A stretch of DNA of 64,000 bases from Micrococcus sp. EYE_212 (lineage in GTDB: Bacteria; Actinomycetota; Actinomycetes; Actinomycetales; Micrococcaceae). Both the position numbers and the translations under genes were made by a program. Below the pieces are notes generated by a model. The model did not search any database, had not been told where the DNA came from, and saw only the letters and a program-made list of their open reading frames with translations. Below, in pieces: positions 1-64,000 of this stretch. The DNA lies in the NCBI RefSeq assembly GCF_023147585.1, contig NZ_JAHXOZ010000006.1, positions 1 to 64,000 of the forward strand, in the 5' to 3' direction. Each line of letters begins with the position of its first letter. Position 1 is the stretch's first letter.

Positions 1-78
1 TGCCGCCTCACCCCCGTCGAGGACACCGGAAGCGAGGTGGGCACCGACACCGACACTGCCCTCGAGCTCAGCACCTGA
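1..78 (+). CDS. C-terminal end of an unidentified protein entering the window
   Basis: An open frame runs from the first base to a TGA at 76-78. It encodes 25 residues, acidic and threonine-rich (ending ALELST). Codon use is G/C-ending at nearly every third position, as in the coding genes here. The rest of the gene lies outside the window, so no function can be given. Confidence 0.45.
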   Translation, partial: CRLTPVEDTGSEVGTDTDTALELST

Positions 79-185
79 CAACCCCAACGAAGGATCCAAC
101 CGCTACACCACCACAAGGGGCTTGACCGGCAAGTGTTATGTATTTGTCGAACGCGGGGCGGTGGGGGCGTGTGCCAGAGACCTTC

Positions 186-240
186 TGCGCATCTGACCTT
201 TCTCGGCGGCCGTGGCCGGGTCAGAAGGGTCAGATGTGCA
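186..240. repeat. Imperfect 13-bp inverted repeat, possible terminator
   Basis: The arms 186-198 and 228-240 (TGCGCATCTGACC and its complement) match at 12 of 13 positions around a 29-bp centre. It lies about 110 bp after the stop of the incoming gene, so a terminator or a protein site is possible. No T-tract follows. Confidence 0.35.
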
Positions 241-679
241 GACGATTCCCGAGGGTAGGTGTAGGAGGGCGTGTCGTCGTTGAGTCGTGCCGGGGTGAGT
301 GAGGCCGGAGGGGCGGCCTTTGGTGCGGCCAGCTGGATTCCGCCGAGAGGGGGGCTGTTCTCCGGCCGGCTCGGCTTGAGCTGACGGTGAGGGCGCTGTG
401 GAGGGGTCTGGATACGAACGGTGAGGGGCCGGAGTCAGACCTCCGACCCGTGGAAACCGTGGGCGACGTCCATCCAGACGTGACGGTCATGCCGCCGCGG
501 GAGGGGGCGGAGCTGATGGAGACGTCGCAGCCGGTGTCCACGTTGTGGCGGGAGCATGTGCGGCAGTTCTCGGGCAGGGCTGGCACCAGCTGGAGTCCGT
601 GGGTCAGATCGCGGACGTCGTGAATGCGAGCGGCGACGAGGTCATCGGTGGAGACGTGGAACGGGCATGTTCCGTCCAC
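230..679 (-). CDS. Possible small Cys/His-containing protein downstream of hipA
   Basis: A frame of 149 residues follows the hipA stop by 8 bp, from a GTG at 679. Its first 50 residues look protein-like and carry CPFH and CRTCSRH motifs followed by another Cys, a possible zinc-binding arrangement. The second half is Ser/Arg/Pro-rich and looks like translated antisense. The opposite strand has an equally G/C-ending frame (387-623), because third codon positions coincide. The gene may be real but frameshifted, or it may be spurious. Otherwise 79-687 holds nothing I recognise. Confidence 0.22.
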   Translation of the reverse strand: MDGTCPFHVSTDDLVAARIHDVRDLTHGLQLVPALPENCRTCSRHNVDTGCDVSISSAPSRGGMTVTSGWTSPTVSTGRRSDSGPSPFVSRPLHSALTVSSSRAGRRTAPLSAESSWPHQRPPLRPHSPRHDSTTTRPPTPTLGNRLHI

Positions 680-687
680 GACGCTGG

Positions 688-1875
688 TCAGCCTTCGAGC
701 TCGTAACGGCGGTGGCGCAGTTCCCGCTCGACGCCTTTCAGCGGCGAACCGGTGAAGGGCAGGGCCGACAGGTCCACCTTCGCAGCTGCTGTCATGGCCA
801 CCGTCATGGCGGAACGGGCGGCGCGCTGGGGCAGGCCGATGGTCGCAGCCAGGGCATCCCAATGGCGCCGACGCAGGGCCCTCGTGCGCCCGTCCACGGG
901 CAGCGCCATGGTCATGTCCTCGTAGAGGGCGGTGCAGGGCACGTCGTACACCGGGGCGATGCTCCAGCGGCCGCTCGAAGACTGCAGCACCGAGACGTTC
1001 TTCGCGTGGAGGTCACCGTTGCCCGTCAACCACGCGTAGAGGAACTGCAGGTACAGGTTGCGCGTGGCGGTGAGTCGATGCGGAGTGAGGCCGGCCAGGA
1101 CGTCGATGACCTCCTCCGTGGTGACGTTGTACTTCTGTGCCGGGTAGATGCCGAGGGCCTGTCCGGCGTCTTCGAGTGCGAGGCGCGCCCTTTCGCCGGA
1201 GCGGTCTGCAGTGCGGTCGAATCGGCCGACGAGAAGACCTGCCCGTCCGTGACGGTCGTGGACCACCGAGTGCTCGGACACGGGGATGCCGAGGGCCGCG
1301 GCATGACGCAGATGGAGTGCTTCGTTGACCACGAGGTGGGGGTGGTCCGGTGGATCCAACTTCAGCAGGGCGCTGTGCTCCTGAAGGTGCACGGGCACGT
1401 TCACCATGGAGGCCGAAGCCTTCGCCTGGACGCCGGGGAGGGCGTTACGGTCAGGCACTCCCGCGAGGACGGCGAAGTCCAGGTTCTGCGGATCGTCCGT
1501 GGCGACGGGGGCCTCCGTGCGCAGTCGGTCGCCGGCAGGGACGACCTGCACATCGCCGGGCGCGTCCGTGCCGACGGCCAGGAGCAGGGTGAGCTCGTCG
1601 TCGGCCGAGGTCTTGGCCGCCGTGCGCAGAACGGTGAGGCGGTGCCCCTCGGGCAGGAGCCCTGAGAAGAACGGTGGGAGCCCGCCTCCGGCGGCGGTGA
1701 CGGGGTCCTGGGCGACCGGCAGCGTGGAGGCCACAGGGTCGCCGGCGTACCCCTCGAGGTAGCGGAAGGTGATGGTTCCCTGTTCATCGCGGGTGAGTGT
1801 CCCCGCTGGGACGCCGCCCTTGTAGACGTCCGCGGTGGTGACGCGCTTCAGGTCTTCGAGTGCAGGAGTCGTCAA
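688..1875 (-). CDS. hipA: HipA-family serine/threonine kinase toxin
   Basis: This 395-residue protein has the HipA layout. An N-terminal beta subdomain (about residues 1-100) ends in the LPPFFSGLLPEG segment typical of HipA. The C-terminal kinase core carries VGRFDR, LEDAGQALG-YPAQKY, the catalytic loop GNGDLHAKN near residue 290 and the metal-binding YDV near 310. HipA kinases phosphorylate translation factors such as glutamyl-tRNA synthetase and arrest growth; the target here is unknown. The start is a TTG at 1875 overlapping the hipB stop by 4 bp (TTGA), implying translational coupling. Catalytic residues look intact. Regulation is presumably by HipB at the three upstream palindromes. Confidence 0.9.
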   Translation of the reverse strand: MTTPALEDLKRVTTADVYKGGVPAGTLTRDEQGTITFRYLEGYAGDPVASTLPVAQDPVTAAGGGLPPFFSGLLPEGHRLTVLRTAAKTSADDELTLLLAVGTDAPGDVQVVPAGDRLRTEAPVATDDPQNLDFAVLAGVPDRNALPGVQAKASASMVNVPVHLQEHSALLKLDPPDHPHLVVNEALHLRHAAALGIPVSEHSVVHDRHGRAGLLVGRFDRTADRSGERARLALEDAGQALGIYPAQKYNVTTEEVIDVLAGLTPHRLTATRNLYLQFLYAWLTGNGDLHAKNVSVLQSSSGRWSIAPVYDVPCTALYEDMTMALPVDGRTRALRRRHWDALAATIGLPQRAARSAMTVAMTAAAKVDLSALPFTGSPLKGVERELRHRRYELEG

Positions 1876-2099
1876 CCGGTGACCTCGAGCTCGAGGCCGA
1901 GTACCTCCATGACGGAGAGCACTGACTTCAGGGTGCTCTTGCCGGTGCCGCGCTCGATCTGGCGGACGGTCGCATCCGAGACTCCCGCCAGGTCTGCGAG
2001 CTGCTGCTGGGTCAGCAGGAGCTCTTTGCGCATGGCGCGGACGCGGTCGCTGATCTTCATCAGCGCCGAGGCGGAGGAGACTGCGCGTGTGGTGGCCAC
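1872..2099 (-). CDS. hipB: HipB-like XRE-family antitoxin/repressor
   Basis: The 75-residue product is a single HTH_3 domain: ISDRVRAMRKELLLTQQQLADLAG, then VSDATVRQIERGTGKSTLKSVLSVMEVLG. This is the helix-turn-helix that in HipB both binds the operator and neutralises HipA. The GTG at 2099 was chosen because the longer in-frame extension to 2252 would run through two operator palindromes and begin inside a third; an ATG at 2060 is the alternative. The GTG has no clear Shine-Dalgarno, so translation may be leaderless. The hipA start overlaps its stop. Autorepression is expected from the operator array immediately upstream. Confidence 0.88.
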   Translation of the reverse strand: MATTRAVSSASALMKISDRVRAMRKELLLTQQQLADLAGVSDATVRQIERGTGKSTLKSVLSVMEVLGLELEVTG

Positions 2100-2129
2100 G
2101 GCTCTATCGTGGCAGATGAGCAGCTGAAA

Positions 2130-2147
2130 TCCGAAGGGTTTTTCGGA
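2130..2147. promoter_or_regulatory. hipBA operator 1 (proximal)
   Basis: Inverted repeat TCCGAA-N6-TTCGGA, 31 bp upstream of the hipB GTG. It matches the other two sites in sequence and is centred at 2138.5, exactly 61 bp from the next. It is analogous in layout to the E. coli hip operators but has a different sequence. Confidence 0.75.
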
Positions 2148-2190
2148 ATCGGTGATGTTCGACTGCTGCGGTGGCGTGTCGACACGGGAA

Positions 2191-2208
2191 GCCGAAGAAA
2201 ACTTCGGA
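2191..2208. promoter_or_regulatory. hipBA operator 2
   Basis: Inverted repeat CCGAAG-AAAA-CTTCGG inside an 18-bp site centred at 2199.5. It shares the consensus tCCGAAgnnnncTTCGGA with its neighbours. Confidence 0.75.
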
Positions 2209-2251
2209 TTCGAGCCTCCGGGGGTCGGTTGAAGAGGTGCCGGCCTCCTCA

Positions 2252-2269
2252 TCCGAAGAATTCTTCGGA
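2252..2269. promoter_or_regulatory. hipBA operator 3 (distal, perfect palindrome)
   Basis: TCCGAAGAATTCTTCGGA is a perfect 18-bp palindrome centred at 2260.5, again 61 bp from the previous centre. It also lies about 90 bp before the hsdM remnant, so it could affect rightward transcription as well. Confidence 0.78.
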
Positions 2270-2358
2270 ACCTGGCTCTCAGGCATCAGGCGTGCGACTT
2301 TTCAGTGCCAGAATGAGGCCGACTGCCACATCGCCGTGCTCCGAAAGGCTCTGCCACC

Positions 2359-2574
2359 ATGCCCTCTCCCCAGAACCTCTCGAACTTCGTGTGGGGGATC
2401 GCGGATCAGCTGCGGGGCGTGTTCAAGCCGAACCAATACGGCACCCTCGTCCTTCCGCTCACCATCCTGCGCCGCATGGAGGCGGTCATGAACCCGCACC
2501 GGCTCGTTCTAGCGGGATCCCTCGTAGTGATCGAACAGGCTTGGCGGGGTGGTCTCGACGGTGGCGAGCACTGA
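2359..2574 (+). pseudogene. Truncated copy of the hsdM 5' end
   Basis: An ATG at 2359 begins a frame whose residues 5-46 (NLSNFVWGIADQLRGVFKPN and onwards to RRMEAV) are identical to the N-terminus of the intact HsdM at 5267. After position 2502 the similarity stops abruptly and the frame runs into unrelated sequence to a stop at 2574. No methyltransferase motif is present. It is a remnant of a second or ancestral hsdM left at the hipBA border, probably by recombination when the 2503-5310 segment arrived. Confidence 0.8.
2364..2502 (+). repeat. Direct repeat copy A (hsdM 5' segment)
   Basis: 139 bp matching 5311-5449 with about 6 mismatches. Both copies are in the same orientation and flank the Ltp lipoprotein and DUF3800 genes, so recombination between them could delete that cargo. 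Confidence 0.9.
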
Positions 2575-2610
2575 CTCGATATCGTCCGGGGTGGGGGTGC
2601 GAGAAATCAC
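2509..2610 (-). CDS. Small ORF of 33 residues, possibly a gene remnant
   Basis: A GTG at 2610 has a good Shine-Dalgarno (GAAGGGGG, 7 bp upstream) and opens a 33-codon frame containing TPDDIESVLATVETTPPSLF. The acidic, ordered composition and G/C-ending codons look coding. The frame is open upstream back to about 2690 without a start, so it may be the 3' end of a gene truncated beside the hsdM duplication. I do not recognise it. Confidence 0.33.
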   Translation of the reverse strand: MISRTPTPDDIESVLATVETTPPSLFDHYEGSR

Positions 2611-2899
2611 GAGATGACCCCCTTCGCAGGGCTGCGAGCAGTATCCCTCCAGCCGCGGGCTGTGAAGTGCGGCTGTGGCAGGTGAAGTGGCCGTTCACCC
2701 TTCCGATGCGGAAACGCGACATGAGCATTCCTGCTCGACTCTCACATGTCCTCGGTGTGTCGCTCAATGGGTGCGTTGCTGGGCACAATATGCAGTTGAG
2801 GGCCTTCTCACCCTTCCTCGACAGACTCTCACTGGCACCCATTTCAGCCGCAAGAGCGCTTGGTTCGAGGCTCGCACATCAGTCACGGAGAGTTTTCTC

Positions 2900-3955
2900 A
2901 TGCGCGCTCAGCGACTCCTCCTCTTCCTGCCCCTCCTGCTCGTGGCCAACGGCTGTTCCGGTCAGGAGGGACCGGGGCCGTCTAGCTCCCAATCCTCATC
3001 GTCCTCGTCTTCTTCGGCGGTGTCGCCGACGCCCGCCGCCTCGGAGAGCCCCATGCAGCTGACGGCCACCGAGACGTGCGAACAGCTGGCAGGCAACCGC
3101 GGTGGTCTGGCGTTAGACGTCCTGGACTTCAGCGTGGACTTCTACATGGAAGACCTCGTCATGAGCGATAGGGATCGTCGCGTGGCGGGGTTGGTGGAGC
3201 AGGGCGATCAGCTGCGCGCGGTCGCCCATCCCAAGTATCACGACACCTTGGACCGTCTGATGGCCGAGCCTGAGGAGATCCAGCGCATTGTGAAGTCGGG
3301 CGGTGGCACGTACACGATGCCAATGCAGGACATCGTTCAGTCTGTGACCGGTGCAGCCACCGACTGCTACCAGCCCGGTGATGAGCTCGACAGGTTCGTC
3401 GAGAACATGACGCCCATCATGAACCGCATCCCCGAGTATGCGGCGCTAGAAGTCGACGGTGAGTCCGCAGGGGCGACGTCGAGCACGGTCTCCACCCCGA
3501 TCCCGACCCCTACCCCTACCCTGGAGCCGACACCGACCCCGGAGCCCACCCCCACTCCGGAGCCCACGCCGACCCCTGATCCGACTCCGTCGGAGGAGAA
3601 TGAAGAGGAGACGGAAGCGGCAGCCGAGCCCGAGGCTGGGGGTGTACCGATGGAGTACCAGTCGGCGCTTCGTAAGGCATACAGCTACGAGGAGGCCATG
3701 GATATGTCCAAGAAGGGCATCTACGGACAGCTCGTCTCGGAGTACGGTGAGCAGTTCTCGCCGGAGGCGGCACAGTACGCGATCGACAACATGACGGATG
3801 TCGACTGGAACGCCAATGCGTTGGCCAAGGCTCAGAGCTACCGCGAAATGATGGACATGTCGCCGTCTGCGATCTACGACCAACTGGTCTCCGAGTACGG
3901 CGAGGAGTTCACGCCCGACCAGGCGCAGTACGCGATCGACAACCTGTCCCAGTGA
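2900..3955 (+). CDS. Ltp-family surface lipoprotein with two C-terminal repeats
   Basis: A 351-residue lipoprotein. The ATG at 2900 follows an ACGGAG ribosome site and starts a signal peptide ending in the lipobox LLVANGC, so the mature protein is lipid-anchored outside the membrane. A Ser-rich stretch follows, then a helical domain (about residues 55-185), a PTPTP-type repeat linker (about 198-230) that would span the cell wall, and two repeats (about 255-300 and 305-350) of the pattern ALxKAxSYxExMDMSxxxIYxQLVSEYGExFxPxxAQYAIDN. These match the Ltp lipoprotein domain (PF07553), known from prophage TP-J34, where it blocks phage DNA injection. Phage exclusion here is inferred from domain and context. 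It stands alone, convergent to the DUF3800 gene. Confidence 0.85.
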   Translation: MRAQRLLLFLPLLLVANGCSGQEGPGPSSSQSSSSSSSSAVSPTPAASESPMQLTATETCEQLAGNRGGLALDVLDFSVDFYMEDLVMSDRDRRVAGLVEQGDQLRAVAHPKYHDTLDRLMAEPEEIQRIVKSGGGTYTMPMQDIVQSVTGAATDCYQPGDELDRFVENMTPIMNRIPEYAALEVDGESAGATSSTVSTPIPTPTPTLEPTPTPEPTPTPEPTPTPDPTPSEENEEETEAAAEPEAGGVPMEYQSALRKAYSYEEAMDMSKKGIYGQLVSEYGEQFSPEAAQYAIDNMTDVDWNANALAKAQSYREMMDMSPSAIYDQLVSEYGEEFTPDQAQYAIDNLSQ

Positions 3956-4023
3956 CGCCCGGCCATGCCCGGCGCGTTGAATGAACGCGTCGGCAACGGT
4001 GTCGCCAGGTGGTCCACCCGCCG

Positions 4024-4072
4024 CCCGCATATTCTGGTCCTCTGCAGCCCGCGGAGGACCAGAATATGCGGG
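4024..4072. terminator. Bidirectional terminator-like hairpin, 19-bp perfect stem
   Basis: Arms 4024-4042 and 4054-4072 are perfectly complementary around an 11-nt loop. It sits between two convergent genes (stops at 3955 and 4127), so it probably ends both transcripts. There is no long T-tract. Confidence 0.75.
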
Positions 4073-4126
4073 GCTGTGTGCCGCCTGACGCAGGGCCGGG
4101 GTGATCTCTAGCAGCGGCGCCAGGTC

Positions 4127-5029
4127 TTAGCGTCCCGAGCGCCAGATCTTCGCCATCCTCTCCGCCGCCGCGGGGTCCACCGAGGCCCCCAGAAGCTGTC
4201 CATGCGGGGTCGGGGCAAGTCGCCGTTCGCGGTGGAACAGCTCAGAGTGGTTGATGTCCTGCACGCCGCGGTTCCACAGGTGCAGTTTGGATTCGTAGGT
4301 GAAGCTGCCCCTCATGGATGCCAGCCGCTGGGGGTCGGTGACCCAGGCGTACTTGGACGAGTCGTTGAGCTGGTGATCGACAGCGCGTGTGACGGCGGCG
4401 GCGACCCAGTCGGCGAACTGCACGTTGGAGCTCAGGGAACTGTCCACGTGCATGGGCGGTTCCACGATGCACCGCATCTCCGGAAAGTCGCCGGCTCGGC
4501 TGAAGATGTGGGCATACATCGATGCAACGCGTTCGACTCGCGTCTTCTCATTGATTTGATCGATGATCACCATGAGGTTATGTCCGTGATGGTGGGCATG
4601 GCGGGCCAGACGGTTCAGAGTCTCTCGCATGGCGTCGGCTTCGCGTTTCTCGACGTCGAGGCCGATCTGCTTGGGCGTCCCACGCTGCTTCTCGTCGGCG
4701 TAGTAGAACAGCTTGCCGCCGTGGTCGACGACGACGGACCGCACGAGCGCATCGAACACGCGGAGCTGCTGCGGAAAGCGCGCGGGGGTATCCGGCCGGA
4801 ACAGATTGGCCCCCTTGAACTCCCACCGTCCGGGGTGTTTCGCTCGGTCGATCTCCGAGGCGAACAGCTGACGCTTCAGTGCGGTGAACTTCGCTCCAAA
4901 GCCTCGTGCGGCAGACTCCGGCATGACGAATCCGGCATAACCGAAGGCTGGGCTTGTCCGGAAGCGAGGATGGTCCGGGCCGACGTAGGCGCCCGGCTCG
5001 CCGATCTCGTCGATGTACGCCAGCAGCAT
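4127..5029 (-). CDS. DUF3800 domain protein
   Basis: A 300-residue protein beginning MLLAYIDEIGEPG, the first-strand acidic motif (Asp7, Glu8) of DUF3800. A second acidic strand VIIDQ lies near residue 155 and FADWVA near 210. DUF3800 is predicted to adopt an RNase H-like fold and is frequent in mobile and defence regions, but its activity is not established. The start follows no clear Shine-Dalgarno. A short hairpin (5072-5097) lies in the sequence just upstream on its transcript. It shares the space between the two hsdM-derived repeats with the Ltp lipoprotein, but on the opposite strand. Confidence 0.85.
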   Translation of the reverse strand: MLLAYIDEIGEPGAYVGPDHPRFRTSPAFGYAGFVMPESAARGFGAKFTALKRQLFASEIDRAKHPGRWEFKGANLFRPDTPARFPQQLRVFDALVRSVVVDHGGKLFYYADEKQRGTPKQIGLDVEKREADAMRETLNRLARHAHHHGHNLMVIIDQINEKTRVERVASMYAHIFSRAGDFPEMRCIVEPPMHVDSSLSSNVQFADWVAAAVTRAVDHQLNDSSKYAWVTDPQRLASMRGSFTYESKLHLWNRGVQDINHSELFHRERRLAPTPHGQLLGASVDPAAAERMAKIWRSGR

Positions 5030-5133
5030 CTGACCATTGTGCAGGGCACAGCGGACACTGCAGACAAGCGCAGAGGCCCACGCAAGCGCGGGCCTCTCGA
5101 ATTGGTGCTCGGGGCACTGTCTCAGCCCTAGCT

Positions 5134-5190
5134 ACCACACGCGAGCGTACTCGAGCGCGCAGAGTATAGGCAAGTGTGGTTGTGTATGAT
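5134..5190 (+). promoter_or_regulatory. Putative hsdMSR promoter region with nested inverted repeats
   Basis: A TATGAT hexamer at 5185-5190 is a plausible -10 box about 77 bp before the hsdM ATG. Just upstream are nested inverted repeats, ACCACAC (5134-5140) with GTGTGGT (5174-5180) and TACTC (5148-5152) with GAGTA (5162-5166), which could be an operator or a hairpin. No controller gene is adjacent. Confidence 0.3.
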
Positions 5191-5266
5191 CCGTCGCCCT
5201 GTCGGGTCGCTGCGGGGTCGGAATGGGTCCCGTCCAGCGGCCCGCCCCCACCATTCGAAGGACCCC

Positions 5267-7267
5267 ATGACCACCCCCGCCACGCGCGGCGCTGCCTCGG
5301 CGCCCCACCGCTCTCCCCGGAACCTCTCGAACTTCGTGTGGGGGATCGCGGATCAGCTGCGGGGCGTGTTCAAGCCGAACCAGTACGGCACGCTCGTCCT
5401 TCCGCTCACCATCCTCCGCCGCATGGAGGCGGTCATGGCCCCGCACCGGGAGTTCTTCGCGGAGCTGGCGGCCAAGGGTCGTCCGGACTTCGTCCTGGAC
5501 AACCTGGTGGAGTCCCGCACGGGCCTGACGTTCTACAACCTCAGCCCCTTCACCCTGGACCGCATCCTGCAGGAGCCGGACCTGCTCCGCACCAACCTGC
5601 TGGCCTACGTGGACGGGTTCTCCCAGAACGTGGCGGACCTGTTCACCTATTACGAGTTCGACAAGACGGTCGCCAAGCTGGACGAGCACGACCGCCTCTT
5701 CCTGGTCCTGCAGCAGTTCGCCTCCATCGACCTCTCCCCGGAGATCGTCTCCAACGCGGAGATGGGCACCCTCTTCGAGGACCTGATCCGCCGCTTCGCT
5801 GCCGCCTCCAACGAGACCGCGGGCGAGCACTTCACCCCGCGCGACGCGGTGAAGCTCCTCGTGGACCTGCTCACCGCCAACGACGACCACGTCCTCACCG
5901 GCTACCCGGTCCGCACCGTCTATGACCCCACGGCGGGCACCGGCGGCATGCTGTCCCTGCTGGACGAGCGCCTGCGCCGCATGAACCCGAACGCGGAGGT
6001 CCGCCTGTTCGGGCAGGAGCTCAACGATCAGTCCTACGCGATCTGCAAGTCCGAGCTGCTGGGCAAGGGCCAGGACGCGGACGGCATCGCTCGCGGGGAC
6101 ACCCTGAAGAACGACGCCCACCTGACCGAGCGCTTCGACTACGTCCTCTCCAACCCGCCCTACGGCGGCGACTGGAAGGCCTCCCGGGCCGCAGTGGAGA
6201 AGGAGATCGCTGCCGGCGGCGCCACGAACCGCTTCCCGGGCGGCACCCCCGCCATCAGCGATGGGCAGATGCTGTTCCTCCAGCTCGTGGCCTCGAAGCT
6301 CCGCCCGGTCTCGGAGGGCGGTGGTCGGGCCGGCATCGTCCTGAACGGCTCCCCGCTGTTCACGGGTGGGGCGGGCTCGGGCCCGTCCGAGATCCGCCGT
6401 TGGCTGCTGGAGTCGGACCTGGTGGACGCGATCGTCGCGCTGCCCACGGACATGTTCTACAACACCGGCATCGCCACCTATGTGTGGGTGCTGGACAACA
6501 ACAAGTCGGCAGACCGCCGCGGCACGGTGCAGCTGATCGACGCCCGCACGTTCTTCACCAAGCTGCGGCGCAACGTGGGCTCGAAGAACAAGGAGTTGTC
6601 CAAGGCGGACCGCCAGCGCGTGCTGGACATCTACCGAGACTTCGACGCCCAGTCCGAGGACAACGCCGAGTTCTCCAAGGTCCTCACCGCGCAGGACTTC
6701 GGCTACCGGGAGATCACCGTGGAGCGCCCGCTGCAGCTGCGCTTCGAGGTGGAGGACGCCACCATCGCGGCGGCGCTGGCCACCAAGCCCGTGGACAAGC
6801 TTCCCGACGACGGTCGCTCAGCTCTCGAGGCGGCCCTCGCCTCCCTGCGTGGCCGGGTCTGGGACCACCAGCCCACCTTCGTGCTGGAACTGAAGAAGGC
6901 GTTGAAGGAGCACGGCGTGACCGCCGGCGCTCCACTGGTGAAGGCCCTGAGCGGGGCCATCGGCGTGCACGACCCCGAGGCGGAGGTGGTGACGAACACG
7001 AAGGGCGAGCCGGAGCCGGACACCTCGCTGCGCGACACCGAACTGGTGCCCTTCGGCCGGGACATCCACGAGTACTTCGAGTCCGAGGTGGCCCCACATG
7101 TGCCCGGCGCCTGGATCGACGAGTCCAAGACGAAGATCGGCTACGAGATCCCCTTCACCCGGCTCTTCTACACGTACGTGCCGCCGCGCCCACTCGAGGA
7201 GATCGACGCCGAGCTCAAGCGGCTCACCGCCGAGATCATCGAGCTGTTGCAGGAGGTCGAGCGGTGA
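5267..7267 (+). CDS. hsdM: Type I restriction-modification DNA methyltransferase subunit
   Basis: A 666-residue N6-adenine methyltransferase. After an N-terminal helical HsdM_N domain, the SAM-binding motif DPTAGTGGM lies near residue 221 and the catalytic NPPY near 296, both intact. With HsdS it forms the M2S methyltransferase that protects host DNA. The ATG at 5267 was chosen for its AAGGA ribosome site; the open frame extends 31 codons further upstream without support. Its stop overlaps the hsdS ATG (TGATG). Bases 5311-5449 are nearly identical to the remnant at 2364-2502. Confidence 0.95.
   Translation: MTTPATRGAASAPHRSPRNLSNFVWGIADQLRGVFKPNQYGTLVLPLTILRRMEAVMAPHREFFAELAAKGRPDFVLDNLVESRTGLTFYNLSPFTLDRILQEPDLLRTNLLAYVDGFSQNVADLFTYYEFDKTVAKLDEHDRLFLVLQQFASIDLSPEIVSNAEMGTLFEDLIRRFAAASNETAGEHFTPRDAVKLLVDLLTANDDHVLTGYPVRTVYDPTAGTGGMLSLLDERLRRMNPNAEVRLFGQELNDQSYAICKSELLGKGQDADGIARGDTLKNDAHLTERFDYVLSNPPYGGDWKASRAAVEKEIAAGGATNRFPGGTPAISDGQMLFLQLVASKLRPVSEGGGRAGIVLNGSPLFTGGAGSGPSEIRRWLLESDLVDAIVALPTDMFYNTGIATYVWVLDNNKSADRRGTVQLIDARTFFTKLRRNVGSKNKELSKADRQRVLDIYRDFDAQSEDNAEFSKVLTAQDFGYREITVERPLQLRFEVEDATIAAALATKPVDKLPDDGRSALEAALASLRGRVWDHQPTFVLELKKALKEHGVTAGAPLVKALSGAIGVHDPEAEVVTNTKGEPEPDTSLRDTELVPFGRDIHEYFESEVAPHVPGAWIDESKTKIGYEIPFTRLFYTYVPPRPLEEIDAELKRLTAEIIELLQEVER
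5311..5449 (+). repeat. Direct repeat copy B (inside hsdM)
   Basis: The partner of 2364-2502, about 96% identical over 139 bp, in the N-terminal coding part of intact hsdM. Confidence 0.9.
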
Positions 7268-8394
7268 TGGGGACGACGTCCCTGCGGCACCTGGTCAGAT
7301 TCGGCAACGGTTCCGACTGCAAGTCTGTCGAAGCTGCTGACGGGCCTTACCCGGTGTATGGCTCAGGTGGAGAATTCGCCCGCTCGACGGCATATCTGCA
7401 CGACGGGGAGTCAGTTTTGTTTGGCCGCAAGGGGACGGTCGATCGTCCGCTCTACGTTAACGGCCGATTCTGGACTGTGGACACCATGTACTACACAGTG
7501 CCGGGGCCTCGGGTTGAACCGCGATTTCTCTACTACTGGGCAACGACGATCCCATTCGACCTGTACTCAACCAACACCGCTCTGCCGAGTATGACCAGTG
7601 GAACTCTCGGAAGCCTGCAGTTCCCGTTGATCGGCCGCGAGCAGCAGCGACAAGTCGCAGACTACCTCGACCGCGAAACCGCCACGATCGACGCCCTGAT
7701 CGAGAAACAGGGCCAGATGAAGACTCTCCTCCTCGAACGTCGACGCACTGCGATCGACTCGTGCTTTCCCCCAGGAGCAGACACGCGTCTGAGCAACGTA
7801 TTGCAGCTTTGCCAAACCGGCCCGTTCGGAACTCAGCTGTCGGCTTCGGAGTACATAGAAGGCGGTGTCCCGGTTATCAACCCCACGCACATCGTGGGCA
7901 GCACCATCGCCCCGAATGCCGCAGTGAGCGTCACAGCTGAGAAGGCAGACGCTCTATCGAGGCATGACCTTGTTGCGGGGGACATCGTCCTGGGCCGCAA
8001 GGGCGAAGTCGACAAGTCGGCCCTCGTTTCACCTGGCCATCCACGAATGCTGCTCGGATCCGACTCCATGCTTCTGCGAGTTAACGGGGAATGTGCTGAT
8101 CCGAGGTACCTCTGGTGGTGGCTCCAATCGCCCAGCTGTCACAGCGAACTTGAACGACTCAGCGTTGGATCAACAGTGGCGGGACTCAACCAGCGCATCA
8201 TCTCCGTGCTCGCGTTGCCCAAGCCGTCCCTGAAAGAACAGCGCGAGATCGCTGACTACCTCGACGCTGAGACCGCCAAGATCGACGCGCTCATCGCCAA
8301 GGCGGAGCGGTTCATCGAGCTCGCCCAGGAGCGCCGGGCTGCGCTGATCACCGCCGCCGTCACCGGCCAGATCGAGATCCCCACGGAGGACTGA
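7267..8394 (+). CDS. hsdS: Type I restriction-modification specificity subunit
   Basis: A 375-residue protein with two target-recognition domains, each followed by the conserved coiled spacer: REQQRQVADYLDRETATIDALIEKQ near residue 125-150 and KEQREIADYLDAETAKIDALIAK near 323-348. These helices set the spacing between the two half-sites and bind HsdM. The ATG at 7267 overlaps the hsdM stop. The two recognition domains have visibly lower GC and less biased third positions than hsdM, hsdR or the spacers, as expected when recognition domains are exchanged horizontally. The target sequence cannot be read from the protein. Confidence 0.93.
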   Translation: MGTTSLRHLVRFGNGSDCKSVEAADGPYPVYGSGGEFARSTAYLHDGESVLFGRKGTVDRPLYVNGRFWTVDTMYYTVPGPRVEPRFLYYWATTIPFDLYSTNTALPSMTSGTLGSLQFPLIGREQQRQVADYLDRETATIDALIEKQGQMKTLLLERRRTAIDSCFPPGADTRLSNVLQLCQTGPFGTQLSASEYIEGGVPVINPTHIVGSTIAPNAAVSVTAEKADALSRHDLVAGDIVLGRKGEVDKSALVSPGHPRMLLGSDSMLLRVNGECADPRYLWWWLQSPSCHSELERLSVGSTVAGLNQRIISVLALPKPSLKEQREIADYLDAETAKIDALIAKAERFIELAQERRAALITAAVTGQIEIPTED

Positions 8395-8399
8395 CCGCC

Positions 8400-11300
8400 A
8401 TGGCCATCCACAACGAGAGCGAGCTCGAGACCTACATCTGCGAGTACCTGGAGAGGCACGGCTGGCTCTACTCGCCCAACGATGACGGCTACGACCGCAA
8501 GAACGCGATCTTCCCCGAGGACGTCCACGCCTGGCTGTCCGAGAACCAGCCGGAGGACTACGGGCGCATCGTCAAGGCTGACGCCCCGGCCTCTGCCCAG
8601 CAGGCACAGCGGGACCAGATCACCACCCGCCTGATCGACGTGCTGAACAAGCCGCAGGACACCGGTGTCGGCGGCACTCTCAACGTGCTTCGCAAGGGCT
8701 TCAAGGTCGGCACCTCCGCCACCCTGCGCATGGCCGAGCCGCGGCCGGCCACGAACCTGAACCCGGCCGCCGTTGCCTCCTACGAGCGCATGCGGCTGCG
8801 CGTGATGCGTCAGGTGCATTTCAACCCGGCCACCAACCAGTCCGTGGACCTGGTGCTGTTCGTCAACGGCCTGCCCGTGGCGACGATCGAGCTGAAGACC
8901 GACTCCACCCAGTCCATCGGCCACGCGAAGAAGCAGTACCGCGAGCGCAACCCGAAGGCCACACCGCTGTTCGGGTTCGGCACCCGCGCCGTGGTCCACT
9001 TCGCCGTCTCCAACCGCGAGGTCTGGATGACCACCAAGCTGGCCGGGAAGGACACCTTCTTCCTGCCCTTCAACCAAGGCGACGACGGCCACGCCGGCAA
9101 CCCGATCAACCCACACGGCGGTTCCTCCACGGCCTATCTGTGGGAACGGATTCTCCAGCGGGACACCTGGCTCGAGATCCTCCAGAAGTTCGTCTTCCTC
9201 ACGAAGGAGACCGTGGAGGACGAGCACGGCCGCTCGCGCCGGAAGTCCACGCTGATCTTCCCGCGCTTCCACCAGTGGGAGGCCGTCACGCAAATGCTCG
9301 CCGCCGTCCGTGAGGAGGGCGCCGGCAAGTCCTACCTGATCGAGCACTCCGCGGGCTCCGGCAAGACCAACACCATCGCCTGGACCGCCCACCGCCTGCT
9401 CTCCACCTACGGGGCGGACGAGCAGCGGGTGTTCGACTCGGTCATCGTGGTCACCGACCGCACCGTGCTGGACGACCAGCTCCAGGAGGCCGTCCGGCAG
9501 ATCGAGCGGACCTCCGGCACCGTGGTGGCCGTGGACCGCAAGAACCTCGGGGGAGAGGCCACCAGCAAGTCCGCCCTGGTGAAGCAGACGCTGCTGCAGG
9601 GCAACCGGATCATCGTGGTGACGCTGCAGACCTTCCCCGCCGTGCTCGAACTCCTCAAAGGTGACTCGACGCTCGCGGGCCGCACCTACGCGGTGATCGC
9701 AGACGAGGCGCACTCCTCCCAGACCGGCTCCGCCGCAGCCAAGCTCAAGCGCGTGCTCACCCCGGACGAGCAGGCCGACCTCGAAGATGGGGGCGAGGCG
9801 GACACCGAGTCCATCCTCGCCGCCGAGGTCGCCGCCACCGGACGCCCAGAGAACATCAGCTTCTTCGCCTTCACCGCCACCCCGAAGGACAAGACCCTGC
9901 AGATGTTCGGCCGCCCCTGCGGCGAGTATGACGAGAAGGGCCAGGAGATCCCGGCCTCCTTCCACCGGTACACCATGCAGCAGGCCATCGAGGAGGAGTT
10001 CATCCTCGACGTGCTGAAGAACTTCACCAACTACGGCACCGCCTTCAAACTGGCCCTGGCCGGACAGCAGGGCGAGTTCCGTCCGGAAGGCGACCGGGCC
10101 GCCGTCGGGAAGCCGACCAGCGAAGTGGACCAGACCGAGGCGAGCAAGAAGCTCATGCGGTGGGTCAAGCTGCACCCCACGAACATCGCCCAGAAGGTCA
10201 AGATCATCGTGGAGCATTTCCGCGCCAACGTGGCCGGACTGCTCGACGGGCAGGCCAAGGCCATGGTGGTCACCGACTCCCGCGCCGCCGCCGTCCGGTA
10301 CAAGCGCCAGATGGACCAGTACATCCAGGACATGGGGTACACGGACGTGGGCACCCTGGTGGCCTTCTCCGGCGAGATCACCGACGACGACTTCGGGCTC
10401 GAGAAGGTCACCGAGCGGTCCATGAACCCGTCCGTGACCGGCAACCTGGCGAAGGCGTTCGACGGGGACGGCTACCAGGTGATGATCGTGGCCAACAAGT
10501 ACCAGACCGGCTTCGACCAGCCGAAGCTCTGCGCTCTGTACGTGGACAAGAAGCTCTCCGGCGTGCTCGCCGTGCAGACGCTCTCCCGGCTGAACCGTGC
10601 GGCGCCCGGCAAGGACACCACCTACGTGCTGGACTTCGTGAACTCCGAAGACGACATCCAGGCCGCCTTCGAGCCGTACTACGCCGGAGCGAAGCTGGAG
10701 ACGGTGACGGACCCGAACCTGATCCATGATCTGGGGACGAAGCTCGACGCCGCGGGCGTGTACGACTGGGACGAGGTCGACGCGTTCGCCGACGTGTGGG
10801 TGGCATGGAAGCCGGGGAGCGGGCAGGAGGGCCTGCAGGCCGCGCTGGAGCCCGTGGCATACCGGTTCCGCAAGGAGCTGGCGCATGCGCGGATGAACCA
10901 GGACGAGACGCGCGTGAACGAACTCGTGCTGGTGCGCAAGGACATGCGGTCCTTCGTCAGCCTCTACGACTTCCTCTCCCAGATCTACGAGTTCGAGGAC
11001 ACCGAGCACTACAAGCGGGCGCTGTTCCTGCGGCACCTGGTGCAGCTCGTGGGCGATCAGCCCGGCGGTGAGGAGCTGATCGACCTGAGCGATGTGCAGC
11101 TGGTGAGCATCCGGCAGAAGGAGACGTCCTCGGGGGACATCGGGCTGACCGGCGGGGCCGCGCTGAAGGGGACCACCGCTGTGGGAGGCGGGCAGGCGCG
11201 TGAGAAGCAGCGCGGGCCGTTGGAGGAAGTGATCGAGAAGATCAACGAGATCTTCGCCGGCGAAGGCGTGGATGCCTCCCCGTCCCAGCAGGAGGCGTGG

Positions 11301-11651
11301 GTCAGTGCCCTCGTGGCGCCCCTCATGGAGGACGAGAAGCTGCTGGGGCAGGCCGGAGCAAACTCGCTGGAGCAGTTCCTCTCGAGCCCGAACCTGGAAC
11401 GGTCGGCGATGGGCGCCGTGTACGCGAACGAGGACGCCTTCGTGAAGATGACGGACATCGTGGGCAGGGGCGGGGACCCGTCCAAGATGATCGTCGCTGC
11501 CATCGGGGAGTACCTGTACTGGAAGGTGCGGAGCGAGGGGACTGGGCCGGTGGACGTTGCCGGAGGACCCGGAGAAGCGCAGTACGAGGGGGAAGGGGCG
11601 TCGTTCAGGCGCGGTGTGTCGGCCCACGCCGAGTGCAGTCAGCACCCGTAG
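8400..11651 (+). CDS. hsdR: Type I restriction endonuclease/translocase subunit
   Basis: A 1083-residue protein. An N-terminal PD-(D/E)XK nuclease region carries the catalytic ELK near residue 163. The SF2 translocase motor follows, with Walker A AGSGKT near 317, DEAH near 434 and FTATP near 490, then a helical C-terminal region. It cleaves unmethylated DNA after ATP-driven translocation as part of the R2M2S complex. It starts 6 bp after the hsdS stop, so the three genes form one operon. All key motifs are intact. Confidence 0.94.
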   Translation: MAIHNESELETYICEYLERHGWLYSPNDDGYDRKNAIFPEDVHAWLSENQPEDYGRIVKADAPASAQQAQRDQITTRLIDVLNKPQDTGVGGTLNVLRKGFKVGTSATLRMAEPRPATNLNPAAVASYERMRLRVMRQVHFNPATNQSVDLVLFVNGLPVATIELKTDSTQSIGHAKKQYRERNPKATPLFGFGTRAVVHFAVSNREVWMTTKLAGKDTFFLPFNQGDDGHAGNPINPHGGSSTAYLWERILQRDTWLEILQKFVFLTKETVEDEHGRSRRKSTLIFPRFHQWEAVTQMLAAVREEGAGKSYLIEHSAGSGKTNTIAWTAHRLLSTYGADEQRVFDSVIVVTDRTVLDDQLQEAVRQIERTSGTVVAVDRKNLGGEATSKSALVKQTLLQGNRIIVVTLQTFPAVLELLKGDSTLAGRTYAVIADEAHSSQTGSAAAKLKRVLTPDEQADLEDGGEADTESILAAEVAATGRPENISFFAFTATPKDKTLQMFGRPCGEYDEKGQEIPASFHRYTMQQAIEEEFILDVLKNFTNYGTAFKLALAGQQGEFRPEGDRAAVGKPTSEVDQTEASKKLMRWVKLHPTNIAQKVKIIVEHFRANVAGLLDGQAKAMVVTDSRAAAVRYKRQMDQYIQDMGYTDVGTLVAFSGEITDDDFGLEKVTERSMNPSVTGNLAKAFDGDGYQVMIVANKYQTGFDQPKLCALYVDKKLSGVLAVQTLSRLNRAAPGKDTTYVLDFVNSEDDIQAAFEPYYAGAKLETVTDPNLIHDLGTKLDAAGVYDWDEVDAFADVWVAWKPGSGQEGLQAALEPVAYRFRKELAHARMNQDETRVNELVLVRKDMRSFVSLYDFLSQIYEFEDTEHYKRALFLRHLVQLVGDQPGGEELIDLSDVQLVSIRQKETSSGDIGLTGGAALKGTTAVGGGQAREKQRGPLEEVIEKINEIFAGEGVDASPSQQEAWVSALVAPLMEDEKLLGQAGANSLEQFLSSPNLERSAMGAVYANEDAFVKMTDIVGRGGDPSKMIVAAIGEYLYWKVRSEGTGPVDVAGGPGEAQYEGEGASFRRGVSAHAECSQHP

Positions 11652-11744
11652 TCCTTGTTCGGTATACGTCGCGACCAATCGCTAGGGTGGTGACAGCAGT
11701 CACATAGCACTGTGCTGTGCCCGGTCACCAAGGAAACGGGAGCC

Positions 11745-14700
11745 ATGGACGCCACCTCGCAGCAGCTCACCAGGTACTATCGCGCCATTCAGACGCAGGC
11801 GAACCTGCAGGACTGCCGGTTCACCTCACGCACGCCGTTCGCCACGGTCTCCTCTGCGGACATCACCGCGGGGCGGCTGGACGAGGCGGTCACGAACGAG
11901 CTGTTCACACTGGCCAAGGCCCGCCGGGACAGGCCGCTGGACGTGACCATCTCTCTCGCCACCCTCCAGGACGGCGCCCAGGCCGAGGGGCTCGCCCTCA
12001 TCGCCGCGCAGCTGGACGCCGACGGTCGGCTCACGGCGGACCTCGGCTCGCAGGCCCCCTGGATCCCGGCGAGCCGCCTGCGCAGCTCCGGCGTCAAGGA
12101 CCGCCAGCTCATGGTGGGAACGCTCGCCGGCTTCTGGCGCTGGCGCCTCACGGAGGGCGAGGAGCGTGCCTCCCAGGCGGAGGACTTCGCGGACGTCATC
12201 GCCTACACCGAGGCCATGGTGGACGCCGTTTTCGACGCCAAGCTGATCGCCGACGGCCTCGAGGGGGAACGGCAGGCCGAACTCCACCGACCCGGTGCGG
12301 TGCCGCACACCTGCTGGCTCACCCCGGGGACCGTGATCGAGGCGAACGGCGCGATCCTGGACCTGTACCGCCACCTCGTCGAGGACGACCCGTCCCCGGC
12401 CCTCTACGAGCAGTTCGTCGCTCTCGACGGCCAGGACCGCAGCTCCGAGGACGGCATCGACGAGGACCGTGACCTCCTCTTGGAGACCGCCACCCGCGCC
12501 ACCGGCAGCATGTCCGACGGCTTCCCGCTCACCGCCTCCCAGCGCCGCGCCGTGCACGCCTTCCTCCTGGACGGCCACGGGGACGTCACCGCCGTCTCCG
12601 GTCCGCCCGGCACCGGCAAGACCACCATGCTCCAGTCCGTGGTCGCCTCGATGATCGTCACCCACTGCCTCCAAGACCGCCCGGCGCCCCTGATCATGGG
12701 CACCTCCACCAACAACCAGGCCGTCACGAACATCATCGACTCCTTCAGCTCCGTGGCGAAGGACGACGCCGGCCCCCTCGCCCGCCGGTGGCTGCCCGCC
12801 GCCACCGAGGACGGCGCGGCGGACACGCCCCTGCGCGGACTTGCCGCCTACGCCCCGTCCGGTGCCAAGGCGAAGGAGGCCCAGGCCAAGGGCTACCTGC
12901 TGGAGAACAACCGCAAGGCGGGCGTGTACACGCAGTACTCCGCCCCCGAGTACGTGAAGGCGGCCACCGCCCGCTTCCTCGCGGACCTCGGCGGCTACAT
13001 GACAGCCGCGCGCTTAGGGGCGCCCACCGACCTGGCCAAGGCCGAGGCGTTCCTCGCCAAGGCGCTCAAGCGCGTGGACCAGCGCCGCCGCGAGCTGCTC
13101 ACCGCCCGCCACGCCGCGGACGCGGCCGTCCCCGCTCCGGCCGGCCCCGGCGCGGACGTGGCAGCCCTGCGCGTCGAGATGGCTGTCCACGAGGACCGCC
13201 TGCGGTTCTGGACGTCCGTGGCCGCCGCCGGCCCCACCGACGCCATGGACGCCGAGTTCAACCATGACGACTCGGAGCCCGCCCCGGCCTTCGACTCCGT
13301 CGACGAGTTCCGTGCCTTCTACCAGAACCGCCTCGTGGAGCTGGCGGGCACGCTGGAACGGGCTGAGCGGGACCAGGCCGCGCGGGCCGGCGTCGCGCAC
13401 CAGGCCACCCTCGCCTACGGTCAGGCGGTCACCGAGCCGCTCAAGGACCTCGCGCGCCTGTGCCTGCTCACCGAGGAGCAGGTGGATCGGCTGCGCACCG
13501 CCGAGGACCTCCTCGCCCTGGACCGGGCCCTCGATGTCACCGTCCGCCACGCCGCGTTCTGGCTCGCCGTGCACCGGTACGAGGCGCAGTGGCTGACGGT
13601 GTGCACGGGGGAGGACCTGATCCCGCAGCCCGAACGCAACCGCACCACCCTGCGCTACATGGACCGGTACTGGCCGCAGGCCGCCGCCCTCACCCCGTGC
13701 TTCGTGATGACCGCCTACCAGCTGCCCAAGTACTTCAAACTGTGGGCCAAGGCCGGCGAGAAATCCGCCTACGACCTCGAACGGGCCGATCTGCTGATCG
13801 TGGACGAGGCCGGGCAGGTGGACGCCTCCCTCGGTGCCGCCGCGTTCGCCCTCGCCAAGCGCGCGCTCGTGGTCGGCGACGTGCAGCAGCTCGCCCCCGT
13901 GTGGGGCATCGACCCGGAGAGCGACCGCGTGATGGGCGAGTCCTTCGGCTTCGGGCCGGAATGGGACACTCTGGAGCGCCGCGGCCTGACGGCCTCGGAC
14001 CACTCGTCCGTGATGATGGCCGCCGCGGGCGCCTCTCGCTGGTCCTACGGCAAGGACGACGACGAGGGGCTCTTCCTCGCCGAGCACTTCCGCTGCCGCT
14101 CCGAGATCATCGAGTACTGCAACGAGCTGCTCTACAAGGGCCAGCTCGTGCCGTCGCGGCCGTCCGCCGGGTACCGGCTCGAGGGACTCGTGGAGCACCC
14201 GTTCCTCTTCCGCGAGGTGCCCGGCTCCGAGGACCGTCGGCAGGGCTCCAGTCGTGTCAACCCGACCGAGGCCGAGGCGATCGCCGCGTGGCTCGACGAG
14301 CATTGGGACCGCTTCTGCGAGGCCTACGGAGCCGCCGGTGACCCCGAAAAGGAGAAGGGCGTGTTCGGCGTGGTCACGCCGTTCGCCGCGCAGGCCCGCG
14401 TGATCCAGCAGACGCTCGGGCGGGTGCTCGGCCCGGATCGTGCCAAGCTCGTGACGGTCGGCACCGCGCACACCCTCCAGGGCGCCGAGCGCAGCATCGT
14501 GCTGTTCTCCTCCGTGTACGGGGACAACTCCGGGCAGGCGAGCTTCATCGACAACACCCTCGAGCTGATGAACGTGGCCGTCTCCCGTGCCAAGGACCTG
14601 TTCATCGTGTTCGGCGCGAAAACCCGCTGGAACGACGGCGGCCCCGTGTTCCGCCTGGTCCGCCGGATGGCCGTGAAGGACGCCCCGGCAGGGCAACCCG

Positions 14701-15107
14701 CGGTGACCCACGACGACGGGCAGGGCGCAGCCCCGGTGGAGGTCGCGGCGGCCGAGCAGATCTCCGCGCCGGAACCGGTGGCCGCGTCGAGTGTCCCGGA
14801 GGCCTCTGCCCCGAAGTCGGGAGACGCCGTCGTGGCTCGGGCCATGATCGCTGCCTGGGACGACAGTGGTGAGCTCCCGGACGGCCTGAAACTGTCCGCC
14901 GTCAAGCTCAACAAGGCGCTCGCCACAGCCGGGTTGATCCGCAAGGGCGAGCGGGGCTGGGAGCCAACGGACGAGGGAGCCGCGGTCGGGATCGTCGGGT
15001 ACGAGGGCGAGCGCGACGGGGAGACCTTCGTGAACGTGAAGTACACGCCTGCCGCGCAGGTGGCGCTGCTGGACCGCATCCGGTCCGGGGTGCTGTCGCT
15101 GGGGTGA
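11745..15107 (+). CDS. Large Upf1-like superfamily 1 helicase
   Basis: A 1120-residue helicase with Walker A SGPPGTGKTT near residue 285, a long helical insertion (about 350-600), Walker B LIVDEAGQ near 684 followed by GDVQQLAPV, and the C-terminal SF1 motifs TLQGAER and NVAVSRAKDL near 905-950. After an Ala/Glu/Pro-rich linker the last 90 residues form a small winged-helix-like domain. The ATG follows AAGGAAACGGGAG. The 93 bp between hsdR and this gene carry short inverted repeats (GTGAC/GTCAC, AGCACTGTGCT) that could be regulatory. Its position between a type I system and an Mrr nuclease suggests a defence role. Substrate is unknown; a repair helicase is the alternative. Confidence 0.85.
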   Translation: MDATSQQLTRYYRAIQTQANLQDCRFTSRTPFATVSSADITAGRLDEAVTNELFTLAKARRDRPLDVTISLATLQDGAQAEGLALIAAQLDADGRLTADLGSQAPWIPASRLRSSGVKDRQLMVGTLAGFWRWRLTEGEERASQAEDFADVIAYTEAMVDAVFDAKLIADGLEGERQAELHRPGAVPHTCWLTPGTVIEANGAILDLYRHLVEDDPSPALYEQFVALDGQDRSSEDGIDEDRDLLLETATRATGSMSDGFPLTASQRRAVHAFLLDGHGDVTAVSGPPGTGKTTMLQSVVASMIVTHCLQDRPAPLIMGTSTNNQAVTNIIDSFSSVAKDDAGPLARRWLPAATEDGAADTPLRGLAAYAPSGAKAKEAQAKGYLLENNRKAGVYTQYSAPEYVKAATARFLADLGGYMTAARLGAPTDLAKAEAFLAKALKRVDQRRRELLTARHAADAAVPAPAGPGADVAALRVEMAVHEDRLRFWTSVAAAGPTDAMDAEFNHDDSEPAPAFDSVDEFRAFYQNRLVELAGTLERAERDQAARAGVAHQATLAYGQAVTEPLKDLARLCLLTEEQVDRLRTAEDLLALDRALDVTVRHAAFWLAVHRYEAQWLTVCTGEDLIPQPERNRTTLRYMDRYWPQAAALTPCFVMTAYQLPKYFKLWAKAGEKSAYDLERADLLIVDEAGQVDASLGAAAFALAKRALVVGDVQQLAPVWGIDPESDRVMGESFGFGPEWDTLERRGLTASDHSSVMMAAAGASRWSYGKDDDEGLFLAEHFRCRSEIIEYCNELLYKGQLVPSRPSAGYRLEGLVEHPFLFREVPGSEDRRQGSSRVNPTEAEAIAAWLDEHWDRFCEAYGAAGDPEKEKGVFGVVTPFAAQARVIQQTLGRVLGPDRAKLVTVGTAHTLQGAERSIVLFSSVYGDNSGQASFIDNTLELMNVAVSRAKDLFIVFGAKTRWNDGGPVFRLVRRMAVKDAPAGQPAVTHDDGQGAAPVEVAAAEQISAPEPVAASSVPEASAPKSGDAVVARAMIAAWDDSGELPDGLKLSAVKLNKALATAGLIRKGERGWEPTDEGAAVGIVGYEGERDGETFVNVKYTPAAQVALLDRIRSGVLSLG

Positions 15108-15141
15108 ACAGCGGGGAACGGCTCATGACAGGATCACCGGC

Positions 15142-16068
15142 ATGAACACCGTCCCCATCTGGCCTCGCTTCGTCCGCCCTGCCCTTGAGGTGCTCGCAGA
15201 GCACGAGAGCATGAAGCGCCGCGACGTGATCGAGGCGGCAGCCGACAGGCTTGGGCTCAGCGAAGAAGCCAGGGCAGAGACGGTCGAGTCCGGAGAAGTG
15301 CGGTACCGCGGGCGCGGCGGCTGGGCACTGACGCACTCCTCCAAAGCTGGACTCATCGAGCGGCCCGCGCGCGGCATCTACGTGCTGACAGAGGCTGGGC
15401 GGGCCTGGCTGAAGGACTGTCCGGAAGGCTTCAACGACTTCGCCAGCGCCAGCGCATTCTTCGATCCGTTCTGGCCTAAGGACACCGCCAAGAAGCCGGT
15501 CCAGGCCCATGCCCACACTGAGGCTCAGCCCGCTGTTGCGGCTGACCCGATCGTGGACCCTGAAGAACAGGCTCAGGATGCCGTCACCAGTCTCAATGAG
15601 ACCGTCCGTGTGGAACTGCTCGAGCGGCTGCAGAACTCCACGCCGGCCTTCTTCGAGGAAGCCGTGGTCCAGTTGCTCATGGCCATGGGCTACGGCGGGA
15701 CCCAGGGAAAGGCGGCCGTGACCGGCAAGTCCCATGACGGCGGCATCGATGGGGTCATCGACGGCGATGCCCTCGGCCTCGACCGTGTCTACGTTCAGGC
15801 AAAGCGCTATGCCGATGCGAACACCGTCGGCCGGGAGCCGATCCAGGCGTTCGTCGGAGCGCTGCACCTGCATGGCGCGACCAAGGGCGTCTTCATCACC
15901 ACAAGTTCCTTCAGCAAGCATGCCCAGTCATATGCGGACGCTGTGCCCAACAGGATCGTGCTGATCGACGGCGTGAAGCTCACTCAACTCATGCTCAAGT
16001 ACCGCGTCGGCGCGCAGGTGAAGAGGACCCTTCACGTACTGCAGATCGACGAGGACTTCTTCGAGTGA
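15142..16068 (+). CDS. mrr: Mrr-type modification-dependent restriction endonuclease
   Basis: A 308-residue protein. The N-terminal winged-helix Mrr_N domain (about residues 1-90, starting IWPRFVRPALEVLAE) is joined by a linker to a PD-(D/E)XK catalytic domain: FFEEAVVQLLMAMGYGG near 172-188, the acidic DGGIDG near 198 and VQAKRY near 218. The domain ends with FITTSSFSKHA typical of Mrr. Mrr enzymes cut DNA carrying methylated bases. It begins 34 bp after the helicase gene in the same direction and probably shares its transcript. All expected catalytic residues are present. Confidence 0.92.
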   Translation: MNTVPIWPRFVRPALEVLAEHESMKRRDVIEAAADRLGLSEEARAETVESGEVRYRGRGGWALTHSSKAGLIERPARGIYVLTEAGRAWLKDCPEGFNDFASASAFFDPFWPKDTAKKPVQAHAHTEAQPAVAADPIVDPEEQAQDAVTSLNETVRVELLERLQNSTPAFFEEAVVQLLMAMGYGGTQGKAAVTGKSHDGGIDGVIDGDALGLDRVYVQAKRYADANTVGREPIQAFVGALHLHGATKGVFITTSSFSKHAQSYADAVPNRIVLIDGVKLTQLMLKYRVGAQVKRTLHVLQIDEDFFE

Positions 16069-16262
16069 CTTGCGTTCAGCGGTGCCGTTGGTAGAGCCAG
16101 AGACCGTGGTCGAACTGCGTCAGATCGGGGGCTCCGCGCAGGTCGGGCGCAACTTGTCCGTGGCCGCGACCACAAGGTCACGTGCCTTCCCGGCAGGGAC
16201 TTGTCCTGCCCTGACACCCCTGGACGATCTGGCCCCAGAGGCCCCCCCGTTAAGCTCGTCAC

Positions 16263-18803
16263 ATGGTCGCCGCGCGTGAAGTCACCCTTCAGGAACTCCT
16301 CGGGGGCTCCTACCAGTACACGGTCCCGCTCTATCAGCGGACGTACTCCTGGGGACGTCCGCAGTGGCAGCGACTGTGGGAGGACGTCGTGGACATCGCC
16401 GACCACCGGCGGGACAACCCTTCGGCGACTCACTTCATCGGCTCCCTCGTTCTCGCCGGCTTCCGGGACAACGGGCCCGGCGGCCTCCAGCGGTGGCTCG
16501 TGGTGGACGGGCAGCAGCGGCTGACGACGCTGACGCTCCTCCTCGCCGCTGTCCGCGACCACCGGGCTGAGCACGAAGGCCCCATGCACGCCGATCGGGT
16601 CAATGAGAAGTACCTGGTCAACAAGTGGGAGGACGGCGATCTCCGCTACAAGGTCCTGCCCACCCAGGCCGACCGCGGCGCCTACCGCGGACGGATCGAG
16701 CACGCCCCGGATGCTGCCGAAGGCTCCAGGATCAGCGAAGCCCACCAGTTCTTCCTGACCAAGCTGCTCGGGTTGAGTCAACCGCCCGCCGACGGTGAAG
16801 AGGAGCCGCTGACCTTGGCGGAGGTCGAGTCCGCCGTCGTCGCCGGCCTGTCGATCGTGTCCGTGACCACCGGGGAGAACGACAACGCCCACCGCATCTT
16901 CGAGTCGCTGAACAACACCGGTCTCAAGCTCACCCAGGGCGACCTGCTCAGGAACTACCTGTTCATGCAGCTGCCCACACGGGCGGATGAGGTCTACACC
17001 ACCCTGTGGCTCCCGTTGCAGAACCTGCTCTCCAATGAGGAACTGGAGACCCTGTTCTGGCTTGACCTGGTGCAACAGGATCCCAAGGTCCGCCAAACGG
17101 AGATCTACGAGGGCCAGCAGCGACGCATGCGTGGCCTGCAGGACGAGTCGCAGGTCAGGGCGGAAGTCGAGCGGTTCCTGGCGTTGGGGCGTCTCTACGA
17201 CGTGATGCTCCGCCCGGAGAAGGAGAAGGACGCCGCAGTGCGGTTCCGCTTGGCACGCCTGCGCGCCTGGCGCACGACGACGACGTTCCCGATCACACTG
17301 CACCTGATGGAGCGCCGGTCGTTGGGGGACATCGACTCGGACGAACTGGCCCGTGCACTCCTCTACCTCGAGTCGTACCTGGTCCGGCGCCTCGTCTTCG
17401 GCCGCTACTCCGACGGTCTCAACACCACCTTGCTCGCGGCCACGGCCGACATTCAGGGCCAGGACGATCCGGCGGATGCCCTGCAGCGCTTCCTCTCCAG
17501 CGGGCGGAAGCACTTCGCCTCCGACGATCAGATCCGCCAGGCCGTGATGACGGCACCCTTCTATACGACGGGCCGGGCGGCCCACCGGAAGCTGATCCTC
17601 CGGTGGATCGAGGAGTCCTACGGCAGCAAGGAGCCGGTAGACCTCGACAGCGCGACCATCGAGCACGTCATGCCGCAGACCCTCACGGAGGAGTGGGAGC
17701 GCGCTCTGGCCGGCCAGCTCGAGGCGCACCAGGACCTTCGAGAGGTGCACACCGAACTCCTCCACACCTTGGGCAACCTCACCCTCAGCGGGTACAACAG
17801 CGAGCTGAGCAACGGGCCCTTCGAGGTCAAGCGTGCGGAGCTAGCCAAGAGTGGCATCCGCATGAACCAGGAGATCTCCGCTGAGCCGGTATGGGGTCCC
17901 ACCCAGATCCGTGCTCGCGCCGAGCGGCTGGCGGACCGGATCGTCGGTATCTGGCCGGGGCCCTCAGCCGAGGCCGCCTCCGGAGTCGCCCACACGGCCT
18001 GGCAGACGCTGACGGATGCCGTCGAGGCCATTCCCGCCGGGTTCTGGACCTCCTACGGCGAACTCGCACGGCTGATCGGAAGCCATCCGGTCCCCGTGGG
18101 GACCTACCTCGCACGGACGGCGCTGCCGCACGCTCATCGTGTGCTCCAGGCCGGTGGCACCGTCTCTCCGTCCTTCCGGTGGACCGACGTCCACCGCACG
18201 GACGATCCGCATGACGTCCTCGCAGCCGAAGGCGTGCGCTTCTCCGAGGACGGACGGGCCGACGGCGGCCAGCGGCTGCTGGCGGAGCAGCTCGCCGAGC
18301 TCATCGACGTCGACGTCGACCTGACCGATCCCCGGTCACTCGCCGCCCCGGGCAACGACCCTGCGCTGCGGGACCGCTGGGTCGACCGACTTCACGACCA
18401 CAACGATCCCGAATCGGCCCGCGCACTGATCGAGGTCCAACGAGGATGGGTCGAGCGCGGTGGCCGGGCGGAATTCGCGGACAATGCCGCCGGCGGTTGT
18501 TTCCTGGTCGTCCCGCGCACGTCAGCACGCGCCATCTGGCCGGTGATCCTGTACCCGACGTACGGCGTCGAGGTCGTCTTCTATCATCTGGCGAAGTGGG
18601 CTCCCTTCACGGACGAGACGCTTCTCGACGAATTCCGGGGACGTCTGAATCTCATCCCCGAGGTGGAATTCGGCCCTGAGTCCCTCCGCCGGCGCCCGAG
18701 CATCAAGCCGCAGACCCTTCAGCCGGCCGCGGCGCAGGAGGCGTTCCGCGACGCGCTGGAGTGGTTCCTGCACACCGTCCAGGAGGACGACAGAAGTGCC
18801 TGA
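16263..18803 (+). CDS. GmrSD-like DUF262/DUF1524 nuclease fused to an alkyltransferase-like domain
   Basis: An 846-residue multidomain protein. Residues 1-220 are DUF262 (GmrS-type NTPase) with VPLYQRTYSW and DGQQRLTT near residue 81. A helical middle follows. DUF1524 (GmrD-type HNH nuclease) spans about 440-560 with IEHVMPQ near 465 and GNLTLSGYN near 503. Residues about 580-640 match the DNA-binding domain of O6-alkylguanine transferases (IPAGFWTSYGELARLIG, then ALPHAHRVLQAGG), with Ala where the acceptor Cys would be, as in alkyltransferase-like proteins. A C-terminal domain of unknown type follows (about 700-846). GmrSD enzymes restrict phage DNA with modified bases. The ATG has no Shine-Dalgarno; TAAGCT at 16251-16256 suggests a leaderless transcript. 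Confidence 0.88.
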   Translation: MVAAREVTLQELLGGSYQYTVPLYQRTYSWGRPQWQRLWEDVVDIADHRRDNPSATHFIGSLVLAGFRDNGPGGLQRWLVVDGQQRLTTLTLLLAAVRDHRAEHEGPMHADRVNEKYLVNKWEDGDLRYKVLPTQADRGAYRGRIEHAPDAAEGSRISEAHQFFLTKLLGLSQPPADGEEEPLTLAEVESAVVAGLSIVSVTTGENDNAHRIFESLNNTGLKLTQGDLLRNYLFMQLPTRADEVYTTLWLPLQNLLSNEELETLFWLDLVQQDPKVRQTEIYEGQQRRMRGLQDESQVRAEVERFLALGRLYDVMLRPEKEKDAAVRFRLARLRAWRTTTTFPITLHLMERRSLGDIDSDELARALLYLESYLVRRLVFGRYSDGLNTTLLAATADIQGQDDPADALQRFLSSGRKHFASDDQIRQAVMTAPFYTTGRAAHRKLILRWIEESYGSKEPVDLDSATIEHVMPQTLTEEWERALAGQLEAHQDLREVHTELLHTLGNLTLSGYNSELSNGPFEVKRAELAKSGIRMNQEISAEPVWGPTQIRARAERLADRIVGIWPGPSAEAASGVAHTAWQTLTDAVEAIPAGFWTSYGELARLIGSHPVPVGTYLARTALPHAHRVLQAGGTVSPSFRWTDVHRTDDPHDVLAAEGVRFSEDGRADGGQRLLAEQLAELIDVDVDLTDPRSLAAPGNDPALRDRWVDRLHDHNDPESARALIEVQRGWVERGGRAEFADNAAGGCFLVVPRTSARAIWPVILYPTYGVEVVFYHLAKWAPFTDETLLDEFRGRLNLIPEVEFGPESLRRRPSIKPQTLQPAAAQEAFRDALEWFLHTVQEDDRSA

Positions 18804-18878
18804 CAGCCCTGCCAGGGGCAGGTCCTGGCGAGGCGCTGACCCCCTCACCCCGTCCACCCCACCCAGTACGCTCGCCCC

Positions 18879-19088
18879 ATGAAGATCGGTCTCCGCAAGC
18901 CCAGCCTGAAGAAGTCCATCAAGGCCCGCACCACGGGCCGCGCCAAGCGTGCGATCAAGCGCACGGTCATCCCCGGCTACGGCCGCAAGGGGATGGGCTG
19001 GCTGCGCGATCCGAAGCGCGCCGCCTACAACGCCGTCTACCGGCGCACCACGGTCGGCCTGGGCGACGTCCTGAAGATGTTCAAGTGA
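18879..19088 (+). CDS. Small very basic conserved protein
   Basis: A 69-residue protein, strongly basic in its first half (LRKPSLKKSIKARTTGRAKR) with IPGYGRKGMGW in the middle. Short basic proteins of this kind recur in actinobacteria without assigned function. The composition suggests binding to nucleic acid or an acidic partner. It stands alone at the right edge of the defence island, with no membrane segment or signal peptide. Confidence 0.7.
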   Translation: MKIGLRKPSLKKSIKARTTGRAKRAIKRTVIPGYGRKGMGWLRDPKRAAYNAVYRRTTVGLGDVLKMFK

Positions 19089-19187
19089 TCTCCACGCCCT
19101 CGCGGACCTGACCGGGGCGGCCCGGTCGGGGCGTGCCGCCGGCCTGGGCTGCCGCCGCCCCCGCCGGCCTGGGCTGCCGCCCGCCCC

Positions 19188-19988
19188 TCACCGGCCCGCG
19201 AACGCCTCCACCCGCCGCACGGCCTCCGGGTGCTCGGACGCCGCCGCGATCGACGCCGCCTCCTGCCGCACATGCGCGCGCAGCGCCTCGACGTCGGCCC
19301 CGCGGGTCAGCGCCTTCGTGGGCCCGTAGGTGTGCGCCGGGCCGGCCACCAGTTCGTCCTCGAGCTCCGTCAGACGTGCCGCGAACGCGTCGCCGGCCAC
19401 CGCCTCGGTCGCCAGGCCCCACCCGACGGCCTCGGCCCCGTTCAGGCGCCGCCCGCCGAGCAGCAGCTGCGTCGCGCGCACCGGCCCGAGCACCCGAGGC
19501 AGCCAGTAGGACACGCCCGTGTCCGGGGTCATCCCGAGCGCGGAGAACGCCGTCACCAGCTGCGCGTCCTCGCGCACCAGCACGACGTCGCCGCCCAGCA
19601 TGATCCCGAGCCCCGCCCCGGCGGCCGTCCCGTTGACGCCGGCCAGCACCAGCAGGCGAGAGCCCGTCAGCGCCACCGTGACCTCGCCCGCCGCCTCGCC
19701 GAGCTCCTGGATCATCGCGCGCCGCTCCGGCCCGGCGGGGGAGGCGGCCATGGCCTGGACGTCCCCGCCGCCGCAGAAGATCCGCCCCGCGCCGGTCAGC
19801 GTGAGCACGTGAACGGACTCGTCCGCCTCGGCCGCGGCGATCGCCGCGAGCACCTCGCGCGCCATCGTCAGCCCGAGCGCGTTGCCCTTCGCGGGCCGGT
19901 TCAGCGTCAGCCGCACGACGCCGGGCCGCGTCTCGACGAGGACGGCGGGGGCGTCGTCGGAGGAAGAAGGGGTGGGTGCGGTGGTCAT
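19188..19988 (-). CDS. Enoyl-CoA hydratase/isomerase family protein
   Basis: A 266-residue crotonase-fold protein with VRLTLNRPAKGNAL near residues 23-36 and the oxyanion-hole segments FCGGGDVQAMA near 75 and NGTAAGAGLGI near 115. It would hydrate enoyl-CoA in fatty-acid or aromatic-acid degradation. The ATG at 19988 follows AGGAGC; the longer frame upstream is unsupported. It is the last gene of an operon with the acyl-CoA dehydrogenase and acyl-CoA ligase. Substrate is not determined. Confidence 0.88.
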   Translation of the reverse strand: MTTAPTPSSSDDAPAVLVETRPGVVRLTLNRPAKGNALGLTMAREVLAAIAAAEADESVHVLTLTGAGRIFCGGGDVQAMAASPAGPERRAMIQELGEAAGEVTVALTGSRLLVLAGVNGTAAGAGLGIMLGGDVVLVREDAQLVTAFSALGMTPDTGVSYWLPRVLGPVRATQLLLGGRRLNGAEAVGWGLATEAVAGDAFAARLTELEDELVAGPAHTYGPTKALTRGADVEALRAHVRQEAASIAAASEHPEAVRRVEAFAGR

Positions 19989-20053
19989 GTCAGCTCCTAG
20001 GGATCGGAAGGTGGGGTGTGTGGGTGTCGGCCACGGGAGCGGCCGGCCGGGGC

Positions 20054-21244
20054 TCACGCGAATGCGCTCATCCCGGTCAGGTCCCGGCCCAGGATCAACG
20101 CCTGCACGGACTCCGTTCCCTCATAGGTGTGCAGCGCCTCGACGTCCGTCATGTGGCGGATCACCTGGTTCTCCAGCAGGATGCCGTTGCCGCCGAGCAT
20201 GTCCCGGGCGATCTGCGCCACGCGGCGCGCGCCCCGCGTGCAGCTGTACTTGAGCAGGGACGCCTGCTGGTCCCGCAGGGTCCCGGCCGCCTGCAGCCGC
20301 GCGACCGCCGCACAGCGGGCCTGCATCCCCGTGACCTCGTCCAGCATCTGCGCGAGCCGCTCCTGCACCATCTGGTGCGCGCCGAGCGGCTTCCCGAACT
20401 GCTCCCGCTGCGTCGCGTAGGCCAGCGCGGACTCGAACATGCTGGAGGCGTGGCCCAGCGCGGACCACCCCACGTTCACGCGGGTGGCCACGAGCACGCG
20501 GGCCGCGTCCTTGAACGTGGCGACGTGGGGCAGGCGTGCGTCGTCGTCCACCCGCACGTCCGTCAGGGAGATCTCCGCCTGGTGGATCGCCCGCAGGGCG
20601 CCCTTGCCGGTGATGACCTCGGCCTCGTACCCGGGCGTGGACTGCTCCACGATGAAGCCCTTGACCTGGCCGTCCTCCGTGTCGCGCGCCCACACCAGCG
20701 TGATGCCGCCGGAGGCGCCGTTGCCGATCCACTTCTTGGCGCCGTTCAGCACCCAGCCGCCGGCGCCGTCGGGACGGGCGGAGGTCTCCAGGGACACGGA
20801 GTCCGAGCCGTGCAGCGGCTCGGTGAGCGCGAACCCTCCTGGCAGGCGACCGCTGGCCACCGGCTCGAGGCACCGCTCCTTCTGCGCCTCCGAGGCGCAG
20901 TGCACCAGGGCCCGCAGCACGAGCCCGCCCTGCACCGCGGCCGCCGCCGCCATGGAGCCGTCCGCGCGGGAGATCTCCATGGACACCAGCCCGGCGGCCA
21001 GCGGGGACATCACCGCGTGCCCGGGCACGTCCAGGCCGTCGGTGAGCAGGTCCAGCTCCCCGGCCCGCGCCACGAGGTCCAGCGGGTACTCCGCGCGGTC
21101 CCAGTGCCCGTCGATCCGCTCGAGCACCTCCCGGCCGTAGGCGCGGGCCCGGTCCCAGTGTTCGCGGTCCTCGTCCGTGGCCTCTGCGAAGGCCTCCAGG
21201 TAGTCCACGTCCAGGGGGGTGGTCACGTCATAGGTCGGCCGCAT
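20054..21244 (-). CDS. Acyl-CoA dehydrogenase, glutaryl-CoA dehydrogenase-like
   Basis: A 396-residue flavoprotein with the acyl-CoA dehydrogenase signature ALTEPLHGSDSVS near residue 140 and the catalytic-glutamate segment EALHTYEGTESVQALILGR near 370. The C-terminus (MLGGNGI..., IRHMTDVEALHTYEGT) resembles the glutaryl-CoA dehydrogenase branch. It oxidises an acyl-CoA to the enoyl-CoA, passing electrons to ETF. The ATG at 21244 overlaps the ligase stop (TGATG), so translation is coupled. Confidence 0.9.
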   Translation of the reverse strand: MRPTYDVTTPLDVDYLEAFAEATDEDREHWDRARAYGREVLERIDGHWDRAEYPLDLVARAGELDLLTDGLDVPGHAVMSPLAAGLVSMEISRADGSMAAAAAVQGGLVLRALVHCASEAQKERCLEPVASGRLPGGFALTEPLHGSDSVSLETSARPDGAGGWVLNGAKKWIGNGASGGITLVWARDTEDGQVKGFIVEQSTPGYEAEVITGKGALRAIHQAEISLTDVRVDDDARLPHVATFKDAARVLVATRVNVGWSALGHASSMFESALAYATQREQFGKPLGAHQMVQERLAQMLDEVTGMQARCAAVARLQAAGTLRDQQASLLKYSCTRGARRVAQIARDMLGGNGILLENQVIRHMTDVEALHTYEGTESVQALILGRDLTGMSAFA

Positions 21245-22836
21245 CACCCCTGGCCCGCCGTCCGTTCGGCGCGCAGGGCGCGCTTGAGCAGCTTGCCGGA
21301 CTGGTTGCGCGGCAGCTCGGCCACGAAGTCGACGCGCTTGGGGACCTTGAACGCGGCGAGGCGCTCCTTCACGTGGGCCCGCACGGTCTCCGCGGTCAGC
21401 TCGGCGCCCTCCTTGAGCACCACGACGGCGGTCACCGCCTCGATCCACCGTTCGTCCGGCAGCCCGACGACGGCGACCTCCGCCACCTCGTCCAGCTCGT
21501 AGATGGCGTCCTCCACCTCGCGGGGCGCCACGAGGACGCCGCCGGTGTTGATGACGTCCTTGATGCGGTCCACCACCTGGATGTAGCCCGCGGCGTCCTG
21601 GGTGACCTGGTCGCCGGAGCGGAACCAGCCGTCGTCGGTGAACGCGTCCGCGGTGGCCTCGGGGCGGTTCCAGTACCCGTTGAGCAGCTGCGGGGAGCGG
21701 TACTGGATCTCGCCCGGCTCACCCGGCTTGGCCGGGGCGCCGTCCGCCGTCATGACGCGGGCCTCCACGTGGAACACGGGGCGTCCGCACGAGGCGGGGC
21801 GGGCATCGTGCTCCTCGGGACGCAGCACGGTGCAGAGGGGGCCGAGCTCGGACTGGCCGAAGCAGTTGTAGAAGCCGATGCAGGGCTGGGCCTGCCGCAG
21901 GCGCTGCAGCACGGTGACGGGCATGATCGAGGCGCCGTACTGGGCCTTCCGCAGCGAGGAGAGGTCCCGCGTGGCGAGGTCCGGGTGGTTGCTCAGCGGC
22001 ACCCACACCGTGGGCGCGAGGAAGAGGGAGCCGATGTGCTCGGCCTCCACGACCTCCAGCATGCGCGGGATGTCCGGGGAGGGCAGGATCCGCACGGTGG
22101 CGCCCAGGGACAGGTAGGGCAGCAGGATCACGTGCATCGCGGCCGAGTGGTAGAGCGGCATGGCCACGAGCGGACGGTCCTCCGCCGTGTAGTCGAGCGC
22201 GATGACGGAGGAGAGGTACTCGGCCACGAGCGCGCGGTGGGACATCATCGCCCCCTTCGGGGCGGACGTGGTCCCCGAGGTGTAGAGCAGCTGCGCGAGG
22301 TCGGTGGCCTGCACGTCGACGTCGGGCGCGGACGCGTCCGCCGACTCGTCCCGGGCGGTCTCCAGGACGGCGGGCTCCCCGCCGTCCTCGGCGGCGAGCA
22401 GGGGCCAGACCCGGCCCAGCGCGGGGACGCGGCCCTCCGCGCGGACCTGGTCCACGCGCTCGAGCATCGCGGCGTCCGTGACGAGCAGCTCCGCGCCGGA
22501 GTCCTCGAGGGCATGGGCGAGCTCTCCGCCCTTGAGGGCGAAGTTCACGGGCACGTGCACGTAGCCGGCCGTGGCGCACGCGAGGAAGAGCACCGCGTAG
22601 GCGTCCGAGTTCATCGCGTAGGCGGCGACGCGGGAGCCCTGCGGCATCCCGGTGGCGAGCAGCCGGCGGGCCACGCGGTGCACGCCGTCGCGCAGCTGCG
22701 CGTAGGTCCAGTCCCGGTCCTCGAACCGCAGGGCCACGGCGCGGGGGGAGCGGGCGACGGCACGGGCGAAGAGGCGGCCGATGGTGTCCTCGGGTGCCGG
22801 GCCGCGGGCGTGGGTGTCAGGGGTCGTCTGCGACAT
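21244..22836 (-). CDS. AMP-dependent acyl-CoA synthetase/ligase
   Basis: A 530-residue ANL-superfamily enzyme with the phosphate loop YTSGTTSAPKG near residue 190, the adenine motif GFYNCFGQSE near 330, GWFRSGD near 410 and the C-terminal lysine motif NQSGKLLKR near 515. It activates a carboxylic acid to its CoA thioester through an adenylate. The start follows GGAGGACACC. It lies 42 bp after the thiolase remnant. The chain-length preference cannot be inferred. Confidence 0.9.
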   Translation of the reverse strand: MSQTTPDTHARGPAPEDTIGRLFARAVARSPRAVALRFEDRDWTYAQLRDGVHRVARRLLATGMPQGSRVAAYAMNSDAYAVLFLACATAGYVHVPVNFALKGGELAHALEDSGAELLVTDAAMLERVDQVRAEGRVPALGRVWPLLAAEDGGEPAVLETARDESADASAPDVDVQATDLAQLLYTSGTTSAPKGAMMSHRALVAEYLSSVIALDYTAEDRPLVAMPLYHSAAMHVILLPYLSLGATVRILPSPDIPRMLEVVEAEHIGSLFLAPTVWVPLSNHPDLATRDLSSLRKAQYGASIMPVTVLQRLRQAQPCIGFYNCFGQSELGPLCTVLRPEEHDARPASCGRPVFHVEARVMTADGAPAKPGEPGEIQYRSPQLLNGYWNRPEATADAFTDDGWFRSGDQVTQDAAGYIQVVDRIKDVINTGGVLVAPREVEDAIYELDEVAEVAVVGLPDERWIEAVTAVVVLKEGAELTAETVRAHVKERLAAFKVPKRVDFVAELPRNQSGKLLKRALRAERTAGQG

Positions 22837-22878
22837 GGTGTCCTCCAGGGGGTGGAGCGGAAGGGGCAGGGAGGGGGC

Positions 22879-23073
22879 TCAGAGCCGTTCGACCGTCGTC
22901 CCCGGGACATCCTCGGACAGCCCTGCGGCACGCCAGGCGTGGCGCGCGGTGTGCATGGCCTGCGGCCCCGGCTGGTCGACGCCGTCGAGGAGCACCTCGG
23001 CGGCCGCGGCCGAGTCGAGGTCCTGGCGGCCCACCGGGGTGCGGACGGCGTCGACGATGTGGGCCTCAGTCAT
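22879..23073 (-). pseudogene. Remnant of a thiolase (acetyl-CoA acyltransferase) gene
   Basis: A 64-residue frame from the ATG at 23073 starts with the thiolase N-terminus MTEAHIVDAVRTPVGRQ. It then skips about 30 residues and resumes with PQAMHTARHAWRAAGLSEDVPGTTVERL, which aligns just before the catalytic CGSG. There the frame ends at a TGA and the remaining 300 or so residues are absent. The nuclease-like deletions leave reading frame and ribosome site (GAGGAGT-rich upstream) intact, so a short peptide may still be made. It occupies the first position of the ligase-dehydrogenase-hydratase operon. Confidence 0.8.
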
Positions 23074-23248
23074 GAGGAGTCCGATCTCTGGGCGGCCTGT
23101 GGTGGGCGTCACGCTAACGCTAGGAAATCCAACAATCAAGGGTGATCCGCCTGATCCCGCGTCCCGCCCCTATGACCTGGGCAGACACCCTCCCCACCGC
23201 TTACCGTGAGCCGGCACCCCCGCGTCCCCTCCGTACGAGAGCAGAGCC

Positions 23249-24592
23249 GTGACCTCTTCGCACTCCGCCGGCGCTCACTCCGCCGACGTCGACCCCGCCA
23301 CCGGCAGCCCACTGGCCCGCAAGGTCGGCACGTGGAGCCTCTTCCTGTTCATCCTGGGCGACGTCCTCGGTGCGGGCGTCTACGTCCTCGCCGGCTCCGT
23401 GGCCAAGCTCTCCGGCGGCGCGGTGTGGGTGCCGCTCGTGGCCGCCCTCCTCCTCGCGCTGCTCACGGCCGGCTCCTACGCCGAGCTGGCCACGAAGTAC
23501 CCGCGGGCCGGCGGCTCCTCGCACTACGCCACCCGCGCGTTCGGCCCGTTCGTCGGGTTCCTCGTGGGCTTCTGCATGCTCGCGGCCGGCATCGTCTCGG
23601 TGGGCGCGCTCGCCCTCGGCTTCGCCGGCGACTATCTCGGCGCGTTCGTGAACTGGCCGACGGCGATCGTCGTCGTCGTGTTCCTCGCGCTGCTGGCCGC
23701 CCTGAACATCCGCGGCATCGCCGAGTCGCTCGGCGTGAACCGCGTGGCCACCGTCATCGAGGTCGGCGGCCTGGTGCTCGTGGTGGTCCTGGGTGCCATC
23801 CTGCTCGCCCGCGGCGGCGGGGACCTCTCTCGACTCACGCAGCTCGGCACCCCGGAGAACGGCCCGTTCGCGGCCGTCCTGGCCGGCACCGTGCTCGCCT
23901 TCTACTCCTACGCCGGCTTCGAGACCAGCGTGAACGTGGCCGAGGAGACCCGTGACCCCGCGCGCTCCTACCCCCGCGCCCTCTTCGGCGCGCTCACGGT
24001 GGCGGGCCTGCTCTACGCGGCCGTCGGCGTCGTGGCCTCCGCCGCCGTCCCGACGGCGGAGCTCGCCTCCTCCTCGGCCCCGCTCCTGCAGGTGGTGCAG
24101 GCGGCGGGGATCGTCCCGCCCGAGGTGTTCAGCGTGATCGCGCTCGTGGCGGTGGCCAACGGCGCCCTCCTCACCGGCATCATGAGCTCCCGCCTCACCT
24201 ACGGCATGGCCCGCGACGGCCTGCTGCCCTCCTTCCTCGGCAAGGTCCTCCCGGGCCGGCAGACCCCGTGGGTGGCGGTCATCGTGACCACCGCGATCTC
24301 GCTCGTCCTCGCGCTCACCGGCACCCTCGAGCTGCTCGCGGGCATCATGGTGCTCCTGCTGCTCGTGGTGTTCGTGGCCGTGAACGTGGCCGTGCTGGTG
24401 CTGCGCAAGGACCCCGTGGCGCACCGCCACTACCGCGTGCCGGCGTTCCTGCCGGTCCTCGGCGTCGCCTCCTGTCTGCTGCTCGCCACGCAGGTGGAGC
24501 CCGAGGTCTGGATCGGCGGCATCCCGTTCCTCGCCGTGGCGGCTCTCCTCGCGGTGTTCGCCATGGCGAACCACCGGCGCCGGAACGCCTGA
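23249..24592 (+). CDS. APC-superfamily amino acid permease
   Basis: A 447-residue integral membrane protein with about 12 hydrophobic segments. The first carries FILGDVLGAGVYVLAG, the Gly-rich substrate-binding turn of amino acid/polyamine permeases; YAELATKYPRAGGSSHY follows TM2 and YSYAGFETSVNVAEE marks TM6. It would import an amino acid or amine with protons. The start is a GTG at 23249. It is divergent from the fatty-acid operon across a 175-bp gap in which I see no clear operator. A terminator hairpin follows. Substrate unknown. Confidence 0.9.
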   Translation: MTSSHSAGAHSADVDPATGSPLARKVGTWSLFLFILGDVLGAGVYVLAGSVAKLSGGAVWVPLVAALLLALLTAGSYAELATKYPRAGGSSHYATRAFGPFVGFLVGFCMLAAGIVSVGALALGFAGDYLGAFVNWPTAIVVVVFLALLAALNIRGIAESLGVNRVATVIEVGGLVLVVVLGAILLARGGGDLSRLTQLGTPENGPFAAVLAGTVLAFYSYAGFETSVNVAEETRDPARSYPRALFGALTVAGLLYAAVGVVASAAVPTAELASSSAPLLQVVQAAGIVPPEVFSVIALVAVANGALLTGIMSSRLTYGMARDGLLPSFLGKVLPGRQTPWVAVIVTTAISLVLALTGTLELLAGIMVLLLLVVFVAVNVAVLVLRKDPVAHRHYRVPAFLPVLGVASCLLLATQVEPEVWIGGIPFLAVAALLAVFAMANHRRRNA

Positions 24593-24655
24593 GACAGGCC
24601 CGGGGACGCCCCACCCGCCGAGGGCCTGGGTGGCCCGACCCGTCCGGACCCCGCA

Positions 24656-24703
24656 CGCAGGAAGGGGCGGTCACCCCGTCCGAGGGGACCGCCCCTTCCT
24701 GCG
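24656..24703. terminator. Bidirectional terminator hairpin, 16-bp stem
   Basis: Arms 24656-24671 and 24688-24703 pair perfectly, with an inner CCCC/GGGG extension. It lies between the permease and the convergent gene at 24722. Confidence 0.88.
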
Positions 24704-24721
24704 GGCGGTGGGAGGAACCGC

Positions 24722-25054
24722 TCAGAAGCCCAGCGGGCCCCGGCGCGTGGTGCGTCGACCGGTGGTGCCGCCGAGCAGCGAGCCCAGCAGGCCGCCGCCG
24801 CGCGGGGTGCCCCGACGCGTCGTGGGGGCGTAGCCGCGGCGACCGGCCGCGCCGCCGGCGCGGCGCGCCAGCTGGCTCAGGGCCAGGCCGCCCAGCGCGG
24901 TCAGCATGCCGTGGGACGCACCCGACCGGCCGTTGGTGCGGCCGACACCGGACTGGCCCAGGCCGGGGCGGCCGAAGGACGAACGGGTGGAGCGGCCGCG
25001 GCCACGCTGCTGCGTGCCGCCGAGCGAACCGGTGAGGCTGGAGAGGATGCCCAT
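24722..25054 (-). CDS. Small Gly/Arg-rich protein of unknown function
   Basis: A 110-residue protein starting MGILSSLTGSLGG after a strong AGGAGGACATC ribosome site. It is rich in Gly, Arg and Thr (APTTRRGTPRGGGLLGSLLGG) and has one moderately hydrophobic stretch near residues 50-63 (MLTALGGLALSQLARRAGG). Such low-complexity basic proteins often have disordered tails. No family is recognised. The much longer open frame upstream on this strand is the antisense of the symporter region and is not coding. Confidence 0.75.
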   Translation of the reverse strand: MGILSSLTGSLGGTQQRGRGRSTRSSFGRPGLGQSGVGRTNGRSGASHGMLTALGGLALSQLARRAGGAAGRRGYAPTTRRGTPRGGGLLGSLLGGTTGRRTTRRGPLGF

Positions 25055-25164
25055 GGTGATGTCCTCCTGGGACGTCGTGCCGGCCACGGGAGCGCGGCCG
25101 ATCTGTTGAGCCCAACCTAGGCCGACGCCCCCCGGACGCGTCCAGTGCTCGCGGGCGTGCCGGT

Positions 25165-26661
25165 TCAGGCGCGGTGGCTGCCCGCGGAGAGCGGGTCCCC
25201 GCCGGCGCCGCGCAGCTGATCGCGGCCGGCGACGTCCGTGCCGTCCTCGGCGCCCCACAGGGCCACGCCGCGGGCCTCGGGGAGGTCCGAGATGTGGAAG
25301 TGCGGGTCCTGCCCGGCCTTGAGCTTGCGCTCGTAGTCCTTGAGGAGCTTCACGGCCAGGTGTCCCAGGGGCAGGATCGCGATGAGGTTGATGGTGGCCA
25401 TGATCGCCGCGAAGGTGTCCGCGAGGTCCCACACGAGGGCCACCTTGGCGAGCGCGCCGCCGATCACGCACAGCAGCACGAGGAAGCGGAACACGGTGAT
25501 GGCGCCGCCCGCATGGCGGCCGGCCAGGAAGCGGATGTTCGCCTCGCCGTAGTAGGTGTTGCCCAGCACGGAGGACCAGGCCAGGAAGAAGATGATGACG
25601 GTCAGCGCGGGGCCCGCCCACTGGCCCACGGCCTGCTGGAGCGCCCCCTGGGTGACCACCATGCCGAGCGCGTCCTTGTCCCCGTACGTCGGGTTGGAGA
25701 GCAGGATGATGAACGCGGTGGCCGTGCAGACGATCAGGGTGTCGAAGTAGACGCCGAGGGACTGCACGAAGCCCTGCTTCGCCGGGTGGGAGACCGCCGC
25801 GGTGGCGGCGGCGTTCGGGGCCGAGCCCATGCCCGCCTCGTTCGAGAACATGCCGCGGCGCACGCCGTGCAGGATCATCGCCATGCCGACGGCGGCGCCC
25901 GCCACCTGCTCCATGCCGAACGCGTGGCGCACGATGTGCAGGAACATCGCCGGGACCTCCGTGATGTTCACGATGATCACGATGATCGCCAGGATGATGT
26001 AGAAGACGGCCATGATGGGGACCACCACGTTGGTGACCGTGGAGAGGCGGCGCACGCCGCCGAAGATCACGAGGCCGGTGAGGACGGCCAGCCCCACGCC
26101 CACGATCCACGCCGTGGTGATGGACTGGCCCCAGTTGGCCTGCACGGACTCGGAGATCGAGTTGGACTGCACGGCGTTGAACACGAACCCGTAGGTGAAC
26201 GTGATCGCCACGGCGAACACCATGGCGAGCCACTTCGAGCGCAGGCCGTCACGGATGTAGTAGGCGGGCCCGCCGAAGAACCCCTCCGAGCCCTTCTGCT
26301 TGTAGAGCTGGGCCAGCGTGGACTCGACGAACGCGGTGGCGCCGCCGAGGAGCGCCAGCAGCCACATCCAGAACACGGCGCCGGGGCCGCCGAGCACGAT
26401 CGCGATGGCCACGCCCGCCACGTTGCCGGTGCCCACGCGGGAGGCCGCGGAGATGGTGAAGGCCCGGAACGGGGACACGCCGTCGTCGCCGGGCCCCGTG
26501 GAGGATCCCGCCGTGACCGAGCGCAGCATCTCCGGGAGCATGCGCACCTGCACGCCGACCGTCCGGATGGTGAACCACACGCCTGCCACGGCCAGCAGCG
26601 CCATCACGACATACCAGTAGACGTTGTTGAAGGCGGCGATGGCCTCGGTGATCTGATCCAT
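25165..26661 (-). CDS. Sodium:alanine/glycine symporter (AGCS family)
   Basis: A 498-residue membrane protein with about 11 transmembrane segments and AGCS hallmarks: FRAFTISAASRVGTGNVAGVA near residues 65-85, GGPGAVFWMW near 92 and the GMGSAPNAAA segment near 280. It would import alanine or glycine with Na+. The C-terminal 60 residues are cytoplasmic and polar. It appears to be a single-gene unit transcribed leftwards. Confidence 0.93.
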   Translation of the reverse strand: MDQITEAIAAFNNVYWYVVMALLAVAGVWFTIRTVGVQVRMLPEMLRSVTAGSSTGPGDDGVSPFRAFTISAASRVGTGNVAGVAIAIVLGGPGAVFWMWLLALLGGATAFVESTLAQLYKQKGSEGFFGGPAYYIRDGLRSKWLAMVFAVAITFTYGFVFNAVQSNSISESVQANWGQSITTAWIVGVGLAVLTGLVIFGGVRRLSTVTNVVVPIMAVFYIILAIIVIIVNITEVPAMFLHIVRHAFGMEQVAGAAVGMAMILHGVRRGMFSNEAGMGSAPNAAATAAVSHPAKQGFVQSLGVYFDTLIVCTATAFIILLSNPTYGDKDALGMVVTQGALQQAVGQWAGPALTVIIFFLAWSSVLGNTYYGEANIRFLAGRHAGGAITVFRFLVLLCVIGGALAKVALVWDLADTFAAIMATINLIAILPLGHLAVKLLKDYERKLKAGQDPHFHISDLPEARGVALWGAEDGTDVAGRDQLRGAGGDPLSAGSHRA

Positions 26662-26706
26662 GCGCCCAGGCTACGTGCTGCGCTGAGCGGGCACGGCCCG
26701 CCGCGC

Positions 26707-28161
26707 TCAGGCGCAGTCGCTGTTCCAGGTCTCCGCGTACATCGCGTAGCGCAGCCGCACGATGTGCTCCAGGCGGCGGTGCAGGTCCCCCTCGGAGACG
26801 CCGGCGGCCGTGTTGCGCGCGGCCGAGCGGGCCAGGGCGTCGGCGAACTCGTTGCCCTCGAGGCCGGCGTGGCCCTTCACCCACGTGGTGTTCACGTGGA
26901 CGCCGGCGGCCTGGCTGAGGTCCACGGCCGCCAGGAGCCGGCGCAGGGAGCGGCGGATGCGCTCGCCGCGCGCGCCGCCCAGGGTCAGGCGCTCGCGGTG
27001 GGCCTCGCGCAGCAGCGCCAGGGCCGCCCGGGAGTCCGAGTGGATGGTCACCTCGCCCCCCGGAGGGGCGCCCCAGGCCGCCATCAGGTGTCCCAGCACG
27101 AGGCCCTCGAGCTCCACCTCGAGCGGCAGGGTGGCCCCCTGCAGCGGATGGGCGGCCCACATCCGGTCGCGGGCGACGGCGGCCGCCCCTCCCGTGTGGG
27201 TGCCGCGCAGCAGGGACCCGTCCACGTACACGTCCGTGAGGTCGGCGGGATCCGTGAACGCGAGGCTGTGGTGCAGGCGCGGCAGGGTGCGCCGGATGAA
27301 GCGGTCCGCGCGGCGCCGGGAGAGGAACACCTGCCCCGAGCGGCGCCCCGCGGAATCCTCGGCCTCCTGGGCGCGCAGGTCCTCGAGGGCGATCCGCTCC
27401 GCCCCGAGCTGCATCACGCGGTCCGCGTCCACGTCCGGCAGCAGGTAGCTGGAGCGCTGCGAGCCCACGGGGGACTCGTCCAGGCGGTAGGAGACGACCG
27501 GCACGTCCGTGGGGGCGAGCATGCGCAGCAGCGTCAGGAGGTCGGCCTCCCGATCCGAGCGGAGGCGCACGATCACCGGGCGGCCCGCGGGGAGGTCGTG
27601 CAGCACGGTGTCCCAGAAGCGGTTGAGCCGTGGCGCGGTGATCAGTCCGGTCTGCACGGGCCCCTTGTCGTCGTCGCCGAGCTCGCGCAGCTCCAGGGTG
27701 CGGATGACGTACACGATCCCGTCCGGCACGGGATGCAGGTCCAGGCGCAGGGAGGGCCCGTGGGTGACGCCGGGGAGCATGGCCAGCGGATGGGCCACGA
27801 CGCGCACCCCGTCCTGACGGACGCGGACGCGGGGCGGCGCCGGCCGCGGGGGGCGGGGGCGGCTGGCCGGGACGAGGTGGAGGGGACGCAGTCGGCCCCG
27901 CGGCGCGGAGGAGCGGGCATGCGCGGAGGTGTTCGGCTTGACCGGCCCGGCGTGGTCCGACCTCCTCGCGGTCGAACTGCCCGAGCCGACCGGGCTCACC
28001 CGCAGGAAGGCCCCGTCCCGGACCGGCGCGCCGGCGCGGTGGGCCGCGGGGCCGTGGAACGCCCAGGACACATCGAGCAGCGCCGCGGGGCTCGCGGCGT
28101 CTGCGTCGATGTGCACGGGGCGGTGCATGGCCTCGCGCGGGTGGTTCTTCCTGGCTCCCAT
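26707..28161 (-). CDS. RNase HI-fold protein with a long N-terminal extension
   Basis: A 484-residue protein. The last 170 residues form an RNase HI domain with the catalytic set in order: VYVDGSL (Asp), EVELEGLVLG (Glu), IHSDSRAAL (Asp) and VKGHAGLEGNEFADALA (His and Asp). The preceding 310 residues are unrelated to RNase HI and include a Pro/Arg-rich stretch (about 80-115) and a structured region with LRLDLHPVPDG and RLRSDREADLLTLLR. It could cleave RNA-DNA hybrids. The start is uncertain: ATG 28161 lacks a Shine-Dalgarno, and ATG 28128 is an alternative. A short ORF with a strong ribosome site lies just upstream. Confidence 0.8.
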   Translation of the reverse strand: MGARKNHPREAMHRPVHIDADAASPAALLDVSWAFHGPAAHRAGAPVRDGAFLRVSPVGSGSSTARRSDHAGPVKPNTSAHARSSAPRGRLRPLHLVPASRPRPPRPAPPRVRVRQDGVRVVAHPLAMLPGVTHGPSLRLDLHPVPDGIVYVIRTLELRELGDDDKGPVQTGLITAPRLNRFWDTVLHDLPAGRPVIVRLRSDREADLLTLLRMLAPTDVPVVSYRLDESPVGSQRSSYLLPDVDADRVMQLGAERIALEDLRAQEAEDSAGRRSGQVFLSRRRADRFIRRTLPRLHHSLAFTDPADLTDVYVDGSLLRGTHTGGAAAVARDRMWAAHPLQGATLPLEVELEGLVLGHLMAAWGAPPGGEVTIHSDSRAALALLREAHRERLTLGGARGERIRRSLRRLLAAVDLSQAAGVHVNTTWVKGHAGLEGNEFADALARSAARNTAAGVSEGDLHRRLEHIVRLRYAMYAETWNSDCA

Positions 28162-28201
28162 GAGTGGCAATCCGGCGGGTCGAAGGGGTCTCACCGAGAA
28201 T

Positions 28202-28267
28202 TCATGCCGGACTCGGCGAGCGCGTCGGGTGGAGCTGTGAGCCGACGCCGAGGGCGTAGCTCGTCAT
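28202..28267 (-). CDS. Possible 21-residue leader peptide upstream of the RNase HI gene
   Basis: An ATG at 28267 preceded by GGAGGGTGACAG, a strong Shine-Dalgarno at good spacing, opens a 21-codon frame (MTSYALGVGSQLHP...) ending 40 bp before the downstream start. It could be a translated leader. Sequence alone does not show attenuation. Confidence 0.33.
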   Translation of the reverse strand: MTSYALGVGSQLHPTRSPSPA

Positions 28268-28314
28268 CTGTCACCCTCCACTGTAGGGAGCAGATCCGGT
28301 GCTGGGGAGGTCTG

Positions 28315-28331
28315 CGGAACGTTGCGTTCCG
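28315..28331. promoter_or_regulatory. Palindromic site, possible operator
   Basis: CGGAACG-TTG-CGTTCCG, a 7-bp perfect inverted repeat in the 175-bp gap between the TetR-family gene and the RNase HI gene. A dimeric regulator could bind here; which one is unknown. The rest of 28268-28442 holds nothing else I can identify. Confidence 0.4.
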
Positions 28332-28442
28332 TCAGGGCGGAGGGATTCCGCGCCCCGTGGAGATCTGGAGCCCCCTGATCGATGTCGCAGAGCCCGCCGA
28401 ATGCCGGGGGTCGACCTTCCCTGCACGGCACCCCTCCGGGCC

Positions 28443-28961
28443 TCAGAGGACGGTGCGGCGAAGCCCCTGGAAGTCCGGTCCCGTGACCACGCCGAGGGCC
28501 TGCGCCTGGGAGCGCTGCTGGCGCAGCGAGACCGTGCCGAGCAGCAGCGCGAGGGCCCGCTCGCCCTCCTCCGGGGAGTCGGCCGCCTCGGTCAGGAGCG
28601 TGTGCAGTGCCCCGCCGCCGAGGCCGAGCGCAAGCGCGGAGAGCACCACGTCCGTGCCGTCCCGGTGGCGCAGCAGCACCTGCTCCGCCACGGCGGCCCG
28701 CCCGGCGACGTCGCCGATCCGCCGGGCGCGCACCGTGTCACCGATCTCGGCGACGATCCGGTCCGCGACCCGGGCGAGCAGGGTCTGCTTGTCCGGCACG
28801 TGCCAGTACAGGGCGGAGGCCTGCACGCCGAGCACGGCGGCCACACGGCGCATGGAGAGGTCGCCCATGCCGAAGTCCTGCAGGATGCCGACGGCGGCGT
28901 CCACCACGTCCTCGGCGGTCAGCCGGCCCCGGGCGGAGGCGGCGGCAGGGGGCGGGGTCAT
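28443..28961 (-). CDS. TetR-family transcriptional regulator
   Basis: A 172-residue protein with an N-terminal helix-turn-helix (LTAEDVVDAAVGILQDFG, then MRRVAAVLGVQASALYWHVPDKQTLL, residues 15-60), the TetR signature. The C-terminal ligand domain is short. It sits 10 bp after the thiamine ABC operon on the same strand and may be cotranscribed with it, but a link to thiamine is unproven. Ligand unknown. Confidence 0.87.
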   Translation of the reverse strand: MTPPPAAASARGRLTAEDVVDAAVGILQDFGMGDLSMRRVAAVLGVQASALYWHVPDKQTLLARVADRIVAEIGDTVRARRIGDVAGRAAVAEQVLLRHRDGTDVVLSALALGLGGGALHTLLTEAADSPEEGERALALLLGTVSLRQQRSQAQALGVVTGPDFQGLRRTVL

Positions 28962-28971
28962 GCGCCCGAGG

Positions 28972-29739
28972 CTACCCCGGACCCGTGCCGGGGCGCCCGT
29001 CGTCGTGGGTCCCGGACACCCCCAGGCGCACGGTGCGGTCGGCCATGACGGCGGCCTCCGAGAGGTCGTGGGTCACCACGACGGCGGTCACCCCGGCCGC
29101 CCGCAGCACCTCGCGGATCTGCACGGCGAGGCGTTCGCGCAGGTCCGCGTCCAGGGCGGAGAGCGGCTCGTCCAGAAGGAGGACGCGGGGGGAGGGGGCC
29201 AGCGAGCGGGCCAGGGCCACGCGCTGAGCCTGGCCGCCGGAGAGGCTCTGCACCGGCCGGTCCGCCAGTTCCGCGAGCCCGACGAGTGCCAGCAGCTCCG
29301 CCACCCGGGCGCGCCGGTGCGCCCGGTCCCACCCGGCTGCCTCGAGCCCGTAGCCCACGTTGCGGGCCACGGTGCGGTGGGGGAAGAGCTGTCCGTCCTG
29401 GAACACCATGCCCACGCCGCGCCGGTGGGTGGGCACGGAGGTCACGTCCTGCCCCCCGATCTCCACGGACCCGGCCACCACGTCCTCCAGGCCCGCGATG
29501 CCGCGCAGCACCGTGGACTTGCCCGAGCCGGAGGCGCCCACGAGGGCCACGATCTCGCCGGGCGCGAGCGTGAGGTCCACGCCGCGCACCGGCACCGCAC
29601 CGTCGGGGTAGGCCACGCTCAGGCCGCTCACGCGCACCCCCGCCCCGGCGGGCGCGCCTGGCGTGCCGTCGCCGTCGTGGCAGACCGCCGCACCGCTGGC
29701 TTTCCCTGGGTGGGGCGTGCGCCCCTCCGCCGTGCTCAC
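28972..29739 (-). CDS. thiQ: Thiamine-type ABC transporter ATP-binding protein
   Basis: A 255-residue ABC ATPase with Walker A GASGSGKS, Q-loop FQDGQLFPH, signature LSGGQAQR, Walker B VLLLDEP and the switch His in VVTHD. It powers the importer formed with the preceding permease and binding protein. The GTG start at 29739 overlaps the permease stop by 4 bp (GTGA). The first 45 residues precede the core and are low-complexity. The symbol rests on the upstream TPP riboswitch and gene order. Confidence 0.88.
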   Translation of the reverse strand: MSTAEGRTPHPGKASGAAVCHDGDGTPGAPAGAGVRVSGLSVAYPDGAVPVRGVDLTLAPGEIVALVGASGSGKSTVLRGIAGLEDVVAGSVEIGGQDVTSVPTHRRGVGMVFQDGQLFPHRTVARNVGYGLEAAGWDRAHRRARVAELLALVGLAELADRPVQSLSGGQAQRVALARSLAPSPRVLLLDEPLSALDADLRERLAVQIREVLRAAGVTAVVVTHDLSEAAVMADRTVRLGVSGTHDDGRPGTGPG

Positions 29740-31490
29740 CACGCGCCTCCCGCTCCCGCCGCGCCCCGGGGACGCAGCCTCTCGCACACCAGCATGATCG
29801 CGGCGCTCAGCACGGCCAGCACCGTGGCCGCGGCGAGCGCCATCCCGTAGTTGTCCGCGCCCGGCCGGCCGAGCAGCCGCACGATCAGCACGGGCAGCGT
29901 GGGTCGGTCCGGGCTGGCGAGGAAGCTCGTGGCCCCGAACTCACCGAGGGACACCGCGAACGCGAACCCCGCCGCCAGCCCCAGCCCACGCGCCAGGAAC
30001 GGCCCGTCCACCGTGGCCAGCACGCGCAGCGGCCCCGCCCCGAGTGTGCGGGCGGCCTCCCGCAGCCGCGGGTCGACGGAGGCCAGCACGGGCACGAGCG
30101 AGCGCACCACGAGGGGCAGCGCCACCACCGCCTGCGCGAGCGGCACGAGCAGTCCCGAGGCGGCCAGGTCCGGGGCCTGCGCCCGCAGGGAGACGACGAA
30201 CCCGAAGCCCACCGTCACGGCGGAGACGCCGAGGGGCAGCAGGACGGCGCCGTCGAGCCAGCGCTGGGCCCGCCGGGCGAGCGCCGAGCGCACGGGCCGC
30301 GTGAGCAGGAGCGCGAGCGGCACGCCGGCGAGCAGGGTGAGGAGCGTGGCGTCCACGGCGGTGCGCCACGAGTGGTCCAGCGCCTCCAGGGGCGTGGTGC
30401 CGCCGGCGAAGCCGGCCCCCGAGCTCGTGGCCAGCAGGGTGTAGTTGCGCAGCCCCCACCCCTGGCTCGAGTGGAAGGAGCGGAGCACGAGGGTGCCCAG
30501 CGGCAGCAGCACGAGCGCCGCGGTGGCCAGCGTGGCGGCCACGGGCAGCGCGTCCGCGCGGGTGAGGCGGCGCAGCGGGGCGTCCCGCAGGCGCAGGGCG
30601 CGCACGCTCCGCGCCGCGGTGGCCCCGGAGATCCCGACGGCGGCCATGACCACCAGGAACTGCAGCGTGGAGAACACCGCGGCCACCCGCAGGTCCAGGT
30701 ACACCGAGGTCTGCACCCAGATCTCGGACTCGACGGTGCCGTAGCCCGGCCGGCCCAGGGTCTGGACGATCCCGAACGCCGAGGAGCAGAAGAGGAACAC
30801 GAGTGCGGCCGAGCTGGCCACGGCGGGCGCCAGCTGCGGGAGGGTCACGGTGCGGAACGCGCGCCAGGGCGAGGCCCCGAGGGTGCGCGCGGCCTCCTCC
30901 TGCCGCGGGTCCAGCGACGCCCACAGCGCGCCCACCTGGCGCACCACCACGGAGACGTTGAAGAACACGAGGGCCAGCACGACGGCGGCGGTGGACTGGT
31001 CCAGGCCCGTCCACCCCAGCGGCCCGCCGGGGGCCAGCACGGCGCGGAACGCCACGCCCACGACGACGGTGGGCAGCACGAACGGGACCGTCACCACCGC
31101 GCGCAGCAGCGCGCGGCCCGGGAACGCCCGGCGGTGCAGCACGAGTGCGGCCGGCAGCCCGAGCAGGAGGGCGGCCACCGTGCCGGCCGCCGCCATCCCC
31201 AGGGTCTGCCCGAGGATCCGCCATGTGCGCTCGCGGGCGAGGACCTCGCCGAACGCGGTGAGGTCCAGTGCGCCGTCCGCGGACACGCCGCGCCACAGCA
31301 TGGCCGCCACGGGCCACGCGAAGAACACCGCCAGGAACGCGAGCGGCACGACGGCGGCGAGCAGCCACCACGCGCCGATCCCGTCCCCGCCGGCCCGCGT
31401 GCGGCGCCGTCGCCGTCCGCCCGCGGGGCGACCCGGGGGCGCGAGGACGGGCTCGGCGAGCGCGGGCGGGCCGGGGACCTGAGAGGTCAC
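29736..31490 (-). CDS. thiP: Thiamine-type ABC transporter permease, two fused halves
   Basis: A 584-residue permease with about 12 transmembrane segments and two EAA-type loops, EEAARTLGASPWRAFRTVTLP near residue 195 and REAARTLGAGPLRVLATVDGP near 470. Each contacts the ATPase, the layout expected for fused ThiP/FbpB-type permeases. The GTG start overlaps the thiB stop by 4 bp (GTGA), the same junction as at the thiQ end. It transports thiamine or a thiamine derivative through the membrane, by inference from the riboswitch. Confidence 0.9.
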   Translation of the reverse strand: MTSQVPGPPALAEPVLAPPGRPAGGRRRRRTRAGGDGIGAWWLLAAVVPLAFLAVFFAWPVAAMLWRGVSADGALDLTAFGEVLARERTWRILGQTLGMAAAGTVAALLLGLPAALVLHRRAFPGRALLRAVVTVPFVLPTVVVGVAFRAVLAPGGPLGWTGLDQSTAAVVLALVFFNVSVVVRQVGALWASLDPRQEEAARTLGASPWRAFRTVTLPQLAPAVASSAALVFLFCSSAFGIVQTLGRPGYGTVESEIWVQTSVYLDLRVAAVFSTLQFLVVMAAVGISGATAARSVRALRLRDAPLRRLTRADALPVAATLATAALVLLPLGTLVLRSFHSSQGWGLRNYTLLATSSGAGFAGGTTPLEALDHSWRTAVDATLLTLLAGVPLALLLTRPVRSALARRAQRWLDGAVLLPLGVSAVTVGFGFVVSLRAQAPDLAASGLLVPLAQAVVALPLVVRSLVPVLASVDPRLREAARTLGAGPLRVLATVDGPFLARGLGLAAGFAFAVSLGEFGATSFLASPDRPTLPVLIVRLLGRPGADNYGMALAAATVLAVLSAAIMLVCERLRPRGAAGAGGAW

Positions 31491-32629
31491 TTCCCGGCGT
31501 GCTCCTCGTGCAGCGCGGTCCACTCCTTGAGCAGCTCCTCGCGCTCGGCGTCCACGGCCTTCGGATCCGGGGAGATGGGGTCCTCGGCGAGGGGGGCGTT
31601 CTCGGCCCACTCGGCGGGCAGCTCCACGGACTCGTCGATCGGGTACATGTACATGGACTCCGGCAGCGCCTTCTGCACGTCCTCGGAGAGGAGGAAGTCG
31701 ATGAACGCCTGCGCGCCCTCGGGGTTCTTCGCGCCCTCGACGACGCCGGCGTACTCCGTCTGCGGGGTGCAGGAGGCCTCCAGGACGTCCGTGGCCGGGG
31801 CGAACGCGGGGGAGGAGGAGTAGGAGAGCACGATCGGGTACTCGCCCTTGCCCTCGCCGCCGGAGAAGTCGGTGTAGTACGCGTCCGACCACGAGGCGTC
31901 CACCTTGGCGCCGCCGTCGAGGGCCTTCTCCCACCAGCCCCTCCAGTCGTCGCCGAACTCCTCCTTGGTGGCGGCCAGGAGGGCGAGGCCGGGGGAGGAG
32001 GTCACGGGGCTGGTGAGCACCGTCAGCGACGCGTACTGGGGGTCGGTGACGTCCTCGAGGGAGTCGGGGACCTCCATCCCCTCCGCCTCGAACCACGGGG
32101 TGTCCACGTTGAGGCACACCTGGCCCTGGTCCACGGGGATCATCCGGCCCTCGACCACGCGGTCCTTCGCGGACTCGGGCAGGTTCGCGGGGGTGTACTC
32201 GGCCACCACGCCCTCGTCGATGAGCCGGTGCGTGGAGTGGTCCTCGATGCCGTACACGCCGTCCACCGTGGGGTGGTCCTTGGCGAGCAGCAGCTGGTTG
32301 ACCACGGAGCCGGCGTCGCCCGGGGCGGTGGTGGAGAGCTGGTGGCCCGACTCCTGCTCGAACCGGGCGATGAGCTCCTCGGGCAGCGCGAAGGAGTCAT
32401 GGGTCATGATCGTGACGGTCTTGCCACCGCCCGCGGAGTCGGAGCCGGAGGCGGCGGAGCCGGACGTGGTGGCCGCGGCTGCGGCGTCCGCGGAGCCCGC
32501 CGCGGAGGAGGAGCCGGAGCCCCCCTGGCCGGAGAGCGAGCAGCCCGTGAGGGCGAGGGCGGCGACGGAGAGGGCCGCCAGCGCGGCGGTGCGCGGGCGG
32601 CGGGCGTGCTCGGTGGCGGTGCGGGTCAT
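31487..32629 (-). CDS. thiB: Thiamine ABC transporter substrate-binding lipoprotein
   Basis: A 380-residue lipoprotein with signal peptide and lipobox LALTGC near residue 30, a Ser/Ala/Gly-rich spacer (about 32-68), and a periplasmic-binding-protein fold beginning KTVTIMTHDSFALPEEL, which closely matches ThiB. The C-terminal part contains NPEGAQAFIDFLLSEDVQ, a common ThiB/FbpA segment. It captures thiamine or TPP outside the membrane and delivers it to ThiP. It is the first gene of thiB-thiP-thiQ and lies about 70 bp after a TPP riboswitch. Confidence 0.92.
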   Translation of the reverse strand: MTRTATEHARRPRTAALAALSVAALALTGCSLSGQGGSGSSSAAGSADAAAAATTSGSAASGSDSAGGGKTVTIMTHDSFALPEELIARFEQESGHQLSTTAPGDAGSVVNQLLLAKDHPTVDGVYGIEDHSTHRLIDEGVVAEYTPANLPESAKDRVVEGRMIPVDQGQVCLNVDTPWFEAEGMEVPDSLEDVTDPQYASLTVLTSPVTSSPGLALLAATKEEFGDDWRGWWEKALDGGAKVDASWSDAYYTDFSGGEGKGEYPIVLSYSSSPAFAPATDVLEASCTPQTEYAGVVEGAKNPEGAQAFIDFLLSEDVQKALPESMYMYPIDESVELPAEWAENAPLAEDPISPDPKAVDAEREELLKEWTALHEEHAGK

Positions 32630-32698
32630 GCGGGTCTCCTCCTGCGCGGCGGGAGGGGCCGGGGGCGGGCCCGCGGCATGCGGACGCCCCGGGAAAGG

Positions 32699-32785
32699 GT
32701 CTCGACTTCCTTCGCCGGTGCGAGCCGGAGCAGGTTCGAGGGTCTGCGGCGGACCGCACTCTCAGCGCCGCTGCGGCGCTCCCCT
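32699..32785 (-). promoter_or_regulatory. TPP riboswitch (THI element)
   Basis: Reading the minus strand, the aptamer shows the conserved pieces in order: GGGAGCGCC, GCTGAGAGTGCGG, ACCCTCGAACCTG and GCACCGGCGAAGGAAGT, closed by GGG/CCC-type pairing. It lies in the leader of thiB. TPP binding is expected to switch off the operon, in actinobacteria usually by hiding the ribosome site. Confidence 0.95.
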
Positions 32786-32840
32786 GTCGATGTGGACTGG
32801 AGCCAGCCTATCGCGTCCGCGCCGACCTTAGACTGCACGC

Positions 32841-34238
32841 GTGAGCACCCCCGACGAGGCCGCGCCGGCCGGACCCGCCCCCGCCCCCCAGGTCGCCCCG
32901 GCGACGCCGGCCTCCGACTGGGACATCCGCAGGCCGCACCGGATGTGGCCGCGCATGCTCGTGATCGTGCTGACGCTCGCGGGCCTCGTGGTGCTCGTGC
33001 AGTTCCTGCAGGGCATCTCCTCCATCATCGCGCCCGTCTTCCTCGGGCTGAACCTCGTGATCGTGGCCTACCCCCTGCAGCGCTGGCTGATCGAGCGCGG
33101 CGTGCACCCCGTCCTCGGGGCCACGGCCACGGTGCTCCTCGTGGTCACCGTGCTGGCCGTGTTCGTGGGGCTGATCTTCTGGTCCGGGCTCGAGCTGGTG
33201 AGCTCCCTGCCCGAGTACGCGGGGCGGTTCCAGGCGATCATGCAGGACGTCTCGGCGTGGCTGTCCTCCCAGGGGCTCACCCCGGACATGGTGAACGCGC
33301 AGCTGCAGGCCGTGGACATCAAGCAGGTCACGGGCGCCGCCGTCACCGCCCTGACCGCCATCGCGTCCAACGTCTACGCGGTGGTGGGCCTGCTGATCAC
33401 CGTGGTCATGGGGATGTTCTTCCTGGCCATGGACTCCATGGCCGTGGAGCGCCGCGTCCAGCTGCTGAGCTCGGCCCGCCGGGAGTTCGGCCAGGCGCTC
33501 ATGGACTTCGCGGGCGGCGTGCGCCGGTACTGGGTGGTGACCACCGTGTTCGGGCTGATCGTGGCCGTCCTGGACGTCGTGGCGCTCCTGGTGATCGGCG
33601 TGCCGATGGCCCTCGTGTGGGGCGTGCTGAGCTTCCTCACCAACTACGTGCCCAACATCGGCTTCATCATCGGCCTGATCCCGCCGGCCATCCTGGGCCT
33701 TGCGGAGGGCGGCTGGCCCGCCTTCCTCGGCGTCGTCATCAGCTACTCGGTGCTCAACTTCGTGCTGCAGTCCATCATCCAGCCCAAGGTGGCCGGGGAC
33801 GCGGTCGGCGTGATCCCCACCGTCAGCTTCCTCTCCCTGCTGTTCTGGGCGTGGGTCCTCGGCCCGCTCGGTGCGATCCTCGCGCTCCCCTGCACCCTGC
33901 TGGCCAAGGCCATCCTGATCGACGCCGATCCGAACGCACGGTGGATCAACTCGCTGATCGCCTCGGACCTGAAGGGCATGGAGCGGAGGCAGTCCACCCT
34001 TCTGGCCCGGCTGCGCGGCGGCTCCTCCGCGGAGGAGGGCAGCCACACGCGCAAGGAGGCGCGCGGGGTGAGCGTGGGCCTGAGCCCCGCGGAGGCCCGG
34101 CGCGCCAAGCGGGGGCAGCCCCCCGCCGGGGTCAGCGGCGTGGGGGAGCGGCCGGAGGATGCGGGGCCGCCGCTGAGTCCGGCCCCGGATCCCGTGGCCG
34201 GTCTTGCAAACGGGGCTGCACCAGCACCAGGTCGGTGA
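32841..34238 (+). CDS. AI-2E family (PerM-like) membrane transporter
   Basis: A 465-residue protein with a Pro/Ala-rich N-terminus, then about 8 transmembrane segments and the family motifs GISSIIAPVFLGLNLVIVAYPL near 55-75 and FLTNYVPNIGFIIGLIPPAILGL near 265-288. Relatives export autoinducer-2 or exchange Na+/H+; the substrate here is unknown. The start is a GTG at 32841, just 56 bp from the divergent TPP riboswitch. The Arg/Gly/Pro-rich C-terminal tail overlaps the convergent gene at 34132 by 107 bp. Confidence 0.9.
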   Translation: MSTPDEAAPAGPAPAPQVAPATPASDWDIRRPHRMWPRMLVIVLTLAGLVVLVQFLQGISSIIAPVFLGLNLVIVAYPLQRWLIERGVHPVLGATATVLLVVTVLAVFVGLIFWSGLELVSSLPEYAGRFQAIMQDVSAWLSSQGLTPDMVNAQLQAVDIKQVTGAAVTALTAIASNVYAVVGLLITVVMGMFFLAMDSMAVERRVQLLSSARREFGQALMDFAGGVRRYWVVTTVFGLIVAVLDVVALLVIGVPMALVWGVLSFLTNYVPNIGFIIGLIPPAILGLAEGGWPAFLGVVISYSVLNFVLQSIIQPKVAGDAVGVIPTVSFLSLLFWAWVLGPLGAILALPCTLLAKAILIDADPNARWINSLIASDLKGMERRQSTLLARLRGGSSAEEGSHTRKEARGVSVGLSPAEARRAKRGQPPAGVSGVGERPEDAGPPLSPAPDPVAGLANGAAPAPGR

Positions 34239-35205
34239 GGGAGCCGGCCAGGCGCAGCAGGGGAGGCGCCGGGAAGCGCAGCTGACGCCGTCCCGGGTGC
34301 AGCTCGGCCGTGAGCGCCGTGGCCGCCTCCTCCGTCTGCGCGTCCTCGAACGCCGGCCGCAGCACGTGCCCGCCCATCGGGACGGCGTCCACGAGCGAGC
34401 GCACCCCCTGCTCGGCGGGGTCGTAGGCCTCGGGCAGCGCGCCCCCGGGCACGGTGCGCACGCGCAGCGCACGGCCTGCCGCGTCCGGCGTGCCCTCGAG
34501 TCCGCGCAGCGCGGCCGCGCCGACCGCGTGCTCGGGGTGGAACCGGTCGGCACGCCAGTGCACCGCCAGCCGCCCCGGCTCGACGAAGCGCATCCAGCCG
34601 CCGAGGTGGCCCGGTCCGCCGAAAGGCCCGCTCCCCGGACGCCGGGGCAGGGCGGTCCAGACCACGCGCGTGACGCCCAGCAGGCCCGCGAGCTCGGCCT
34701 CCGCCTGGGCGGCGCTCCAGCCCGGGTTGACCTCCGGGGCCAGCACGGCGCCGGCGTCGACCACGGCGGTGCCCGCCCCGTCCGTCACCCACGAGTCGCG
34801 GGAGGCGGCCAGCAGCGGGGTGCGCACGGGGAGCCCGGCGGCGCGGGCGATCGCACCGCCCACCGCGGCGTCGCGGTGCACGCCGACGTCGGGGTGCCGG
34901 GAGCGCGGGTCCAGGCGCCAGTGCACGGCCTCGCCGGCGGGCAGGAACGTGGGGCCGGTGCGGCCGACCAGGGGGGTGTCGAGGGGGACCGGGAGCTGCT
35001 CGACCGCGCCGGGGAGCAGGCGCGCGGCCGCCGCACGGTCCTCGGGGTCCACGAGGACGGCGACGTCGGCCGCCTCGGTGAGGGTCTCCGCGAGCCCGGC
35101 GATCGCGTCGCGGGTCTCCTCCAGCAGCGCGGCCGAGGGGTGGCGGGGCGGCAGGGCGAGCCAGACGCGCTCCGGCCGATCGAGGGCGTCGGGGTGCTGG
35201 GCCAT
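34132..35205 (-). CDS. Degenerate agmatine/peptidylarginine deiminase-like protein
   Basis: A 357-residue protein with the outline of the agmatine deiminase family: PERVWLALPPRHPS near the start, VGRTGPTFLP near 90, HWRLD, DGAGTAVVDAGAVLAPEVNP near 155, TRVVWTALP and GHLGGWMRFVEPG near 225. Key catalytic positions are changed: the usual RDTGP reads GRTGP, the GHxD Asp reads Gly, and the C-terminal GGGNxHC nucleophile region reads GGHVLRPAF without Cys. It is therefore unlikely to be an active deiminase. The start follows AGGAGACGCCCCGGC. Its 3' end overlaps the convergent transporter gene by 107 bp. Confidence 0.72.
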   Translation of the reverse strand: MAQHPDALDRPERVWLALPPRHPSAALLEETRDAIAGLAETLTEAADVAVLVDPEDRAAAARLLPGAVEQLPVPLDTPLVGRTGPTFLPAGEAVHWRLDPRSRHPDVGVHRDAAVGGAIARAAGLPVRTPLLAASRDSWVTDGAGTAVVDAGAVLAPEVNPGWSAAQAEAELAGLLGVTRVVWTALPRRPGSGPFGGPGHLGGWMRFVEPGRLAVHWRADRFHPEHAVGAAALRGLEGTPDAAGRALRVRTVPGGALPEAYDPAEQGVRSLVDAVPMGGHVLRPAFEDAQTEEAATALTAELHPGRRQLRFPAPPLLRLAGSLTDLVLVQPRLQDRPRDPGPDSAAAPHPPAAPPRR

Positions 35206-35260
35206 GCCGGGGCGTCTCCTGGGGGTGGGGTGCGGTCCCCACCGAGCATAGGGTGTGCCC

Positions 35261-35839
35261 ATGCACCTGCTCCTGCGCACCCTCTGGGTCCTCGCCCGGG
35301 CCCGCCGCCGCCCCCGCCTCGGCGTGTGGGACGCGGCCTCGCTGCCCCTGCGCGCCCTGCCCACGGACGTGGACATCGCGTGGCACATCAACAACGGCCA
35401 GTACTTCGGCCTCTTCGACCTCGGCCGCTTCGACCTCATGGCCCGCGCCGGCGTCATGAGCGCATTCCAGCGCCGGGGATGGACGCCCGTGGTCCAGGCC
35501 GAGCAGGTCGCCTTCCGCCGCTCCGTGACGCTGGGCCAGGCCTTCAGCATCGAGACGAAGTGCATCGGCCTGGACGAGCGGGCCGTGTGGTTCGAGCAGC
35601 GCGTCGTCGTGGACGGGGACGTGGCGGTGCGCGCCTTCATCTGCACGCGCCTGCGCGCGAAGGACGGCACGCCGGTGACCAACGACGTCGTCCGCGCCGC
35701 CCTCGCCGAGGCGGGCCACGACCTGAGCGCCGAGCCCACGGTTCCCGAGTGGCTCCACGGCTGGCGTGCCGACGTCGCGCTGCCCTCCGCGCGCACCCCC
35801 CTGCCCCACGCCTGGCGGGCCGGCGCGGACCACCGCTGA
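35261..35839 (+). CDS. Hotdog-fold thioesterase (4HBT/THEM6-like)
   Basis: A 192-residue protein with a single hotdog domain: DVDIAWHINNGQYFGLFDLGRFDLM near residues 38-62, where the D-x-x-x-H-x-N-N motif matches acyl-CoA thioesterases of the 4-hydroxybenzoyl-CoA/THEM6 type. It would hydrolyse an acyl-CoA. The ATG at 35261 was chosen; a GTG two codons earlier is possible. It is followed by putA on the same strand with a 101-bp gap. Substrate unknown. Confidence 0.83.
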   Translation: MHLLLRTLWVLARARRRPRLGVWDAASLPLRALPTDVDIAWHINNGQYFGLFDLGRFDLMARAGVMSAFQRRGWTPVVQAEQVAFRRSVTLGQAFSIETKCIGLDERAVWFEQRVVVDGDVAVRAFICTRLRAKDGTPVTNDVVRAALAEAGHDLSAEPTVPEWLHGWRADVALPSARTPLPHAWRAGADHR

Positions 35840-35940
35840 GCCCGCGGCCGCGCCTGCCGCCTCGGGCCCGCCTCCGGGGCCCGGGTCACCCGGCGTCCCC
35901 GCGTTTGCGCCGGAGCCCCCCGGACAGACAGGGTGGAGGC

Positions 35941-38900
35941 ATGGAAGAGAGCCGCGCCGCCGCCGCGCACGAGACCGATGCACTCCTCAAGGCGACGGGC
36001 GGCATCCCCGACCCCGCCGACCTGCAGGGCCTCGCCGACGAGGCGGTCGAGCAGGTGCGCGCCTGGCTCGAGGACGCGCGCGGCCACGAGGCCGACTTCG
36101 CCGCCCAGCAGCTGGCCGCCGCGCTCAAGGAGCCGGGCGGCCTGGACTTCATCGTGCGCTTCGTGGACCACGTGATCCGCCCCGAGGACCCCGCCATCGC
36201 GGCCCGCGCGCTGCGCGAGCTCGCCCAGCAGCGCCCGGGCTTCCTGCCGCCGGCCCTGCGCGCCGTCTTCGACGTCGGCGGCCGCGCCGCCCCGCTGGTG
36301 CCGCGCATCGCCGTGCCGGTGGCACGCCGCGTGCTGCGCCAGATGGTCTCCCACCTGATCGTGGACGCCCGTGACAAGCAGCTGGGCAAGGCCCTCGAGA
36401 CGCTGCGCGACGAGGACACGCGCCTGAACATCAACCTCCTCGGCGAGGCCATCCTCGGCAAGGGCGAGGCCGACCGCCGGCTCGAGGGCATCGCCGAGCT
36501 CATCCGCCGCGACGACGTGGACTACGTGTCCGTGAAGGTCTCCGCGGCCACCGCCCCGCACGCGCCCTACGCGTACGACGAGGCCGTGGAGGACATCACC
36601 GCCCGCCTCACGCCGCTCTACGAGCTGGCGCGCGAGAAGCGCACCTTCGTCAACCTGGACATGGAGGAGTACCACGACCTCGACCTGACGCTCGACGTGT
36701 TCATGGGCCTCCTGGAGAAGCCGCAGCTGCGCGACTACGAGGCGGGGATCGTGCTGCAGGCCTACCTGCCGGACGCCCTGGGCGCCATGATCCGCCTGCA
36801 GGAGTGGTCCGCGCGTCGCGTCGCCAGCGGCGGGGCGCCGATCAAGGTGCGCGTGGTCAAGGGCGCGAACCTGCCCATGGAGCAGATGCAGGCCTCCCTC
36901 ATGGGCTGGCCGCTGGCCACCGTCGCCTCCAAGCAGGAGGCGGACACCAACTACAAGCGCGTGCTCAACTTCGCGTTCACCCCCGAGCACCTCGCGAACG
37001 TGCGCATCGGCGTGGCAGGCCACAACCTCTTCGACGTCGCGCTGGCCCACCGCCTCATGGAGCGCCGCGGGCTGCCGAAGGACGCGGTGGAGTTCGAGAT
37101 GCTGCTCGGCATGGCCACCGGCCAGGCCGCCGCCGTGAAGAGGAGCGTCGGCTCGCTGCTGCTCTACACCCCCGTGGTGAAGCCCTCCGAGTTCGACGTG
37201 GCGATCTCCTACCTGGTGCGCCGTCTCGAAGAGGGGGCCTCCCACGAGAACTTCATGTCCGCCGTCTTCGACCTGGACGCGGACCCGGCGCTCTTCGACC
37301 GGGAGCGCGAGCGCTTCCTCGCCTCCCTGCGCCGGCTGGACACCGCCGTGCCCCGCCCGGCCCGCGGCCAGGACCGCTCGCGCGGCGTGGACGGGGAGAC
37401 CCCTGCCCCCGTGGACGGCTTCGCCAACACCCCGGACACCGACCCCTCGCTGCCCGGCAACCGCGCGTGGGCCCGGCAGATCCTCGAGGCGATCCCGCGC
37501 TCCACCCTGGGCACGGACACGGCCCGGGAGCACGCCGCCACGAGCGCCGAGCAGGCCCGCGCTGCGATCGCCGCGACCGAGGAGCCCGGCGCCCGCTGGG
37601 GCGCACTGACCGGCCACCAGCGCGCGGACGCCCTCGACGCCGTCGGGCGGGCCCTGCACGCCGGCCGCGCCCGCCTGCTCGAGGTGGCCGCGTCCGAGAC
37701 CGGCAAGACCCTGGACCAGGGCGACCCCGAGGTCTCCGAGGCTGTGGACTTCGCCCACTACTACGCACGCCTGGCCCGCGGCCTGGACGAGGTGGAGGGC
37801 GCGCGCGCCGTGCCCGTGCGCCTGACGCTCGTGATCCCGCCGTGGAACTTCCCCGTGGCCATCCCCGTGGGCGGCGTCCTCGCGGCGCTCGGCGCCGGCT
37901 CGCCCGTGGTGTTCAAGCCCGCCCCGCAGTCCGAGCGCACGGGCGCCGTGGCGTGGGAGCTCATCGTGCAGGGCCTGCGGGACTCCGGCCTGTTCGAGGG
38001 CGACGGCGCGCTCGCCGGCGTCGACCCGGCCGACCTGGTGCGGCTCGTGACGATGGCCGACGAGGACGAGGAGGAGGTGGGCACCGCGCTGGTGACGGAC
38101 CCCGCCGTCGAGCGCCTCATCCTCACCGGCGGCTACGAGACCGCCACGCTGTTCAAGGGCATGCGCCCGGACCTGCACCTGCTGGCCGAGACCTCCGGCA
38201 AGAACGCGCTGATCGTCACGCCCTCCGCGGACCTGGACCTCGCCACCCGCGACGTGGTCACCTCCGCGTTCGGCCACGCCGGGCAGAAGTGCTCCGCCGC
38301 CTCGCTCGTGATCCTGGTGGGCTCCGTGGGCTCATCCGAGCGGTTCCGCCGCCAGCTGCTGGACGCCGCCTCGTCCATCCACGTGGCGCACCCGGACGAC
38401 CCCCGCGCGCAGATGGGCCCCGTGATCGAGGAGCCCGGCGAGAAGCTGCGCCGCGGCCTCACCGAGCTCGGCGAGGGGGAGTCCTGGGCGCTCGAGCCGC
38501 GCTCCCTCGACGACACGGGCCGGCTCTTCAGCCCCGGCGTGCGCGCGAACGTGCGCCCCGGCGCGGACGCGCACCTCACCGAGTACTTCGGCCCCGTGCT
38601 CTCCGTGATGACGGCCGCCACCCTCGAGGAGGCCGTCGAGCTCGCCAACGCGGTGGACTTCGGCCTCACCTCCGGCCTGCACTCGCTGGACCCGGAGGAG
38701 ATCGACTACTGGCTCACGCACATCCAGGCGGGCAACCTCTACGTCAACCGCGGCATCACCGGCGCCATCGTGCGCCGCCAGCCGTTCGGCGGCTGGAAGC
38801 GCTCCGTCGTCGGGCCCACCACCAAGGCGGGCGGCCCGCACTACCTGCGCGGCCTGGTGGACTGGGAGGACGTGCCCACGTGGCTCACGAGCCCCGAGTC

Positions 38901-39600
38901 CTCCTCGACGGAGACCGCCGAGGGCACCGCGGGCGGCGTGGACCCCTCGTGGCTGCAGACCGCGCGGAAGCTGGACGAGAAGGCCTGGACCACCGTGTTC
39001 GGCGCCGACCGGGACATCTCCGCCCTCGTCGCCGAGCGCAACGTGCTGCGCCATGTGCCCACCCCCGTGCTGGTGCGCTGGGCATCCGGCCCGGCGGAGC
39101 ACCTCCTCCGCGTGGTGTCGGCGGGCCTGCGGGCCGGAGCGCCGCTGACCGTGAGCCTGAACCACGTGCCCTCCACCGAGCCCGGCAGCGCCGCCGACCT
39201 CTCGGCCGCCGCCGTCCGCGGCCAGGTGGAGGAGCTCGCCCGCTCGGTCCGCAAGGACCACGCCGAAGGCGGCGTCACGCCCGTGGCCGTCGTCGTGGAG
39301 GACGCCGCCGCGTTCCACGAGCGCGCTCGGCGGATGGCCGAGGTGCCGGCCACCGCGGAGGGCGGCGGGGACGCCCGCATCCGCCTCGTCGCGGACTGGA
39401 CGGGCGACCGCGACGGCGCCGTCGCCGCCCGCGCCGCGCTGAACGAGGCGCTCGGTGACTCCCCGGACGTGGCGGTCTACGCCGGTCCCGTGGTCTCGGC
39501 GGGCGAGGTGGAGCTGCTGCCCTTCCTCCACGAGCAGGCCGTCTCCGTCACCGCGCACCGCTTCGGCACCCCCGATCACCTCACGGACGAGGTGCTCTGA
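35941..39600 (+). CDS. putA: Bifunctional proline dehydrogenase / delta-1-pyrroline-5-carboxylate dehydrogenase
   Basis: A 1219-residue enzyme converting proline to glutamate. Residues about 130-460 form the FAD-dependent proline dehydrogenase barrel (YVSVKVSA, NLDMEEYHDLDLT, RVVKGANLPMEQ). About 490-1000 form the aldehyde dehydrogenase domain with WNFPVAIPVGG, the general base AETSGKN near 750 and catalytic Cys784 in GHAGQKCSAAS. A C-terminal 200-residue domain resembles a further inactive ALDH-like fold. No N-terminal DNA-binding domain is present, so it does not self-regulate as in E. coli. The ATG follows GGTGGAGGC. Length fits actinobacterial PutA. Confidence 0.95.
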   Translation: MEESRAAAAHETDALLKATGGIPDPADLQGLADEAVEQVRAWLEDARGHEADFAAQQLAAALKEPGGLDFIVRFVDHVIRPEDPAIAARALRELAQQRPGFLPPALRAVFDVGGRAAPLVPRIAVPVARRVLRQMVSHLIVDARDKQLGKALETLRDEDTRLNINLLGEAILGKGEADRRLEGIAELIRRDDVDYVSVKVSAATAPHAPYAYDEAVEDITARLTPLYELAREKRTFVNLDMEEYHDLDLTLDVFMGLLEKPQLRDYEAGIVLQAYLPDALGAMIRLQEWSARRVASGGAPIKVRVVKGANLPMEQMQASLMGWPLATVASKQEADTNYKRVLNFAFTPEHLANVRIGVAGHNLFDVALAHRLMERRGLPKDAVEFEMLLGMATGQAAAVKRSVGSLLLYTPVVKPSEFDVAISYLVRRLEEGASHENFMSAVFDLDADPALFDRERERFLASLRRLDTAVPRPARGQDRSRGVDGETPAPVDGFANTPDTDPSLPGNRAWARQILEAIPRSTLGTDTAREHAATSAEQARAAIAATEEPGARWGALTGHQRADALDAVGRALHAGRARLLEVAASETGKTLDQGDPEVSEAVDFAHYYARLARGLDEVEGARAVPVRLTLVIPPWNFPVAIPVGGVLAALGAGSPVVFKPAPQSERTGAVAWELIVQGLRDSGLFEGDGALAGVDPADLVRLVTMADEDEEEVGTALVTDPAVERLILTGGYETATLFKGMRPDLHLLAETSGKNALIVTPSADLDLATRDVVTSAFGHAGQKCSAASLVILVGSVGSSERFRRQLLDAASSIHVAHPDDPRAQMGPVIEEPGEKLRRGLTELGEGESWALEPRSLDDTGRLFSPGVRANVRPGADAHLTEYFGPVLSVMTAATLEEAVELANAVDFGLTSGLHSLDPEEIDYWLTHIQAGNLYVNRGITGAIVRRQPFGGWKRSVVGPTTKAGGPHYLRGLVDWEDVPTWLTSPESSSTETAEGTAGGVDPSWLQTARKLDEKAWTTVFGADRDISALVAERNVLRHVPTPVLVRWASGPAEHLLRVVSAGLRAGAPLTVSLNHVPSTEPGSAADLSAAAVRGQVEELARSVRKDHAEGGVTPVAVVVEDAAAFHERARRMAEVPATAEGGGDARIRLVADWTGDRDGAVAARAALNEALGDSPDVAVYAGPVVSAGEVELLPFLHEQAVSVTAHRFGTPDHLTDEVL

Positions 39601-39724
39601 CGGCTCGGCGTCGGCCCCGTCCCGGTGAGGGGCGGGGCCGAGGTCCGGCAGGGGCCCGGGACACCGCGTCGGATCCCGGCGGGGCGGGTGTCGGAACCGT
39701 GGGATGTGGGGCACCATTGGTCGG

Positions 39725-41821
39725 GTGAACAACAGACTTCTGATCGTCGCCGCACTCTCGCTCGGCGCCGCGGTCCTGGTCCTGGTCGCAGTCATCGGCA
39801 GTGGCGCCTGGTGGGTGTTGGCCGCGATCATGATCGCGCTCCTGATCCTGGCCATCCACGACGTGACGCAGAAGCGCCACGCCATCCTCCGCAACTACCC
39901 GGTCATCGGGCGGATGCGGTACCTGCTCGAGTCCATCCGACCCGAGATCCAGCAGTACTTCATCGAGCGCAACTTCGACGGCAAGCCCTTCGACCGCGAC
40001 ACCCGCTCCCTCGTGTACGCCCGCGCCAAGGGCCTGGACGCGCACAAGGCGTTCGGCACCGAGCGGGACACCTCGGAGATCGGCTACGAGTTCCTCCTCC
40101 ACTCCTCCGCGCCCGTGAACGCGCCGGAGGAGCCCCCCACGGTGCGCATCGGCGGCCCGGACTGCACGCAGCCCGCGGACATCTCGCTGATGAACATCTC
40201 CTCGATGTCCTTCGGCTCGCTCTCCGCCAACGCGGTGGTGGCCATGAACAAGGGCGCCGGCATGGGCGGCTTCATCCACGAGACCGGCGAGGGCGGCCTC
40301 ACCAAGTACCACCGCGGCAACGGCGCGGACCTGTTCTGGGAGATCGGCTCCGGCTACTTCGGCTGCCGCAACGAGGACGGCACGTTCAGCGCTGAGCGCT
40401 TCGCCGCCAAGGCCGTGCTCCCCGAGGTCAAGGGCATCACCGTCAAGCTCTCGCAGGGCGCCAAGCCCGGTCTGGGCGGCATGCTGCCCAAGGAGAAGAT
40501 CTCCAAGGAGATCGCCGAGGCCCGCGAGATCCCCATGGACCGCGACTGCCTGTCCCCGGCCTCGCACTCCGCGTTCCGCACCCCCCGCGAGATGGTCCGC
40601 TTCATCGGGCGGCTGCGCGAGCTCTCGGGCGGCAAGCCGATCGGCATCAAGTTCTGCGTGGGCTCCCGCGTGGACGTGCTCGCCATGTGCAAGGCCATGT
40701 GGGAGGAGCGCATCGCTCCGGACTTCATCATCGTGGACGGCTCCGAGGGAGGAACCGGCGCCGCCCCGCTGGAGTACTCGGACCGCGTGGGCACCCCGCT
40801 CACCGAGGGGCTCATGCTCGTGCACAACGCCCTGGTGGGCACCGGCCTGCGCCACATGATCAAGCTCGGCGCCGCCGGCAAGGTGGCCACCGGCTCGGAC
40901 ATCGTCAAGCGCCTGATCCAGGGCGCCGACTTCACCATGTCCGCGCGCGCCATGATGATGGCCACCGGCTGCATCCAGGCGCAGAAGTGCCACACGAACG
41001 AGTGCCCGGTGGGCGTGGCCACGCAGGACCCGCGCCTGGCCCGCGCCGTCGACGTGGAGGACAAGTCGAACCGCGTGTTCAACTACCACCGCCTCACCGT
41101 CCGCGAGGCGGTGCAGATCATGGCGTCCATGGGCGTCTCCCACCCGTCTCAGCTGAACACCCGCATGATGCGCCGCCGCGTGGACCACCTGAGCACCCGT
41201 TCCTACGCGTCCATCTACCACTGGCTGCGCACGGACGAGCTGCTCAACGACCCGCCAGCCGGCTGGGACCTCGACTGGGAGGAGGCGGACGCCGACCACT
41301 TCGGTGAGCACGCCCGGATCGACTACCTCACGGACCGCAACCCCGAGTGGCGCTCCGAGCTGGCCGCCCCGGGCCGCGACGGCGAGCAGGGCCAGGCGCC
41401 CTCGGCCCTGTCCCGCGCCGGCTCCTCCCTCGCCACGAAGGACCGGATCGCCGTCGAGCCGCGGGATGCGAACGGGGTCTCGCTGAGCACCTCCCCCATG
41501 CCGAGCGTCGCCTCCCTCAAGGAGGGCGAGACCCTCTACGGGCGCACGGTGGGCCGCCTGGCCCAGGCCGTGGGCCTCGGCAAGGACGACGACGCCTCCG
41601 CCAGCCCCGTCCCGGGCCCGTCCGGGGACTCGGCGGCGGCCGCCAAGACCGACGCCGACTGGTCCGACCAGTCCCCGCGCCGCGGCCATGCGGACGACGC
41701 GAGCGAGCTGCCGCCCGAGGCCGGGGCACGCCCCGAGCGCCAGGACGGCGAAGAGGCCTCCGACGGCGACACCACCGGTCGCGTCGAGGAGGAGCCGCGC
41801 GGCGAGGGCCGCGTCGTCTGA
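39725..41821 (+). CDS. FMN/Fe-S glutamate synthase-like protein, membrane-anchored
   Basis: A 698-residue protein. Two N-terminal transmembrane segments (about residues 5-45) precede the glutamate synthase alpha-type FMN barrel: SSMSFGSLSANAV near 160, LSQGAKPGLGGMLPKEKIS near 245, DGSEGGTGAAP near 335 and the 3Fe-4S ligands CIQAQKCHTNECP near 420. There is no glutamine amidotransferase domain, so it is not full GltB; relatives act as ammonia-dependent or redox enzymes of uncertain reaction. The last 170 residues are Ala/Asp/Pro-rich and probably disordered. GTG 39725 was preferred over the ATG at 39704, but without strong evidence. Confidence 0.87.
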   Translation: MNNRLLIVAALSLGAAVLVLVAVIGSGAWWVLAAIMIALLILAIHDVTQKRHAILRNYPVIGRMRYLLESIRPEIQQYFIERNFDGKPFDRDTRSLVYARAKGLDAHKAFGTERDTSEIGYEFLLHSSAPVNAPEEPPTVRIGGPDCTQPADISLMNISSMSFGSLSANAVVAMNKGAGMGGFIHETGEGGLTKYHRGNGADLFWEIGSGYFGCRNEDGTFSAERFAAKAVLPEVKGITVKLSQGAKPGLGGMLPKEKISKEIAEAREIPMDRDCLSPASHSAFRTPREMVRFIGRLRELSGGKPIGIKFCVGSRVDVLAMCKAMWEERIAPDFIIVDGSEGGTGAAPLEYSDRVGTPLTEGLMLVHNALVGTGLRHMIKLGAAGKVATGSDIVKRLIQGADFTMSARAMMMATGCIQAQKCHTNECPVGVATQDPRLARAVDVEDKSNRVFNYHRLTVREAVQIMASMGVSHPSQLNTRMMRRRVDHLSTRSYASIYHWLRTDELLNDPPAGWDLDWEEADADHFGEHARIDYLTDRNPEWRSELAAPGRDGEQGQAPSALSRAGSSLATKDRIAVEPRDANGVSLSTSPMPSVASLKEGETLYGRTVGRLAQAVGLGKDDDASASPVPGPSGDSAAAAKTDADWSDQSPRRGHADDASELPPEAGARPERQDGEEASDGDTTGRVEEEPRGEGRVV

Positions 41822-41840
41822 CCCGACCCGCCGTCCCCCT

Positions 41841-41903
41841 CGACGAGCCCTGCACTGCTGCCCCTGTCCGCCCCGGACAGGAGCAGCAGCGCAGGGCTCG
41901 TCG
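41841..41903. terminator. Long terminator hairpin
   Basis: A 63-bp imperfect palindrome begins CGACGAGCCCTGC and ends GCAGGGCTCGTCG, with an inner CCTGTCCG/CGGACAGG stem. It closes the preceding gene and lies 24 bp before the MFS start. Confidence 0.88.
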
Positions 41904-41927
41904 CAGGAGGGGGCATACCCTGGGGCC

Positions 41928-43220
41928 GTGACCCCGCCCTCCGTACCCGCCCGCCAGCCCGGCCGCCCCGGGGACGTCCTGCTGCTGACGGTGCTGCTCG
42001 CCGCCATGGCCGCCGGCCCGCTGTTCAACTACGGGGTGGCCAGCTCCTCCGCGCTGGTGATCGAGCGCCTGGGCGTCACCTCCGGCCAGCTCGGCACCGT
42101 GCTCACCGTGGTGTTCGGCGCCGCCGCGGTCACGTCCGTGTGGCTGGGACGCCTCGCGGACAGCCTCTCCTCGCGCGCACAGATGGGCATCATCTTCGGC
42201 GGTGCGGCCCTGGCGCTCGTGGTGGGCGCGTTCTCCACCACGCTCTTCGCGCTCTACGCGGCGGCGGCGCTCGCCGGGGTCACCCAGGCGATCTCGAACC
42301 CGACGACGAACCGCATCATCCGCGAGGTCGCCCCGCCTGAGCGGCGCATCGGGTGGATCGGGGTGAAGCAGTCCGGCGTGCAGCTCGCGCAGCTCTTCGG
42401 CGGCCTGTTCTTCCCCGCCGCGGCACTGGCCCTCGGCTGGACGGGCGCCGCGCTGGGGGCGGCGCTCGTGGCGGGCGTGCTGGGCGTCGTCGCGTGGGCC
42501 ACGGTGCCGCCGCTCCCGGCGGGCTCTTCCGCGGCCGCGGCGCACATCCGGCACGACGACGGCGCGCCGCGGGCCGCTGAGGGTCCCGCGGGTGCCGGAG
42601 CGCCGACGACCGGCCGACGCGGTGGGCGCGGGCGGCTGCCGGCGAGCGTGTGGTTCTTCGCGGCGATCGCGTTCCTCACGGGCCTTGGCATGCAGGCCGT
42701 GAACGCGTACCTGCCGCTGTTCGCGGTGGAGACGCTCGGCCAGTCCCTCGTCGTCGGCGGGGCGGCCGCCGCCGTCTCCGGGGTGATCGGGGTCTTCTCC
42801 CGCATCTGGTGGGGCCGCCGCATGGCCGCCGGGCATCGGCCCACCACCCTGCTCGCGGCGATCTGCGCCGGCTCGCTGCTGGTGGTGGCCGCCCTCCTGG
42901 CCGCCGACGTGAGCCACGCGCCGGCCCTCCTGTGGGCGGCCGCCGTGCTGCACGGGCTCACCGTGCTGGGTGCGAACGTGGTGATCAACGCCGGGATCAT
43001 GGACGGCGTCCCGGCCGGGCAGCTCGGCGATGCCTCGGGGACGAACGCCATGGGCATGTATGCCGGCTTCGCGTGCGGACCGCTCGTGATGGGCCTGCTC
43101 CGCGACCACACCGGGGACTTCCGCCTCGGCCTGCTCGCGGTGGGCGGGGCGTACCTGCTGGGACTCGGGGTCACGTGGCTGCTGCGGCGCCGTGTGGATC
43201 GGGGCCGGTCCGGCGCGTGA
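41928..43220 (+). CDS. MFS transporter
   Basis: A 430-residue membrane protein with 12 predicted transmembrane segments. The MFS loop 2-3 motif appears as WLGRLADSLSSRAQMGI near residue 75, and the central loop between the halves (about 190-225) is Ala/Gly/Arg-rich. GVKQSGVQLAQLFGG near 145 is typical of the CynX/UhpT-like branch. The GTG start at 41928 follows GCAGGAGGGGG. It is convergent to the cold-shock gene across a shared terminator. Substrate unknown. Confidence 0.88.
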   Translation: MTPPSVPARQPGRPGDVLLLTVLLAAMAAGPLFNYGVASSSALVIERLGVTSGQLGTVLTVVFGAAAVTSVWLGRLADSLSSRAQMGIIFGGAALALVVGAFSTTLFALYAAAALAGVTQAISNPTTNRIIREVAPPERRIGWIGVKQSGVQLAQLFGGLFFPAAALALGWTGAALGAALVAGVLGVVAWATVPPLPAGSSAAAAHIRHDDGAPRAAEGPAGAGAPTTGRRGGRGRLPASVWFFAAIAFLTGLGMQAVNAYLPLFAVETLGQSLVVGGAAAAVSGVIGVFSRIWWGRRMAAGHRPTTLLAAICAGSLLVVAALLAADVSHAPALLWAAAVLHGLTVLGANVVINAGIMDGVPAGQLGDASGTNAMGMYAGFACGPLVMGLLRDHTGDFRLGLLAVGGAYLLGLGVTWLLRRRVDRGRSGA

Positions 43221-43234
43221 GCCGCGGCGCACGA

Positions 43235-43268
43235 CGAAGGCCCCGATCCGTGGGGATCGGGGCCTTCG
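43235..43268. terminator. Bidirectional terminator hairpin, 15-bp stem
   Basis: CGAAGGCCCCGATCC pairs perfectly with its complement around GTGG, between the convergent MFS and cold-shock genes. Confidence 0.9.
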
Positions 43269-43323
43269 GTGATCGTCCGTCAGCGCCTCAGGCGCCGGGG
43301 ACGGAATCCTCAGAGGAGGAAGA

Positions 43324-43527
43324 TCAGATCTTGGTCACGTTCGCGGCCTGCAGGCCCTTGGGGCCCTGCTGGGTCTCGAACTCGACGCGGTCGTTCTCCT
43401 GGAGCTCCTTGAAGCCCGAGCCGGTGATGGCGGAGAAGTGCACGAAGACGTCCGCGGACTGATCCTCGGGAGCGATGAAGCCGAAGCCCTTTTCAGCGTT
43501 GAACCACTTGACGGTACCGACAGCCAT
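43324..43527 (-). CDS. cspA: Cold-shock protein, CspA family
   Basis: A 67-residue single cold-shock domain with both RNA-binding motifs, KGFGFI (RNP1) and VFVHFSAI (RNP2). It binds single-stranded RNA and melts structure as an RNA chaperone. The ATG at 43527 follows AAGGACACC; the longer upstream frame is leader, not protein. Ends with the usual [10 protein letters not shown]. Confidence 0.97.
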
Positions 43528-43817
43528 GATGGTGTCCTTTCGATGTGCCCCCGGAGGGGCGATGTGGGAACCGGTGGCCACTGTGGCCTCCGGGTGAAGC
43601 GGCAGAACTGAACCGCGTGCCCACACTCATCGTTCCGACCGGGGCCGGGACTGACAAGCAGTGATGTTACGGGATACAGCTTGGATCAACTTCAAGGTTC
43701 ATACTGCCACGGATTCGACCGCCTGGCGACCACGGGGTCGATGTTCATCGGATGTTCGCCTGTGAGCGCAATCTGGGGCCGTTCCAGTCCGTGCGGATCC
43801 CGGCTCCGGGGCGCTCC
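43528..43817 (-). other. Non-coding leader/promoter region of the cold-shock gene
   Basis: No gene fits in these 290 bp. The part next to the cspA start contains a CCCC/GGGG hairpin flanked by a repeated CACATCG, consistent with the structured leaders of cold-shock mRNAs. The far part is AT-richer (GATGTTACGGGATACAGC), where the promoter probably lies. The flavin reductase ends at 43818. Confidence 0.45.
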
Positions 43818-44369
43818 TCAGAGCGCGGTGAGCCCGTGGAAGAGGTTGCGATGCAGCGCCGCGGGCGGGCGGGCGTCCGTGTGGTCCGCGAAGCCGGAGA
43901 CCTCCAGCAGGGCGACGACGTGATCCCCGGCGGGCACCTCGGTGTGCAGGCTCGTCTCGAGCCACAGGGAGGACCCCTCGAGCAGGAGCGCGCCGTTCGG
44001 GCTGACGTGCACGTCGATCCCCGCGAGGCGGTCCCCGGTACGGGAGGCCAGCTGCCCGCACAGGTGCGCCTGGTCCTCCGCGAGCAGCGACACGCCGATC
44101 GACTCGGCCCGGCGCAGTCGGGGCCACGTGCGCGAGGTCAGCTGTGCGGAGAAGGAGACGAGCGCCGGCTCCCACGAGACGCCCACGCTGAAGGAGGAGG
44201 AGACCATCACCTCGGGGTGCCCGTCCACGAGGCCGGCGACGGCGACGACGCCGGTCGGGAACGCCGCCAGGCCGGGGCGCAGGCGATCGCGGGAGACGTC
44301 GGCCTGCCAGGCGGGGTGGGCGCCGGCAGGCCGGCAAGGGGCGTGGTGGTCGGTCAGGGTCAAGGTCAT
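43818..44369 (-). CDS. Flavin reductase family protein
   Basis: A 183-residue FMN-binding split-barrel protein with FPTGVVAVAGLVDGHPEVMVSSSF near residues 37-60 and VGVSWEPALVSFS following, the flavin_reduct pattern. It would reduce FMN or FAD with NAD(P)H for a partner monooxygenase. The start follows GAAGAGGACCC. A SAM-IV riboswitch in its leader suggests the partner works in methionine or organosulfur metabolism; no monooxygenase gene is adjacent, so the partner is elsewhere. Confidence 0.87.
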   Translation of the reverse strand: MTLTLTDHHAPCRPAGAHPAWQADVSRDRLRPGLAAFPTGVVAVAGLVDGHPEVMVSSSFSVGVSWEPALVSFSAQLTSRTWPRLRRAESIGVSLLAEDQAHLCGQLASRTGDRLAGIDVHVSPNGALLLEGSSLWLETSLHTEVPAGDHVVALLEVSGFADHTDARPPAALHRNLFHGLTAL

Positions 44370-44477
44370 GGCGCGGGTCCTCTTCGTGACGGACGCGGCT
44401 CCGCGAAGGGCGGTTCACCTGAGCGGATCGGCGTGATCCGCGGAGACGCGAGTACTTGCCCGTCGGGGTCCTCCGCC

Positions 44478-44567
44478 GGGCCGAATCCTCACCTGGAGCA
44501 CCCCACTACTGCGTGAGAGGGTTGCCGCCCCGCCGGCCAGGGCCGTGATGACGGGGACTCGTGATTC
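44478..44567 (-). promoter_or_regulatory. SAM-IV-type S-adenosylmethionine riboswitch
   Basis: On the minus strand a P1 stem GAATC/GATTC encloses TCACGAGTCCCCG, a GC hairpin, the hallmark CGGCAACCCTC, then GTGGGGTGCTCCAGGTGAGGA. These elements and their order match the SAM-IV riboswitch of actinobacteria (the type before met genes). Downstream, GCGGATC/GATCCGC (44423-44441) and CTCCGCG/CGCGGAG (44399-44445) can form an expression-platform hairpin before the flavin reductase start. Confidence 0.82.
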
Positions 44568-44844
44568 TGGGGATCAGCCTACGGAGGGGTCCGAGGGATG
44601 GTCAAAGCGGCCCGGGGGGCGGGCGACGCGCGGGGTCACGGAGGGTGCGTCGATCGCCGGGAGGCTGAGGGGGCGGCGCAGAGAAGCTTGTTCGCGACCT
44701 GAGCTGGGGTGGAGCGAAGCATAGAAATGTGATGCTTGACACATGCTCCTGGCCGCAGTCAGGATTCAGTCATTCGAGAGGGGGGGGGAGCTCGAGACCG
44801 CGACCCGCGGCCCCCGCAGGCGGTTCTTTGGAAGGAATCGGATC
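44568..44844 (+). promoter_or_regulatory. Promoter region of the secreted-protein cluster
   Basis: No gene is supported here. A TTGACA hexamer lies at 44736-44741 and is a candidate -35 box. Around it, AAGCAT and ATGCTT form a 6-bp inverted repeat separated by 9 bp. A run of nine Gs at 44780-44788 follows, unusual as an uninterrupted tract. The ribosome site AAGGAA precedes the ATG at 44845. Confidence 0.4.
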
Positions 44845-45405
44845 ATGCGGATGGACATGAAGAAGAGGATCATGGCGGCGTCCACCGGTGCGGTGATGGC
44901 GGCGTCGCTAGCGGTGGCTCCCGTGGCGGGGGCTGCGACCGCGCCCGTGGGAGGGGAGACTGCTACCCCGGACGCGTAATGTGCCGAGGAGTACTGGACA
45001 AGCACCGCCGTGACATCGAACACGTTCAAGCAGTCGTACTCCGCCTACTCGTCAGTGTCCGGGGCTCCCGGAGTCAGGCTCACTATCGCCACCGGGCGCA
45101 CGTTCGGTGTCAGTGGCGACATCACAGGCGAACTCTCTGGCGATGTGAGCGCCATTGTCGCTGGCGTCTCCGCCAAGGTCGGGACCCGTGTGGGAGTCAG
45201 CTACTCGTCTACGAATACCTTCAGCGGTGCTTGGACCGTGCCCAGCACCTACACGAACGGTGGAAAGCTCGCCATCGGCGCCAAGCAGGCACAGGGAACA
45301 TGGAAGCGTCAGATGCTGAACCGCAGCTGCGACGTGGTCACGCTGCGCAGCGGCTCGTTCTACACCCCGTGGCAGCAGTTCTACTTCCAGCACTTCAAGC
45401 TCTGA
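44845..45405 (+). pseudogene. Secreted beta-rich protein gene with an in-frame TAA
   Basis: A good ribosome site and the ATG at 44845 start a classic Sec signal peptide (MRMDMKKRIMAASTGAVMAA, cleavage after PVAGA). After 44 codons a TAA at 44977-44979 interrupts, but the same frame continues for 141 codons to 45405. The continuation is clearly coding: it has two Cys and alternating small/hydrophobic residues (GVSGDITGELSGDVSAIVAG, then VPSTYTNGGKLAIG), like small secreted beta proteins of actinobacteria. It is probably one gene of about 186 residues with a nonsense mutation, unless the stop is read through or is a sequencing error. It heads a cluster with a lipoprotein and an ABC transporter. 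Confidence 0.72.
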
Positions 45406-45418
45406 TGCGGTGAGCGGT

Positions 45419-45449
45419 GCAGCGTCGGGCGCCGGGCGCCGGACGCTGC
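45419..45449 (+). terminator. Strong hairpin between the secreted-protein gene and the lipoprotein gene
   Basis: A 31-bp near-perfect palindrome (GCAGCGTC ... GACGCTGC, one mismatch, single-base centre) lies 14 bp after the stop. It could end or attenuate transcription, so the first gene is made in excess over the transporter. C-tracts of 7 and 9 follow at 45451-45457 and 45462-45470. Confidence 0.8.
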
Positions 45450-45486
45450 ACCCCCCCTATTCCCCCCCCCTACGGACAGGCATGTC

Positions 45487-46083
45487 ATGTTCCCTTTGTC
45501 TCCTTCACGTCGCTTGGCCGCCCTCGCCGCCGCTGTGCTCGTCGGCACGACGATCTCCGGGTGCTCCGCCTCTCAGTCCGACACTCCGACCCCCTCGGGC
45601 ACTTCCACGGCTGTCGCCAGTGCGACCCCTTCGGAGTCAGCCGCCACGAGCGGCTCGTCCGATGCCGGGGCCCAGGCCCCGAACGCGGCAGAGGCTCTCC
45701 CCGCGGCTCTGTTCGAGGAGGGGGGCATGACCCTTGAGGAGTTCGCACGTCAGAATCCGGACTCCGACTCCATCGATGTGGAGCAGGAGTCCGTCCTGGA
45801 GGAGAGGGTCGGTCGGGGCACCCAGGAGATCACGGTGGATGCCCAGAAGGGCGCGGTCCTTCGGGTCGTCCTGCTCTGCCCCTCCGATGCGACTGGCAAG
45901 ACGGACATCCACGTCTCGAGTGGCGATGGCGATGAGAAAACGTGGATGGCCGGATCGGAGGCCCTGTGCGGCGGGTGGTCCGCAGCGACGCCTCCCATAG
46001 AACAGGCCGGGCCAGTGACCTTCACGGTCACCGTGGACAATGACGAGCCCTACCGGGTGGCGTTGACGGTTCCCTCCGAATGA
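45487..46083 (+). CDS. Lipoprotein of the secreted-protein/ABC cluster
   Basis: A 198-residue lipoprotein: signal peptide MFPLSPSRRLAALAAAVLVG with lipobox TISGC near residue 26, a Ser/Thr/Ala/Pro-rich spacer to about 65, then a small domain with GGMTLEEFARQNPDSDSIDVE and a beta-rich half with two Cys (VLLCPSD, EALCGGW). No family is recognised. Its stop overlaps the permease start (ATGA). It may be an immunity or accessory factor for the secreted protein; that is inference. Confidence 0.82.
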   Translation: MFPLSPSRRLAALAAAVLVGTTISGCSASQSDTPTPSGTSTAVASATPSESAATSGSSDAGAQAPNAAEALPAALFEEGGMTLEEFARQNPDSDSIDVEQESVLEERVGRGTQEITVDAQKGAVLRVVLLCPSDATGKTDIHVSSGDGDEKTWMAGSEALCGGWSAATPPIEQAGPVTFTVTVDNDEPYRVALTVPSE

Positions 46084-49004
46084 CGTCCCGACCGCCCCAG
46101 AGCTCGCGAGTCCAGACGAGCACTGGTGAGGGTTCTCGCCGTGTAGGACCAGCCTGGCCCTCCTTCCCCGCCGTGCGGTTGCTGCGCTTGGTGGCCGGGG
46201 CGCTCGCTGTGGCCCTGGTCCTGGGCCTTGGTGTCCAGGCCCAGGCCACACAGCGGCTCAAGGCCCTCGTCGACAGCAGCTGGCGCGGGTCCTATGACCT
46301 GATCGTGTCCGCACCCGCGGCCGCACAGAGCGCGGCAGCCCTCATGGCCCCGCTGGACACGGCCGCCTGGACGAGCTCAGCCGAGCGCCTCAGCCCGGCC
46401 GATCTCGACCGCATCCGGGCGGTGCCCGGTGTCGAGGTGGCCGCCCCGCTCGGCGACGTCGGCGTGCGCAGCGTGGCCAACCAGGACGCCGTCATGATCG
46501 GCTACCCCGCGGACGGCAGCGTGGAGGGTCCCCACGCGTTCGACCTGGACGCGCGGGTGAGCACGGACGACGGACTCGGCCCGCGCCCCGTGCTCGGCAT
46601 GGACGCCACACTGATCGGCTCCTTCTCCGACGGGCCGATCGCGGACGCCCGTCCGCTGCTGGACGATCCCGCCCTCTGCGATCCGGCCCCTCCCGAGCCA
46701 GGCCCCTGCACGGACGTCGAGCTCCCCACCCTTGCCGTCGGTCCCCGCGGTCAGACGCCTCCGCCCGCCCAGCGTGAGGTCCCGGCCGGCACGTACTGGG
46801 CCGCCCCGTGGGCGGACCCCGACCCGCAGGGCAATCGGATGATCGTGGTGGACGCCGCGGCTGAGGCGCAGCTGTTGTCCCTCGGCGGGCACCCCGCCGC
46901 CGCCGACGCGTTCCGCGTGCTAGCGCAGTCCTCGCCCGCCGGCTTCCTCCCGGCTGTCGTCGACAGGCTCTCCGGCGCCGCAACCGAGGAGGCTGAGGCG
47001 CTCGTCAGGGCGAAGGATCGGCTCCCTGCCTACCTCCAGAGCCTGGCGGATGCGGCCGGACGGCCGGTGGACTCACTCACCGCCGTCCCGCTGCTCGCCA
47101 CGAGCGTCGGGTCTGCGCCCCTGACCCTCGAGGTGCGCGCGGCCCCGTACCGGGAGCCGGTCACCCGGCTCGACATCGAGCAGGCGCCGGTGGATCCGCG
47201 GGACCCCACCGCGCCCCGCGGCATCGTGGGGATGCCCGTGTGGGCGCTGCCCGCCGGCGGGACAGCGACGCAGGACGAGGTCTCCACCTCCGACGTCTCA
47301 GGCCGGTTCGGCGGCCTGGGGCTCGGGGTCACCGTGGTCCCCGTGCCGGGGTTGACCACGGGCCGGGACCCGGTCCTGAGCTACGACTCGCCCCGCCTGT
47401 CCCTGGTGCAGGAGACGCGGACCCTGACCCGGCCGGCGTCTGCGGACGAGCCCCTGGCCGAGGCCGCCTCCGTGGAGACCGCCTCCGGCACGCTCCCCGG
47501 CCGGCCCGACGTCGCGGTCACCCGGGCGCTGCCGGCCTCCACGTCCCGGGAGTCCGCGTACTACACGGCCACTGACGATGGCCGACGGTTCGGAACCGGG
47601 GACGCGCCCCTGCTGGTCAGCGTGGGTACCCTTACGCCGGAGCCGGACGCCGCACTCGCGGGGATCGCCCCGCTGCTCACGGATGTCGAGCTGCCCACCA
47701 CCCTGGTAGCGGACCCCGACGGAACTCCGCGGGACGTCCGGCTGCGGCCCGCCTCCACCGGGTTCGGTCTCGCCAACCAGATGCCCGCCGCCTACGTCGA
47801 CGCCGCCTCCGCGGGGGCACTCGGACTGGAGCGGCCCTTCAGCACCGTCCGCGTCCGGGTGGCCGGTGTGGGGGAGGACCTGACGCCGGAGAACCTCGCG
47901 ACGATCGACGCCGTCGCCCAGCGCCTCGAGGCCGCCGGGTTCGCAGCGGTCACCGTGGCCGCCTCCAGCCTGGCGCCCCGCGAGATGCAGGTGGTGTCCT
48001 ACCGGTTCGACTCCACGGAGGGTGATCCCCGGACGGGGCCGCTCGGCACCGTGCGCCAGCTCGGCCCGGAGCTCGCCGCGTCTCAGCGGGTCTCCGCGGC
48101 CGTCGGGACCGCGGGGACCTCGCAGACGGTGACGGTGGTCGTCCTGCTGACCGCCCTGGCGGGGCTGTGCGTGGCCGCCGCGCTGCAGCCACGGCGCCAC
48201 CGGGCGGGTGTGCTGGCGGTCCATGGGTGGACACGCAGCGCCACCGTGACCCGCCACCTCCGCGAGGACGCCGCCACACTGACGGTGCTCGTCGGTGCGG
48301 CAGCCGCACTCGCCGTCGTCGGCACGATGTCCAGGAGCCTCGGCGTGGCGCCCCCGTTGGTGGCCGTGGGCCTCGGGGCGACGGCGGGGCTGGCCGGGGC
48401 CGTGGTGCTTGCGGCGGTGCTCGCGGCCCGCCCCGCCGCGTCGGCAGGTCGGGAGGGGAGCGTCGGCACGGCCCGACCGGCCCGCACCCCGGCGGCGCTG
48501 CTGACCCGGTGGACCGCGCGCACGTGGCCGCGGCTGCTCACCGGCGCGGCATACCGAGCGGCCGTGGCAGCCGGTGCCGGCCTGCTCGTGGCCGTCGTCC
48601 TGCAGGCCCGCCGCGAGGCCGGCGTCTCCGTGCTGGCCAGCGCCGCCGTGGCCCAGGACCTGCCGTTCCGCCTGGTGCTGGGTGCGCTGGCCGCCGTCGT
48701 GGGGATGGTCCTCCTGGTGCAGCTGCACCGGGTGGAGGGCCCGGACGTCCGGGGGGAGGCCACCGTGCTCCTGCTCGCCGGCTGGACCCGTTCCCGGCTG
48801 CTGGGACGCCACGTGCCCGCCCTGGCCGTGGAAGCAATCGCGGTCGCGGTGGTGGCCGGCGTCGTCCTGGCGCTGCTCACCCCCCGCCCGGACCTTCCCC
48901 TCGTGGCGGGAGCGGCCGGCGTCGCCCTGCTCCTCACCCTCGTTATCACCCTGCTCACCCGGCGAGCCCAGCTCGCCCGCGCCTGGAAGGGGCAGCCCGC
49001 ATGA
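46080..49004 (+). CDS. Large FtsX-like ABC transporter permease
   Basis: A 974-residue membrane protein. TM1 lies near residues 35-52 (LLRLVAGALAVALVLGLGV), followed by a very large extracytoplasmic region of about 600 residues with internal repeats of beta-rich segments. Six or so transmembrane segments crowd the last 290 residues (VTVVVLLTALAGLCVAAAL, VGAAAALAVVG, VVLAAVLAA, LVLGALAAVVGMVLLVQL, VAVVAGVVLALL, GVALLLTLVITLL). This resembles permeases of the MacB/FtsX type and the large membrane proteins of bacteriocin loci. It is coupled to genes on both sides by ATGA overlaps. Whether it exports or gives immunity is unknown. Confidence 0.8.
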   Translation: MTSRPPQSSRVQTSTGEGSRRVGPAWPSFPAVRLLRLVAGALAVALVLGLGVQAQATQRLKALVDSSWRGSYDLIVSAPAAAQSAAALMAPLDTAAWTSSAERLSPADLDRIRAVPGVEVAAPLGDVGVRSVANQDAVMIGYPADGSVEGPHAFDLDARVSTDDGLGPRPVLGMDATLIGSFSDGPIADARPLLDDPALCDPAPPEPGPCTDVELPTLAVGPRGQTPPPAQREVPAGTYWAAPWADPDPQGNRMIVVDAAAEAQLLSLGGHPAAADAFRVLAQSSPAGFLPAVVDRLSGAATEEAEALVRAKDRLPAYLQSLADAAGRPVDSLTAVPLLATSVGSAPLTLEVRAAPYREPVTRLDIEQAPVDPRDPTAPRGIVGMPVWALPAGGTATQDEVSTSDVSGRFGGLGLGVTVVPVPGLTTGRDPVLSYDSPRLSLVQETRTLTRPASADEPLAEAASVETASGTLPGRPDVAVTRALPASTSRESAYYTATDDGRRFGTGDAPLLVSVGTLTPEPDAALAGIAPLLTDVELPTTLVADPDGTPRDVRLRPASTGFGLANQMPAAYVDAASAGALGLERPFSTVRVRVAGVGEDLTPENLATIDAVAQRLEAAGFAAVTVAASSLAPREMQVVSYRFDSTEGDPRTGPLGTVRQLGPELAASQRVSAAVGTAGTSQTVTVVVLLTALAGLCVAAALQPRRHRAGVLAVHGWTRSATVTRHLREDAATLTVLVGAAAALAVVGTMSRSLGVAPPLVAVGLGATAGLAGAVVLAAVLAARPAASAGREGSVGTARPARTPAALLTRWTARTWPRLLTGAAYRAAVAAGAGLLVAVVLQARREAGVSVLASAAVAQDLPFRLVLGALAAVVGMVLLVQLHRVEGPDVRGEATVLLLAGWTRSRLLGRHVPALAVEAIAVAVVAGVVLALLTPRPDLPLVAGAAGVALLLTLVITLLTRRAQLARAWKGQPA

Positions 49005-49696
49005 GTGTGATCGCGCCCGTGCTCACCCTCGACCGCGTCCAGGTCGGCTACCGCCATCCCGACGGCGGCACCCGCGTGCTCGTCGAGTCCCTGGACTTGA
49101 CCCTTGCCCCCGGCGACGTCGTCGGACTCTGGGGCCGCTCCGGCACGGGGAAGTCCTCCCTGATCCGCCACCTGGCCGGGCTGTCCCGCCCGCTGTCCGG
49201 ACGGATCATCTACCGCAGCCCCGACGGATCGCTGGCCGGGGAGGTCGCGGACCTCTCGGCCGGGGATCTCGCGCGGTACCGGCGGGTGCACCTGGGCTAC
49301 GTGGACCAGTCCTGCGAGCTCATCGGCGAGCTCTCCGCGCTCGACAACGCGGGTGTGTGGATCCACGGCGGGCGCCTCGCGGGGTCTGTGCCCGAGGCAC
49401 AGCAGACGGTCCGGGGCCAGCTCGAGCGACTCGGACTGGGGCACCGGCTCGGCGCGCCCGCCTCCCGGCTGTCCGGGGGCGAAGCCCAGCGGGTGGCGCT
49501 GGTCAGGGCCCTCTCCAAGCGGCCGCACCTGATCGTGGCCGACGAGCCCACCGGCCACCTCGACGGCTCTGCGGCCCGCGAGGCCATCGCGCTGCTGCGC
49601 GAGCACGCCGCGGCCGGGGCCGCTGTACTCGTGGCCAGCCACGACCCTCTAGTCCACGCAGCCGTCGACCGGGCCGTCCGCGTCGGCGAGGACTGA
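49001..49696 (+). CDS. ABC transporter ATP-binding protein (LolD/MacB-like)
   Basis: A 231-residue ATPase with Walker A GRSGTGKSS near residue 46, signature LSGGEAQR near 158, Walker B LIVADEP near 178 and switch His in ASHD near 213. The Q-loop reads GYVDQS. The insert HLDGSAAREAIALL fits the LolD/FtsE class that works with FtsX-type permeases. The ATG overlaps the permease stop by 4 bp. It powers the adjacent 974-residue permease. Confidence 0.92.
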   Translation: MSVIAPVLTLDRVQVGYRHPDGGTRVLVESLDLTLAPGDVVGLWGRSGTGKSSLIRHLAGLSRPLSGRIIYRSPDGSLAGEVADLSAGDLARYRRVHLGYVDQSCELIGELSALDNAGVWIHGGRLAGSVPEAQQTVRGQLERLGLGHRLGAPASRLSGGEAQRVALVRALSKRPHLIVADEPTGHLDGSAAREAIALLREHAAAGAAVLVASHDPLVHAAVDRAVRVGED

Positions 49697-49725
49697 CCCC
49701 GATCGCATCGACAGAGGAGCGTTCC

Positions 49726-49896
49726 ATACCCCGCACCATCTCCACACCTCCGCTCTCACTCCCCTGCACCCGCTCGAACACGCTCGACGCGGTCCTCGCC
49801 GTCGCTGCCCTGACGGTGTCGGCCTGCGCGAGCGAGAGGGAGGGACCCCGTCCGGTCACCTCCGCCCACGTCCAGGCCGTGGGGAAGGACGACTGA
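49726..49896 (+). CDS. Possible tiny lipoprotein with ATA in place of a start codon
   Basis: GAGGAG, a strong Shine-Dalgarno, is followed 6 bp later by ATA rather than ATG. It begins a 56-codon frame with a hydrophobic segment and lipobox-like LTVSAC near residue 36, then a short polar tail. Gene position and ribosome site suggest a real final gene of the cluster whose start has mutated. No alternative start precedes the hydrophobic segment in frame, so expression is doubtful. Confidence 0.35.
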   Translation: MPRTISTPPLSLPCTRSNTLDAVLAVAALTVSACASEREGPRPVTSAHVQAVGKDD

Positions 49897-49918
49897 GGGA
49901 GCGCCCGGGCCCCCGCGG

Positions 49919-50314
49919 TCAGCCCCGCCCGGCCCCGTCCCGCCCGCGCAGCGCGTCCAGCTGCCGGCGGTCCCGCTTGGTGGGCCGACCCGCGCCGCGC
50001 TCGCGGTAGGGGACGGACAGCAGCTCGTGCGGCACGGGCGGCGGCGAGTGGTCCACGTACTGCTTGACCGCCACCGGCGCGCCCACGCGCTTGGAGATCA
50101 GGCCGGTCACCTCGAGGATCCGCTCGCGGCCGTCCTGCCGCACCCGGATCCGGTTCCCGACGACGACGGACGCCGCCGCCTTCACCGGCTCGCCGTCCAC
50201 GCGGACGTGGCCGGCCCGCACGGCCGCCGTCGCGGCGGAGCGGGTCTTGTAGAGGCGCACGGCCCAGAGCCACGCGTCGATCCGGACGGTCCCCCCGCCT
50301 GCAGGCCCGCTCAT
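49919..50314 (-). CDS. S4-domain RNA-binding protein, Hsp15-like
   Basis: A 131-residue protein with an N-terminal S4 domain (RIDAWLWAVRLYKTRSAATAAV, then GHVRVDGEPVKAAASV, residues 10-55) and a basic C-terminal tail. It matches the Hsp15/HslR type that in E. coli binds free 50S subunits carrying nascent chains to recycle them. It follows hisD by 13 bp on the same strand and may be cotranscribed. Confidence 0.88.
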   Translation of the reverse strand: MSGPAGGGTVRIDAWLWAVRLYKTRSAATAAVRAGHVRVDGEPVKAAASVVVGNRIRVRQDGRERILEVTGLISKRVGAPVAVKQYVDHSPPPVPHELLSVPYRERGAGRPTKRDRRQLDALRGRDGAGRG

Positions 50315-50327
50315 TCCGCCGCCCCGC

Positions 50328-51644
50328 TCACTCGGAGCGCAGGGCGATGGCGGCGCCGTGCGCGGGCAGGCCCTCGTCGGCCGCGAGCGCCTCGATGCCC
50401 TCGGCCACCCCGGCCAGCCCCTCGGCCGTGTAGCGGATCACCTGCTGGGAGCGCAGGAACGTCACGGTGTTCAGCCCGGAGGAGTGCCGCGCGGTGCCGG
50501 AGGTGGGCAGCACGTGGTTGGACCCGGCGGAGTAGTCCCCGAGCGGCACGGGGGAGTGCGGCCCCACGAACACGGCGCCGGCGTTGCGCACCCGGGCCGC
50601 GACGGCGTCGGGGTCGCGCGTCTGGATCTCGAGGTGCTCGGTGGCGTAGCGGTCCGAGACCTCCACGGCCTGGTCCATGTCCCGCACGAGCAGCACGCCG
50701 GACTGCGGCCCGGTCAGCGCGACGCGGACCTGCTCCTCGTGCAGCGTGCCGGGCACCTGTGCCTCGATCGCGGCGAGCACGTCCCGCGCGAGGTCCTCGG
50801 AGTCCGTGATGAGCACGGAGGCGGCCAGGGGGTCGTGCTCGGACTGGCTGACGAGGTCCGCGGCCACGAAGTCGGCGCGGGCCGTGCCGTCCGCGATCAC
50901 GGCGATCTCGGAGGGGCCGGCCTCGGCGTCCACGCCGATGGTCCCCTGCAGGGCGCGCTTCGCCGCGGCCACGTACACGTTGCCCGGCCCGGTCACCAGG
51001 TCCACGGGCGCGCACAGCCAGCCGCCGTCGTCGTCCCGGACGCCGAGCGCGAGCATGGCCACGGCCTGGGCGCCGCCCGCCGCGTAGACCTCGTCCACCC
51101 CCAGCAGTGCGCAGGCCGCGAGCACCGTGGGGTGGGGCAGGCCGCCGTGCTCCCGCTGCGGGGGCGAGGTCACGGCGAGCGCGCCCACACCGGCCGCCTG
51201 CGCGGGCACCACGTTCATCACCACGGAGGAGGGGTACACCGCGCGCCCGCCGGGCACGTAGAGGCCCACGCGGCCCACGGGCACCCAGCGGTTCTCGACG
51301 ACGGCGCCCTCGCCCAGCTCCACCCTGGATCCGGCGGGCACCTGCGCGGCGTGGACGAGACGGGCGCGGCGGATCGACTCCTCGAGTGCGGCGCGGACCC
51401 GGGGGTCCAGCGTCGCGAGCGCCTCCGCGAGCGCCTCGACGGGCACGCGCAGGGACGCCGGGCGGACGCCGTCGAAGCGCTCGGCCAGGTCCAGCAGGGC
51501 GGCGGCACCGCGCTCGCGGACCTCGTCGATGATCGGCGTGATCGCGGGGACCATCGAGGCCACGTCCACGTCCGCGCGGGGGATGATGCTGGACAGGTCC
51601 GCCGTGGCGGTGTCCACGGCGCGGAGATCGGTCACGGAGAGCAC
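50328..51644 (-). CDS. hisD: Histidinol dehydrogenase
   Basis: A 438-residue enzyme for the last two oxidations of histidine synthesis (histidinol to histidine, NAD-dependent, zinc). Visible motifs include [20 protein letters not shown] near 120, the conserved [10 protein letters not shown] near 230, QSEHDPLA near 255 and ATEHLE near 325, with zinc-binding Gln/His/Asp positions kept. The GTG at 51644 was chosen for its GGAGGAT ribosome site. Length is normal. No other his genes lie in this window. Confidence 0.95.
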
Positions 51645-51776
51645 GGGGATCCTCCAGGGGGTGCAGGTGGGCGGCGCCGCTCCGGAGGGAGCGCTCGGCC
51701 ACGGGGCGGGCGGGCGGTCAGGCTCCATTGTGCTCCGATCCGGGCGGCGTTCGGCCGCGGATGCCAGACTGGCGCC

Positions 51777-53303
51777 ATGCTCAGCCTCGCCTCCTCCGCC
51801 CTGTTCCCCGGCCTCGTGCGCCTGGCTGCCGCCGCCGAGGTCCCCGACGAGGTGCAGGACGGCGTCCGGGGCACCTCGGACGCCGCGGCCGAGGCCCTCG
51901 GGGTGACCGGCGGCGCCCTGTTCACGGCGGCCATCGCGTTCGTGCTCGGCTGGGTGGGGGTGTGGCTCGCGTTCCAGGCGGTGCGGCTGCTCATGCTCCG
52001 CCGCGCCGAGCTGCGCCGCCAGATGGCCCCGCTGAGCCTGCCGCTCTCCCTCGCCGGCGCCTCCCTCGCCGCCCGCCTGGCGCTCGGCGTCACGGCGCGC
52101 GCGGAGACCTGGTACCGCGGCGCCGCGTTCGTGCTCATGGTGGTGCTCGTGGCCGCGCTGGCGTGGGCGGCGTGGCGGATCGTGGACCTCGTGGAGAAGC
52201 GCATCCTCTGGCGCTACCGCGAGGTCGGGGTCAACGACCGCCGCGAGCGGCGCATCCGCACGCAGACCATGCTGATCCGGCGCATCCTCAGTGTCGTGAT
52301 CGTGGTGATCGCGATCGCCGCGGTGCTCATCTCCATCCCGGAGGTCCGCTCGCTCGGCGCCGGCCTCCTGGCGTCCGCCGGCCTGATCTCCGTGATCGCC
52401 GGCCTTGCCGTGCAGTCCACGCTGACCAACGTGTTCGCGGGCGTGCAGCTGGCCTTCACCGACTCCATCCGTGTGGGGGACGTGGTGACCATGGACGGCG
52501 TGTTCGGCACGGTCGAGGAGATCACGCTCTCCAACGTGGTCGTGAAGATCTGGGACGGTCGGCGGATGGTCTACCCGTCCTCCCACTTCACCACCGAGCC
52601 CTTCGAGAACTGGACGCGCGTGGGCTCGGCGGTGGCCGGCGTCGTCGAGCTGGACGTGGACTGGCGCGTGCCGATGGAGGACCTGCGGGCGCGGCTCGCC
52701 GCCCTGCTCGAGTCCACCGAGCTCTGGGACGGCAAGGAGAACGCCATGCAGGTCACGGACGCCGTGGGCGGCATGGTGCGGATCCGCGCGGTGGTCTCCG
52801 CCAAGAACTCCGGCGAGCTGTGGGACCTGCGCTGCCTCGTCCGCGAGGACCTCGTGGCCTTCCTGCGTCAGGAGCACCCGGAGGGCATCCTCACGCAGCG
52901 GCACGCGGAGGGGCAGTCGGCCCCGCAGCTCGCCGCGCACGAGCCCGCCGCCCCCCAGGACGCGGCCCCCGGCGCGGCCCACGGGAGCGCTCCGGCGCCC
53001 GCGTCGCCGGGACGTGGCCGGGAGCCGGCCGCCCAGACGATGCGGATCCCCGCCGTGCGGCCCACCACCGCGCCGCTCACCCGCGTGGACGAGCATTCGG
53101 CCCTGTACACGGGATCGATCACCGCGGTGCAGCGCAATGCGGAGATGGCCGGGCCCGGCGAGGACGCGTTCGCCGAACGCCGGGCCCAGCGCGACGCGCA
53201 GCGCGAGGCGGACGGCGGGGGCCAGGCCGGAGCCCACGCCGCCCGCCCGGATCAGCGGACGCTGGACCCCGACGAGGCCGGCGGCTCCTCCGAGAAGGCC
53301 TGA
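51777..53303 (+). CDS. MscS-family mechanosensitive ion channel
   Basis: A 508-residue membrane protein with four to five N-terminal transmembrane segments, the pore helix [32 protein letters not shown] near 200-232, and the beta domain [38 protein letters not shown]. It opens under membrane tension to release solutes. After about residue 375 a long Ala/Pro/Gln-rich disordered tail replaces the usual end. The gene overlaps the convergent uspA by 52 bp. Confidence 0.93.
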
Positions 53304-53824
53304 CCCGCGCCCTCCCCGTGCGCGTCCGGCGCGAACGGGTGCTGCTCGCGCAGCGGCTCGGAGCGGGGCAGGCTGCGCTGGAAGTCCGGGTCCGTCTCGG
53401 CCACGTGGCTCGGGGCGTCCGGCGTGGTGCCCGCCGAGGCCTTCACGCACAGCACGGGCTGGTCGAGCTGCTGGAGGAGCTCGTCTGAGACCGAGCCCAT
53501 CACGAAGCGGCCGAACCCGCCGCGGCGGCGCAGGCCGATCACCACGAGGGAGGCGTCCAGCTCGGCCGCCACGTCCTTCATCTCCTGCACCGTGGAGCGG
53601 CCGCGCGCGTACTGGCGGAACTCGGCGTCCACGCCCGAGGCGTCGAGGCGGGCCTGCACGCCCCGCTGCTGCGCCTCCGTGACGAGGGAGTCGGTGCGGT
53701 GCTCTCCGCCCGGGCCCGCGTTGACCACGACGACGCGCTCGCGGGTGGAGCGGGCGATGTCGAGGGCCTTGTCGAGGGCGGCGTCGCCCGAGTCGCTGGG
53801 CTTGTAGCCGATGAGGATGGTCAT
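53252..53824 (-). CDS. Universal stress protein, UspA family
   Basis: A 190-residue protein with one Usp domain: [24 protein letters not shown] at the start and the ATP-binding pattern [21 protein letters not shown] near 98-118, ending PVLCVK. It probably binds ATP and helps survival under stress. The last 60 residues are a disordered, acidic tail whose coding DNA overlaps the mscS end by 52 bp, unusual for the family; the start follows AAGGAGAGCC. Confidence 0.9.
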
Positions 53825-53863
53825 GGGGCTCTCCTTGGTTCGCGGGGTGGGGGACAGGGCGGT

Positions 53864-54706
53864 TCAGCGCCCCACGGCGTGGTGGCGCAGGTACTCCAGG
53901 TGCGCGGCCACGGTCTGCTCGGCGACGCGGCCGACCGTGCCTCCGACGCCCGGGTAGATCATCGGGGTCAGCTCCTCGGGGGTGATCCGGGCGAGCACGT
54001 CCTCCTCCAGCTCCTCGAGCGCGGCCTCGATCTGCGCGAGGCGGCCCTCCCGATGGTGGCGGTAGTCCCTCGCCACGACGTCCAGCGGGGCGGGGACGGG
54101 GCCGTGCGCCGGCAGGACCGTCAGGGGGCCCGCGGCCTCGAGGCGGCGCAGGCTGTCCAGGTAGTCGGCCAGGGTGCCGTCCGGGTGGTCGAGCATCGTG
54201 GTGCCCGCGCCCAGGATCGTGTCGCCCGTGAGCACGGCACCCGCCTCGCCCGCACCCGGGAGCACGAAGCAGCACGAGTCCGAGGTGTGCCCCGGCGTGT
54301 GCCACGCGAGGATCTCCACCCCGGCGAGGGCGCCGCCGTCGTCGGCGAGACGCTCGCCGTCGAGGAGCGGCTCGCCCCCGCCCCGGCAGTGCTCCGGGAG
54401 CGCGGCGCGCACGGGCGCGCCGGTGGCCTCGTGGAACACGTCCGTGCCGCCCGTGTGGTCCGCGTGGCGGTGCGTCACCAGGATCAGGCCGATCGGCCGT
54501 CCCCCGGCCGCCCCCAGGACCGCGTCGAGATGCTCGTGCGCGCCCTCCTCCGGCCCCGGGTCCACCACGACGACGGCGCTCGCCTCCGGCGCGCCCACGA
54601 CGTACGTGTTGGTGCCCGCGAGGGTCATGGGAGAGGGGTTGTGCGCGGTCACGCAGCGCACGGAGGGGGCGGGCGTCAGCCCGGGAGTTTCGACGGCCTC
54701 GGTCAT
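53864..54706 (-). CDS. Metallo-beta-lactamase fold hydrolase
   Basis: A 280-residue protein with the complete MBL metal set: [10 protein letters not shown] near residue 83, GHTSDS near 150, TGDTILG near 170 and PAHGP near 210. [16 protein letters not shown] near the start and the C-terminal winged-helix-like region (about 230-280) match the LACTB2/glyoxalase II-like group. The ATG at 54706 lies 12 bp from the divergent gene's ATG and has no ribosome site; TACACT 7 bp upstream suggests a leaderless message. Confidence 0.9.
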
Positions 54707-54719
54707 AGGGTCGAGTGTA
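54706..54719. promoter_or_regulatory. Interlocked divergent leaderless promoters
   Basis: The two start codons are 12 bp apart. On the plus strand TAGGGT (54706-54711) is followed by 7 bp and ATG 54719. On the minus strand TACACT (complement of 54714-54719) is followed by 7 bp and ATG 54706. Both fit the TANNNT -10 box with transcription starting at the ATG, as common in actinobacteria. Each -10 box overlaps the other gene's start codon. Confidence 0.6.
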
Positions 54720-55849
54720 TGGACAAGGACTCGACCGGACAGGGATCGGACGCCGCCGCCTCGCCGAAGGGCTACATCGAGGAGGGCGGCTACGACCGCG
54801 ACACGAACTACATCGGCGACCGCATCGTCGCCGACCCGGGCGCCGTCCGGGCGCGGCCCACGGAGGAGCCCGCGCGGGTGGGGCGCGTGGGCGGCGGCCT
54901 CGCCGAGGGCGCGGAGGCCTGGCCCGTGGAGGCCGGCCGCTACCGCCTCGTGGCGGCGCGGGCCTGCCCGTGGGCCAACCGCGCCATCATCGTCCGGCGC
55001 CTGCTGGGGCTCGAGGACGCGATCTCGCTCGGGATGCCGGGACCCGTCCACGACGAGCGCTCGTGGACGTTCGACCTCGACGAGGGCGGCACGGACCCCG
55101 TGCTCGGCACGCACTGGCTCCAGGAGAACTACGTCGAGCGCTTCCCGGACTACCCGCGCGGCATCACGGTGCCCGCCCTCGTGGACGTGCCCACCGGCGG
55201 CGTGGTGACCAACGACTACCCGCAGATCACCCTGGACTTCAGCACCGAGTGGACCGCGTTCCACCGCGACGGCGCCCCGCAGCTGATCCCCGACGCCGGA
55301 CCCGAGCGCGACGAGATGTTCGAGGTCATCGAGCGCGTGTTCACCGAGGTCAACAACGGGGTGTACCGCTGCGGCTTCGCGGGGGAGCAGGAGTCCTACG
55401 GCGAGGCCTACGACCGGCTCTGGACCGCGATGGACTGGCTCGAGGAGCGCCTCACCACGCGCCGGTTCCTCATGGGCGCGACCATCACCGAGGCGGACGT
55501 GCGCCTGTTCACCACGCTCGCCCGCTTCGACCCCGTCTACCACGGCCACTTCAAGGCGAACCGGCAGAGGCTCGCCGAGATGCCCGCGCTGTGGGCCTAC
55601 GCGCGGGACCTCTTCCAGACGCCCGGCTTCGGCGACACGATCGACTTCGACCAGATCAAGCACCACTACTACGAGGTGCACCGGGACGTGAACCCCACCG
55701 GGATCGTGCCGAAGGGCCCGGACCTGACCGGCTGGATGAGCGCGCACCGCCGTGAGGAGCTGGGCGGCCGCCCCTTCGGCGACGGCACCGCGCCCGGGCC
55801 CGTCCGCGAGGGCGAGGCCGTGGACCCGGAGCACACGCCGCTGCGCTGA
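54719..55849 (+). CDS. Glutathionyl/mycothiol-hydroquinone reductase-like GST (Xi class)
   Basis: A 376-residue protein of the ECM4/YqjG family. The thioredoxin-fold part carries the catalytic [22 protein letters not shown] near residue 81, and the helical GST C-domain contains [10 protein letters not shown] near 215 and the family-typical [19 protein letters not shown] near 315. Xi-class enzymes remove thiol groups from quinone conjugates; in an actinobacterium the thiol is probably mycothiol. It is divergent from the MBL hydrolase and probably leaderless. Confidence 0.92.
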
Positions 55850-55913
55850 GGGGCGGGGTCAGGATCGCCTTCCCTGCGTGGCGGGCGCCCCGATCCGGGA
55901 CGAGGATGCTCGC

Positions 55914-56651
55914 ATGAGCACCGACCTCCCCTCCGTCTCCGCCGCCCACGACGCCGCCGAGCCCCACGCGCAGAACGGCCTGCAGCAGCGACTGAACTGG
56001 CTGCGCGCGGGCGTCCTCGGCGCGAACGACGGCATCGTCTCCGTCGCCGCGACCGTCGTCGGCGTGGCCGGGGCGACCACCGCGGTGGCTCCCGTCATGC
56101 TCGCGGGCGGGGCCGCCGTCGTCGGCGGGGCGGTGTCCATGGCGCTCGGGGAGTACGTGTCCGTCTCCTCCTCCTCGGACTCGCAGAAGGCGCTGATCCA
56201 GAAGGAGCGCCGCGAGCTCGCGGCGGACCCGGAGGGGGAGTTCGAGGAGCTCGTGGAGCTCTACGAGGCCGAGGGGCTGAGCCGGCCGACCGCGGAGTCC
56301 GTGGCCCGCGAGCTCACGGAGAAGGACGCCCTCACCGCGCACCTGCGCATGGAGCTCGGGATGCGCGAGGACGACGTCGTCAGCCCGTGGGCCGCGGCGG
56401 GCGCCTCCTTCATCGCGTTCCTGCTGGGTGCGCTGCTCCCGTTCCTCACCATCATCCTGGCGCCCGTGGACATCCGCGTGCCGCTCACCTTCGCGACGAC
56501 GCTGCTCGCGCTCGCCGTGACCGGCGCCGTGGGCGCGTGGCTCGGCGGCGCCCGGCCGATCCCCGCGATGCTGCGCGTGGTCCTCGGCGGCGCGCTCGCC
56601 CTCGCGCTCACGTTCGCCGTGGGCGCGTGGCTCGGCACGAACGTGGTGTGA
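55914..56651 (+). CDS. VIT1/CCC1-family membrane transporter
   Basis: A 245-residue protein with the family start LNWLRAGVLGANDGIVSVAATVVGVAGA (TM1), GAVSMALGEYVSVSSSSDSQ (TM2), a soluble helical metal-binding-type loop rich in Glu (about 85-150), and three C-terminal transmembrane segments. Relatives move Fe2+ or Mn2+ across membranes. Direction and metal are not determined here. It is followed 16 bp later by the DUF3253 gene, possibly as one unit. Confidence 0.92.
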   Translation: MSTDLPSVSAAHDAAEPHAQNGLQQRLNWLRAGVLGANDGIVSVAATVVGVAGATTAVAPVMLAGGAAVVGGAVSMALGEYVSVSSSSDSQKALIQKERRELAADPEGEFEELVELYEAEGLSRPTAESVARELTEKDALTAHLRMELGMREDDVVSPWAAAGASFIAFLLGALLPFLTIILAPVDIRVPLTFATTLLALAVTGAVGAWLGGARPIPAMLRVVLGGALALALTFAVGAWLGTNVV

Positions 56652-56667
56652 CCGGGGTGGTGGCGGC

Positions 56668-57186
56668 ATGACCGGGCCGACGCGCACGGTGCCCGGACGA
56701 ACAGGGCCGGAACGGACCCCCGACGGGCACCACATCGTCGTGGACGGGCGGACGTGGCGAGCGCAGGACCCGCACATCCCCGAGGCCCTCGGGGCCGAGC
56801 TCGTGAAGGGGCTCATGGCCGCGCGTCGGCTCGTGACGACGGACCCGACGAGGGCGCGCCCCCGCGTGCAGGACGCGAAGGTGGCGCTGGGGGAGCGGGG
56901 CGAGCCGTGGTGGGAGCCCACGCCGGAGGGGACGCGGACGAGGCTGGCCGCGGCGATGCGCACCCTGCTGCGCGCCCGTGGCCAGGGCACGACCATCTGT
57001 CCCTCCGACGCCGCGCGCGTGGCCGGAGGCGAGGACTGGCGTGACCTGATGGACGCCGCGCGCGAGGTGGCTGCCGAGCTGCACGCGGACGGCGTCGCGG
57101 AGGTGCGGCAGAAGGGCGAGCGGGTGGAGGACCCGCGCGCCGCGCGCGGGCCGATCCGGCTCGCGGCAGGACCGGAGCTGGGGTGA
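56668..57186 (+). CDS. DUF3253 domain protein
   Basis: A 172-residue protein. Residues 20-85 form a small domain seen in short actinobacterial proteins (HIVVDGRTWRAQDPHIPEAL, then GEPWWEP). Residues 88-165 are DUF3253 (TICPSDAARVAGGEDWRDLMDAAREVAAELHADG, ending GPIRL), a predicted winged-helix fold. Function unknown; a single DNA-binding role is possible. The gap 57187-57448 after it carries the pxp promoter and operator. Confidence 0.83.
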   Translation: MTGPTRTVPGRTGPERTPDGHHIVVDGRTWRAQDPHIPEALGAELVKGLMAARRLVTTDPTRARPRVQDAKVALGERGEPWWEPTPEGTRTRLAAAMRTLLRARGQGTTICPSDAARVAGGEDWRDLMDAAREVAAELHADGVAEVRQKGERVEDPRAARGPIRLAAGPELG

Positions 57187-57375
57187 GAGCCGGACTCTGC
57201 TGAGGCCGGCCGGGGCTTCCCCGGCCCCCGCGGCCGCTCGCACACCGGGTCCATGGGTGAGGGGGAGGACGAGTCCGGCGCCCCGCAGGCCAAGGACCCG
57301 GAGACGGACGAGGCCCTGCGTCGGGAGCACCGACCTCCGCGCGCGTCTCCACTCCACGGCGTCGCCCACCCCGAG

Positions 57376-57410
57376 GGATTGTTGAACAATCCGCCCCGCT
57401 GGTCCATCAT
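57376..57410 (+). promoter_or_regulatory. pxp operon promoter with GntR-type operator
   Basis: GGATTGTTGAACAATCC (57376-57392) is a perfect palindrome around a central G. Within it TTGAAC (57382-57387) can serve as a -35 box, followed after 17 bp by CATCAT (57405-57410). Binding there would block RNA polymerase. The same TTGTT-N-AACAA core occurs at 63771 before the transporter gene, and the operon encodes a GntR regulator. Confidence 0.72.
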
Positions 57411-57448
57411 GGAGTGATCTGGGCGACACCGCGCGAGAGGACCCTTCC

Positions 57449-58204
57449 ATGCACATCGACCTGAACAGCGACGTCGGCGAGTCGTTCGGCAACTGGACCA
57501 TGGGCGACGACGCCGCCGTCTTCCAGAGCGTCTCCTCCGCGAACGTGGCCTGCGGCTTCCACGCCGGCGACCCCTCGGGCATCGTGCAGACCTGCCGCGA
57601 CGCCGTCGCCGCGGGCATCACGATCGGCGCCCACGTGGGCTACCGCGACCTCGCCGGCTTCGGCCGCCGCTTCCTGGACTGCTCGCCCACCGAGCTCGCC
57701 GACGACGTGCTCTACCAGCTGGGCGCCCTCGAGGCCCTGGCCCGCTCCGCCGGCGGCATCATCCGCTACGTGAAGCCGCACGGCGCCCTCTACAACACGA
57801 TCGTCCACCACCAGGCGCACGCCCAGGCCGTCGTCGACGCCGTCAAGGCCTTCGGCGGTGACCTCCCGCTGCTGCTCCTGCCCGGCTCGATCGCCCTGGA
57901 CAAGGCCGCGAGGGCCGGCCTGCGCGGCGTCGCCGAGGCGTTCGCCGACCGCGGCTACACCCCCGACGGCACGCTCGTCTCGCGCCGCGAGCCCGGTGCA
58001 GTCCTCCACGACGAGGCCGAGGTGGCCGAGCGCATGGTGCGCCTGGCCACCGACGGCGTCCTCCGCGCCGTGGACGGCACGGACGTCCGCGTCGAGGCGG
58101 AGAGCATCTGCCTCCACGGGGACACCCCCGGCGCCGTCGCGATGGCCGCCGCCGTCCGGGCGGGCCTGGAGTCCGCGGGCGTCGAGATCCGGCCCTTCGC
58201 GTGA
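57449..58204 (+). CDS. pxpA: 5-oxoprolinase subunit A (LamB/YcsF family)
   Basis: A 251-residue protein with the family signature [16 protein letters not shown] at the start, [16 protein letters not shown] near 33, [15 protein letters not shown] near 59 and KPHGALYN near 110. PxpA works with PxpB and PxpC as the ATP-dependent prokaryotic 5-oxoprolinase that opens 5-oxoproline to glutamate. Its stop overlaps the next GTG start by 4 bp. It is the first gene of the operon behind the palindromic operator. Confidence 0.95.
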
Positions 58205-59865
58205 GCCGCCCCGCGTTCCGCGCGCCGACCCTGCGCTGGGCAGGACCCACCGCGCTGCTGCTCGAGTGCGCGAACCTGGGCGACGTGATGCGCCTGCATG
58301 CGCACGTCACCGCTCACCCCTTCCAGGGCCAGCGCGAGGCGATCGCCGCGGCCGAGACCGTCCTCCTCGTCTTCCGCACGCGCGGCGAGGCCCTGGACGC
58401 CTCCCGAGAGGTCATGGGCATCGTCCCGGACGACCATGTGGCCGACGAGGCGCGCACCGTCACCGTCGACGTCCTCTACGACGGCGAGGACCTCGCCGAC
58501 GTCGCCGAGCTCACCGGGATGAGCGTGGACGCCGTGATCGCGGCGCACACGAGCGCCGACTGGTTCGGCGCCTTCGGCGGCTTCGCCCCCGGCTTCACCT
58601 ACTGCGCCGCGGACCCCGCCCCGTTCGAGGTCCCCCGCCGCACGAGCCCGCGGACCGCGGTGCCGGCCGGCTCCGTGGCCGTGGCCGGGGAGTTCTCCGC
58701 CGTGTACCCGCGCGTCTCGCCCGGCGGCTGGCAGCTCCTCGGCCGCACCGACGCCGTCCTCTGGGACCTCGAGCGCGCCGAGCCGGCCCTGATCCGCCCC
58801 GGCGACCGTGTGCGCTACCGCGCCGTCCGCGAGCTCGCCACGCTCACCGCGGCCCCCGCCCCCGCTCCGGCCCAGGCCGACGACGGGGCGCCCGCCGCCG
58901 ACCGCCCCGGCCTGACGGTGGTGGAGCCCGGCATGCAGTCGCTCATCCAGGACCTCGCCCGCCACGGCTGGGGCGATCTCGGCGTCACGCCGTCCGGCGC
59001 CGCCGACCGCACGGCGGCGCGCCAGGCCAACCGGATCGTCGGCAACACCTCCGGCGAGGCCGTCATCGAGACGCTCCTGGGCGGGCTCACCCTCACGGCC
59101 CGCGGGACGCAGGTGCTCGCGCTGACCGGCGCGGAGGCGCGCGGCGCCATCACCGCCGTGCCCGCCGACCTCGGCCCCGCGACGCGCCCCGCCCCCGTGG
59201 GCGTCCCGTTCGCCCTCCTGGACGGCGAGACCCTCACCCTCGAGGAGCCGGCCGCGGGCCTGCGCACCTATGTGGGCCTGCGCGGCGGGATCGACGTGCC
59301 GCTCGTGCTCGGCAGTCGCGCCACGGACGTGATGTCCGGGATCGGCCCGAAGCCGCTGGCCGCGGGCACCCGCGTCGACCGCCGTCTGGACCCGGGCCAC
59401 GCCCTCGTGGGCGATCCCGAGCCGCCCGTGCGCGTCACCCCGACCGCCGGCTCCGTCACGGAGCTGCGCATCGTGCTGGGCCCCCGCGACGACTGGTTCG
59501 ACGCCGCCTCGATCGATCGCCTCACCACGCAGGAGTGGCTCGTCACCGCCGAGTCCAACCGGATCGGCGTGCGCCTGGCCGCCCCCGAGGACGGCGCCCC
59601 GCTCGTGCGCTCCCGCGAGGGCGAGCTCGCGAGCGAGGGCGTGTTCACGGGCTCGCTGCAGGTGCCGCCCTCGGGGCAGCCCGTCCTGTTCCTGGCCGAC
59701 CACCCGGTGACGGGCGGCTATCCGGTGATCGCCGTCGTCGCCCCCGAGGACCTCGGCGCCGCAGCCCAGCTCCCCCCGGGCGCCCGCGTGCGCCTCACCC
59801 CCATCTCCGTGACGGACCCCGCGCCCGTCGACCCCGCTGTCACCGACCCCGCCGAGGAGGCCTGA
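58201..59865 (+). CDS. pxpBC: Fused 5-oxoprolinase subunits B and C
   Basis: A 554-residue fusion. Residues 1-215 are the PxpB/KipI domain ([14 protein letters not shown] near 123, [17 protein letters not shown] near 147) and about 235-530 the PxpC/KipA domain ([31 protein letters not shown] near 240, GGYPVIAVV near 502). The two are separate genes in B. subtilis and E. coli; the fusion fixes 1:1 stoichiometry. A Pro/Ala linker (about 217-235) joins them. The GTG start overlaps pxpA, and the stop is 3 bp from the biotin carboxylase start. Confidence 0.93.
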
Positions 59866-59868
59866 GCC

Positions 59869-61620
59869 ATGCCGCAGCTCACCAAGATCCTGATCGCCAA
59901 CCGAGGCGAGATCGCCGTGCGCGTCGCGCGCGCCTGCCGTGACCACGGCCTGGCCTCCGTCGCCGTGTACTCGGACCCGGACGCGGACGCCCTGCACGTG
60001 GCCGTCGCCGACGAGGCCTTCCACCTGCCCGGCACCTCCTCCGCCGAGACGTACCTGGACATGGATGCGCTCATCGACGTCGCCCGCCGCGCGGGCGCCG
60101 ATGGCGTGCACCCGGGCTACGGCTTCCTCTCCGAGAACGCGGACTTCGCCCAGAAGGTCATGGACGCCGGCCTGACCTGGATCGGCCCCACCCCGCAGGC
60201 GATCTGCGACCTGGGCGACAAGATCACCGCCCGCGCGATCGCCCAGCGTGCCGGCGCCCCGCTCGTGCCCGGCTCCGACGGCCCTGTGGAGTCCCCCGCC
60301 GAGGCGCGCGCCTTCGCGGAGGAGCACGGCCTGCCGATCGCCATCAAGGCGGCCTTCGGCGGCGGCGGCCGCGGCATCAAGGTGGTCCGCGAGCTCGACG
60401 ACGTGGAGGACGCCTTCGCCTCCGCCACGCGCGAGGCCGTGACGGCCTTCGGCCGCGGCGAGTGCTTCGTGGAGCGCTTCCTGGACCGGCCGCGCCACGT
60501 GGAGGCCCAGGTCCTGGCGGACACGCACGGCACCGTCGTGGTGGTGGGCACGCGTGACTGCTCCCTGCAGCGCCGCAACCAGAAGCTCGTGGAGGAGGCC
60601 CCCGCCCCGTTCCTCACGGACGAGCAGCGCACCCGCATCCACGAGTCCGCCCGCCGCATCTGCGCCGAGGCCGGCTACACCGGCGCCGGCACCGTGGAGT
60701 ACCTCGTCGCCCCGGACGGGCTCATCAGCTTCCTCGAGGTGAACACCCGCCTGCAGGTGGAGCACCCCGTCACCGAGGAGACCACCGGCGTGGACCTCGT
60801 GGGCGAGCAGTTCCGCATCGCGGCGGGGGAGCGGCTCTCCCTCACCGAGGACCCGAGGCCGCGCGGCCACGCCCTCGAGTTCCGGCTCAACGCCGAGGAC
60901 CCGGCCATGGGCTTCCTGCCCTCGCCCGGCCCGGTGGAGGTGTTCGAGTCCCCGACCGGACCCGGCATCCGCGTGGACTCGGGCGTGCGCTCCGGCTCCG
61001 TGGTGCCCGGGCACTACGACTCGCTCATGGCCAAGCTCATCGTGTGGGGTGCGGACCGCCCCCAGGCCATCGCCCGCGCGAAGGACGCCCTCGCCGAGCT
61101 GCGCATCGAGGGCCTGCCCTCCGTGCTGCCGTTCCACCGCGCCGTCCTGGACGACGAGGACTTCACCCGCGCGGACCGGATGGGCGTGTACACCACGTGG
61201 ATCGAGTCGGCCTTCGCCGCCGAGCTCGAGTCCTCGCCGTACCTCGGCGCCGCCGCGCCGGAGAACACGCGCACTCAGATGACCGTGGACATCGACGGCC
61301 GGGCCGTCCGCCTGGGGCTGCCGTCCGCCGTCCACGCCGCGCTCCTGGGCGGGGGCGGCTCCCGGGGCCGCGCGGCGCTCGCCGCCGCCCCCGCGGCGGA
61401 GGACGCCGGTGCCGTCACGGCCCCCATCACCGGCTCGCTCGTGGCGTGGAAGGCCGACGACGGCGCGCAGGTCGCCGCGGGCGACGTCGTGGCTGTGATG
61501 GAGGCCATGAAGATGGAGACCACCGTGAAGGCTCCGTCCGCCGGCGTCTTCCGCCGCGAGTCGCTCGAGCCCGGCACCGCCCTCACCCGAGGCCAGCGGC
61601 TGGGCGTCGTGGGCGGATGA
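59869..61620 (+). CDS. Biotin carboxylase fused to biotin carboxyl carrier domain
   Basis: A 583-residue protein. Residues 1-450 form biotin carboxylase: [20 protein letters not shown] at the start, the ATP-grasp Gly-loop [13 protein letters not shown] near 163, [15 protein letters not shown] near 288. Residues 500-583 are a biotinyl domain with EAMKMETT, Lys548 being the attachment site. It resembles AccA3-type subunits, but no carboxyltransferase is nearby. Pxp operons often include biotin carboxylase genes without a clear reason. Its stop overlaps the GntR start (ATGA). Confidence 0.93.
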
Positions 61621-62336
61621 GGCTCGGCAGCCGCGGTCCCCGGCGTCCCGATGGCGCCGGGAGCCCGCCCTCCCTGGAGCCCGCCGCCGTCGGGGCCGCC
61701 CGGCGCGTGCGCGAGCGCATCGCCGCCGCGCAGCTGGCCCCGGGCACGCGGCTGGGGGAGGTGGCCCTCGCCGCGGAGCTGGGCGTGAGCCGCAACAGCC
61801 TCCGAGAGGCCTTCGCGGCGCTCGCCGCAGAGCGCCTGCTGGTGCGCATCCCGCACCGCGGCGTGTTCGTGGCTCACCCCACGGAGGCCGACGTCTCGGA
61901 GATCTTCCGCACCCGCCGCGTGATCGAGCTGAGCGCGCTCCGCTGGGGCAGCCCGGATCGCATCGCCGTGGAGGAGCTGGCCGAGATCGCCCGCCTGGCC
62001 GCCGACGCGGACCGGGAGCCCCGCCTGCTCGGCGACGTGAACCACCGGCTCCACGCGGCGATCGTCCGGCTGCTGGACTCCCGCGACCTCGAGGCCGTCA
62101 TGGACGGCGTCCTCGCCCGCCTGCGCCTCGCGTTCCAGCCGATGGACGTCCTGACCGACCTCCACCCGCGCTTCGCCGCGCGCAACCGCCGGCTGGCCGA
62201 GCTCATCGCGGACGGGGAGCTCGAGTCCGCGGCCGAGATCCTGGGCCCCTACCTCGACGAGGCCGAGCACACGGTGCTCGAGCACCTCGGCTCCCGCGGC
62301 GGACGGCCGGGCCCGCAGCTCCCCGCCAGCGGCTGA
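61617..62336 (+). CDS. GntR-family regulator, FCD (FadR-like) type
   Basis: A 239-residue regulator with an N-terminal winged helix-turn-helix ([45 protein letters not shown], residues 22-68) and a helical FCD ligand domain carrying the metal-binding pattern ending [16 protein letters not shown] near 140. It is the last gene of the pxp operon, so it probably regulates it in response to oxoproline or a related acid by binding TTGTT-N-AACAA. A strong terminator follows at once. Confidence 0.92.
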
Positions 62337-62346
62337 CGGCCCACGG

Positions 62347-62397
62347 ACGACGAGACGCCCTCCCGGTCCGCTGTGGACCGGGAGGGCGTCTCGTCGT
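62347..62397. terminator. Bidirectional terminator hairpin, 23-bp perfect stem
   Basis: Arms 62347-62369 and 62375-62397 are perfectly complementary around GCTGT. It separates the pxp operon from the convergent transporter gene. Confidence 0.95.
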
Positions 62398-62416
62398 TCG
62401 CGCGGGGTGCGAGCGG

Positions 62417-63685
62417 TCAGCCCGCGAAGAGCTGGAGCATGGGCTGGAAGGCGCGCACGGCGATGAACACCGAGAGCAGCCACGCGAGCACGCCCACCGC
62501 GATGAGCCACACCGGGTAGCGGTATCCGCCCATGAGGTCGCGGCGGAAGGCGGCGACGATGAGCAGCACGGCGAAGCCCACCGGCAGGATCAGGGCGTTG
62601 AACGCGCCGGCGAACACCAGCAGCGTGGTGGGCGCCTGGCGCAGCACCAGGTACAGCACCGCGCACACCACGATGAACCCCACCGTCAGCAGGTTGCGCG
62701 TCCGGTCCGAGGTGGTGGACTTCGTGATGAAGGAGACCGAGGTGTAGGAGGCACCGATCACCGAGGTGAGGGCGGCGGCCCAGAAGATCACGCCGAACAT
62801 GCGCAGGCCGACCTCGCCGGCGGCGGCCTGGAAGGCGTGGGCGGCCTGGTTCGTGGTGCCCAGGTCCGCGCCGGAGGCCACCACGCCGAGGACGGCGAGG
62901 AAGAGCAGCACGCGCATCAGGCCGGTGATGATGATCGAGAGCACGGAGCTGTTGGTGATGGACTTGACGCTGTCCACGCCGGAGACGCCCGAGTCGATCA
63001 TGCGGTGCGCGCCGGCGTACGTGATGTAGCCGCCCACGGTGCCGCCGACGAGGGTGGCCAGCGCGAGGAACATGCCCTGGTCCAGGTTGCCGACGTTCAC
63101 GGACTGGGTCAGCGCCTCCCCGACCGGCGGGTTCGAGACGATCGCCACGTAGAGCATCAGGGCGATCATGAGGGCGCCCAGGATGACGACGATGCGGTCC
63201 AGTGCGGCGCCGGCGCGCTTCGAGAGGAAGATCGCGATGGCGATCAGGGCGGAGACGGCGCCGCCGATCAGGGCGTCCGCGCCGAGCATGGCGTTGAGGC
63301 CGAGGCCGGTGCCGGCGATGTTGCCGATGTTGAAGACCATGCCGCCGATGAACACGAGGGCGGAGAGCAGCCAGCCGAGGCCGGGGAGCACGCGGTTGGC
63401 CAGCTCCTGCGCACGCAGGCCGGCGACGCCGATGACGCGCCACACGTTCATCTGAACGGCGATGTCGATGAGGATCGAGACCAGGATCGCCAGGGCGAAC
63501 GCGGCGCCGAGCTGCACCGTGAACGTGGAGGTCTGGGTGATGAACCCGGGGCCGATCGCGCTCGTGGCCATGAGGAACATGGCGCCGAGCAGGGCCGTGC
63601 GGCGCTGGGGGGAGGAGAGGGCGGTGGAGCCCTGGGCGGGCGTGCTCTGCGTCGTCCCCTGCGGGGCGGGAGCGGGATGTGCCAT
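62417..63685 (-). CDS. NRAMP-fold transporter lacking the metal-binding motifs, pxp-associated (YcsG-like)
   Basis: A 422-residue membrane protein with 11 hydrophobic segments of the NRAMP type. TM1 reads ATSAIGPGFITQTSTFT where metal transporters have DPGN, and TM6 reads TYAGAHRMIDSG where they have MPH, so the usual Mn2+/Fe2+ ligands are absent. B. subtilis YcsG, next to ycsF-kipI-kipA, is a comparable protein. With the shared operator upstream, transport of 5-oxoproline or a related acid is more likely than metal uptake; that is inference. The start ATG at 63685 follows GGAAGGCCCCCC. Confidence 0.88.
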   Translation of the reverse strand: MAHPAPAPQGTTQSTPAQGSTALSSPQRRTALLGAMFLMATSAIGPGFITQTSTFTVQLGAAFALAILVSILIDIAVQMNVWRVIGVAGLRAQELANRVLPGLGWLLSALVFIGGMVFNIGNIAGTGLGLNAMLGADALIGGAVSALIAIAIFLSKRAGAALDRIVVILGALMIALMLYVAIVSNPPVGEALTQSVNVGNLDQGMFLALATLVGGTVGGYITYAGAHRMIDSGVSGVDSVKSITNSSVLSIIITGLMRVLLFLAVLGVVASGADLGTTNQAAHAFQAAAGEVGLRMFGVIFWAAALTSVIGASYTSVSFITKSTTSDRTRNLLTVGFIVVCAVLYLVLRQAPTTLLVFAGAFNALILPVGFAVLLIVAAFRRDLMGGYRYPVWLIAVGVLAWLLSVFIAVRAFQPMLQLFAG

Positions 63686-63770
63686 GGGGGGCCTTCCGGA
63701 GGAGTGGGGAGCGCGCGGGGGTCCCGGCAGGGGTGATTCCTGTCACGTGGCGCGAAGGTGACGGTACATG

Positions 63771-63781
63771 TTGTTCAACAA
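63771..63781. promoter_or_regulatory. GntR-type operator upstream of the NRAMP-fold transporter
   Basis: TTGTTCAACAA, the complement of the core of the pxp operator, lies 86 bp before the transporter start. Flanking bases match only partly (AACAAT on one side). Shared control with the pxp operon is likely. Confidence 0.68.
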
Positions 63782-63821
63782 TCTGGCCAGTCATCCGACG
63801 GTGCCGGAGGAGTGTCCCGGC

Positions 63822-64000
63822 GTGGACGTGACGTTCCGCCGCCGCGCGTCGGGGCTGCCACGGAGGTCTGACAGGGGAGAGTCTTCTGCATGGCATCGTC
63901 GTCCCCGGCCCCCCCAGCCCGCCTCGGAGGAGGAGCGGGCCGGCCTGGCCCGCCTTCTGGAGGATCCGCTCCAGACGAGTGAGACCAGCCGGGACGAACG
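63822..64000 (+). CDS. Possible 5' end of a gene leaving the window
   Basis: A frame with coding character (ASEEERAGLARLLEDPLQTS near the window end) is open to the last base. In that frame a GTG at 63822 follows GGAGGAG by 9 bp, the start used here. An ATG at 63890 with AGGGGAGA upstream is in another frame; it would join this frame only if the C7 run at 63909-63915 were one base different. Which is right cannot be settled from the fragment. Confidence 0.35.
   Translation, partial: MDVTFRRRASGLPRRSDRGESSAWHRRPRPPQPASEEERAGLARLLEDPLQTSETSRDE

Follow-up and report, generated by a model that had tools for sequence, protein, structure and literature searches.

Loci of the lactococcin 972 type hold, in outline, a secreted precursor, a large membrane protein and an ABC ATPase. 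Self-protection against nisin has been described as two cooperating layers, the lipoprotein NisI and the ABC transporter NisFEG (PMC8538875). Lcn972 itself is described as non-pore-forming (PMC9964109). TMcin bacteriocins, a transmembrane-helix class (PMC12328743), were considered for comparison and rejected.

Here we analysed a window, the whole stretch of 64,000 nucleotides (G+C 0.72) taken from a 2.54-Mb Micrococcus genome that is 99.99% complete. Between genes for a flavin reductase and an S4-domain protein, the window holds, in order, a precursor gene split in two, a hairpin, and genes for a lipoprotein, a permease of 974 aa and an ABC ATPase. A search of open-access papers found no description of this locus. 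The best explanation that we can offer is a toxin–immunity locus of the bacteriocin kind, to which, judging from the sequences, we give a probability of about one half.

Layout of the locus and state of its genes

The features, with positions in the window, are as follows.

43818..44369, minus strand: flavin reductase (PF01613), bordering the variable site on the left
44845..44979, plus strand: precursor, signal-peptide part, up to and including an in-frame TAA; open in genomes G008, G007 and G006
44980..45405, plus strand: interrupted precursor, mature part of 141 codons, beginning CAEEYW; secreted family, profile with a CEL-III-like segment
45411..45455, plus strand: conserved hairpin separating precursor from lipoprotein; T-run terminator not found
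45487..46083, plus strand: lipoprotein, 198 aa, proposed immunity protein; open from ATG to stop
46080..49004, plus strand: permease, 974 aa, eight predicted membrane segments, domain of about 630 aa after the first
49001..49696, plus strand: ABC ATPase, 231 aa; open from ATG to stop
49726..49896, plus strand: tiny lipoprotein, a remnant lacking a standard start codon
49919..50314, minus strand: S4-domain protein (PF01479), bordering the variable site on the right

The gene order and positions given in the initial annotation stood, as did the ATGA junctions that it had reported between lipoprotein and permease (46080-46083) and between permease and ATPase (49001-49004). The tiny lipoprotein that it had listed as a gene has no usable start: no ATG, GTG or TTG is available in the window or in G008, an ATG-started copy occurs in G007 only among five genomes, and the sequence is missing from G003 and G006. 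The precursor is interrupted by an in-frame TAA (44977-44979), which splits the signal-peptide part from the 141-codon mature part. The lipoprotein, permease and ATPase are each open from ATG to stop. The strong hairpin of the initial annotation proved real, with z scores of −2.0 to −5.1 in five genomes, and 6 of its 17 pairs had at least one sequence with both sides changed. Neither a sigma-70 promoter nor a T-run terminator was found in 44550-45500. The G+C contents of the mature precursor (0.62) and the lipoprotein (0.67) are both below that of the permease (0.76), and lipoproteins occurring without a precursor have host-like values (0.70–0.78). This base composition fits a later arrival of the putative toxin part and a long residence of the lone lipoproteins, and proves neither.

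Intact precursors exist elsewhere, as had been hinted: the gene is open in G008, which belongs to the same species, and in G007 and G006. In G003, a tandem duplication of 17 bp within the signal region puts the gene out of frame (L014, 2560-2720); changes of this type can come and go by slippage. Purifying selection on the mature precursor is strong, with dN/dS values of 0.05–0.12 in seven pairs with G007 or G006 (dS being saturated, at about 2, in the pairs of G006 with the window, G008 and G003); the values for the lipoprotein, permease and ATPase were 0.22–0.28, 0.19–0.24 and 0.17–0.24, respectively. Between the window and G003 the ratio was 0.18 for the precursor and 0.83 for the lipoprotein (three synonymous and seven other changes), the closest pairs having too few changes for judging dN/dS.

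None of the precursor family members scanned matched a Pfam or NCBIfam model above cut-off, and the mature window precursor had no Pfam match at E ≤ 1. The lipoproteins, from the window and related, likewise matched no Pfam or NCBIfam family above cut-off; when their profile was compared with solved structures, 22 of the 23 matches listed fell in the signal and linker region. Cys 26, 131 and 161 of the lipoprotein are invariant in 11 aligned relatives. The best candidate for a described family of either protein, DUF6060, reached E 0.0012–0.0022 with the Arthrobacter echini protein, below cut-off, and was rejected.

Among 13 precursor–lipoprotein pairs, the precursor was broken in five (window, G003, G222, G583:C4 and G433). 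Its signal part is out of frame in G222, a frame problem that could be an assembly error; G583:C4 has an internal stop, and the 5′ part is missing in G433. The lipoprotein was broken only in G583:C4, where the precursor was broken too. Pairs that had lost one gene alone had always lost the precursor (four versus zero; two-sided p = 0.125), an asymmetry that a toxin and its immunity gene would show and that is suggestive, not significant. No internal stop was found in the lipoprotein, permease or ATPase of the five genus genomes, a count that leaves out the G007 permease start and its junction with the lipoprotein.

The ATPase belongs to the ABC class, as annotated (PF00005, 92 bits against a cut-off of 25), and Walker A, signature and Walker B motifs are present. 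The permease has the annotated length of 974 residues and eight predicted membrane segments, with a domain of about 630 aa between the first and the second; it gave no Pfam or NCBIfam match at E ≤ 1, and its profile matched no solved structure at E ≤ 0.01. The earlier label "FtsX-like" comes down to this topology and to one of two distant relatives, whose FtsX score was 20.4 bits against a cut-off of 25.5. No match above cut-off linked the window and related lipoproteins or the window permease to a known lantibiotic immunity family.

Three family tests placed the locus outside the lactococcin 972 family, in agreement with the initial annotation, which had set the precursor apart from it. With TIGR03608, the window ATPase scored 119.9 bits (cut-off 254.85), and LolD scored higher, at 128.6 bits. 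TIGR01654 (bact_immun_7tm) was found in none of the 11 genus genomes, the control being positive in Lactococcus lactis, and PF09683 had no match at E ≤ 0.1 in the same 11 genomes, with a weak control (0 of 14 above cut-off, Caulobacter sub-threshold). With TIGR03608, TIGR01654 and PF09683 all failing, membership was rejected. A lactococcin 972-type locus, in which a beta-sandwich bacteriocin would bind lipid II and a membrane protein and ATPase would give immunity, could account for a gene order that is alike in outline and for the E value of the ATPase with TIGR03608 (1e-34); the failure of all three tests and the description of Lcn972 as non-pore-forming (PMC9964109) make it very improbable.

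Distribution of precursor, lipoprotein and transporter

We searched 295 sampled genomes of the family, Micrococcaceae, with the precursor profile and obtained eight positives, namely the five genus genomes and G222, G160 and G133. In the latter three, the lipoprotein lies directly upstream of the precursor, and the permease profile matched none of them. An order-level search of 396 genomes was positive in 10, yielding nine new precursor loci, five of them with an adjacent lipoprotein (G583:C4, G433, G583:C30, G491 and G445). A scan of named genomes gave 15 precursor loci, comprising three duplicates of known ones, one in Terrabacter and 11 outside Micrococcales. Counting the 17 loci from the family and order searches together with Terrabacter, 13 of 18 Micrococcales loci have the lipoprotein directly beside the precursor, upstream in some and downstream in others; no convincing adjacent lipoprotein was seen in G368, G540, G458, G587 or Terrabacter. 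None of the 11 loci from other orders had one either (Actinosynnema, Prauserella, Amycolatopsis and Allokutzneria, of the Pseudonocardiales, the order being checked for Amycolatopsis). At the phylum level, the profile matched 8 of 396 genomes, the window's own included, and the seven further genomes were left out of the pair counts. When genome contigs were scanned with the single window precursor, 0 of 97 candidates were confirmed.

Several loci differ in arrangement. In G587 (L100, reoriented, 7162-13977), a precursor relative without a lipoprotein has an unrelated gene next to it; beyond this, genes for two ATPases and for two large permeases of 831 and 541 aa lie on the opposite strand, from about 0.9 kb away. 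Solo secreted proteins with a FAKA motif recur in Amycolatopsis (L108-L113, L115 and L117) with no lipoprotein neighbour, and these may differ in role. Allokutzneria carries two tandem copies of such a solo protein (L114, 5827-6345 and 6480-7013), the second without FAKA.

Strong full-length lipoprotein matches (E < 1e-30), the only ones counted, were obtained in 13 of 295 family genomes: all eight precursor genomes and five others with no precursor match, three of which hold it at the window's own site. Because the profile was built with rows from ten of these 13, the independent finds are G003, G008 and G173 only. At E ≤ 1e-5, the profile matched 160 of 295 genomes; among the matches listed, most cover the signal and linker only, and those in G132 and G171 cover only the C-terminal half. 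At the window's site, a lipoprotein replaces the whole operon in G004, G009 and G002 (E 4e-24, 7e-20 and 1e-12, respectively, against the window protein). The lipoprotein of G010 lies on the other side of the S4 gene (E 5e-24 against the window protein), and G001 and G005 have neither a strong lipoprotein match nor an orthologous site. A second site, at aspS, holds a lipoprotein and a broken precursor in G222 and a lipoprotein only in G173, with flanks that are 84% identical over 4.4 kb. Such lipoproteins without a precursor are more telling than the loss asymmetry.

Weaker full-length lipoprotein matches were found in G006:C27, G146, G191, G209, G269 and G037, with no significant precursor match nearby (best profile matches 0.058 and 0.064). 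The second, distant lipoprotein relative of G006 lies elsewhere in the genome and has an internal stop (L125, 3619-4203), and G209 carries several related lipoprotein genes in tandem with no detectable precursor (L127, 2797-4896).

In Arthrobacter echini (G160), a 3589-bp contig carries the lipoprotein–precursor pair with genes for a relaxase (PF03432, 61.1 bits, cut-off 24.6) and a NikA-like/MobC protein, and the pair therefore looks mobile. The contig ends do not overlap, so its plasmid nature rests on the mobilisation genes. Neither the precursor nor the lipoprotein of A. echini matched a plasmid in PLSDB.

Across the 11 genus genomes, the precursor is present in five and a close permease in exactly the same five, all at the same site; a distant permease relative was additionally found in G010. 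The permease profile matched 43 of 295 family genomes, and 38 of the 43 have no precursor match. Thus, the ABC pair appears to have been recruited and is not diagnostic. The initial annotation had proposed a bacteriocin-type system, which stays the best reading, and had put its emphasis on the permease and ATPase, which these 38 genomes and the three family loci outside the genus that pair precursor with lipoprotein, with no permease match, show to be misplaced. It had also named permease and ATPase homologues always found without the secreted protein as a result that would count against the proposal; 5 of the 11 genus genomes hold both. Taken together, the sequences suggest that precursor and lipoprotein form the core and that the ABC transporter was added in this genus.

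Among the loci listed (L051-L077, for example L051 and L073), most have a permease of 910–930 aa and an ATPase between serA-like and metG-like genes, with no secreted partner; judging from their sequences, we take the neighbourhood genes, which recur in many Micrococcaceae, to be ilv, serA and metG. In G010 (L017), a 144-aa secreted protein of no family (6857-7291, plus strand) is divergent to a related permease–ATPase–lipoprotein set (3970-6714, 3227-3901 and 2721-3230, minus strand). This set hints that the same protective module can possibly serve another precursor.

The ABC pair could instead be a general antibiotic or envelope-stress pump standing beside the precursor by chance, as the 38 of 43 permease genomes without a precursor match and the ilv-serA-metG surroundings of most listed loci would allow. 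We consider this improbable, given that the close permease occurs in exactly the five precursor genomes of 11 and that its gene overlaps that of the lipoprotein in the window. Under another reading, which involves no killing, the precursor would be a secreted protein with a surface or signalling role and the lipoprotein its receptor; the ABC pair would sense or process the secreted protein, and the lipoprotein might have a function of its own. Strong purifying selection, the conserved operon and the lipoproteins found alone in several genomes agree with such a signal pair, for which it would nevertheless be unusual that four pairs have separately lost just the precursor and that one pair lies beside mobilisation genes. 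It also leaves the CEL-III-like profile segment unexplained, and we rate it as rather unlikely.

Profile resemblance to CEL-III

Comparison with solved structures matched the precursor family to the haemolytic lectin CEL-III, at E 2.1e-5 with profile A6 (10 rows) and E 0.0015 with profile A8 (16 rows). Profile A12 (19 rows), whose rows overlap those of A6 and A8, matched CEL-III at E 1.9e-5; its matches also included two chains with the name "Toxin" (1.8e-4 and 2.7e-4). The CEL-III match spans about 55 residues (chain 1vcl, 308-364), a stretch that includes EKGVIFAKATVSVKVT and that is presumably the portion of CEL-III turning into the pore barrel. EKGVIFAKATVSVKVT resembles the EAGVIFAKASVSLxVT of many members, with EKGVIFAKA in CEL-III standing against EAGVIFAKA in many FAKA-bearing family rows. 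The FAKA motif is present in 11 of the 19 A12 rows and absent from the window, G006 and A. echini proteins.

As single sequences, the window and A. echini precursors gave no match to CEL-III, and the best structure match of the window precursor alone was a phage tail needle (E 0.021). A reversed control profile, made from 7 of the 16 A8 rows and incompletely matched to A6 or A12, matched an insecticidal protein (0.024) and a ribosomal protein (1.3) and did not match CEL-III. Other pore formers and phage spikes gave weaker matches (0.01–5). Because the reversed control reached 0.024 and phage spikes scored 0.01–0.035 in the broad profile A12, we ascribe the weaker matches to a general alternating pattern. 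For alternating hydrophobicity in 25 proteins, the observed value was reached by 9 to 327 of 1000 shuffles; it was mostly not beyond the shuffles, and the alternation therefore gives no support for a pore. Our preferred reading is a small bacteriocin that forms beta pores, and we hold it with less confidence than the bacteriocin assignment itself.

The CEL-III resemblance also raises the prospect of a membrane-active protein directed at eukaryotes (amoebae, nematodes or fungi), as CEL-III acts on animal cells, with the lipoprotein as carrier, anchor or self-protection. The best profile relatives do include proteins acting on animal cells, and Amycolatopsis has many family members that lack a neighbouring lipoprotein. 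We nonetheless hold a eukaryotic target to be unlikely: self-immunity accounts better for the lipoproteins without a precursor, for a lipoprotein in every one of the eight precursor genomes in the family sample, and for the pair found next to mobilisation genes.

Proposed mechanism and comparison with known systems

The sequences directly show the order and overlaps of the genes, the lesions, the co-occurrence, the lipoproteins lacking a precursor, the selection on the mature precursor and the profile match. For the bacteriocin-kind toxin–immunity locus, we infer secretion, toxicity, pore formation, immunity, pump function and hairpin function in the following way. The precursor would be exported by the Sec route and its signal peptide removed, and the mature protein of about 140 residues would attack the membranes of related Gram-positive cells, most likely through a small beta-barrel pore built, as in CEL-III, from amphipathic hairpins. 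The lipoprotein, on the outer face of the producer membrane, would block or sequester the toxin. In this genus, the permease–ATPase pair with its large outside domain may act as a second layer that clears the membrane of toxin, in the manner of NisFEG alongside NisI. The hairpin that follows the precursor probably keeps the level of precursor mRNA higher than that of the immunity mRNA. With its toxin apparently gone and its protective genes retained, the window strain would be immune without being a producer.

Tentatively, and with more doubt than for the bacteriocin reading as such, we propose that a compact CEL-III-like beta-pore protein serves Actinobacteria as a bacteriocin, that a surface lipoprotein dedicated to it, carrying two additional conserved cysteines, neutralises it and persists as an orphan immunity gene, and that a giant-ectodomain ABC transporter serves as an added extraction layer in one genus. 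If true, this would constitute a new class of small protein bacteriocins in Actinobacteria, with a family profile like that of an animal haemolysin and an immunity lipoprotein that is easily searched; immunity genes left alone at fixed sites would make the arms race readable from genomes.

Compared with known systems, the locus shares the outline of its gene order with lactococcin 972 loci, whereas it has no defining family above cut-off, an extra lipoprotein and another permease. Like MacB, LolCDE and FtsX-type transporters, it has a large domain after the first permease helix and an ATPase with LolD and FtsE scores of 128.6 and 125.7 bits, both below cut-off; unlike them, its permease has eight predicted segments in one 974-aa chain and no FtsX match. 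CEL-III and the precursor family are linked by the profile match of about 55 residues (1vcl 308-364) and by a FAKA motif in 11 of 19 family rows, but the precursor is bacterial and far shorter, with no lectin domains seen, and the window protein lacks FAKA and gives no CEL-III match by itself. Although the agent here would be a protein of about 140 residues and no modification enzyme is found among the eight window genes scanned, the arrangement would be analogous to NisI and NisFEG, with a lipoprotein and an ABC pair beside a putatively secreted, membrane-active agent.
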